From the NCBI GenBank assembly GCA_902512765.1, contig CABXKF010000006.1, positions 1-32,954 of the forward strand: a stretch of 32,954 bases of DNA. The letters are read 5' to 3'. The notes under the pieces were generated by a model. It saw only the letters and a list, made by a program, of their open reading frames with translations, had not been told where the DNA came from and made no database searches. The position numbers were made by a program, and so were the translations under genes. Source of the DNA: an uncultured Pelagibacteraceae bacterium (GTDB taxonomy: Bacteria > Pseudomonadota > Alphaproteobacteria > Pelagibacterales > Pelagibacteraceae). This document shows, in pieces, positions 1-32,954 of the stretch. Each line of letters opens with the position of its first letter. The stretch's first letter is position 1.

Positions 1-1
1 T

Positions 2-571
2 GGTGCTTTAAAATCTTTATTTGGAACAAACCCAGTTTGTTTTGGAACTCCTACTGGTTCTAAAATTCCTTTTATATTAGACACATCAATCTCAGTTATA
101 AATAGAGGTAAAATTAGAGTGGCCGCAAGAAACAATCAAAAAATTCCAGAGGGTGTTGCTCTAGATAAATCAGGCAACCCAACAACTGATGCAAAAAAAG
201 CTTTGGCAGGTGTTCAGCTTCCAATAGCAGGATTTAGAGGATCTGGACTTGCTTGGATGGTAGATATTTTGAGTGGAGTTTTAACTGGTGGTAATCATGC
301 AGGAAGAGTTAAAGATCCTTTTGACGATTTCTCTGGTTCACAAAACATTGGTCATTTGTTTATAACTTTTAAAGCAAATTTGTTTCAAAAAAATTACAAC
401 CAAAGAATTAAAGACAATATTAAAACAATTAAAAAACTTCCAAAAATTAAAGGTGTTAAAGAAATAATGTATCCAGGACAAAATAAGTTTAATCGATATA
501 AACAAAATCTTAAAAAAGAAATCTCAATACCAGATATAATAAAAAAAGATTTAGAAATTTTAATTAGCTAA
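2..571 (+). CDS. Ldh2/malate dehydrogenase-type oxidoreductase, C-terminal part
   Basis: The reading frame is open from base 2, so the gene starts before the window; about 189 C-terminal residues are visible. The family (Ldh2/MDH2, unrelated to classical lactate dehydrogenase) contains NAD(P)-dependent 2-hydroxyacid, ureidoglycolate and related dehydrogenases. Diagnostic stretches are FGTNPVCFGTP near the visible start, then PFILDTS, and the glycine-rich FRGSGLAWMVDILSGVLTGG segment, which is characteristic of this fold. The substrate cannot be told from this fragment. A GTG inside the frame at 119 could be mistaken for a start but lies within the conserved core. The 3' end overlaps the convergent small gene by 12 bases. 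Confidence 0.85.
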   Translation, partial: GALKSLFGTNPVCFGTPTGSKIPFILDTSISVINRGKIRVAARNNQKIPEGVALDKSGNPTTDAKKALAGVQLPIAGFRGSGLAWMVDILSGVLTGGNHAGRVKDPFDDFSGSQNIGHLFITFKANLFQKNYNQRIKDNIKTIKKLPKIKGVKEIMYPGQNKFNRYKQNLKKEISIPDIIKKDLEILIS

Positions 572-751
572 AATCGACAAGGCGCCTATCGATAAACACA
601 CAGTTGAAAAGATTATTGTTCTTTTTAATCTATCTTTTTTTTTTTGAACAATTATTCTTTGCTTTAGAACATCAACGTTAACTCTAGTGTTAATTACTGG
701 AGAGGGGTCTACAGCAACAGCAGATGTTCTATTTAAGCTTTCTGTACTCAT
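560..751 (-). CDS. small single-pass membrane protein, unknown function
   Basis: A 63-residue reading frame. I chose the ATG at 751 over an in-frame TTG three codons upstream. The N-terminal 40 residues are polar; a basic stretch (QKKKDRLKRT) then precedes one hydrophobic segment (IIFSTVCLSIGALSIL) that ends the protein, giving a tail-anchored layout with the basic side probably cytoplasmic. I do not recognise the family. It is convergent with and overlaps the Ldh2-type gene by 12 bases, and is divergent from the regulator at 854, so the region 752-853 may hold promoters for both. It could be a chance frame, but the cleanly placed membrane segment with a basic flank supports a real gene. Confidence 0.55.
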   Translation of the reverse strand: MSTESLNRTSAVAVDPSPVINTRVNVDVLKQRIIVQKKKDRLKRTIIFSTVCLSIGALSILAN

Positions 752-795
752 TAATGACAATTAATCATGCATTGATAAATTTAGATATAGTACCG

Positions 796-823
796 TTGTC
801 CAAAATGGGTTGACTCATATAAT
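796..823 (+). promoter_or_regulatory. probable sigma-70 promoter of the regulator gene
   Basis: A perfect -10 hexamer TATAAT lies at 818-823 with TTGTCC at 796-801 as the -35 candidate, 16 bp apart. The -35 sits inside operator copy 1, and the predicted transcription start (about 830) falls in operator copy 2, so a protein bound to both would block polymerase. The leader would be only about 24 bases. Confidence 0.55.
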
Positions 824-842
824 CATATTGTCCAAAATGGGT
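796..842 (+). repeat. tandem 15-bp direct repeat, probable operator pair
   Basis: The 15-base sequence TTGTCCAAAATGGGT occurs twice, at 796-810 and 828-842, identical and in the same orientation, 32 bp apart (about three helical turns). The second copy ends 11 bases before the ATG of the regulator gene at 854. I saw no further exact copy in the window. Position and spacing suggest binding sites for the regulator encoded next to it. Confidence 0.8.
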
Positions 843-853
843 CTTATAAATAT

Positions 854-1819
854 ATGAAGCAATTACCCAGTATATCCAATCAAATTAATGAAGATAAAAT
901 CTTTAAAATTATCAATAAAAATTTTAGTAAAATAGCACCCTATTGGTTTGAATTAATTTCTAGTTGGCTTATTCGTTCATACAATGTTTTTCAAGACATC
1001 GATAAATTCATAATTTTAATCTACTTCATTAATAAAGATTTAATTTTCTATAGAAAAAATGGATTAGTGATTGATTACGATACATTTTATAAAGATAAAT
1101 CAATAGAAATTCCAAAAATAAATATAAGTGATATCTCAAATGATCTTCATATACCTAAAGAAAGTGTAAGACGTAAAGTTCAAGAATTAGAGAAATCAGG
1201 AGTAATTAAAAAAACTGGAAAAAAGATTTTTGTAGATAGATCTGCCTTTACAACTGCAAAAGCAGAACAAACTTTAAAAGAATTAAGCATCTTAATAAGT
1301 AGGTTTAATGAAATGTTAGTGAAGGAAAAGATAACTAATAATATATTTGATACTAATGAAATTTCAGAGTCAATTAAAACTAATTTTTCTTTTTGCTGGT
1401 ATCAATTTTATAAATTACTATTTATTTATACCAATCGTATGAGGATCGCTACATTTGACTTAGAAAGTTTGGCTATAGGGTTCGTGGTTCTTTTAAATAC
1501 AATGGGTAATAAAAGTTTTAAAGTAAAAGATTTAAATATGAAACATTGGTCAAAGTTAGCTCAGGGAGCTGATGAAGTGGGAGTTAATGCAATGTCAATA
1601 TCAGATATAACAGGTATTCCTAGACCTACAGTTGTTAGAAAGATAAAAAAATTAATTGAAGCTGATTTTTTACATATTAATGAAAAAAAACTTATTACAC
1701 TGAACATAACGGGTAAAAGATTAAAAAAACAAATTAAGATGCAAGATCAAAATATGAAAAATTTAAGTAACTTTTTGTATAGAATTTTTAACCAGATTAA
1801 GATTACAAATACTAATTAG
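854..1819 (+). CDS. transcriptional regulator with two winged-HTH domains
   Basis: A 321-residue protein with two helix-turn-helix segments: residues about 90-127 (ISDISNDLHIPKESVRRKVQ, then a wing) and about 248-283 (SISDITGIPRPTVVRKIKKL, then a wing). Both resemble the MarR/IclR type of winged helix, where the last helix carries a TVxRKI or SVRRKV recognition pattern. The helical, fairly hydrophobic regions around 25-65 and 175-220 may be for dimerisation. I do not recognise a named family. It starts 11 bases after a tandem operator pair that overlaps its own promoter, which suggests autoregulation. It is convergent with the BASS transporter (8-base overlap), which may or may not be a target. 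Effector unknown. Confidence 0.8.
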   Translation: MKQLPSISNQINEDKIFKIINKNFSKIAPYWFELISSWLIRSYNVFQDIDKFIILIYFINKDLIFYRKNGLVIDYDTFYKDKSIEIPKINISDISNDLHIPKESVRRKVQELEKSGVIKKTGKKIFVDRSAFTTAKAEQTLKELSILISRFNEMLVKEKITNNIFDTNEISESIKTNFSFCWYQFYKLLFIYTNRMRIATFDLESLAIGFVVLLNTMGNKSFKVKDLNMKHWSKLAQGADEVGVNAMSISDITGIPRPTVVRKIKKLIEADFLHINEKKLITLNITGKRLKKQIKMQDQNMKNLSNFLYRIFNQIKITNTN

Positions 1820-2657
1820 ATTTCTTTAAAATATAAATAAAGATAAAACCAGTTATATACATAGTAAGTGCATAAGCTGCTGTTGGTATCATATAAGCAA
1901 TATCATCAAACATTAATGTTGCAACAAACACTGCTAAAGTTCCATTTTGTAAACCACACTCTAATGCAATACATTTTTGTTGAGCTATTCCTGATACAAA
2001 TTTTTTAGCTATAAAATATGCTATCAACATCATCGTAACATTTAAAATTAAAACAGCTAAACCTGCTTGAACAAGATAATTTAAAATATTATCTTTTTCT
2101 TCAATCCAAATTGCAGCAAAAACAATTATAAATAACCAGCCAGTTAATTTATTGATAATATTAATTTTAGATGAAATAAAGTTTTCAGCAAAACCTCTAA
2201 TAATCATTCCAATAATAACTGGTACTGTTACAACTAATGCCATCTTTAATGCAATGCCTGTCATTGAAATATTTTTTGAAACAACTACTCCTAAAAATTC
2301 GGCTGAGTTAATGACAACAAATGGAACTGATATAATACTAATTAAACTTACAACTGCAGTTAAAGAAATTGATAATGCTACATCTCCATTTGCAAATTTA
2401 GTTAATACATTTGAAGTAACTCCTCCTGGTGCTGCAGCAATAATCATTAAACCAACAGCTAATGGAGCTGAAAGATCTAATGCTAAAGCTACACCTAAGG
2501 CAACTATTGGTAAAATTACTAATTGAGAAAAAAAACCAACAAAAAAATCCTTTGGAGTTTTTAATACTCTTGTAAAATCTTTAACTGAAAGACCAAGACC
2601 TAGTCCCAACATAATTAATGCTAAACAAATTGGTGCAATCTTAGTTACGATTTCCAT
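1812..2657 (-). CDS. bile acid:sodium symporter (BASS) family transporter
   Basis: A 281-residue, almost entirely hydrophobic protein with about nine to ten membrane segments. Family signatures are AAPGGVTSN near residue 75 and the ECGLQNG motif near residue 233, which in BASS proteins lie at the crossed helices that bind sodium and substrate. Bacterial members import organic anions such as pyruvate, pantoate or sulfonated compounds with sodium; the substrate here cannot be told. The start ATG at 2657 gives the expected N-terminal membrane segment. It is divergent from the ABC operon starting at 2801 and its 3' end overlaps the regulator by 8 bases. Confidence 0.9.
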   Translation of the reverse strand: MEIVTKIAPICLALIMLGLGLGLSVKDFTRVLKTPKDFFVGFFSQLVILPIVALGVALALDLSAPLAVGLMIIAAAPGGVTSNVLTKFANGDVALSISLTAVVSLISIISVPFVVINSAEFLGVVVSKNISMTGIALKMALVVTVPVIIGMIIRGFAENFISSKINIINKLTGWLFIIVFAAIWIEEKDNILNYLVQAGLAVLILNVTMMLIAYFIAKKFVSGIAQQKCIALECGLQNGTLAVFVATLMFDDIAYMIPTAAYALTMYITGFIFIYILKKSN

Positions 2658-2730
2658 TAATAGTTTTTATATAGAAGTTCCTTTTATTAGCAAATTTAAT
2701 TAAACCACAAATTGAAAATCTGTCATAACT

Positions 2731-2759
2731 TTGAAATAAATAGTGACAAACCTTATTAA
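2731..2759 (+). promoter_or_regulatory. candidate promoter of the AfuA/FbpA-type ABC operon
   Basis: TTGAAA at 2731-2736 and TATTAA at 2754-2759 are separated by 17 bp, ahead of the binding-protein gene at 2801. The -10 matches consensus at four of six bases, which in AT-rich DNA is only moderate evidence. A GAGAGAGG ribosome-binding site follows just before the start codon. Confidence 0.35.
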
Positions 2760-2800
2760 TTCATACTAAATTTAAAAATATTAACTAGAGAGAGGACATA

Positions 2801-3838
2801 ATGAAAAATATAATGAAACTAGCTTCAATTGCTTTGGTTCTTTTATTTACTTTGTTCGGTCTAACAAACAAAGCTTCAGCTGCAAAACTTACTTTATATT
2901 GCAGTGTTGAAATAGATGTTTGTGAAATGCTGGAACAGGCTTATGAAAAAGAAACAGGCACTAAAGTTGCAATGACAAGAGCAAGTAGTGGTGAAACTTT
3001 TGCTAAGATTAAAGCAGAATCTTCAAATCCTAAAGGAGATGTTTGGTTTGGTGGAACAGGTGATCCACACCTAACAGCTGCTCAAGAAAATCTAACTGCA
3101 GAATATAAATCAAAACATTTTAATGATTTATTACCAGCAGCTCAAAACCAAGCTGTAAATGCAAACTATAAATCTGTTGGTATTTATGTTGGTGCATTAG
3201 GTTTTGGATATAACAAAGAACTTTTAGCAAAAAAAGGTTTGCCAGCTCCTAAATCATGGATGGATTTAACTAAACCTATTTATAAAGGTGAAATCCAAAT
3301 AGCTAATCCAAATTCATCTGGAACTGCTTACACAACTTTAGCTACAATTATTCAAATTTTTGGAGAAGATAAAGGTTGGGATTACATGAAGGCTCTTCAT
3401 TTGAATGTGAACACATATACTAAATCTGGTTCTGCTCCAATTAAAGCAACTGGTAGAGGTGAAAACCTAATAGGTATTTGTTTCCAACATGATGGTGTTA
3501 AACAAACTAAAAAAGGTTTACCTGTAGTAACTGTTTCTCCTGAAGAAGGAACTGGTTATGAAGTTGGATCTATGAGTATTATTGCAGGTGCAAGAAATAT
3601 GAAGGAAGCTAAAAAGTTTTATGACTGGGCTTTAAGTCCCCCGATTCAAACTATGGTTTTCACTTCAGGAAAATCTTTGCAAGTGCCATCTAATACTAAA
3701 GCACAAGCTGATCCTGATGCTCCAGATTTATCAACTATAAACTTAATTGATTATAACTTTAAAGTTTATGGAGATAAAAGTACTAGAGCGGGCCTGTTAT
3801 CCAAATGGGATAACGATGTATCTGTAATTCCTAGATAA
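2801..3838 (+). CDS. ABC transporter binding protein, AfuA/FbpA family (ferric iron or sugar-phosphate type)
   Basis: A 345-residue periplasmic binding protein with a signal peptide (MKNIMK, hydrophobic core, cleavage after KASA at about residue 27). It belongs to the family usually annotated as ferric iron binding. In classical FbpA a Tyr-Tyr pair binds iron; here the equivalent place reads CFQHDGV, with His230 and Asp231, followed by Glu254. From memory, the hexose-phosphate binder AfuA uses His205, Asp206 and Glu229, the same spacing, so a sugar-phosphate or similar phosphorylated ligand is at least as likely as iron. It has a clear ribosome-binding site (GAGAGAGG). Two inverted repeats lie at its 3' end, and the fused permease starts 12 bases downstream. 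Confidence 0.85.
   Translation: MKNIMKLASIALVLLFTLFGLTNKASAAKLTLYCSVEIDVCEMLEQAYEKETGTKVAMTRASSGETFAKIKAESSNPKGDVWFGGTGDPHLTAAQENLTAEYKSKHFNDLLPAAQNQAVNANYKSVGIYVGALGFGYNKELLAKKGLPAPKSWMDLTKPIYKGEIQIANPNSSGTAYTTLATIIQIFGEDKGWDYMKALHLNVNTYTKSGSAPIKATGRGENLIGICFQHDGVKQTKKGLPVVTVSPEEGTGYEVGSMSIIAGARNMKEAKKFYDWALSPPIQTMVFTSGKSLQVPSNTKAQADPDAPDLSTINLIDYNFKVYGDKSTRAGLLSKWDNDVSVIPR
3796..3814 (+). repeat. inverted repeat inside the 3' end of the binding-protein gene
   Basis: GTTATCC (3796-3802) and GGATAAC (3808-3814) form a perfect 7-bp stem with a 5-base loop, 10 bases before the larger hairpin at 3825. It lies in coding sequence, so it may be incidental, but it makes a tandem hairpin at the 3' end of this cistron. 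Confidence 0.45.
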
Positions 3839-3850
3839 TATTAGGAATTA
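3825..3850 (+). promoter_or_regulatory. intercistronic stem-loop between binding protein and permease
   Basis: TAATTCCTA (3825-3833) pairs perfectly with TAGGAATTA (3842-3850), a 9-bp stem that spans the stop codon and ends right before the permease ATG at 3851. A G-U pair could extend it inward. No T-run follows, so full termination is unlikely. A structure here could hold back 3' decay or permease translation, leaving more binding protein than permease. Confidence 0.6.
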
Positions 3851-6049
3851 ATGAGAGGACTCGTTATCTGTTGGATACTCATAGGAGGATTGGGTTTCCT
3901 GATCTTTCCTTGGTATGTAACAGGTGACGGGTTTTTCTCTATTAACTGGATTAAAGAATATTCTTTAGAAGATTATGGCTCAGTATTACCTCAAGTATTT
4001 ATAAATAAAAAATATTGGCTTTTACCTTTAACTATTCCTTTATTTTTTCCTTTAACCACAATCAAATTAAACCAAAATAACCCTCTTTACTCAAAGATTT
4101 TTTTATATTCAGGATTAATTGGTTTTTTTTATTTTTTTCTACAAGGGTTTTCAATTGGTATTAGAGGATGGAATTTTGAAATTTTTCAATCAATTTTTGG
4201 GGATGTAGAAAATCAGTTTGGAGTTGGATTGGGTGCAGTTTTAACTTGCTGTACATTTATATTCTATATTACTCATGGTCTTTCCTCACGTGGATGGCTA
4301 AATGGCGATAATTTTATTGTTGGTAGCATTGGAAGTATCATTATTTTAGTTTCTACTTTTGTATTCTTCCCAATTTTTAGAATGTTTACAGTTGCTTTTA
4401 AAGGAACAGAGGGAGGTTATGAAATTAGTAATTTCTCAGATAAAATATTTAATAAAGGTATTTGGGGTTTAGATTGTACTTATAGTGATTATGCTTGTGG
4501 AGTTTTTTGGAACACAGTTACTATGGGAACTCTTACTGCATTTTCATCAACCATTTTAGGATTAGCTTTCGCTCTTTTAATAGCAAGAACTAGTTTTAGA
4601 TTTAAAAAAACAATAAGAATATTATCTGTTTTACCAATAATTACTCCACCATTTGTAATTGGTTTAGCAATAATTATTTTATTTGGAAGAACTGGTGTAG
4701 TTAGTACTTTTCTAGAGTGGGGATTTGATATTGAACCTTCTAGATGGATTTATGGTTTACCAGGAATATGGTTTGCACAAACACTAGCCTTCACCCCTAT
4801 CGCATTTCTGATTTTAATTGGAGTTGTAGAAAGTGTTAGCCCTTCAATGGAAGAAGCTTCTCAAACATTAAGAGCTTCTAAATGGCAAGTTTTTAAAACT
4901 GTTACTTTACCATTAATGAGACCTGGGATTGCAAATGCATTTTTAATTGGCTTTATTGAAAGCTTAGCAGATTTTGGTAATCCATTAGTACTTGGAGCGG
5001 AGTATGATGTTTTATCTACAGAAATATTTTTTGCAATTGTTGGTGCGCAATATGACGAAACAAAAGCAGCAATTTTAGCAATGATTTTATTATCTGTTGT
5101 TCTTGTAATATTTTATCTTCAAAATCAGTGGTTGGGTAAAAAATCTTATATTTCAATTTCTGGCAAAGGTGATAGCGGCGTGCATCCCGAACTTCCTCAA
5201 AAAACTAAATGGGTAATTTATTCAACCGTACTTCCCTGGGCGTTAATGACATTTATTATCTATGTGATGATTATGTTTGGAGGTTTTGTTGAAATGTGGG
5301 GCGTTGATCATAGTTTCACCTTAAAACATTATATTGAAGCATTTAGCATTGACTGGATTAAAGATAGAGGATTATTGTGGACTGGTACTGCTTGGAATTC
5401 TTTTAATACAACATTTACCATAGCAATAATTTCTGCCTTACCAACAGCTGCAATAGGAATTTTAACAGCCTATCTTCTCACAAGGCATAAATTTAAAGGT
5501 AAGAATGCTTTTGAATTTGGGACAATGTTAAGTTTTGCAATCCCTGGGAGTGTTATTGGAGTAAGCTATGTTTTTGCGTTTAATGTTCCGCCTCTTGAAT
5601 TGACTGGAACAGGAATAATTCTAGTAATTGCTTTTGTATTCAGGAATATGCCGGTTGGAGTAAGGGCTGGAATAGCTGCAATGAATCAACTTGATCCTCA
5701 TTTAGATGAAGCTTCATCAACTTTAAATGCATCTAGCTCTCAAACATTCAGAAATATAATTCTTCCATTACTTAAACCTGCAATTACTGCATCTTTAGTG
5801 TTTAGCTTTGTAAGAGCAATGACCGCTATTAGCGCTGTTATCTTTCTTGTAAGTGCAAATTATGACTTAGCCGTTTCATACATCTTAGGAAGATTAGAAA
5901 ATAATGACTATGGTCTAGCGATAGTATATTCATCAGCATTAATAATTGTTATGTTGTTTACAATTTTACTTATGCAATTAATAATAGGCCAACGAAAATT
6001 AGGAAGAAGAGATCAATCTGCAGGAATTTTACAAGGAAACTTAGGATAA
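3851..6049 (+). CDS. fused two-domain ABC permease, FbpB/AfuB type
   Basis: A 732-residue inner-membrane protein with two permease domains in one chain, as in FbpB and AfuB. Each half has an EAA loop for contact with the ATPase: EEASQTLRASKWQVFKTVTL near residue 334 and DEASSTLNASSSQTFRNIIL near residue 619. An extra N-terminal set of about four membrane segments (residues 1-170) comes before the first domain. It works with the upstream binding protein and downstream ATPase. It ends in a TAATG overlap with the ATPase gene (1 base), suggesting coupled translation. Confidence 0.9.
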   Translation: MRGLVICWILIGGLGFLIFPWYVTGDGFFSINWIKEYSLEDYGSVLPQVFINKKYWLLPLTIPLFFPLTTIKLNQNNPLYSKIFLYSGLIGFFYFFLQGFSIGIRGWNFEIFQSIFGDVENQFGVGLGAVLTCCTFIFYITHGLSSRGWLNGDNFIVGSIGSIIILVSTFVFFPIFRMFTVAFKGTEGGYEISNFSDKIFNKGIWGLDCTYSDYACGVFWNTVTMGTLTAFSSTILGLAFALLIARTSFRFKKTIRILSVLPIITPPFVIGLAIIILFGRTGVVSTFLEWGFDIEPSRWIYGLPGIWFAQTLAFTPIAFLILIGVVESVSPSMEEASQTLRASKWQVFKTVTLPLMRPGIANAFLIGFIESLADFGNPLVLGAEYDVLSTEIFFAIVGAQYDETKAAILAMILLSVVLVIFYLQNQWLGKKSYISISGKGDSGVHPELPQKTKWVIYSTVLPWALMTFIIYVMIMFGGFVEMWGVDHSFTLKHYIEAFSIDWIKDRGLLWTGTAWNSFNTTFTIAIISALPTAAIGILTAYLLTRHKFKGKNAFEFGTMLSFAIPGSVIGVSYVFAFNVPPLELTGTGIILVIAFVFRNMPVGVRAGIAAMNQLDPHLDEASSTLNASSSQTFRNIILPLLKPAITASLVFSFVRAMTAISAVIFLVSANYDLAVSYILGRLENNDYGLAIVYSSALIIVMLFTILLMQLIIGQRKLGRRDQSAGILQGNLG

Positions 6050-7104
6050 TGAAAAAAGCTGAAGTAAAATTTGAAAATATTACAAAAAAATTTAATGAAA
6101 CTGTGGCTGTAGATAATGTCAGCTGTAGTTTTGAAGCTGGAACTTTAACAACATTGCTTGGTCCATCAGGATGTGGAAAAACTACATCATTAAGAATAAT
6201 TGCTGGATTAGAAAGAGCAACAGAAGGAAAAATATTAGTTGATAATGAAGATGTTACCCTGCTGCCAGCAACTGACAGAGATGTTTCAATGGTATTTCAA
6301 TCTTATGCCTTATTCCCACACATGAGTGTTATAGAAAATGTTTCTTATGGGTTAAAAATGATCAATGTAAATAAAGAGGAATATATTGAAAAAGCTTTAG
6401 AAACTTTAAAACTAGTAAATCTAGAGGGATACGAAAAAAGAATGCCTTCTGAGTTGTCTGGAGGACAACAACAAAGAGTAGCAGTTGCAAGAGCAATTGT
6501 ATTAAAACCTAAAGTATTATTATTTGATGAACCTCTTTCAAATTTAGATGCAAAACTAAGACGACAAGTTCGTGAAGATATAAGAGAAATTCAACAAAAA
6601 CTTGGAGTAACAACAATTTATGTAACACATGATCAGGAAGAAGCTTTAGCAATATCAGATAAAGTTATAGTTATGAATAAAGCTGTAATTGCTCAAGAAG
6701 GAAGTCCAAAAGATCTTTATAACTTTCCAAAAAATAAATTTGTAGCTAATTTTATTGGTGATGCAAATGTAGTTAAAGCTGAAATAATAAATAAACAATC
6801 AAATATTTATGAATTAAAATTAGCAGAGATAAAAGTAAAAATAGAAAGTGATAATGATTTTAATAAAACTGTTTCTGTGGCCTTAAGACCTGAGAAAATT
6901 AAAATTGATAGAGTTGATAACAAGAATTGTATTCACGCAACGGTAAATAATGCTTCTTTTGTTGGTAGTAGCTACCAATATATTTTAAACTCTGAGATGG
7001 GTAAATTATACGTCATTGCTAATGACACAAATGATGTATTTGAAGTTGGTGAAAAAGTATTTTTAAGTCTTAATGAAAAAGATATTCGAGTTCTTAAAGA
7101 TTAG
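6049..7104 (+). CDS. ABC transporter ATPase, FbpC/AfuC type
   Basis: A 351-residue nucleotide-binding protein. Walker A is GPSGCGKTT (38-46), Q-loop in VFQSYALFPH (about 82-91), signature LSGGQ (136-140), Walker B VLLFDE (156-161), and the switch His194 in YVTHDQ. The C-terminal 110 residues form a TOBE-like domain (VALRPEKIKI, then a beta-rich tail), usual in this subfamily. It overlaps the permease by one base and is the last gene of the three-gene operon. Its 3' end overlaps the convergent epoxide hydrolase by 11 bases. Confidence 0.93.
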   Translation: MKKAEVKFENITKKFNETVAVDNVSCSFEAGTLTTLLGPSGCGKTTSLRIIAGLERATEGKILVDNEDVTLLPATDRDVSMVFQSYALFPHMSVIENVSYGLKMINVNKEEYIEKALETLKLVNLEGYEKRMPSELSGGQQQRVAVARAIVLKPKVLLFDEPLSNLDAKLRRQVREDIREIQQKLGVTTIYVTHDQEEALAISDKVIVMNKAVIAQEGSPKDLYNFPKNKFVANFIGDANVVKAEIINKQSNIYELKLAEIKVKIESDNDFNKTVSVALRPEKIKIDRVDNKNCIHATVNNASFVGSSYQYILNSEMGKLYVIANDTNDVFEVGEKVFLSLNEKDIRVLKD

Positions 7105-8275
7105 ATTGCCCACCCCTCTCATCATAAGGATCATATCTTAAACTTCTTAAGAATTTTCTTATGTCATTAACAAGTAGATCTGGTTTTTCTAAAGCTGCAA
7201 AGTGACCACCAGCTGACATTTCAGTCCATTGTTTGATATTAAATATTCTCTCAACATAAGATCTTGGTGGCCATTCAGACATTTCAGCAGGAAATATTGC
7301 TGCAGCTGTTGGAATTTCTATTTTTTTAAAATTTTTTGGAAAAAATCTTCCACCCTCTTCTCTTCTTCCATAATAAATCCAAGTTGCTGTATCAAAAGTT
7401 TTGGTCAAAATATAAACCATGATATTTGCTAATAATTTATCTTTTGAATAGACACTTTCAATTTTGTTATCTTTTAAATCAGACCAAGCATGCATTTTTT
7501 CAATTATCCATGCAGCTACTCCGACTGGACTATCCATCATTCCGTAACTTAAAGTTTGGGGCTTTGTTGCTTGTTGTGTCCTATATCCATCTTGCATAAT
7601 TTGATCTTTATCAAATCTTATTTGCCAATCTTTTTCTTCAACAGACTGAGGACCATCTGGGTGACGCATAGTAAGACAATTTATATGAATTGCTTTACAA
7701 AAATTTGAATGATCATAACCAATCCAGTTTGCAATAGTTGCTCCCCAATCACCTCCTTGGGCTATGTAATTTTTATATTCAAGATTTTCCGTCATGAGTT
7801 TGTTAAATATTCCTGCCATTTTTCTTGGGCCAAGTGGTTTTGAAGGTTTGCTTGAAAAACCAAAGCCAGGTAATGAAGGAACGATTACGTCAAAAGAGTT
7901 TTTTTTATCTCCTCCAAACTTTTCAGGATGAGCAAGTTTTTCGATAATATCTAAAAATTCAACAACAGATCCTGGCCATCCATGCATTAACAATAATGGC
8001 GCAGAATTTGAGCTACTTCCTTTTTCTTTAATAAAATGAATTTCTTCTCCATCTACATTCGTAGTAAAGTTGGAAAATTTATTAAGTTCTAATTCGTGTT
8101 TGCCCCAATCAAAATCTTTAACCCAATAGTTACACAATTCTTTTAAATAACCTTTATTGGTTCCGTGATCCCAATTTTCTAAATTAGCTACAGAATCCCA
8201 CGGATAGTCTTTTACTTTTTGATAAATCAAAGATATTTCTTTTTTAGTAAAATTAATGTTGAATTCTTTAATCAT
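7094..8275 (-). CDS. epoxide hydrolase family protein (EHN plus alpha/beta hydrolase domains)
   Basis: A 393-residue protein of the microsomal/juvenile-hormone epoxide hydrolase type. The N-terminal EHN domain covers about residues 5-110 and the alpha/beta hydrolase core follows. Visible active-site elements are the oxyanion motif HGWPGS (98-103), the nucleophile Asp176 in GGDWG, lid tyrosines at 301-302, and the catalytic His358 in AGGHFAALEKP. An aspartate nucleophile rather than serine marks an epoxide hydrolase or dehalogenase, adding water through an ester intermediate. No signal peptide is visible, so it is probably cytoplasmic. It stands alone, convergent with the ABC operon and divergent from the acyltransferase gene. 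Substrate unknown. Confidence 0.9.
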   Translation of the reverse strand: MIKEFNINFTKKEISLIYQKVKDYPWDSVANLENWDHGTNKGYLKELCNYWVKDFDWGKHELELNKFSNFTTNVDGEEIHFIKEKGSSSNSAPLLLMHGWPGSVVEFLDIIEKLAHPEKFGGDKKNSFDVIVPSLPGFGFSSKPSKPLGPRKMAGIFNKLMTENLEYKNYIAQGGDWGATIANWIGYDHSNFCKAIHINCLTMRHPDGPQSVEEKDWQIRFDKDQIMQDGYRTQQATKPQTLSYGMMDSPVGVAAWIIEKMHAWSDLKDNKIESVYSKDKLLANIMVYILTKTFDTATWIYYGRREEGGRFFPKNFKKIEIPTAAAIFPAEMSEWPPRSYVERIFNIKQWTEMSAGGHFAALEKPDLLVNDIRKFLRSLRYDPYDERGGQSNL

Positions 8276-8346
8276 TTAATAAATTTAATATCTAAAATAA
8301 TAAAATCTACTATATACATTATAAAATTTAATTATAATCATTGTTT

Positions 8347-9258
8347 ATGCTTTCAAATAAAGAAATTATTTGTCCCAACAACTTGTTAGATGAAGCGCAT
8401 AAAAAAAAAGGTGTAAAAGTTGCTGTTGTTAATGCTGGTAAACCTTTACCCATGCTTTCTGTTCAAGATGCAGTAAATGAAAATTTAATTGAACCTATTT
8501 TTATAGGAGACAAAAAAGAAATTCTAAAATGTGCAGAGGATTTAAAATGGGATATTTCTCAGTATGAAATTATTGATGAACCTGTAGAAAATGCTACAGC
8601 AAAAATTGCAGCAAAACTTGCTAGCGAAGAAAAAGTAAAGATAATTGTTAAAGGTCATATTCACACAGATGTGTTAATGAAAGAAGTTTTAAAACGTGAA
8701 TATAATTTGTTAGGAAAAACCCGATTAAGTCATATCTGGCACATGACTGTTGAAAAAGATGGCAAACCTTTAATCATTACAGACGGTGCTTTAAATGTTT
8801 TACCCAATGTTAAAACAAAAATGCATATTCTCAAAAATGTAATTAATTTTTCTAATAGAATAGGAATATCTAGGCCAAAAGTTGCTGTTTTATCAGCTAC
8901 AGAAGAAGTTTTGGATAGTGTTCCAAGTTCTTTAGATGCTGCTGAATTAACAAAACTTGCAAAAGAAGAAAATTTAGAAGCTGATGTTTTTGGACCGTTA
9001 GCATTTGATAATAGTATTTCAAAAAAATCAGCTGCTATAAAAGGGATTAAAAATGTAGTAGCTGGAGAAGCTGATGTTTTGTTAGTTCCAAGTGTAGAAA
9101 CTGGAAATGGTTTAGTTAAAATGATGATTTATTTTATGGGTGCTTGTGCTGCTGGAGTTGTAGTTGGTGGTAAAGTTCCAGTTGTAATTACAAGCAGATC
9201 TGATGAAGCTCAAGCAAGACTAGCTTCTATTGCAGCAGCAGTAGTTGCCTTAGATTAA
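8347..9258 (+). CDS. phosphate acetyl/butyryltransferase family protein
   Basis: A 303-residue protein of the PTA/PTB family, which moves an acyl group between CoA and phosphate. Recognisable stretches are IVKGHIHTDVLMKEVL (about residue 94), LSHIWHM, ITDGALNVLPN, and the C-terminal GNGLVKMMIYFMGACAAGVVVGG phosphate/CoA-binding part, split here by the LVPSVETGNG segment. The length fits stand-alone family members without the MaoC domain found in some alphaproteobacterial fusions. I chose the ATG at 8347 over the TTG two codons upstream. No acetate kinase is visible beside it. The downstream neighbours are a 29-residue peptide and a HisD/HpsN-like dehydrogenase, so a role in making acetyl-CoA from acetyl phosphate in sulfonate breakdown is possible but unproven. 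Confidence 0.85.
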   Translation: MLSNKEIICPNNLLDEAHKKKGVKVAVVNAGKPLPMLSVQDAVNENLIEPIFIGDKKEILKCAEDLKWDISQYEIIDEPVENATAKIAAKLASEEKVKIIVKGHIHTDVLMKEVLKREYNLLGKTRLSHIWHMTVEKDGKPLIITDGALNVLPNVKTKMHILKNVINFSNRIGISRPKVAVLSATEEVLDSVPSSLDAAELTKLAKEENLEADVFGPLAFDNSISKKSAAIKGIKNVVAGEADVLLVPSVETGNGLVKMMIYFMGACAAGVVVGGKVPVVITSRSDEAQARLASIAAAVVALD

Positions 9259-9273
9259 TTCTAAATTAAATTT

Positions 9274-9363
9274 ATGAAACCAATCGATTATATAAGTCTA
9301 TATCTCTTAGTGATCATTCTTTGTGTGACTAGTGTAAATATGGCCTATAGATTTTATTTTTAA
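9274..9363 (+). CDS. putative 29-residue single-pass membrane peptide
   Basis: An ATG-to-TAA frame of 29 codons in the gap between the acyltransferase and the HisD-like gene, 15 bases after the former stops. It begins MKPIDYISLY, continues with one hydrophobic helix (LLVIILCVTSVNMAY) and ends RFYF. The layout (short N-terminus, one membrane helix, stop) is typical of small accessory membrane proteins. No strong ribosome-binding site is visible, and a frame of this length can occur by chance. Conservation in related genomes would decide. Confidence 0.4.
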   Translation: MKPIDYISLYLLVIILCVTSVNMAYRFYF

Positions 9364-9424
9364 ATCATTGAATAAAATTCATTTTTACTTTATTAAGATG
9401 TTCTTAAAACAAAGGAAATAATCA

Positions 9425-10711
9425 ATGGCAATACAATATTTAAAAAAATCACCAAAAACATCTTCAACAGACGATACAAAAACTAGAGGGATAGTTGAAG
9501 GAATTCTTAAAGACATAGAACAATCTAAAGAAGAAGGTTGTAAAGAACTTTCAAAAAAATTTGATAAATTTGAAGGTGATGTGGTTATTTCTAAGGAAAG
9601 AATTGAAGAAATTAAAAAAACATTAGATCAAAAAACTAAAGATGATGTTCAATTTGCTCATGAGAGAGTAAGAAAATTTGCTGAAGCACAATTAAAAAAC
9701 TATGGACAAGATTTTGAAGTTGAGCTTTCTGAAGGATTATTTGCAGGTCAAAGATTAATTCCTGTTAATACAGCTGGATGTTATGTTCCTGCTGGAAGAT
9801 ATGCTCATATTGCTTCTGCAGTTATGAGTGTAACAACTGCAAAAGTTGCAGGTGTAAAAAATATTCTAGTGTGTAGTTCTCCAAAACCTGGTGTAGGAGT
9901 TCACCCAACTATAGTTTATACAGCTGACCTTTGTGGTGCAGATGTAATTATGAATTTAGGTGGTGTTCAAGCAATAGCAGCTATGACAAATGGATTATTT
10001 AACAATGCACCAGCAGATATAATAGTTGGTCCTGGTAATCAGTTTGTAGCTGAAGCTAAAAGAATACTATTTGGAAAAGTTGGAATTGATTTATTTGCAG
10101 GTCCTACAGAGATAGCTGTAATAGCAGATGAAACTGCTGATCCTGAAATTGTTGCTGTAGATTTAGTTGGTCAAGCTGAACACGGCTATAATTCTCCTGC
10201 TTGGTTATACACAACAAGTAAAGAATTAGCTGAAAAAGTGATGAAAAGAGTTCCTGAATTGATTGCTGAATTACCAGAACTTCCAAGAACTAATGCTGAT
10301 GCAGCTTGGAGAGATTATGGTGAAGTAGTTCTTTGTGATACAGACGAAGAAATGGCTTCTATTAGTGACGAGTATGCTCCTGAACACTTAGAGGTCCAAA
10401 CAAAAAATTTAGAATGGTTTCATAAAAGATTAAAAAATTATGGATCTTTGTTCATTGGTGAAGAAACAACAGTTGCTTATGGTGATAAATGTTCTGGAAC
10501 AAACCATATTTTACCTACTAAAGGTGCCGGAAGATATACAGGTGGTTTGTTTGTTGGAAAATTTATTAAAACTCTAAGTTTTCAAAGAATGACCAAAGAA
10601 TCTACTGAATTAGTTGGTGCGGCTGCTGCTAGACTTTCCAGATATGAAGGAATGGAAGCGCACGCAAGAACTGGTGATGTGAGACTTAAAAAATACGGTT
10701 ATTCTAATTAG
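9425..10711 (+). CDS. histidinol dehydrogenase-family protein, probably HpsN-like sulfopropanediol dehydrogenase
   Basis: A 428-residue NAD-dependent dehydrogenase of the HisD fold. Residues matching the E. coli HisD zinc and catalytic set are present: Gln250 and His253 (GQAEHG), Glu320-His321 (YAPEHLEV), Asp354, His361 (GTNHILPT) and His413. Several parts differ from true HisD: EHGYNSPAWLYTT after the zinc site, and the stretch around residues 354-383 reading GDKCSGTNH then GAGRYTGGLFVGKFIKT. These resemble, from memory, the HpsN group that oxidises 2,3-dihydroxypropanesulfonate to sulfolactate. No his genes are nearby, also against a histidine role. An AAGGAA ribosome-binding site precedes the ATG. 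The 3' end overlaps the convergent ATPase gene by 4 bases. Confidence 0.75.
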   Translation: MAIQYLKKSPKTSSTDDTKTRGIVEGILKDIEQSKEEGCKELSKKFDKFEGDVVISKERIEEIKKTLDQKTKDDVQFAHERVRKFAEAQLKNYGQDFEVELSEGLFAGQRLIPVNTAGCYVPAGRYAHIASAVMSVTTAKVAGVKNILVCSSPKPGVGVHPTIVYTADLCGADVIMNLGGVQAIAAMTNGLFNNAPADIIVGPGNQFVAEAKRILFGKVGIDLFAGPTEIAVIADETADPEIVAVDLVGQAEHGYNSPAWLYTTSKELAEKVMKRVPELIAELPELPRTNADAAWRDYGEVVLCDTDEEMASISDEYAPEHLEVQTKNLEWFHKRLKNYGSLFIGEETTVAYGDKCSGTNHILPTKGAGRYTGGLFVGKFIKTLSFQRMTKESTELVGAAAARLSRYEGMEAHARTGDVRLKKYGYSN

Positions 10712-11763
10712 GATTTAACTCTTTTACCATTTTCATCAAAAACGAAAATATCTTTTGAGTTAAAGCCGATACTATTTTCAATAGAGTGATGGCTTGGAAT
10801 TTTTGCACTGATTTCGTATTGATCCATTTTGATATAGGCTATTTTTTCATTACCTAAATTTTCAATTAAATCTACTTTTGGATTAAACTTGTATTCACTA
10901 TTTTCTGAAACACTCAAATGTTCGGGCCTTAAACCCAAATAATAGTCTTTTTTAGAAAAATTTATTCCATCAATTTTAATTGAATTTCCTAAAAATTTAA
11001 TTTCGTTATTTGAAATAATATTATCAGCTGTAATTTTTAAAATATTCATTTTTGGAGTTCCAATAAATTGGGCGACAAAAATATTTGAAGGATTGCTGTA
11101 TATTTCATCTGGTGTTCCAACTTGTTCAATATTTCCATGATTTAAGATAACTATCCTGTCAGCTAAAGTCATAGCCTCAACTTGATCATGTGTTACATAA
11201 ATCATATTTGTTTTTATTTGATTGTGAAGTTTTGAAATCTCAACCCTCATTTCAGCTCTTAACGCAGCATCAAGATTTGATAGCGGCTCATCAAATAAGA
11301 ATATTTTTGGATTTCTTGTAATAGCTCTTCCAATAGCAACTCTTTGTCTTTGTCCACCAGAAAGTTGTTTAGGTTTTCTCTCTAATAATTCTTCAATTTT
11401 TAAAATTTTGGCAGCTTGCATAACTTTTTGTTCAATTTCCTCTTTAGGTCTTTTTTCAATTTTTAGACCAAAAGACATATTTTCATAAACATTCATATGT
11501 GGATATAAAGCATAAGATTGAAAAACCATTGCAGTCTCTCTTTTTGATGGATGTAATTCATTAACTAATTGATCATTAATAAATATCTCCCCTTCATCAA
11601 TTTGCTCCAGACCAGCGATCATTCTTAATAAAGTAGATTTTCCACAACCTGAAGGTCCAACTAAAACTAAAAATTCATCTTCTTTACCCTCAAGATTAAA
11701 ATTATTTATAATTTTATTAGTTCCAAATGATTTGTGAATATTAGTAAATTTTATATTAGACAT
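10708..11763 (-). CDS. sugar-type ABC transporter ATPase (MalK/UgpC/MsmX family)
   Basis: A 351-residue ATPase: Walker A GPSGCGKST (36-44), Q-loop in VFQSYALYPH, signature LSGGQ (134-138), Walker B IFLFDE (154-159), His192 in YVTHDQ, and a C-terminal OB/TOBE region containing LGLRPEHLSV. This is the ATPase type that serves MalFG-like permeases. No other such ATPase is in the window, so it very likely energises the binding protein and two permeases at 16722-19904, although encoded apart from them on the other strand. It overlaps the upstream SnoaL-like gene by one base (TAATG), tying the transporter to that enzyme. Confidence 0.9.
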   Translation of the reverse strand: MSNIKFTNIHKSFGTNKIINNFNLEGKEDEFLVLVGPSGCGKSTLLRMIAGLEQIDEGEIFINDQLVNELHPSKRETAMVFQSYALYPHMNVYENMSFGLKIEKRPKEEIEQKVMQAAKILKIEELLERKPKQLSGGQRQRVAIGRAITRNPKIFLFDEPLSNLDAALRAEMRVEISKLHNQIKTNMIYVTHDQVEAMTLADRIVILNHGNIEQVGTPDEIYSNPSNIFVAQFIGTPKMNILKITADNIISNNEIKFLGNSIKIDGINFSKKDYYLGLRPEHLSVSENSEYKFNPKVDLIENLGNEKIAYIKMDQYEISAKIPSHHSIENSIGFNSKDIFVFDENGKRVKS

Positions 11764-12851
11764 TATAATTTTTTAATTAGTTCAAAAATATCAACACCAA
11801 TTTGGTTTAAAATATGAGCTATGTCAATTGGAACCCAATTCTCTCTTATCTTTCCTTCATCATGATGATAAAAATCCATTACTCTCATTGTAACATTTTT
11901 ATTGTTAGCAGGATATCCTAACCAATCATTTGAACCATAAGTTGCTTGAATACTGTGCCATCCTGCAGTTAAGGAAAACTTTCCATCTCCTAGTTCAGAA
12001 TAATGACCTAGTTTCCAGTAATTTCTTTCTTTGAAAGTTTTTCTAAAAGGAAGTTGATGATTATCCACAAAACCTTCTAAAGATCTTGCGGTCCCTATCC
12101 CACTTGGTCCATACCAAATCATTTTATCATGCCAAAACTCTGCTTGTGGATGATTAATTAGTTTTAATTTTAAATCTTCATCTGAATTTGTATCTAGTTC
12201 AGGTTTAATATTTAAACTTCTTTGCATGATCAAAGCTTGTTCTAAATTTAATTTAGAAATATTGATATCTTTTTCAAAGTAATTTACCCCATCAGTATTT
12301 ATGGGATTTAACCAATTGCCTTCAGCTCCTCTAGATTTATTAATTGGAAAAACTCCTGTTTGAAAGATTAAGTCGATAACATCTATTAAGATATGGCTTT
12401 CTACTATTTTATCATTTTTAAGTTCATGTATTTCACAACATCTTAAATTAACCATTTTATTATTTGGTTTTATTCCCAACCAACTTTTTTTAAAAATTCC
12501 AGAAAGTGTAGATATAGAAGCAACTTGTATTTTATCTCTAAAAGCTCCTCCAATTATTAGTTGTGTTCTTCTTTCTAGATCAGGAAAAGACTCGAATAAT
12601 GGTAACCAGTAATCATCTTTAAATTTATCAAGACCACTAAACTCATTAACAGGGTGAAAACAATTAACCTTAATATCTTTTGCAAAATATTTGTTTAAAT
12701 TATCATCTAACTTAGATTTTCCAGAATGAACTATATCTGTTAAATAATTTTTTACTTTTTGTTTGTTTTTATAATTTTCTTCAGGGGTAATAATAATATT
12801 TTCTACGTCTTCTTGCCCTTTAAGTCCTGTGTCAAAATTTTCAATTTTCAT
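11763..12851 (-). CDS. double SnoaL-like (NTF2-fold) domain protein
   Basis: A 362-residue protein read from the ATG at 12851; the longer open frame upstream runs antisense into the divergent cupin gene and is rejected. Two NTF2-like halves are visible, about residues 25-190 and 195-360, each with the pattern of an N-terminal helical part, a FPDLERR or equivalent strand, and a C-terminal strand ending in a WVPIDIAH or HILIDVIDL helix. SnoaL-fold proteins include cyclases, isomerases and hydrolases acting on small, often cyclic compounds; there is no general catalytic motif, so the reaction cannot be named. A related double-domain protein lies across the divergent promoter at 13836. It is co-transcribed with the ABC ATPase. 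Confidence 0.75.
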   Translation of the reverse strand: MKIENFDTGLKGQEDVENIIITPEENYKNKQKVKNYLTDIVHSGKSKLDDNLNKYFAKDIKVNCFHPVNEFSGLDKFKDDYWLPLFESFPDLERRTQLIIGGAFRDKIQVASISTLSGIFKKSWLGIKPNNKMVNLRCCEIHELKNDKIVESHILIDVIDLIFQTGVFPINKSRGAEGNWLNPINTDGVNYFEKDINISKLNLEQALIMQRSLNIKPELDTNSDEDLKLKLINHPQAEFWHDKMIWYGPSGIGTARSLEGFVDNHQLPFRKTFKERNYWKLGHYSELGDGKFSLTAGWHSIQATYGSNDWLGYPANNKNVTMRVMDFYHHDEGKIRENWVPIDIAHILNQIGVDIFELIKKL

Positions 12852-12891
12852 ATATAAAACAGTTATATTTAATAAAAAGACAATAAATATT
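12852..12891. promoter_or_regulatory. 40-bp divergent intergenic region of the catabolic cluster
   Basis: Only 40 bp separate the start codons of the minus-strand SnoaL-like/ATPase pair and the plus-strand cupin-led operon. The stretch is almost pure A/T with TATA-like runs on both strands (such as TATAAA near 12853). It is too short for two separate promoters with normal leaders, so transcripts are either leaderless or start within the opposite coding region, and both arms could be controlled together. Confidence 0.45.
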
Positions 12892-13836
12892 ATGACTGAA
12901 AGAATTGCAAGATTTAATGAACTTACACCTAGCACATTACCTTTTGTTGAGGGAAGAATGGAAGGTCATAAAGAAAGAAAAAATTATTCAATTGTAGGTC
13001 CGGGTGTCGCAGAAGATAGTAATCAGTCTGTTAAAATTTCTAAACCTCATGGTTACAATCTTGGTGCAGTTAGCGCTAACCCTAAAAATGGTTCAGGGCT
13101 ACACAGTCACACAACAGCTGAAGTATTTTTAATCTATTCAGGTAAATGGAGATTCTATTGGGGTGCAGATGGTAAAAATGAAATAATTTTAAGTAAAGGG
13201 GATATTGTTTCAATGCCAACTAATATGTTTAGAGGTTTTGAAAACGCTGGTAATGAAGAAGGTTTAATTTTTGTAATATTGGGAAATGATGACCCTGGAA
13301 TAATCACTTGGGTTCCTAATGTTTTGATTAAAGCAAAAGAAACTGGATTGGCTTTGCTAGATGACAATTCTTTGATTGATTTAAATGAAAGTGAAATACC
13401 TCAAAACAGAAAACTTTTAGAGCCAATCACAAATGAAAAGCTTAAAGAATTTGATAACTATGAAATAGATGAAATTGATAAGTTTGTTTATAAGTTTAAA
13501 GATCATATTAATCATGAAACTATTCTAAATAATGAAATTAAATTAATTCAAATTATAGGTAATAATTTTTGTAAAAAATCCTATAATCCTTTAATTAATC
13601 ATACCACTGGTTTTAATTACAGTATTCTAAAAGCCAAAAAAGGGTTTGTAGAAGATTTAATCTTTGAGAAACCAACTATTTTATTTTCACAAAAAGGAAC
13701 TTGGAAAGTTAAAATTGAAAAAGATGAATTTGATATTAATTCAAAAGATACTTTTTCCCTTCCGTTAAATACTAAAGTTAGTATTTCTATTGATAATAAT
13801 GAAGAATGTTTTTTAAATTGTGTTAGTAAAGCTTAA
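12892..13836 (+). CDS. cupin-domain protein
   Basis: A 314-residue protein read from the ATG at 12892; upstream in-frame sequence is antisense to the divergent gene. Cupin motif 1 is clear: His71, His73 and Glu77 in GLHSHTTAEVFLIYSG. In motif 2 (GDIVSMPTNMFRGFEN, 103-118) the position that usually holds the fourth metal ligand His is Arg114. The C-terminal half (about 200-314) looks like a second, degenerate cupin barrel without metal ligands. Cupins include dioxygenases, isomerases and binding proteins; the function here is unknown. It is the first gene of the plus-strand operon and overlaps the next gene by one base. Confidence 0.8.
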   Translation: MTERIARFNELTPSTLPFVEGRMEGHKERKNYSIVGPGVAEDSNQSVKISKPHGYNLGAVSANPKNGSGLHSHTTAEVFLIYSGKWRFYWGADGKNEIILSKGDIVSMPTNMFRGFENAGNEEGLIFVILGNDDPGIITWVPNVLIKAKETGLALLDDNSLIDLNESEIPQNRKLLEPITNEKLKEFDNYEIDEIDKFVYKFKDHINHETILNNEIKLIQIIGNNFCKKSYNPLINHTTGFNYSILKAKKGFVEDLIFEKPTILFSQKGTWKVKIEKDEFDINSKDTFSLPLNTKVSISIDNNEECFLNCVSKA

Positions 13837-14810
13837 TGAAGGGCTTTGATAAAAAATATAAAGATTTTCCAGACTATATTTTAAAAATTACTAAACAGAT
13901 TTGGGAAGGAAAAGATGTGGATTCAATTGGTGAATTTTATACTGATGATATTCCAGTTAGGTCTCCTTTTGGAATAACTTATGGTAACAAACCTGTTATA
14001 GAGGCAACTTATAATACCCTAAAAGAATTTCCAAATAGACAATTACTTGGTGAAGACGTTATCTGGAATGGAAATGATATTAACGGCTATCATTCCTCAC
14101 ATAGGATTTTAAGCAAAGGAACACATTTAGGAGATGGATTTTATGGCAAACCAACTGGTAAAGATATTTATTATAGAGTAATAGCAGATTGTGCTTGTAA
14201 GGGTAATCAAGTGTACGATGAATGGATTGTAAGAGATCAAGGAGCAATGGTAAGACAAATTGGTTATACTCCAAAAGAATTTGCTCAAATAATGATTGAT
14301 AAGGAGGGTGGATTAGCAAAAGCTAAAAAACTTTTTGATAAAAATGATATAAAGCCATCAGATTATCAACCAGAGAAAATAAAAAAAGACTCTGCGGGTC
14401 AAAAATATTCAGAAATATTATGTAAAGTTTTTGAAGAAGGTTACGATTTTAACGATTACAATAGAGCTTCCAGTATTTATTGGCCAGGAAACAAATTGGG
14501 TCATGGAAGAGAAGATATTTCAAAATTTTGGAACTCTTTAAAAGATATTTTTACTGATATCAAATTCACTATTGAACATGTTGGATATTTAAATGAGTCT
14601 AACAAAAACCCAAGGGCATCAATTAGATGGTTTTTAGAAGGATTTCATTCAAATGATAGTAAAGACTATGGTAAAAAAACAAACTCTAAATTATTTATTA
14701 TGGGAATAAATCATGTAGAATTAAATCAAGATGGGATTATAAGAGAATGGGTTTTGTTTGATGAGGTTGCAATATGGAAACAAATTCTAATAAATAATTA
14801 TTTAAAGTAG
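13836..14810 (+). CDS. second double SnoaL-like (NTF2-fold) domain protein
   Basis: A 324-residue protein with two NTF2-like halves, about residues 8-165 and 190-324. Typical patterns are IWEGKDVDSIGEFYTDDI at the start of the first half, and in the second half GREDISKFWNSLKDIFTDIK and a final strand IIREWVLFDEVAIWKQI. It resembles proteins often annotated as ester cyclase or nuclear transport factor 2 family, without direct evidence of that reaction. It overlaps the cupin gene by one base and is followed after 6 bases by the Rossmann-fold gene. With the gene at 11763 it makes four SnoaL-like domains in one cluster; the two proteins might form one mixed complex or act in sequence. Confidence 0.75.
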   Translation: MKGFDKKYKDFPDYILKITKQIWEGKDVDSIGEFYTDDIPVRSPFGITYGNKPVIEATYNTLKEFPNRQLLGEDVIWNGNDINGYHSSHRILSKGTHLGDGFYGKPTGKDIYYRVIADCACKGNQVYDEWIVRDQGAMVRQIGYTPKEFAQIMIDKEGGLAKAKKLFDKNDIKPSDYQPEKIKKDSAGQKYSEILCKVFEEGYDFNDYNRASSIYWPGNKLGHGREDISKFWNSLKDIFTDIKFTIEHVGYLNESNKNPRASIRWFLEGFHSNDSKDYGKKTNSKLFIMGINHVELNQDGIIREWVLFDEVAIWKQILINNYLK

Positions 14811-14816
14811 TGATAA

Positions 14817-15485
14817 ATGAAATTATCTAAAAAAGTTTTGGTAATTGGAGCATCGGGTGGATCTGGAAGAAAAACTGTTGAAGCATTGATTGAAGAAGGT
14901 CATCAAGTAACTGCTCTGTCCAGAAGCGCGTCCAAAGTATTTGGAAAAGATATTAGAACAGTAGATGGTTCTGCTCTTGATAAAGATATTTTAAAAGTAG
15001 CGATGATGAATCAAGAAGTCATAATTATTACTCTGGGAATTACTGAAAACCCTTTACGAGTGAGATTTTTAGGCCCAACAAAGACTCCTTTAAATATAAG
15101 GAGTGAAGGTACCAGATTGGCTATTGAAATAATGAAGGAACTTAATATCAAAAGACTGCTTGTTCAAACTTCATATGGAACAGGCCCCTCTAAAAACATG
15201 CTTCGTTTTATAGAAAAGCTATTCTTTAAATTACTATTAAAACCTCAAATGGATGACACTGAAAAACAAGATAAATATATTAGAGAGAGTGGACTAGACT
15301 GGACAATCTCGCAACCAGTCCATCTGAATGATAATAATGAGTCTTCAAGTTCGTTATATACTTCAAATAATAATCAAGTTTCACAGTGGCAAGTCTCAAG
15401 ATACTTGGTAGGTAAGTTTTTGGCAAAAGCAATCTCAGATAGCTCAACTTTGATGCAAACAATCGCAGTATCTCAAAAAAAATAA
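14817..15485 (+). CDS. NAD(P)-binding Rossmann protein (NmrA/atypical SDR type)
   Basis: A 222-residue protein starting with a dinucleotide-binding motif, VLVIGASGGSGRKTVEALI (about 8-26), the GxxGxxG form of atypical short-chain dehydrogenases and NAD(P)H-binding proteins such as the NmrA/BVR-B group. The usual SDR YxxxK pair is not evident; a TSYGTG segment near residue 118 and WTISQPVHL near 161 fit the atypical group. It could reduce an intermediate of the surrounding pathway or act as a redox sensor. It sits 6 bases after the SnoaL-like gene and 5 bases before the methyltransferase gene, clearly in one operon. Confidence 0.8.
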   Translation: MKLSKKVLVIGASGGSGRKTVEALIEEGHQVTALSRSASKVFGKDIRTVDGSALDKDILKVAMMNQEVIIITLGITENPLRVRFLGPTKTPLNIRSEGTRLAIEIMKELNIKRLLVQTSYGTGPSKNMLRFIEKLFFKLLLKPQMDDTEKQDKYIRESGLDWTISQPVHLNDNNESSSSLYTSNNNQVSQWQVSRYLVGKFLAKAISDSSTLMQTIAVSQKK

Positions 15486-15490
15486 TTTAA

Positions 15491-16618
15491 ATGACTAAAA
15501 TTAAAACAACACATGTTGGAAGCTTACCAAGATCAGATGAGCTTTCTAATCTTCTATTTAAAAAAGATAAAAAAGAGAAAATAGATTTAGATAATTTTGA
15601 TGCGGTAGTTAAAAAAGATGTAAAAAAAATTGTAAAAAAACAAATTGATCTAGGTATTGATTTTATAAGTGATGGAGAAATGTCTAAGATTAGTTATGCA
15701 ACTTATGTAAAAGATAGAATAGATGGCTTTTCAGGTGAAAGTGAAAGAAAAGCTCCAAGAGATCTTGATGATTTTCCAACATTTAAGGAACGAATTGCTA
15801 GATCAGGTGGAACACCAACCTATACAAGACCATGTTGTACACATGAATTAAAGATTAAAGACACTTTATCTTTAACAAAGGATATCAACAACTTTAAAGA
15901 TGCGCTGAAAGAAAATAATCATAGTAATGCATTTATGAATGCAGCCTCCCCAGGTGTAATTTCAGCATTTTTACCAAATAAATTTTATAAAAATGATGAC
16001 GAATATTTGGAATCTTTGTCAAAACTTATGAAACAAGAATATGAAGAAATTGTTTCTAACGATATATATTTGCAATTAGATTGTCCTGACCTTGCTTTGG
16101 CAAGACATATGACATTTAAAGATTTGTCTGAAGAAGATTTTTTAAAAAGAGCAGAAAAACAAATTGAATTTTTAAATCAATCTATAAAAAATATTCCTCA
16201 ATCTAAAATTAGAATGCATATCTGCTGGGGTAATTATGAAGGACCGCATTCATATGATATTTCTTTAGATAAAATCTTACCTTTAATTTTAAAAGCAAAT
16301 GTTGGAACATATTTGCTAGAGTCATCAAACCCAAGACATTCTCATGAATGGCAGGCGTTTGAAGGTATTAAATTGCCTCAAGATAAAATTATAGCACCAG
16401 GTGTGATCGACTCTACTACTAACTTTATAGAACACCCAGAGGTTGTAAAAAATAGACTTATTCAGTTTTCAAAAGTAGTTAATAAAGATCAATTAATGGC
16501 AGGAACAGATTGTGGTTTCAGTACGTTTGCAGGTTTTGGAAATGTTGATGAAAACATAGTTTATAAGAAACTTGAGTCTTTAGTAATTGGCACAGAGCTT
16601 GCTTCTAAAGCTATTTAA
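15491..16618 (+). CDS. MetE-core family zinc methyltransferase (cobalamin-independent methionine synthase C-terminal type)
   Basis: A 375-residue protein matching only the C-terminal, catalytic barrel of MetE (full MetE is about 750 residues). The zinc set is complete: His243 and Cys245 (RMHICWGN), Glu277 (YLLESSN) and Cys341 (GTDCGFSTF). Other family marks are HVGSLPR (8-14), DFISDGE (57-63), QLDCPDLA and PGVIDSTT. Such stand-alone cores move a methyl or alkyl group to a thiol (homocysteine, coenzyme M or others); some are methionine synthases, others catabolic. Placement in a transporter-linked operon suggests it removes a methyl or alkyl group from the imported compound, but methionine synthesis cannot be excluded. 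Starts 5 bases after the Rossmann gene. Confidence 0.85.
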   Translation: MTKIKTTHVGSLPRSDELSNLLFKKDKKEKIDLDNFDAVVKKDVKKIVKKQIDLGIDFISDGEMSKISYATYVKDRIDGFSGESERKAPRDLDDFPTFKERIARSGGTPTYTRPCCTHELKIKDTLSLTKDINNFKDALKENNHSNAFMNAASPGVISAFLPNKFYKNDDEYLESLSKLMKQEYEEIVSNDIYLQLDCPDLALARHMTFKDLSEEDFLKRAEKQIEFLNQSIKNIPQSKIRMHICWGNYEGPHSYDISLDKILPLILKANVGTYLLESSNPRHSHEWQAFEGIKLPQDKIIAPGVIDSTTNFIEHPEVVKNRLIQFSKVVNKDQLMAGTDCGFSTFAGFGNVDENIVYKKLESLVIGTELASKAI

Positions 16619-16663
16619 TTTTTTACTTTGAAATTATCAAAAAAAACGACAAAATAGCTTTAT

Positions 16664-16681
16664 AAATACTTTCAAGTATTT
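16664..16681 (+). terminator. stem-loop after the methyltransferase gene
   Basis: AAATACT (16664-16670) and AGTATTT (16675-16681) form a 7-bp stem with loop TTCA, followed by TTTG. It lies in the 103-bp gap between the MetE-like gene and the binding-protein gene. It could be a weak terminator or attenuator, or a symmetric operator for the transporter genes; its A/T content makes a weak hairpin. Confidence 0.35.
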
Positions 16682-16721
16682 TGTAGGGTTTAAAGATTAA
16701 AATTATAGAAAGGTAATGAAT

Positions 16722-17942
16722 ATGAAAAAAATATTAATCGTATTATCATTTTTGCTATTTGGCACTTATGCTAATGCAGACTGTAATATTAAATCTGGAT
16801 CAATCAACATCTTAGCGAATGATTTTCCAGCATTAAGAACACTTGTTGATACAGCTAAAGAATGTAAAGGTAGTGCAGATTTTAAAGTAACACATTCAGC
16901 AGAGCACAATAAAATTGCTGTACCAGCGCTAACTGCTAATCCTTCAGAATTTTCTGTTAGAGTAGCAGCAAACAGTTCAATTGTTCCATTAATGAATGGT
17001 GATTTAATTAGACCTATGAATGATCTAGTTAAAAAATATGGAAAAGGCATTCAAGATTCTCAATTAATTACAATTGATGGAAAAGTTATGGCTGTTGCAT
17101 TTATGGCTAACACTCAGCATTTATATGTAAGAACGGATGTCTTAAAAGAAAACGGTATTGCAATTCCAAAAACTTATGAGGATGTTGTTGCAGCTTCTGA
17201 AAAAATTAGAGCAGCTGGAAAAATGAAATATCCTTATGCTGCAGCCTATAAAGCTGGCTGGAACTTAGCAGAAGAATTTGTAAACATGTATATTGGTCAT
17301 GGTGGTGAATTTTTTAAAGCTGGAACAGCAAAACCAAACATCAATAATGCTAAAGGTGTAGCGACTCTAAATATGCTAAAAAAATTAGCTGATTTGAGTA
17401 ATCCTGATTATTTAACACATGATAGTGAAGCAATTAAAGTAGAATGGGAAGCTGGAAATGTTGCCATTATGACTTTATGGGCTTCAAGATCTGGAACTCT
17501 TTTAGATGATGAAGGTGATGCTAAAATCACTGCTGCTACTAAGCTAGTTGCACCAGCAACTGTTGGTGGTGGAAACATTCCCGCTGCAACACTTTGGTGG
17601 GATGGATTTACACTTGCTAAAAATAGACCAGATGCAGATGCAGAAGCTTCTTTTAGAGCAATGGCTCATGCTGCTTCTTCAAAAGAAATGGTAGCAAAAG
17701 CTGCAGACCAAGCGGTTTGGTTAGTTGAAGGATTTGTTCCAGGACCAAAATCTGTTGGTGTAATTGAAGCAGTTAAAATGGGTGCAAAACCTTATCCAAT
17801 GTTACCTCAAATGGGACTAATGCACGGTGCCTTGGGTAATGAAATTGTTGAATTTTTGCAAGGAAATGAGTCAGCTGAACAAGCATTAAAAGATGTTGAA
17901 GCTGCTTATAATACTAAAGCAAAAGAACAAGGGTTCCTATAA
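16722..17942 (+). CDS. sugar-type ABC transporter substrate-binding protein
   Basis: A 406-residue binding protein with a signal peptide (MKKILIVLSFLLFGTYANA, cleavage before DCN). Of two in-frame ATGs, 16722 is preferred because AAAGG ends 8 bases before it, while it is only 2 bases from the ATG at 16716. The fold is the maltose/glycerol-phosphate binding (family 1) type, with LYVRTDVLKENGIAIPKTYE and a C-terminal ALKDVEAAYN pattern. Many aromatic residues (ATLWWDGFTL near residue 290) could stack on a ring-shaped ligand. Start of the transporter part of the cluster; a strong hairpin separates it from the permease genes. Ligand unknown. Confidence 0.9.
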   Translation: MKKILIVLSFLLFGTYANADCNIKSGSINILANDFPALRTLVDTAKECKGSADFKVTHSAEHNKIAVPALTANPSEFSVRVAANSSIVPLMNGDLIRPMNDLVKKYGKGIQDSQLITIDGKVMAVAFMANTQHLYVRTDVLKENGIAIPKTYEDVVAASEKIRAAGKMKYPYAAAYKAGWNLAEEFVNMYIGHGGEFFKAGTAKPNINNAKGVATLNMLKKLADLSNPDYLTHDSEAIKVEWEAGNVAIMTLWASRSGTLLDDEGDAKITAATKLVAPATVGGGNIPAATLWWDGFTLAKNRPDADAEASFRAMAHAASSKEMVAKAADQAVWLVEGFVPGPKSVGVIEAVKMGAKPYPMLPQMGLMHGALGNEIVEFLQGNESAEQALKDVEAAYNTKAKEQGFL

Positions 17943-17955
17943 TATCTAAGTATCT

Positions 17956-17982
17956 TTAAGTGGGGATTTATTCCCCACTTAA
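17956..17982 (+). promoter_or_regulatory. strong stem-loop between binding-protein and permease genes
   Basis: The arms 17956-17966 and 17972-17982 form a perfect 11-bp stem, with GTGGGGA pairing to TCCCCAC at the core and the five-base loop TTTAT. The GC core stands out in this A/T-rich DNA. It sits 14 bases after the stop codon and is followed by AACTAAAATT, not a T-run, so it is better read as a 3'-end stabiliser or partial terminator that keeps binding-protein mRNA above permease mRNA. Confidence 0.8.
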
Positions 17983-17991
17983 CTAAAATTC

Positions 17992-19020
17992 ATGCCTAAT
18001 AAAAGTTTTTTTTGGTTTTTTATACCAACTGGTTTAGCAATGATTTTATTCATTGGTTTACCTATTATATCAACTGGTGTTCAGTCTTTTTATGCTCAAC
18101 ACGATCAGATTTTAAAAGAAGTTAAAAAATGTGATCCATTTGGCTGCAAGGTTTCAGTACAAATTGATCAAGAGGCTACTTCAAAAATTAGGGAAGAAAA
18201 GCCACTTGGAAAATTTAATGGTTTTGGAACTTATGTAGACAGAAATCATTTAGCGACTGACCAATTGTCTAATTTTTGGAATGAGAGTAACTCAGCTGGA
18301 GAATTTTTATCTAAAGTAGGTAATCTGCCTTTTTATAAAGCGTTAATTTTTACTTTTACTTATTGTATTATTGTTACACCATGTGTTCTTTTATTAGGAT
18401 TTGTTATTGCCCTTAGTCTAAATTCAATTTCAAGGAAAATAAGAGGTGCTTTAATCTTTGGTACAATTTTACCAATGATAGTAACTCCATTAGTTGGTTC
18501 TTTAGTTTTATTTTGGATGGTAGATGCAGAAGGAATTATTGGAGCAAACTTACAACTATTGATGAATGATCCCTATCTATCAGTCAAATCTTCTAAAACA
18601 CTTACTTGGATCACAATTATTATTTATGGTATTTGGCATCACTCCCCTTTTGCCTTTGTAGTATTCTATGCAGCTTTACAAACAGTTCCTCAGGAACCGT
18701 TAGAAGCTTCAATTATTGATGGTGCTTCAAGATTTCAGAGAGTTAAGCATATTGTTTTACCTCATATTTATCCTGTCGTAACATTTGTAGCTTTAATTTC
18801 TTTAATGGATAACTTTAGAGTATTTGAACCTATCATTGGTTTTAGCGCCCAGGGTAGTGCTCAATCATTGTCTTGGTTGATATATGATAATTTAGTTAAC
18901 GAAGAGGTTATTTTATTTGGCTCAGCAGCTGCAACTTCAATAATGACAATAATTGGAATAGCAATAATACTAACGCCAGTTTTAATAAGAACTTGGAGAG
19001 AATTTAGAACAAATAGATAA
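17992..19020 (+). CDS. sugar-type ABC transporter permease, MalF-like
   Basis: A 342-residue inner-membrane protein. The first membrane helix (about 7-30) is followed by a periplasmic insertion (about 33-112) holding two cysteines, Cys47 and Cys52 in KKCDPFGCKV, placed to form a disulfide. Five further helices follow, with the EAA loop at 238-259 (EASIIDGASRFQRVKHIVLP) for the ATPase. Part of the importer with the binding protein, the MalG-like permease 2 bases downstream, and the distant ATPase at 10708. No clear ribosome-binding site is seen between the hairpin and the start. Confidence 0.9.
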   Translation: MPNKSFFWFFIPTGLAMILFIGLPIISTGVQSFYAQHDQILKEVKKCDPFGCKVSVQIDQEATSKIREEKPLGKFNGFGTYVDRNHLATDQLSNFWNESNSAGEFLSKVGNLPFYKALIFTFTYCIIVTPCVLLLGFVIALSLNSISRKIRGALIFGTILPMIVTPLVGSLVLFWMVDAEGIIGANLQLLMNDPYLSVKSSKTLTWITIIIYGIWHHSPFAFVVFYAALQTVPQEPLEASIIDGASRFQRVKHIVLPHIYPVVTFVALISLMDNFRVFEPIIGFSAQGSAQSLSWLIYDNLVNEEVILFGSAAATSIMTIIGIAIILTPVLIRTWREFRTNR

Positions 19021-19022
19021 TC

Positions 19023-19904
19023 ATGGATTACGGATTAGATAAAAAATCAAATAGTTTAAAAACCTTCAATACTATGTTTATAGTTGTTTGGTTATTGATA
19101 GCATGTTTTCCATTTATTTGGACTTTTTGGGGTTCTTTTAAAGTAAGAGCAGACTTTTTTTCAAGAGCTGATTGGTGGTATGCAATAACAGCTTTCAACA
19201 CATTATTAGAAACTGGTAAAAGTTTTACAACTGAAGCTTATAGTGGTGCATGGTTTGAAGGTGAGTTTTGGAAAGCATCAAGAAATACGATAATAGTAAC
19301 TGTAAGTGTAGTTTCTGTCTCTTTGTTTCTTGGAACCTTAGGAGCTTACGCTTTATCAAGATCTACAAAAAATTATGCATTTTGGATTTTAATTATTGCA
19401 TTAGTATTTAGAGCTATGCCTCATATAACTTTAGTTTCTGGATACTTATTTCCTTTTTTTCAATTACAAATTTGGGGAATTCTACCTACAACAATTGTAG
19501 TGTTAATAGCAATTAATCAACCATTTACACTTTGGCTACTTTACTCTTTTTTTAAAACTGTTCCAAAAGAACTTGACGAAAGTGCACTAATAGATGGGTG
19601 TACATACTTTCAAACATTCAGACATATAATTATGCCTGTGATGTGGCCAGGAGTTATAACAGCTGGATTATTTAGTTTAATGCTAGCATATAACGATTTT
19701 ACTGTGACAGCCTTATTACTTAATCAAGAAAATCATACAATGGTTCCTAAAATTCAGAGTTACCTTGGAACCAATCAACATGAGGGTAATTTGATGTGGG
19801 CAGTTTCAGCAGTAGTTTCTGCTACAGCACCTTTATTCTTATTGGTAATGTTTTTTCAAAAACAAGTAATAAGTGGATTAACAGCGGGCGCTGTAAAAGG
19901 TTAA
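19023..19904 (+). CDS. sugar-type ABC transporter permease, MalG-like
   Basis: A 293-residue inner-membrane protein with six predicted helices. The first is at about 17-38, followed by a periplasmic stretch rich in tryptophan (ADWWYAITAF to FEGEFWKASRN), and the EAA loop is at 183-205 (ELDESALIDGCTYFQTFRHI). It pairs with the MalF-like subunit 2 bases upstream. It ends the plus-strand operon, with a 4-base overlap with the convergent alpha/beta hydrolase and no terminator hairpin. Confidence 0.9.
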   Translation: MDYGLDKKSNSLKTFNTMFIVVWLLIACFPFIWTFWGSFKVRADFFSRADWWYAITAFNTLLETGKSFTTEAYSGAWFEGEFWKASRNTIIVTVSVVSVSLFLGTLGAYALSRSTKNYAFWILIIALVFRAMPHITLVSGYLFPFFQLQIWGILPTTIVVLIAINQPFTLWLLYSFFKTVPKELDESALIDGCTYFQTFRHIIMPVMWPGVITAGLFSLMLAYNDFTVTALLLNQENHTMVPKIQSYLGTNQHEGNLMWAVSAVVSATAPLFLLVMFFQKQVISGLTAGAVKG

Positions 19905-20653
19905 TTAACAAAATCTTTAATTAAATTATTAAATTTATCTGGTTCTTCAAGATGCACGTTATGACTACAATCTTTAAAGATTTCTAATCTACTATTTTTA
20001 ATTTTTTTGTTAAGTGTATCAACTTGATCAAAATTATATGAGGTATCTTTATCACCCCAAACTATTAATGTTTGATTTTTAATATTCTTTAAATCATCTA
20101 TTCCTGACCAATTTTGCATTGCTTTAAGTGCATTATCAGCAGTCTCTAGAGAAACATTTTTAACTGCATTTGCACATAAATAATAATTTTTATCCTGGTC
20201 ACCTTTTACAAACCATTTTTGTGGCACTCTTGAAAATGAAATTTCTACCCCATCGTCTTTAAGTTTTCTTCTAGTTTCGTCAATTGGTTCAAACCTTCCA
20301 GGTATTTCACCGATGGATCCAGTTGCAAAACAAATTAATTTATTAACTCTATTACCAGCAATTTTAGTTATTTCTTGAACTATCATTCCACCCATTGAAT
20401 GACCAAGTAAATTAAATTTATCTATTTTTTTTTCATCTATTATATTAATTACAAACTTGGCCATTTTATTAATTGAGTCTAATGATTGGACACCACTACT
20501 CTCACCAAATCCAGGTAAGGCTGGTGAAATTACTCTACAAAAGTTTGAAAAAAAATTTCTTTGATTACACCACATTTCAGATGAGCCTAAATAACCATGA
20601 ACTAATACTAAAGGATATCCCTCACCTACATCATCTATATAAATTTTACTCAT
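19901..20653 (-). CDS. alpha/beta hydrolase
   Basis: A 250-residue hydrolase with the full triad visible: nucleophile Ser86 in GHSMGG, acid Asp201 or Asp203 in WGDKDTSY, and His231 in CSHNVHLEEP; the oxyanion region is HGYLGSS (19-25). Family members of this size include esterases, lactonases and C-C bond hydrolases; the substrate is unknown. By spacing it is the last gene of the minus-strand proX-proV-proW-lysE run (5 bases after the LysE gene), although its tail overlaps the sugar-type permease by 4 bases. Confidence 0.85.
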   Translation of the reverse strand: MSKIYIDDVGEGYPLVLVHGYLGSSEMWCNQRNFFSNFCRVISPALPGFGESSGVQSLDSINKMAKFVINIIDEKKIDKFNLLGHSMGGMIVQEITKIAGNRVNKLICFATGSIGEIPGRFEPIDETRRKLKDDGVEISFSRVPQKWFVKGDQDKNYYLCANAVKNVSLETADNALKAMQNWSGIDDLKNIKNQTLIVWGDKDTSYNFDQVDTLNKKIKNSRLEIFKDCSHNVHLEEPDKFNNLIKDFVN

Positions 20654-20658
20654 AATAT

Positions 20659-21267
20659 TTAATTAATCATTTTTGTTATAATAAACAATGTTAAAAAACT
20701 CATAAAAATAATTATTGAGATATTAATTATATTCCAAATTTTTTTACTTTTCGCATATTTAGAAAGATATTTTGAAAGATATCCAATTAAGAAAAAAAAT
20801 AAAAAAGATGCAATTGATGCACCTACTCCAAAGAGTATTTTTTGACTTATTATGAAGTTCTTTGAAAAATTTCCTAAAAAGAATACTGTATCAGAATAAA
20901 CATGTGGATTTAAATATGTAAATCCTAGAGTTTTTAAAAAAATATTAAATGCTGTAATACTTGTTAAATCTGTATCAAAATTGACTGCCGTATTATAATT
21001 CTTTATTTTTGAATAAATAAAATGAAGTAGAAAAATGACTAAAGCTATATTGAATATTAATTCAACAATTGAATTAAAATACTGATTAAAAAATTGAAAA
21101 ATAAATATTCCAAGAAAAATTAAAATTAAGTCTGAAATAGAGCAAACTATACAAACAAGAAATACATGTTGTTTTTTTAACCCTTGTTCAATTACAAAAA
21201 TATTTTGAGCTCCGATTGCTAAAATAAGACTTAATCCAGTAAAAAAACCTAATAGCAGAAAATCCAT
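20659..21267 (-). CDS. LysE/RhtB-family amino acid exporter
   Basis: A 202-residue protein with about six membrane helices. The N-terminal LGFFTGLSLILAIGAQNIFVI is the conserved start of LysE/ArgO exporters, and GFTYLNPHVYSDTVFFLG near residue 115 carries the conserved Asn-Pro. Family members export lysine, arginine or other amino acids. It lies 9 bases after proW and 5 bases before the alpha/beta hydrolase, so it is probably co-transcribed with the betaine-type importer; what it would export there is unclear. Confidence 0.88.
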   Translation of the reverse strand: MDFLLLGFFTGLSLILAIGAQNIFVIEQGLKKQHVFLVCIVCSISDLILIFLGIFIFQFFNQYFNSIVELIFNIALVIFLLHFIYSKIKNYNTAVNFDTDLTSITAFNIFLKTLGFTYLNPHVYSDTVFFLGNFSKNFIISQKILFGVGASIASFLFFFLIGYLSKYLSKYAKSKKIWNIINISIIIFMSFLTLFIITKMIN

Positions 21268-21276
21268 TAGGTTTTA

Positions 21277-22782
21277 TTAAACTCTTTTCTTACCTTGAAC
21301 AACCCTATCTAAAATTAAAGCTACAAATAATATAGCAACACCTGCGAGTATACCTTGACCAACATTAGCATATTGTAAAGCTTCTAGTACATCTTGTCCT
21401 AAACCTTTTGCTCCAATTAGTGATGCAACTACAACCATTGCTAAACTTAACATTACAGTTTGGTTTACACCTGCTAAAATTGATGGAGTGGCTAAAGGTA
21501 AATCTACCTTTCTTAATAAATACCATTTAGTTGCACCGTAAGCTATTGCAGCTTCCCTGATTGTTTCAGGAACTCCTCTTAATCCAAGTACTGTTAATCT
21601 AACAACAGGGGTTCCGCCAAATATCATCGTAATTATAACTGCTGCAACCTTCCCTGTTCCAAAGAATGCAATTACAGGTATCATAAATACAAACGCTGGC
21701 ATTGTTTGCATAAAATCCATTATTGGTCTTATCATTGAATAAAATCTTTGTCGTCTTGCGCAAAAAATCCCAAGTGGTATTCCAATTGCGATACTTAAAA
21801 TTGCTGCTGTTCCAAGTAAAGCTAGTGTTGTCATAGCTTTTACCCAAAAACCTAAAAATCCCATGTAACTTAAAAATCCAGCTGAATAAATTGCAGCTCT
21901 AGGCCCAGCTGATAGTCCTGTTAAGGTTACTATGGTAGTTATAATTACTATCCAGGGAGTTTTAACAAACAATAATTCTAAGAAATCTAAAACAGATCTT
22001 ATGCCAATTGTAATTGCTGTGAATAATGCATCTCCTTTTAAAACCGCATAATTAAAAATAGTTTCGACCCAAGCTATAGAGGTTAATCTAATATCAGGAT
22101 GAGTTGGAAACTCATTCATAATGCCTATCAAACCTGGAAAACTATAATGAACTACAGAGAAGAACATAATCACAGAAGCAAAAACTGTACTTAAAATATA
22201 GTTTTTAGTTTGCATGCCTGGACTTATTGTTTTGTCTGAAAGCCATTCAGAATATCTTTTTTCTAATTTAGAGTTTGCAAGCACTCCTTGGATAATTTTA
22301 ATTAAAATTAATGAAACAATGCCAAAAATTGTTATCCAAATAGCTGATGCTTCAATTCTATCGACTTCATTGATATAGCCTTGCATAGCATCTTCTAAGG
22401 ATTTAATGTTCCTCTTATAGACATCAACTTTATCCGGATTATTTGTTATAGCTGCTTCTAATTGTTTGTTTCTAAAGGCAATAGTAGATTGTACCTGTTC
22501 AATTTTTTGAATAGCATCCTTTGTAATATTTCCAAATAAACCTCTAATAATCTGAACAACTGAAAAAGTTTCAATAATTAAAAAAGTTAAGGCCCAATTC
22601 CAAATATTACGCATTCCAAACCAAATTGGCCCAAGAATTGCAGCGTATAAATTAAATGAGAAAGAAAATGTTGGCTTGCTACCTATTTTTTGAAATTGAT
22701 CAATATAATAATCTGGATTTGTTTTAACAAAATCAGTTATTAACTCTGATCTAGATGGATTGTTTAGCTCTTTACTCACCAT
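21277..22782 (-). CDS. proW: glycine betaine/proline-type ABC permease (ProW family)
   Basis: A 501-residue inner-membrane protein. The permease core is C-terminal (about 290-495), with the EAA loop near residue 420 (IREAAIAYGATKWYLLRKVD) and the conserved AFVFMIPVIAFFGTGKVAAVI segment. The N-terminal half (about 30-230) adds three or so membrane helices and a predicted coiled segment (residues about 85-145), making it longer than E. coli ProW (354). The start at ATG 22782 is chosen over an in-frame TTG four codons earlier; AAGGAGG lies just upstream, and a GTG at 22779 is also possible. It overlaps proV. Confidence 0.88.
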   Translation of the reverse strand: MVSKELNNPSRSELITDFVKTNPDYYIDQFQKIGSKPTFSFSFNLYAAILGPIWFGMRNIWNWALTFLIIETFSVVQIIRGLFGNITKDAIQKIEQVQSTIAFRNKQLEAAITNNPDKVDVYKRNIKSLEDAMQGYINEVDRIEASAIWITIFGIVSLILIKIIQGVLANSKLEKRYSEWLSDKTISPGMQTKNYILSTVFASVIMFFSVVHYSFPGLIGIMNEFPTHPDIRLTSIAWVETIFNYAVLKGDALFTAITIGIRSVLDFLELLFVKTPWIVIITTIVTLTGLSAGPRAAIYSAGFLSYMGFLGFWVKAMTTLALLGTAAILSIAIGIPLGIFCARRQRFYSMIRPIMDFMQTMPAFVFMIPVIAFFGTGKVAAVIITMIFGGTPVVRLTVLGLRGVPETIREAAIAYGATKWYLLRKVDLPLATPSILAGVNQTVMLSLAMVVVASLIGAKGLGQDVLEALQYANVGQGILAGVAILFVALILDRVVQGKKRV

Positions 22783-23833
22783 CTCCTCCTTCAATAACTG
22801 CTTGTAAAAGATCAGACTGAGAAATTACCCCAACAATTTTATTTTGATCATTATTTACAATGATTGGTTTATCTCTTGAAGCTGATGTCTCAATAAGTTT
22901 ACTCAATAAATCACTTTCATTAACAGCTTCTAAATCATTTGAAAGTTTTCCATTTTTATTTTCAAAATTTTCAACTGATTGCATTATTGATTTAGCCTGA
23001 ACTACTTTTAATCTAGAAATACCTTTAACAAAATCAGCGACATAATCATCTGCTGGACTAACAACAATTTCTTCAGGTGTTCCAACCTGAATAACTTTAC
23101 CATCTCTCATAATTGCAATTCGATGACCTACTCTTACGGCTTCATCTAAATCATGAGTAATGAAAACAGTCGTTTTTTTCATTTGTTTTGAAAGTTTAAT
23201 AAATTCTGATTGAAGTTGTCTCCTAATTAATGGATCTAATGCACTAAACGGTTCATCCATTAATAAAAAATCTGGATCTGCTGCTAATGCTCGAGCAAGC
23301 CCTACTCTTTGCTGCATTCCACCTGATAGTTCATGAGCAAATTTATTTCCCCAACCTTGTAATTCAACAATATCTAAAATTTTATTTGCAGCATCTAATC
23401 TATCGTTTTTGCTCACACCTCTAATTTCAAGAGGCATTGCGATATTATCAACAACAGATCTATGAGGCATTAGTGCAAAGTTTTGAAATACCATACCAAT
23501 TTTTTTATTTCTTAATTCTTGTAAATTATCTCTATCAAGTGTCATTACATCCTGACCGTTGATTAAAATCTTGCCAGATGTTGGTTCTAAAAGTCTATTG
23601 ATATGCCTAACTAATGTTGATTTTCCACTACCTGAAAGGCCCATTACACAAAATATTTCACCCTGCTTAACATCAAAAGAAACATCAGATACACCTATAA
23701 CTGAGTTATATTTCTCTAAGGCTTCATTTTTTGAAATTCTTTTATTTTGAATTGCATCTATTGCTTCGTTGGAAGTGTTACCAAACACTTTCCAAACATT
23801 TTCAATTTTAATTGCTGATCCAGATGAATCCAT
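22772..23833 (-). CDS. proV: glycine betaine/proline-type ABC ATPase (ProV/OpuAA family)
   Basis: A 353-residue ATPase with Walker A GLSGSGKST (65-73), signature LSGG (169-172), Walker B FLLMDE (189-194) and a switch His in FITHDLDEA. The insertion before Walker A (residues about 20-48) and the FCVMGLSGSGKSTLVRHINR form mark the ProV/OpuAA branch. A C-terminal region (about 275-350) ending KPIIVNNDQNKIVGVISQSD is a CBS-type module, which in OpuA senses ionic strength. The gene follows proX after a 72-bp gap with a hairpin, and its 3' end overlaps proW. Confidence 0.93.
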   Translation of the reverse strand: MDSSGSAIKIENVWKVFGNTSNEAIDAIQNKRISKNEALEKYNSVIGVSDVSFDVKQGEIFCVMGLSGSGKSTLVRHINRLLEPTSGKILINGQDVMTLDRDNLQELRNKKIGMVFQNFALMPHRSVVDNIAMPLEIRGVSKNDRLDAANKILDIVELQGWGNKFAHELSGGMQQRVGLARALAADPDFLLMDEPFSALDPLIRRQLQSEFIKLSKQMKKTTVFITHDLDEAVRVGHRIAIMRDGKVIQVGTPEEIVVSPADDYVADFVKGISRLKVVQAKSIMQSVENFENKNGKLSNDLEAVNESDLLSKLIETSASRDKPIIVNNDQNKIVGVISQSDLLQAVIEGGDGE

Positions 23834-23858
23834 TTAACTTTCTTTTATTTGAGGAAAA

Positions 23859-23889
23859 TATACCCGGCAATATAAAATTGCCGAGTATA
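23859..23889 (-). promoter_or_regulatory. stem-loop between proX and proV
   Basis: On the minus (coding) strand, TATACTCGGCAAT pairs with ATTGCCGGGTATA around the loop TTTAT: 13 pairs including one G-U wobble. The same position is a C-A mismatch on the plus strand, so the full stem exists only in the proXVW transcript. No T-run follows. Its place after the binding-protein gene suggests protection of proX mRNA or partial termination before proV. Confidence 0.75.
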
Positions 23890-23905
23890 AATAATTTATT
23901 TTAGA

Positions 23906-24868
23906 TTAAAGACCTAACCAACCATCAACTGTTGATTTGTTAGCTTTCATCCAAGCTCTCGCTACATCAGCTGGTTTTTTTTTCTCAACTGAAATTGCAT
24001 AAGCCATAGCAGATACATCATCTGCTGTTAGTTGAAAGTTCTTAAAGAATTCAACAATAGCTGGAGATTTACTTTCTAGAGAAGTTCCCCATCCAATTTG
24101 AATTTTTTTAAGTGCGTCTTTAGAAGCTACGTATGATTTTTTGTACCAATCAGCATCTTCTTTAGGTTGTACCATTTTGTATTTAGCTGGATCGAATTTT
24201 GGCTCTTCCAACATAACTACATCAGCCATTCCCCAAATCGCATGCGGTTTGTAACAATAAAATGCATAGCCTTCGCCTTTTTTAATAGAGTCAAGAACTC
24301 TTGCATTCTTAACTGCTTCTGCTGCTCTTATTGGTTCGATACCTGCATCATACAAACCATAGTCTCTTAACTTAACTTGGTTAACATTAGCTGAAGCCCA
24401 ACCATCTGCACCAATCCAGAACTCACCTTTACCATTGCCATCACTATCCATAGCTTTAACAACTTCAGGTCTTCCTAAATCTTCAATTGCAGTAATATTA
24501 AATTTTTTCGCAAATTGCTGAGAAACACAATAACCTTGGTTTCCTTCATATGGCTTGCTACTTAATTTTAAAGTTCCTTTTGGAACTAAATCATTTGTGT
24601 AAGCTTGTTGGTTTGGTAACCAGATATCAGGGTGAACTTCAATCTCACCTTTACTTCTGTCGATCGCACCATAAATAGCAGTGTTGTTTCCTGGAACAAG
24701 TTCTGCTTCTCCACCCATTTTATCTGTAACAACTGCAGCTAATAAGTTTGCAATAGCTGTTGCACCTGTCCAACCTGGATCTCCAATTTTTACCTTTTCA
24801 GCAAATGTCGAAAAAGTAGCAAAAAGTGAAATTAATCCAGCTACAAGTGTAGTTTTAATTATTCTCAT
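23906..24868 (-). CDS. proX: glycine betaine/proline-type binding protein (ProX/OpuAC family)
   Basis: A 320-residue periplasmic protein with a signal peptide (MRIIKTTLVAGLISLFATF, cleavage after FA near residue 23) and the OpuAC fold starting KIGDPGWTGA. Several tryptophans and tyrosines (IWLPNQQAY, WIGADGWASA, AFYCYKPHAIWG) could form the aromatic cage that holds a quaternary ammonium group. The exact ligand (glycine betaine, choline, proline betaine, DMSP) cannot be told. A GGAGAG ribosome-binding site precedes the ATG. First gene of the transporter operon, after a good promoter candidate. Confidence 0.9.
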   Translation of the reverse strand: MRIIKTTLVAGLISLFATFSTFAEKVKIGDPGWTGATAIANLLAAVVTDKMGGEAELVPGNNTAIYGAIDRSKGEIEVHPDIWLPNQQAYTNDLVPKGTLKLSSKPYEGNQGYCVSQQFAKKFNITAIEDLGRPEVVKAMDSDGNGKGEFWIGADGWASANVNQVKLRDYGLYDAGIEPIRAAEAVKNARVLDSIKKGEGYAFYCYKPHAIWGMADVVMLEEPKFDPAKYKMVQPKEDADWYKKSYVASKDALKKIQIGWGTSLESKSPAIVEFFKNFQLTADDVSAMAYAISVEKKKPADVARAWMKANKSTVDGWLGL

Positions 24869-24896
24869 TATCTCTCTCCTATTAATTTAAAAATTT

Positions 24897-24926
24897 AGTC
24901 TAACGCGAATGAACAAAGTGAGTCAA
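24897..24926 (-). promoter_or_regulatory. candidate promoter of the proXVW operon
   Basis: On the minus strand TTGACT (24921-24926) and TAGACT (24897-24902) are 18 bp apart. The -35 matches consensus at five of six bases and the -10 at four. The leader to the proX start would be about 20 bases. The gap 24869-24987 also separates proX from the aldehyde dehydrogenase gene, so this would start a separate transcript. Confidence 0.45.
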
Positions 24927-24987
24927 AGGAAATAAAGTTACAAAAGATAAATATAGCCTTGTCTTTTTAGCTTAATGGTCGCAGTAA

Positions 24988-26469
24988 TTATTGATGACTA
25001 ATCCAGATAGTTTTTGTCTGAAGAAATGAATTAAGAGCTTCAGTTCCTTGATCTCTGCTTAATGAGCCTGATTGTTTATAGCCTCCAAATGGAGTTTTAA
25101 TATCTCCCTCTGAAAAAGTATTAATTGATACTGTCCCACAAGGTAAACTTTTTGCTAGATGAAAAGCTCTATTTATATCTTGGGTGAATACACTAGCATG
25201 TAATCCATATTTTGAATTACTTGCAATTTTCAAAGCCTCTTCATCATTTTTAACTGTCAAAACTCCTAATACTGGACCAAAGATCTCTTCTTGAGCAATG
25301 GTCATATTTTCTTTTAATCCATCAAACAATGTTGGTTTTGCATAAAAGCCTTTTTGTTTATTGTTTGATACTCCACCAGATAAAAGTTTTGCACCTTCAT
25401 CTATTCCTTTTTGAATATACCCATCGACTGTTTGTAAATGTCCTTTTGAAATCATAGACCCCATATTCGATTTTAAATCTAATGGATCACCTACTTTTAA
25501 TTTTTTTACTCTTTTTATTACTTTATCTAAAAATTCATCTTTAACTTTTTTGTGAACTATCTGCCTCATGTTTGCTGAACAGTTTTGGCCACCATTCCAA
25601 AAAGCAGAATTTATTGCATTATCAATCAAATCATCATTAATTTTTGCATCCTCTAAAACTATGAATGGACTTTTACCACCCATTTCAAGTGCAACAGGTT
25701 TTAAATTACTTTCACTTGAGTATTTTAAAAAATATCCACCTACTTCAGTTGAGCCTGTAAATGAAACAGCATCAATATCCTTATGTCGACCTAGAGCCTC
25801 ACCAACATCTCCATATCCTGGAAGAACGTTTAATATACCGTCTGGAATTCCAGCCTCTTTACCAATTTGAGCAACTCTAATTGCAGTAAGCGGGGTATCT
25901 TCTGCTGGCTTAATTATTACTGAACAACCTGCAGCTAATGCTGGTGCCATTTTCCAAACAGCCATCATTAGTGGAAAATTCCAAGGAACAATTCCTGCAA
26001 CAACACCTATTGGTTCTTTAACTATTAAACTTGTAATAGATGGTTCGGTTGGACCAACTTTTCCAAAAACTTTATCTATAAGTTCTCCATACCACTGAAA
26101 ATGCATTGGAGCATCATTGGCGACTTCATTAATACAATCTGTAACTAACTTTCCAGTATCCACACATTCTAAAACTGAATTTTCATCTCCATGTTTTCGA
26201 AGTAATTCTGCAAATTTTAATAAAATTTCTTTTCTATGTTCTGGAGAACATCTTGACCAAACACCACTATTAAAAGCTTTTCTTGAAACTTTGACTGCAA
26301 GATCAACATCTTTATGATTGCATTTAGCAACAGTGCAAAGTTTTTCACCTGTTGCAGGATTTATTGTTTCAAATTTTTTACCATCAATAGCATTTACATA
26401 TTTGCCATTAATAAATGCTCTTCCTTCAAACTTTAATTTCTTTGCGATAGTTTTATAATTGGTAGCCAC
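24988..26469 (-). CDS. NAD(P)-dependent aldehyde dehydrogenase (PuuC/BetB-like)
   Basis: A 493-residue enzyme of the aldehyde dehydrogenase superfamily. The catalytic Cys297 is in GGQNCSAN, the general base Glu262 in LEMGGKSP, Asn164 in VPWNFPLMMA, and the cofactor loop is FTGSTEVG (237-244). Overall it resembles dehydrogenases for aminoaldehydes and betaine aldehyde, which would fit the neighbouring betaine-type transporter, but substrate specificity is not readable. It starts with GTG at 26469, 3 bases after the VOC gene ends, so the two are an operon. The proX gene follows after 119 bases. Confidence 0.92.
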   Translation of the reverse strand: MATNYKTIAKKLKFEGRAFINGKYVNAIDGKKFETINPATGEKLCTVAKCNHKDVDLAVKVSRKAFNSGVWSRCSPEHRKEILLKFAELLRKHGDENSVLECVDTGKLVTDCINEVANDAPMHFQWYGELIDKVFGKVGPTEPSITSLIVKEPIGVVAGIVPWNFPLMMAVWKMAPALAAGCSVIIKPAEDTPLTAIRVAQIGKEAGIPDGILNVLPGYGDVGEALGRHKDIDAVSFTGSTEVGGYFLKYSSESNLKPVALEMGGKSPFIVLEDAKINDDLIDNAINSAFWNGGQNCSANMRQIVHKKVKDEFLDKVIKRVKKLKVGDPLDLKSNMGSMISKGHLQTVDGYIQKGIDEGAKLLSGGVSNNKQKGFYAKPTLFDGLKENMTIAQEEIFGPVLGVLTVKNDEEALKIASNSKYGLHASVFTQDINRAFHLAKSLPCGTVSINTFSEGDIKTPFGGYKQSGSLSRDQGTEALNSFLQTKTIWISHQ

Positions 26470-26472
26470 TAA

Positions 26473-26883
26473 CTATTCTGGATTAGCTGTAAGTGTTTTT
26501 ATCTCTAAAACATTTTCATTAGGGTCTTTTACGAAGAAAGTTTCCTGTTCGTACTTAGTTCCTTTAAATCTTAAGTATGGCTCATCATAATACTTAGTGC
26601 CATTATCTTTTAATCTCTGTTTAAGAGCATCAAAATCTTTCTTTGATAAATGCACACCAAAATGAGGAACAGAAACATTTCCCATATCAACATCATGTCT
26701 TTCATTATCCAATTTATGCTCACTTGCATGAAGAGTTAATTCATTACCCCAAAAATCAACATCAGCCCATTCTTGATCAGAATTATCTAATCTACAGCCT
26801 AATGTTTCGCTGTAAAATTTTTTTGCAACCTCTAAATCACCACAAGGTACTGCTAAATGAAAACAATTTGTATTTCTGTACAT
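26473..26883 (-). CDS. VOC (glyoxalase/dioxygenase) superfamily protein
   Basis: A 136-residue protein with the paired beta-alpha-beta-beta-beta modules of the vicinal oxygen chelate fold. Likely metal ligands are His9 (FHLAVP), a histidine in the PHFGVHL strand near residue 73, and Glu near residue 127 in NVLEIKTL. The DLEVAKKFYSETLGC stretch is typical. The family covers glyoxalases, dioxygenases and resistance proteins. It leads a two-gene unit with the aldehyde dehydrogenase, so it may process the substrate or product of that enzyme. A strong ribosome-binding site (AGAGGAG) lies 6 bases before the ATG. Confidence 0.85.
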   Translation of the reverse strand: MYRNTNCFHLAVPCGDLEVAKKFYSETLGCRLDNSDQEWADVDFWGNELTLHASEHKLDNERHDVDMGNVSVPHFGVHLSKKDFDALKQRLKDNGTKYYDEPYLRFKGTKYEQETFFVKDPNENVLEIKTLTANPE

Positions 26884-26955
26884 AAATTCTCCTCTTTAAT
26901 TATGAATTATAATGACTATATAAAGATCACTTTTAAGTCAATCTAGCAAAAAAAC

Positions 26956-27534
26956 ATGGGAAATTTTTTACAATCTATAATTGATCGAGATCCAGCTGCA
27001 AAATCTAAGTTAAGTTTAATTTTAACTTATCCAGGAGTTAAAGCTGTGTTCTTTCACAGAATTGCTAATTTTTTTAGTGTAGCAAAATTTGATTTGATAG
27101 CTCGAATAATCTCTCAGTTTTCAAGATTTTTGACCGGTATTGAAATTCATCCCAAAGCAAAGATTGGAAAAAATTTATTTATAGATCATGGAATGGGGGT
27201 TGTAATTGGAGAAACTTCTGAAATAGGAAAGAATGTAACTATCTATCATATGGTTACACTTGGAGGAATTGCTCCAAGTATAAATTCAAATGGTCAGCGT
27301 AATATTAAAAGACACCCAACAATCGAAGATGATGTAGTTATTGGATCGGGTGCACAAGTGTTAGGTCCTGTTAGAGTTGGAAGATGTGCTAAAATTGGTG
27401 CTAACGCAGTGATTACAAAAGATGTTCCAGAAAAAGCTGTTATGGTTGGCATTCCTGCAAGAAATGTAGGAATCGCTGATAGCGAATTCAAACCTTACGG
27501 TATTACTCCAGATAGTGATACAAAATCAGATTAA
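26956..27534 (+). CDS. cysE: serine O-acetyltransferase
   Basis: A 192-residue enzyme that acetylates serine with acetyl-CoA, the first step of cysteine synthesis. The N-terminal helical part ([21 protein letters not shown]) and the C-terminal left-handed beta-helix of hexapeptide repeats (about 60-175) are clear. Catalytic-type residues are seen in [12 protein letters not shown] and YHMVTLGG. It is shorter than E. coli CysE (273), like the short form found in many bacteria, with a tail after the beta-helix that may contact CysK. It overlaps the cysteine synthase gene by one base (TAATG), matching a CysE-CysK pair. Confidence 0.92.
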
Positions 27535-28535
27535 TGAGTAAAATTCAAAATGATTTTATTTCAGGGATTGGAAACACTCCTTTAATAAAATTAAGAGCTG
27601 CATCAGAAATAACAGGATGTAATATTTATGGTAAAGCTGAATTTTTAAATCCAGGTGGATCTGTTAAAGATAGGGCTGCATTAGCATTAATTAGAGATGC
27701 TCAAGAAAAAAAATTGATTTCAAAAGGTGGAACTGTAGTTGAGGGAACAGCAGGTAATACTGGAATTGGTTTAGGCCTTTTAGGAAATTCTTTAGGGTAC
27801 AAAACCATTATTGTAATGAACGATAATCAAACTCAGGAAAAAAAGGATTTATTAAAAAACCTAGGTGCAGAACTTAGATTGGTAGCACCAAAACCTTACA
27901 AAGATGAAAATAACTTTGTAAAAATTGCAGCAAGACTAGCTGATGAATTAAGACCATCAAATAATAACGGTGTTATCTGGGCTAATCAATTCGATAACAC
28001 AGCAAATGCAAAAGGTCATTATGAGGGAACTGGACCAGAAATTTGGGACCAAACAGATGGTAAGGTTGATGGATTTGTTTGCTCATCTGGAACCGGTGGA
28101 ACTATTTCTGGTGTAAGTAATGCTCTTAAAGAAAAAAATAAAGATATAAAAATTTATTTATCAGATCCCAAAGGTTCTGCTCTTTATAATTACATAAAGA
28201 ATGGTGAGTTAAAATCAGAAGGTGGATCTATTACTGAGGGAATTGGTTCAAGTAGAGTAACTAAAAACTTTGAAAATGCTAAAATAGATGATGCTTATTC
28301 AATCGATGACCATGAAGCACTACCAATTCTATACGATCTAATTCAAAATGAGGGGTTAAGCCTTGGTACAAGCTGTGGAATTAACATAGCTGGTGCAATC
28401 AGACTTGGTAAAGAACTGGGACCTGGAAAAACTATCGTTACAATTCTTTGTGATCGAAGTGACAAATACTCAACAAAAATGTTCAATAAAAAATTCCTTG
28501 AGGAAAAAGGATTACCCTTCCCTAGCTGGCTTTAA
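27534..28535 (+). CDS. cysK: cysteine synthase (O-acetylserine sulfhydrylase)
   Basis: A 333-residue PLP enzyme that makes cysteine from O-acetylserine and sulfide. The PLP lysine is Lys45 in NPGGSVKDRAA, the substrate loop is EGTAGNTGIGLG (about 69-80), and the phosphate-binding loop is SSGTGGTISG near residue 184. The protein has a longer middle region (about 125-165, including NQFDNTANAKGHYEGTGPEI) and a C-terminal extension ending GLPFPSWL. Start is in a one-base overlap with cysE, so both are made from one transcript. Confidence 0.9.
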   Translation: MSKIQNDFISGIGNTPLIKLRAASEITGCNIYGKAEFLNPGGSVKDRAALALIRDAQEKKLISKGGTVVEGTAGNTGIGLGLLGNSLGYKTIIVMNDNQTQEKKDLLKNLGAELRLVAPKPYKDENNFVKIAARLADELRPSNNNGVIWANQFDNTANAKGHYEGTGPEIWDQTDGKVDGFVCSSGTGGTISGVSNALKEKNKDIKIYLSDPKGSALYNYIKNGELKSEGGSITEGIGSSRVTKNFENAKIDDAYSIDDHEALPILYDLIQNEGLSLGTSCGINIAGAIRLGKELGPGKTIVTILCDRSDKYSTKMFNKKFLEEKGLPFPSWL

Positions 28536-28586
28536 AATACCAAAATAATTATATATATTTATCAAGATTTAATTTAAGATTATTAA

Positions 28587-28919
28587 ATGAGTCTGGCCAC
28601 ATCATATGGTTTTCTAATCCTAGCAGTTGTTCTAGGTGTAACTTCAAATAGTTTTGCGAAAACTGCTGAGGGATTCACACTTATATTTCCAAGTATTATT
28701 ACTGGAATAACGATTGTTATGTGCATGTATGCACTTTCGATGGTAATGAAAAATATTCCAATGGGTATTACTTATGCATCCTTTGCGGGTTTAACAATCA
28801 TTGCAACTGTAGTTGTTGGAATATTTAGATTTGATCAAATGCCTAATCTCTATTCAATAATTGGTTTGGGCTTTATTATAATTGGAGTTTTAATGGTAAA
28901 TCTTCTGGGAAATAATTAA
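28587..28919 (+). CDS. SMR-family membrane protein, first of a pair, lacking the essential glutamate
   Basis: A 110-residue protein with four membrane helices of the small multidrug resistance (EmrE/SugE) family. TM1 continues into the family motif KTAEGF (25-30), and the TM3 motif is TYASFAGLT. Aligned by the KxxEGF motif, the position of EmrE Glu14, which binds both proton and substrate, is Gly17; the EmrE Trp63 position is Phe. A normal proton/cation exchange is therefore unlikely. It is followed directly, with no gap, by a second SMR gene with the same change, so a heterodimer is likely. It is 51 bases after cysK and could share its transcript. Confidence 0.85.
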   Translation: MSLATSYGFLILAVVLGVTSNSFAKTAEGFTLIFPSIITGITIVMCMYALSMVMKNIPMGITYASFAGLTIIATVVVGIFRFDQMPNLYSIIGLGFIIIGVLMVNLLGNN

Positions 28920-29255
28920 ATGAAACCTTTGTTTGGATATATGTTTTTAGTTGTTGGTATTTTTGCTGGGATAGCTGCTAATAGTTTTGCAAAAATATCT
29001 GAGGGTTTCACAAAGACTTTGCCAATAATTTACATGTATCTACTGATGATGATTTGCTTATTTTGTATTGCAAAAGCTATGCATGCACTTCCAGTTGGGT
29101 TCGCTTATTCAACATATAGCGGATTAACAGTAGTGGGTGTTGTGGCATTTGCTATGATTAAATATAATCAAATTCCAAATATTTATGGTCTTGTAGGAAT
29201 AACATTAATTATTATTGGAGTTGTGATGGTTAATTACTTGGGGAAATTAAATTAA
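28920..29255 (+). CDS. SMR-family membrane protein, second of a pair, lacking the essential glutamate
   Basis: A 111-residue, four-helix SMR protein, clearly a paralogue of its neighbour (ANSFAKISEGFT against SNSFAKTAEGFT; PNIYGLVGITLIIIGVVMVN against PNLYSIIGLGFIIIGVLMVN). Its Glu14-equivalent is also Gly17, and the Trp63 position is Tyr in AYSTYSGLT. The ATG directly follows the TAA of the first gene. Paired SMR genes in other bacteria (EbrAB, YkkCD) work as heterodimers. The 3' end overlaps the convergent DUF952 gene by 4 bases. Confidence 0.85.
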   Translation: MKPLFGYMFLVVGIFAGIAANSFAKISEGFTKTLPIIYMYLLMMICLFCIAKAMHALPVGFAYSTYSGLTVVGVVAFAMIKYNQIPNIYGLVGITLIIIGVVMVNYLGKLN

Positions 29256-29599
29256 TTAAAATTATCGGGTAATTTATGAGTACCATCATCTGACAAGACA
29301 ATTTCAAATTCTTCTACAACATTAGACAAATCTAATGAAGAATATAAATGAGGAAACATATTTCCATCAGAGGCTTGTTCCCAAATTAAACTATCTAATT
29401 TTAATGTTTCAACTTTAAGTAAAACTAAATTCTTTTGTTTTGAATAGTGCTTTTCAAGAGTTCCTTTGACCTGATCTTCTCCTGAAAAATGAATAAAACC
29501 ATCCTTTGCATCTTTAGAAGAGCCCAAATAAGTCTCAGCCTCTTTTACTTTTTGCCACTCATCCTTATCAATTATTTTAAAAATATATTTTAAATTCAC
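29252..29599 (-). CDS. DUF952-family protein
   Basis: A 115-residue protein matching the DUF952 pattern: YIFKIIDKDEW at the start, GFIHFSGEDQV in the middle (residues about 34-44), and LIWEQASDGNMFPHLYSSL later. The conserved His and acidic residues suggest an enzyme or ADP-ribosyl-like fold, but no function is established that I know of. It starts with GTG at 29599, 2 bases after the DUF924 gene, as the last gene of a minus-strand operon. Confidence 0.85.
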   Translation of the reverse strand: MNLKYIFKIIDKDEWQKVKEAETYLGSSKDAKDGFIHFSGEDQVKGTLEKHYSKQKNLVLLKVETLKLDSLIWEQASDGNMFPHLYSSLDLSNVVEEFEIVLSDDGTHKLPDNFN

Positions 29600-29601
29600 A
29601 A

Positions 29602-30165
29602 CTACCAGGAAGAATTAGGACTATTTAAAAAAGCTATTTCCTCATCAGTAGACTCTCTTTCGAGAACCTTGTTTCTATGAGGGTATCTATGGAATAATCT
29701 AATTGCTTTTGTGTGATCTTGCCAAAATTTCTTAATTTGAACATAGTCCTCATGCTCTCTGAGATATTTATTTAGCAAATAATAAGCCATGTCGTGATCT
29801 GTTATTTCTTCACTATGAATAAGAGGTAAAATCATAAAAAATCTTTGGCTTTCATTCATTGCTTCAAGATAGCCGGCATAAACAGCGTCATTTACAATCA
29901 ATCTTGTTTTGTGATCTTGTGCAAAAGCCTTTTTGTCATCTCTAAACATGTTTCTTGAAAATTGATCAAAAAGAATAACTAACGCAAGGGCACTCGTCGG
30001 TTGATCTTGCCAATCATCATACTCATTCTGAGAAGCTAATTCATAGTCTTTTAAAAACTTGCCCCTTATAGTTTTATCAAATGCTTCATCTTTTTTAAAT
30101 CTTTTTTCAGATGGAGTTTCTTTAAACCAAAAATCTAAAATTTCTTGAGCTTTATTTGGGATCAT
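29602..30165 (-). CDS. DUF924-family protein
   Basis: A 187-residue, helical, soluble protein of the DUF924 family, recognised from ILDFWFKETPSEKRFKKDEAFD near the start, LALVILFDQFSRNMFRD (about 63-79) and FFMILPLIHSEE near residue 108. The family has a TPR-like all-helical fold; its biochemical role is not known to me. It overlaps the upstream phosphatase gene by 4 bases (ATGA) and is followed after 2 bases by the DUF952 gene. Confidence 0.88.
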   Translation of the reverse strand: MIPNKAQEILDFWFKETPSEKRFKKDEAFDKTIRGKFLKDYELASQNEYDDWQDQPTSALALVILFDQFSRNMFRDDKKAFAQDHKTRLIVNDAVYAGYLEAMNESQRFFMILPLIHSEEITDHDMAYYLLNKYLREHEDYVQIKKFWQDHTKAIRLFHRYPHRNKVLERESTDEEIAFLNSPNSSW

Positions 30166-30968
30166 TTTGAAACTGGTTTCAATAATCTTAAAAATTTATT
30201 ATGAATAATTTTGTTTGGGGATACTAAAATATTTCCAGCATTAACAGCATCTCTATTGTCCCAAGTAGAAAGATATCCGCCTGCAGCTTTAATAATTGGA
30301 ATAATTGGGTGAATGTCCCAAATTTTATTTGAACATTGAATTACAACATCCACTCTTCCCTCTGCCAAATGTGAATAGCTTAGAGCGTCACTACATGGAA
30401 ATTGCATTAATTTTAAAATTTGTGGAATTTTTTTTTGCTTATCTAGCGAAAGCGAACCATGAAATGCTGCTGAAACTTTTACATTTTGAAATGTTGCTTT
30501 ATTATTTACTGACAACTTTTTTCTTTTTCCATTATCAACTACATAAGCAGTTTTTTCGGAGTAGTTTAAATAATATTTTTTAAGAACTGGAAAATTAGCT
30601 AAACCTAAAATAGGATTTCCTTTATAATTTAATGAAATAAGGTTACTCCAAGTTGGATTACCAATAACAAATGATCTAGTGCCATCGATAGGATCTATAA
30701 CCCAAGTAAAATCACTTTTTGATTTTTGATGACCAAATTCCTCACCAACTATTTGATGGTCAGGAAACTTATTTTTAATTTTAGATCTTATAAATTTTTC
30801 AAACGCTTTGTCAGATGTTGTTACTGGATCGTATCCTTTGCCTTTAAGTTTATTTGAAACTTTAAAAGTTCTATTTAATTTTGAATAATAAAAACTAGTT
30901 AAATCTTTTGCTAACTTATTTAAAAAATTAGCATAAATTAGATAGTTTTTTGAATTAAATTGGTCCAC
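30162..30968 (-). CDS. inositol monophosphatase-family phosphatase (HisN-like)
   Basis: A 268-residue member of the lithium-sensitive, magnesium-dependent phosphatase family. Metal ligands are visible: Glu76-Glu77 (VGEEFG), Asp92 and Asp95 in WVIDPIDGTRSF, and the late Asp in KIWDIHPIIPIIKAAGG near residue 228. The EGRVDVVIQCSNKIWD form resembles the HisN type of histidinol-phosphate phosphatase used by alphaproteobacteria and actinobacteria, but inositol phosphate or another sugar phosphate is possible. It starts with GTG at 30968 and leads the operon with DUF924 and DUF952. Confidence 0.85.
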   Translation of the reverse strand: MDQFNSKNYLIYANFLNKLAKDLTSFYYSKLNRTFKVSNKLKGKGYDPVTTSDKAFEKFIRSKIKNKFPDHQIVGEEFGHQKSKSDFTWVIDPIDGTRSFVIGNPTWSNLISLNYKGNPILGLANFPVLKKYYLNYSEKTAYVVDNGKRKKLSVNNKATFQNVKVSAAFHGSLSLDKQKKIPQILKLMQFPCSDALSYSHLAEGRVDVVIQCSNKIWDIHPIIPIIKAAGGYLSTWDNRDAVNAGNILVSPNKIIHNKFLRLLKPVSK

Positions 30969-31023
30969 ATCAATCTCTTACTATTTTATTAATGCTGAAT
31001 AAAGTTAAAATTTAATTACTAGT

Positions 31024-31203
31024 CTATTTTTTCAAACAATTATTAACTAGTATTGCCATCAAAATCCAAACAACAAAAGCTTCTCCATGTGTGAACACGT
31101 AGTCAGCCCCAGCAGCACCTGCTATAATATTAATTGCATAGATAATTATAGTTGATGCAACAAGACTAATTAATAAATCTTTTAATGCACATAAGTATTT
31201 CAT
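31024..31203 (-). CDS. 59-residue membrane protein, unknown function
   Basis: A complete ATG-to-TAG frame of 59 codons in the 279-bp gap between the phosphatase and the dehydrogenase genes. It has two hydrophobic segments: LLISLVASTIIIYAINIIAG (about 10-29) and FVVWILMAILV (about 43-53), joined by a polar loop with ADYVFTHGEA, and ends NNCLKK. The frame fills most of the gap and has a sensible two-helix layout, so I take it as real. I do not recognise a family. It ends 55 bases before the phosphatase start on the same strand. Confidence 0.55.
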   Translation of the reverse strand: MKYLCALKDLLISLVASTIIIYAINIIAGAAGADYVFTHGEAFVVWILMAILVNNCLKK

Positions 31204-31247
31204 GAATCAACTGTATACATATTAAATTATCATGTAAACTTCATTAT

Positions 31248-32105
31248 ATGAATAATGTTGGCTTCATTGGTGTGGGTTACATGGGCTATGGTATAGCCAA
31301 AAATATTTTAACTAAAAATAACAACTTATTTGTAATTGCTAACAAAAATAGAAAACCAATTGAAAAAATTGTTAGCAAAGGTGCTAAAGAAGTAAAAACT
31401 TTAGAAGAGTTTAGAGAAAAACAGTTAAATGTTTTAGTTAAGTGTGTAACTAACACACCAATAGCAAAAGAAATTGCCACAAAACTCTCTAAGATTTTAG
31501 ATAAAACAACTTTGATAATTGATATCACAACTCACAATAAAACAGGATCAATAGAGACAGAAAAAATCTATCGATCTAGCAACATCAATTATGTTGAGTG
31601 TCCTGTAATGGGAGGTCCTGCTCAGGCAGAAGAAGGCATCTTAGGTGGTATTGTTGGAGCTACAGATAACAATTTTAAATTAGCAGAACCTTATTTAAGA
31701 TTATTTTGTAAAAATTATTTTCATTTTGGTTCAGTTGGAATGGGTGCAAAATCAAAGTTATTAAACAATTTTTTAACACTTGGAAATGCTGCATTGATAA
31801 ATCATATGACAATAGCAGCCAAAAAATTTGGCCTTGATTTACAAAAATTCTTCGCTGTAGCAAAACTTGGTTCTGGAAATTCAGCTGCACTTAATAGAAT
31901 TTTTGATGCTTTACTTAAGGACGATTTAACAGGATTTAAATTTACAGCTATCAACTCTGTAAAAGATTTAAGCTATATTCAAGACTTGTTAAAAGAATTT
32001 CCTGAAGCTGAAAAAATTGCAGAAGATAATAAAAATTATTTTCAAAAAGCGGTTGATGATGGCTATGGTGAAAATTTTATTAGTGAATTGATTGCTAAAA
32101 AGTAA
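31248..32105 (+). CDS. NAD-dependent 3-hydroxyisobutyrate dehydrogenase-family protein
   Basis: A 285-residue beta-hydroxyacid dehydrogenase. The NAD-binding motif GVGYMG is at 8-13, the substrate loop CPVMGGPAQAEEGILGGIVG at about 118-137, and the catalytic Lys170 with Asn174 in AKSKLLNN. The family oxidises 3-hydroxyisobutyrate, tartronate semialdehyde, 6-phosphogluconate-like and related 3-hydroxyacids; the substrate here is not readable. It stands alone, with short flanking gaps and no operon partner on the same strand. Confidence 0.88.
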   Translation: MNNVGFIGVGYMGYGIAKNILTKNNNLFVIANKNRKPIEKIVSKGAKEVKTLEEFREKQLNVLVKCVTNTPIAKEIATKLSKILDKTTLIIDITTHNKTGSIETEKIYRSSNINYVECPVMGGPAQAEEGILGGIVGATDNNFKLAEPYLRLFCKNYFHFGSVGMGAKSKLLNNFLTLGNAALINHMTIAAKKFGLDLQKFFAVAKLGSGNSAALNRIFDALLKDDLTGFKFTAINSVKDLSYIQDLLKEFPEAEKIAEDNKNYFQKAVDDGYGENFISELIAKK

Positions 32106-32233
32106 TTTAGAGAAGAATAATTTAAATTATCGAGACTCTACTAATGCCTTAGGTTGTATTCAAGAAGTATATTTGCATATAAATCAAATAAATAAATTGA
32201 AATAAGTTTTATAATTACTATCTTTATATTGAA

Positions 32234-32273
32234 GGAGGTTATTATGTTAAAACTTACACCACCTGATACATAA
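32234..32273 (+). CDS. possible 9-residue leader peptide with a strong ribosome-binding site
   Basis: GGAGG (in AAGGAGG, 32232-32238) lies 5 bases before an ATG at 32244 that opens a 9-codon frame, MLKLTPPDT, ending TAA at 32273. This is the best Shine-Dalgarno sequence in the window, yet the frame is tiny. A GTG abuts its stop. The coordinates here include the ribosome-binding site. A leader peptide or part of a small RNA is possible; a chance match is not excluded. Confidence 0.3.
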
Positions 32274-32342
32274 GTGAAAAAACAATCCATAAAAACAATA
32301 AATAAAATCCAATCGGATTTAAAAGCCAAAGAGGCTATATAA
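32274..32342 (+). CDS. possible 22-residue peptide following the leader
   Basis: A GTG directly after the TAA of the 9-codon frame opens a 22-codon frame that starts MKKQSIKTINKIQSD and ends KAKEAI, then TAA. The peptide is basic and would be helical. Stop-start contact (TAAGTG) suggests translational coupling, if either is translated. Confidence is low because of length. Confidence 0.25.
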   Translation: MKKQSIKTINKIQSDLKAKEAI

Positions 32343-32363
32343 GGGAGCTCTTTAGGACTTATC

Positions 32364-32382
32364 TTAAAGGGCGAACCCTTAA
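32364..32382 (-). terminator. stem-loop with a TTCG loop downstream of the 173-residue gene
   Basis: Read on the minus strand, AAGGG pairs with CCCTT around the tetraloop TTCG, and TTAA outside can extend it across a one-base bulge. It lies 4 bases after the stop of the minus-strand gene at 32386. A T-run (TTTTT) comes before rather than after it, so it is an imperfect terminator; on the plus strand the same bases follow the small frames at 32244-32342. Apart from the small frames, the gap 32106-32385 holds nothing else I recognise. Confidence 0.45.
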
Positions 32383-32385
32383 AAA

Positions 32386-32907
32386 TTAATTAACAGATTT
32401 TAATATTTCTAATGGCAATGGTGCATCAGGATATTTGATGCTGCATAGTTCTTCATACTTTTTACAAAAGGTAATTAAAACCTTATAAACATTTTCTTTA
32501 TTTTTGAGATCTAAACTTTCAATCATATGATCTCTTTCTAACTCTAATTCTTTGATCTGATCACTGTTTACAAACTCACCTGTCTCAATTTCCCAGAAGG
32601 TGTTTTTTAATTCTTCCTCACTTAACTCTTTTAATTTTTTTTGAAGTTCAATAATTACCTCGTCACTGGTTTGCTTATCTTTCATAGGTGAATTCATTAA
32701 TTTAATTAAACATTTATCATTCAATCCATCTATAAAATGGTAATAAGGCCTACCTTCAGATAAATCTCTAAAATGATTTGAATTCAAATAACTATTAATC
32801 GCAGCCTTAGTGGATCCTTTTTCCTTACCTTTTATTACTGCTATTTGTACATAGACTTCTTGATGAATATAACCATCTAGATGTTCTTTGATTTTTACAG
32901 GTATCAT
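32386..32907 (-). CDS. hypothetical protein, 173 residues
   Basis: An ATG-started frame of 173 codons that I do not recognise. The N-terminal 60 residues look like a mixed alpha/beta domain (VYVQIAVIKGKEKGSTKAAIN, then HFRDLSEGRPYYHFIDG). The rest is highly charged and helical with a possible coiled coil (QKKLKELSEEELKN, KELELERDHMIESLDLKNKENV). No signal peptide or membrane segment is present, so it is probably cytoplasmic. The nearest neighbours are the small frames downstream and the window end 47 bases upstream, which give no functional hint. Confidence 0.65.
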   Translation of the reverse strand: MIPVKIKEHLDGYIHQEVYVQIAVIKGKEKGSTKAAINSYLNSNHFRDLSEGRPYYHFIDGLNDKCLIKLMNSPMKDKQTSDEVIIELQKKLKELSEEELKNTFWEIETGEFVNSDQIKELELERDHMIESLDLKNKENVYKVLITFCKKYEELCSIKYPDAPLPLEILKSVN

Positions 32908-32954
32908 AATTCTTATAAATTTTAGATATGCAAAATTTAATGCTCTTTTCTGTA

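Follow-up and report, generated by a model that had tools for sequence, protein, structure and literature searches.

The core methionine synthases MesA-D consist of the MetE catalytic domain alone and keep the zinc and homocysteine residues, and for MesD a methyl-supplying partner, MesX (DUF1852), is predicted, according to the extract of PMC7857596 used here. One protein of the locus described below, termed MetE-like, shares the single domain and these residues, but its methyl-supplying partner is our guess. It is only 23% identical to Vibrio pelagius MesD (so named because of its DUF1852 neighbour), and its partners are SnoaL-like and cupin proteins, not DUF1852, for which a Pfam scan of 19 window proteins gave no match. 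Identification as MesD, for which an identity well above 30% was demanded, was therefore rejected.

The polyketide cyclases SnoaL, IdmH and AclR are NTF2-fold enzymes, and their fold recurs in both halves of a second protein of the locus, SnoaL-B. However, SnoaL-B has two domains per chain, its clusters contain importers, and no polyketide synthase is annotated in the cluster stretches read. CUT1 importers of the MalE3, UgpABCE and SmoF type have one binding protein, two permeases and a UgpC/MalK-like ATPase, as here, but the binding protein of the window shares 14-18% identity with the 50 solved structures listed, and in many loci the ATPase lies away from the cluster. In sphingomonad folate C1 operons (probably for aromatic O-demethylation), a lone NTF2/SnoaL gene adjoins a MetE-like homologue; there, in contrast, the neighbours are of the LigAB type, and neither a carbohydrate ABC importer nor a tandem SnoaL gene is annotated in the stretches. 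HpsN of DHPS catabolism is matched by a window neighbour, and relatives of our cluster hold a second HisD-family enzyme inside the cluster, although this cluster-type HisD is a separate branch (four examples are 47-50% identical to the window HpsN). As the first-pass annotation had stated, no pathway with this gene set is described among the literature matches listed.

The window is the whole stretch of DNA that was analysed, 32,954 nucleotides of an uncultured Pelagibacteraceae bacterium. We read the region below as the SAR11 form of a widespread cluster for sugar/polyol-type uptake, with a predicted methyl transfer from the compound to homocysteine, and hold this reading with slightly less than even confidence. 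What we observed in its favour are the genes present and their kept order, how widely the cluster occurs, the predicted folds and the conservation of active-site residues. The features are:

9425..10711, plus strand: HpsN-type sulfopropanediol dehydrogenase, a neighbour outside the set (best PDB match 8v35)
10708..11763, minus strand: UgpC/MalK-type ABC importer ATPase (PF00005, E 1.6e-34)
11763..12851, minus strand: SnoaL-A, tandem SnoaL/NTF2-like protein (PF07366, E 3.5e-22, two stretches)
12852..12891, no strand: divergent 40-base gap separating the two arms (from the sequence)
12892..13836, plus strand: two-part cupin protein (PF07883, E 2.4e-8)
13836..14810, plus strand: SnoaL-B, second tandem SnoaL/NTF2-like protein and cluster marker (PF07366, two stretches)
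14817..15485, plus strand: NAD(P)-binding (NAD_binding_10) Rossmann protein (PF13460, E 2.1e-33)
15491..16618, plus strand: MetE-like, core methionine-synthase-like protein (Meth_synt_2, catalytic domain only; PF01717)
16716..17942, plus strand: extracellular solute-binding protein, carbohydrate type (SBP_bac_1; PF01547)
17992..19020, plus strand: ABC permease 1, UgpA/MalF type (BPD_transp_1; PF00528)
19023..19904, plus strand: ABC permease 2, UgpE/MalG type (BPD_transp_1; PF00528)

Gene calls and Pfam matches concur with the positions and families that the first-pass annotation gave. Base 11763 is common to the ATPase and SnoaL-A genes, which confirms the proposed 1-base overlap, and the count of four SnoaL-like domains is correct because SnoaL-A and SnoaL-B have two PF07366 stretches each. 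The SnoaL-A reading frame extends to a GTG at 12935, but relatives point to the ATG ending at 12851 as the start. As the cupin starts with the ATG at 12892, the gap between the arms is 12852-12891, i.e., 40 bases. This gap had been called a 40-bp divergent promoter; the gap exists, but no sigma-70-like match lies within it. Across 10600-20000, 46 such matches were counted versus 47.8 expected from shuffles.

Among 80 other SAR11 loci, 68 hold both SnoaL-A and permease 2, and all 68 share one gene order: SnoaL-A, cupin, SnoaL-B, MetE-like, binding protein, permease, permease. This seven-gene set is conserved far beyond chance. The cupin and permease 1 are each found in 68/68 loci, and SnoaL-A and permease 2 in 74/80 each, where some loci are cut by contig ends. 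The Rossmann gene, previously counted as a member of the set, is without a homologue in the 80 other loci and is a local insertion between SnoaL-B and MetE-like. It had also been claimed that the importer is complete only with both arms. The ATPase adjoins SnoaL-A in 46 of the 68 loci, but the claim fails in the remaining 22, in which no ATPase adjoins; in four genomes lacking an adjoining ATPase, the nearest ones elsewhere are 55-57% identical. MetE-like is present in 12 of 121 sampled genomes (counting the window genome and one end fragment); of the 24 genomes with a completeness of 90% or more, 3 have it. A SnoaL-B with 96% identity is located on a 1.32-Mb contig of 'Candidatus Pelagibacter bacterium nBUS_32'.

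In a database clustered at 90% identity, 3830 relatives of SnoaL-B, paralogues included, reach E <= 1e-30. Clusters related to the one here are found in Roseobacters (Ruegeria isolates have the full cluster), Rhizobia, Vibrio, Deinococcus, Bacillota and one haloarchaeon. Most bacterial relatives add an HpsN-like "HisD"; an SDR, a LacI regulator, an alpha/beta hydrolase and an aldolase (RraA or HpcH) are frequent too. Compared with them, the SAR11 form is stripped down. From the window alone, the HisD/HpsN-type dehydrogenase, aldolase, alpha/beta hydrolase and LacI regulator of the relatives are invisible. The Halobellus limi cluster encodes, next to its importer, a protein resembling DesA/LigM that scores under the family cut-off; this importer differs in type from ours, and the stretch gave no match to a cupin or HisD.

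Across 386 alphaproteobacterial genomes (our own included), SnoaL-B is found in 29, MetE-like in 73 and both in 24, against 5.5 expected by independence, an arithmetic that ignores kinship. Of the 22 genomes scoring highest for MetE-like, 21 carry SnoaL-B, and 49 of the 73 genomes have MetE-like without SnoaL-B. A tally of 26 fetched neighbourhoods, taken without the window genome and two genomes on short contigs (G198 and G202; 3.2 and 5.0 kb), gave the cupin in 25, SnoaL-B in 24 (two genomes having a paralogue as their better match), HisD in 22 and MetE-like in 21; permease 1 (22), permease 2 (21) and the binding protein (20) include some distant matches. The co-occurrence check named in the first-pass annotation thus finds importer and enzymes together across many families, and because they travel together, the imported compound is probably the substrate of the cluster enzymes.

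Counts over related loci include several loci from one genome and several cut by contig ends. With this in mind, 61 loci with a SnoaL protein have MetE-like only in 35 cases, an amidase or C-N hydrolase only in 7, neither in 19 and both in 0 (chance 0.0015, kinship ignored), with amidase and HpcH references drawn from some of the same loci. Clusters without MetE-like often have amidases. RraA was found in 22 and HpcH in 11 of 47 loci (some HpcH matches being only 28-33% identical), neither in 14 and both in 0; this mutual exclusion fits the swapping of one aldolase step.

MetE-like has 375 residues and matches PF01717 only; it comprises the catalytic part of MetE but no folate-binding domain. 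Residues S433, E484, D599, H641, C643 and C726 of E. coli MetE are aligned and identical in 10/10 MetE-like sequences, which makes six of the seven zinc and homocysteine residues whose published roles were taken from the extract of PMC7857596. The seventh, Glu665, was left unaligned by the program and set against other residues because of an insertion; by eye, it matches the invariant E277. With these residues kept, the methyl role earlier proposed for the protein appears reasonable. The 11 cassette-bearing SAR11 genomes (61-95% complete) have the MetE folate domain in 0 and S-methyl_trans (BHMT-type) genes in 10. Speaking against the favoured reading, a Phaeobacter knockout of a 'Mes-like' gene, which may be of the same branch, kept DMSP-linked lag shortening, according to the extract of PMC12366255 used here.

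Alternatively, the cluster could serve sugar/polyol catabolism while MetE-like uses another donor (5-methyl-THF or a C1 product) and owes its co-expression to one-carbon units released by the pathway. This is in line with two sphingomonads, in which the MetE-like homologues (43 and 45%) sit among folate C1 genes, one SnoaL/NTF2 gene and an aminomethyltransferase-family gene that may encode a demethylase of the LigM/DesA type. It is also in line with the absence of MetE-like from 26 of the 61 related loci, including the otherwise complete clusters L031, L032 and L239. However, MetE-like lacks a folate-binding domain and directly follows SnoaL-B in 78/80 SAR11 loci, i.e., in all that hold both genes. 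We consider another donor possible, with a probability well short of even.

SnoaL-A and SnoaL-B both exceed the gathering score of SnoaL (PF07366). The fold was examined for SnoaL-B only; its AlphaFold model (pLDDT 95) has an NTF2-like fold in two halves. Single-domain matches are IdmH and AclR (TM 0.7-0.8 by target length). Over the whole chain, the tandem epoxide hydrolases Lsd19 and MonB rank best, with a low TM of 0.33-0.36 and an rmsd >14. Limonene-epoxide hydrolase 5aii is at rank 42 (TM 0.80 by its own length). In the cupin, H71, H73 and E77 are invariant in the alignment, and an Arg stands in for the third histidine of the motif. The whole-chain matches and 5aii would suit a role of MetE-like as a thiol alkyltransferase akin to epoxyalkane:coenzyme-M transferase, with which we take it to share a superfamily; it would trap an epoxide or another reactive intermediate on a thiol, and the SnoaL-like proteins would act like limonene-epoxide hydrolase. 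We think this unlikely: the better-ranked single-domain matches of SnoaL-B are cyclases, and the residues holding the amino-acid part of homocysteine, needless for a coenzyme-M enzyme, are kept in 10/10 sequences.

The carbohydrate-type (CUT1) importer is complete in its parts, with SBP_bac_1, two BPD_transp_1 permeases and a MalK/UgpC-type ATPase. The latter reaches 464 bits with NF008653 UgpC (cut-off 432), and its OB_MalK and TOBE_2 matches are below their own cut-offs. In its model (pLDDT 88), the binding protein folds like glycoside/carbohydrate binders, with MalE3 and trehalose/maltose- and SmoF-type binders as best structural matches. Judged by this model, the cluster likely imports a sugar- or polyol-like compound. 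That it is an ordinary sugar importer among unrelated enzymes held by SAR11 synteny is very improbable: SAR11 gene order is long-range, the DHPS-type genes at left are syntenic too, and the importer type varies among relatives (ABC, MFS), but overlapping families re-cluster in other orders in distant families, Vibrio, Deinococcus, Priestia and a haloarchaeon, and this cross-phylum recurrence disfavours it.

The HpsN neighbour, present in 63/68 SAR11 loci, matches PDB 8v35 with E 3e-162 versus 3e-71 for the best true HisD, and reaches 543 bits to sulfopropanediol dehydrogenase versus 244 to histidinol dehydrogenase. Belonging to the HpsN branch and lying in convergent orientation, it was rejected as a set member. 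The 11 cassette-bearing SAR11 genomes, none of them complete, yielded neither RraA nor the cluster-type HisD, and the SAR11 genes therefore do not spell out the full route. An HpcH-type aldolase (42-49% to that of Ensifer) is encoded elsewhere in 9/11, counting one fragment at a contig end. This weakens the view that SAR11 uses the cluster for 'methyl-harvest only', for which RraA in 0/11 would speak.

In the methyl transfer pathway that we favour, the binding protein would capture a glycoside or polyol. The tandem SnoaL-like pair and the cupin may then dehydrate, isomerise or open the compound, exposing the methyl. MetE-like, itself free of a folate domain, would bind homocysteine via zinc and accept the methyl to give methionine. 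In the relatives, HpsN-like dehydrogenase, SDR, alpha/beta hydrolase and RraA/HpcH aldolase would degrade the carbon skeleton to a 2-oxo acid. The SAR11 cluster would cover only the steps up to methionine, and the last step would need enzymes elsewhere, e.g., the neighbouring HpsN and the HpcH-type aldolase on another contig.

A more specific form of this pathway is doubtful in our view. In it, MetE-like would be a fifth core methionine synthase family, taking the methyl from an imported O-methylated sugar-/cyclitol-like compound (e.g., a mycosporine-/gadusol-type sunscreen), with the donor made by the tandem SnoaL-like and cupin proteins, and SAR11 would obtain methionine without folate or B12. 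Homarine was rejected as substrate, nothing tying it to SnoaL genes among the literature matches listed. Mycosporine catabolism was rejected likewise, no such genes being described among those matches; it is retained as an example only, because a carbohydrate-type binder fits many compounds and because of the amidases in clusters without MetE-like.

SAR11 bacteria are among the most abundant cell groups of the surface ocean, and to our knowledge, many of their importers are without a known ligand. With SnoaL-B in nBUS_32 and the full cluster in Ruegeria, the question is testable. The ligand of the binding protein would name a dissolved carbon pool common to SAR11, Roseobacters and soil bacteria, and direct methyl transfer to homocysteine, if true, would be an extra route of methionine supply.

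The window is one entire contig (C6) of a 904-kb source genome that is 61% complete and has a GC content of 31%. Gene calls and Pfam matches bore out the gene identities and coordinates of the first-pass annotation, as well as the one-base overlap between ATPase and SnoaL-A, the 40-base gap, and the four SnoaL domains, two in each of SnoaL-A and SnoaL-B. The gap had also been read as a divergent promoter, but it contains no promoter-like match, and such matches occur across the cluster region at chance level. The following features are referred to below.

9425..10711, + strand: HpsN-like dehydrogenase, HisD family
10708..19904: the cluster, with ATPase and SnoaL-A (- strand) and cupin, SnoaL-B, NAD(P)-binding gene, MetE-like, binding protein and two permeases (+ strand)
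14817..15485, + strand: NAD(P)-binding (Rossmann) gene

Positions 1-10711 hold an Ldh_2 dehydrogenase fragment, an SBF transporter, an ABC importer, PTA_PTB and the HpsN-like dehydrogenase, a set that resembles a DHPS/sulfolactate neighbourhood. The protein at 854-1819 has winged-helix matches at two sites, making it a possible regulator, and counterparts of 43-47% identity in six other SAR11 loci.

SnoaL-B is up to 97% identical to proteins of named Pelagibacteraceae single cells, on which basis the window is assigned to SAR11. A search of genome contigs with SnoaL-B gave at least 571 relatives, and the best 80 of these are all titled Pelagibacteraceae or Pelagibacter. In the 68 of these 80 loci containing both SnoaL-A and permease 2, the order SnoaL-A, cupin, SnoaL-B, MetE-like, binding protein, permease, permease is identical throughout (68/68). 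The ATPase adjoins SnoaL-A in 46/68, and the window's NAD(P)-binding gene occurs in 0/68. SnoaL-B directly adjoins MetE-like in all 78 loci with both, which marks the Rossmann gene as a local insertion. Four genomes that have no ATPase next to the cluster carry their nearest ones elsewhere, at 55-57% identity. The HpsN-like gene is found in 63 of the 68 loci and a HAD-like gene in 66. The latter lies 3' of permease 2 in L022 (14176-14835) and in 72 of the 80 loci, with none in the window; its first motif is GSIG[T/S] in about 70 of the 72, a form without the usual aspartates. MetE-like is present in 12 of 121 sampled genomes, counting the window's genome and one end fragment. Three congeneric genomes, each a single contig (G012, G315, G401), lacked the marker searched for; hence, the gene set is not universal in SAR11.

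Searching plasmids with SnoaL-A, which matched 23 records, and with MetE-like, which matched 112, revealed clusters outside SAR11: in Ruegeria, Marinovum, Octadecabacter and Rhizobium, and in a haloarchaeon, Halobellus limi. A HisD-family enzyme, an RraA-type protein, a LacI regulator and an alpha/beta hydrolase are additionally present in the bacterial clusters, most of which also have an SDR and further SnoaL proteins. The Halobellus limi cluster combines four tandem SnoaL proteins and a single one with MetE-like, an aldehyde dehydrogenase, an importer of a different type and a DesA/LigM-like protein scoring below the family cut-off. Among 386 alphaproteobacteria, SnoaL-B occurs in 29, MetE-like in 73 and both in 24; the 22 best MetE-like scorers, beneath which the scores show a gap, include 21 SnoaL-B carriers. 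Neighbourhoods were examined for 26 of the 29 SnoaL-B genomes.

Genes in 26 SnoaL-B neighbourhoods (matches to E 1e-6; transporter and SDR figures include some distant relatives)
Cupin 25; SnoaL-B 24; HisD 22; permease-1 22; MetE-like 21; permease-2 21; binding protein 20; ATPase 19; LacI 19; SDR 18; single-domain SnoaL 17; alpha/beta hydrolase 14; RraA 10

Related clusters probably form a modular pathway. MetE-like is missing from the loci of Priestia, Deinococcus, Labrenzia, Sinorhizobium and Pantoea, which have amidases or a C-N hydrolase; in three of these five (Priestia, Deinococcus, Pantoea), an HpcH/HpaI aldolase replaces RraA. In counts that are uncorrected for kinship and use reference sequences partly drawn from the same loci, MetE-like occurs without an amidase in 35 of 61 loci with a SnoaL protein, an amidase without MetE-like in 7, both together in 0 and neither in 19. 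Of 47 loci with SnoaL and HisD, 22 have RraA without HpcH, 11 have HpcH without RraA, 0 have both and 14 have neither. The aldolase swap suggests that the pathway ends by splitting a 2-oxo acid, and the MetE/amidase split suggests substrates differing in a methyl or amide group. In L222 (Ensifer NER9, 11033-14386), a SnoaL cluster is accompanied by otnK and an additional aldolase, perhaps a sign that the product is a four-carbon sugar acid. An SBP56-type gene, of the methanethiol-oxidase family, lies close to SnoaL clusters in three loci (L026:19963-21360, L118:11822-13219 and L243).

The HisD-family gene adjoining the window's cluster is HpsN-like, and the cluster-type HisD forms a distinct branch. 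Neither cluster-type HisD nor RraA was found in 11 cassette-bearing SAR11 genomes (61-95% complete). In the cassette's closest relatives outside SAR11 (L167, L171, L175), cluster-type HisD immediately follows SnoaL-A; it was therefore probably lost in SAR11.

MetE-like shares 20% identity with the E. coli MetE domain and 23% with a MesD. Of the seven zinc and homocysteine residues of E. coli MetE, six are aligned and identical in 10/10 MetE-like sequences; the seventh, Glu665, was left unaligned by the program, and its counterpart by eye is the invariant E277. Price and colleagues observed that four core families retain such residues, and demonstrated that MesD requires MesX plus oxygen (PMC7857596). 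The MetE folate domain was found in 0/11 cassette-bearing SAR11 genomes, and BHMT-type genes in 10/11. MetE-like may transfer a methyl group from the imported compound to homocysteine, a role we propose tentatively. On a Vibrio pelagius plasmid, the neighbours of a MesD-like gene and DUF1852 (MesX) at L213:4011-6041 include sarcosine oxidase, purU and serine ammonia-lyase; an importer accompanied by four SnoaL proteins lies roughly 10 kb away. In two sphingomonad loci (L113, L114), a MetE-like homologue overlaps a single NTF2/SnoaL gene within folate C1 operons that also contain an aminomethyltransferase-family gene.

The confident structure model of SnoaL-B consists of two NTF2-like barrels, with IdmH, ChaU, KstA15 and AclR as top single-domain matches. 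The model of the binding protein is similar to proteins that bind maltose, trehalose and sulfoquinovosyl glycerol, with sequence identities of 14-18%. Taken as a whole, the cluster very likely represents a real and widely shared catabolic pathway, undescribed in the open literature searched and present here in a stripped SAR11 form.
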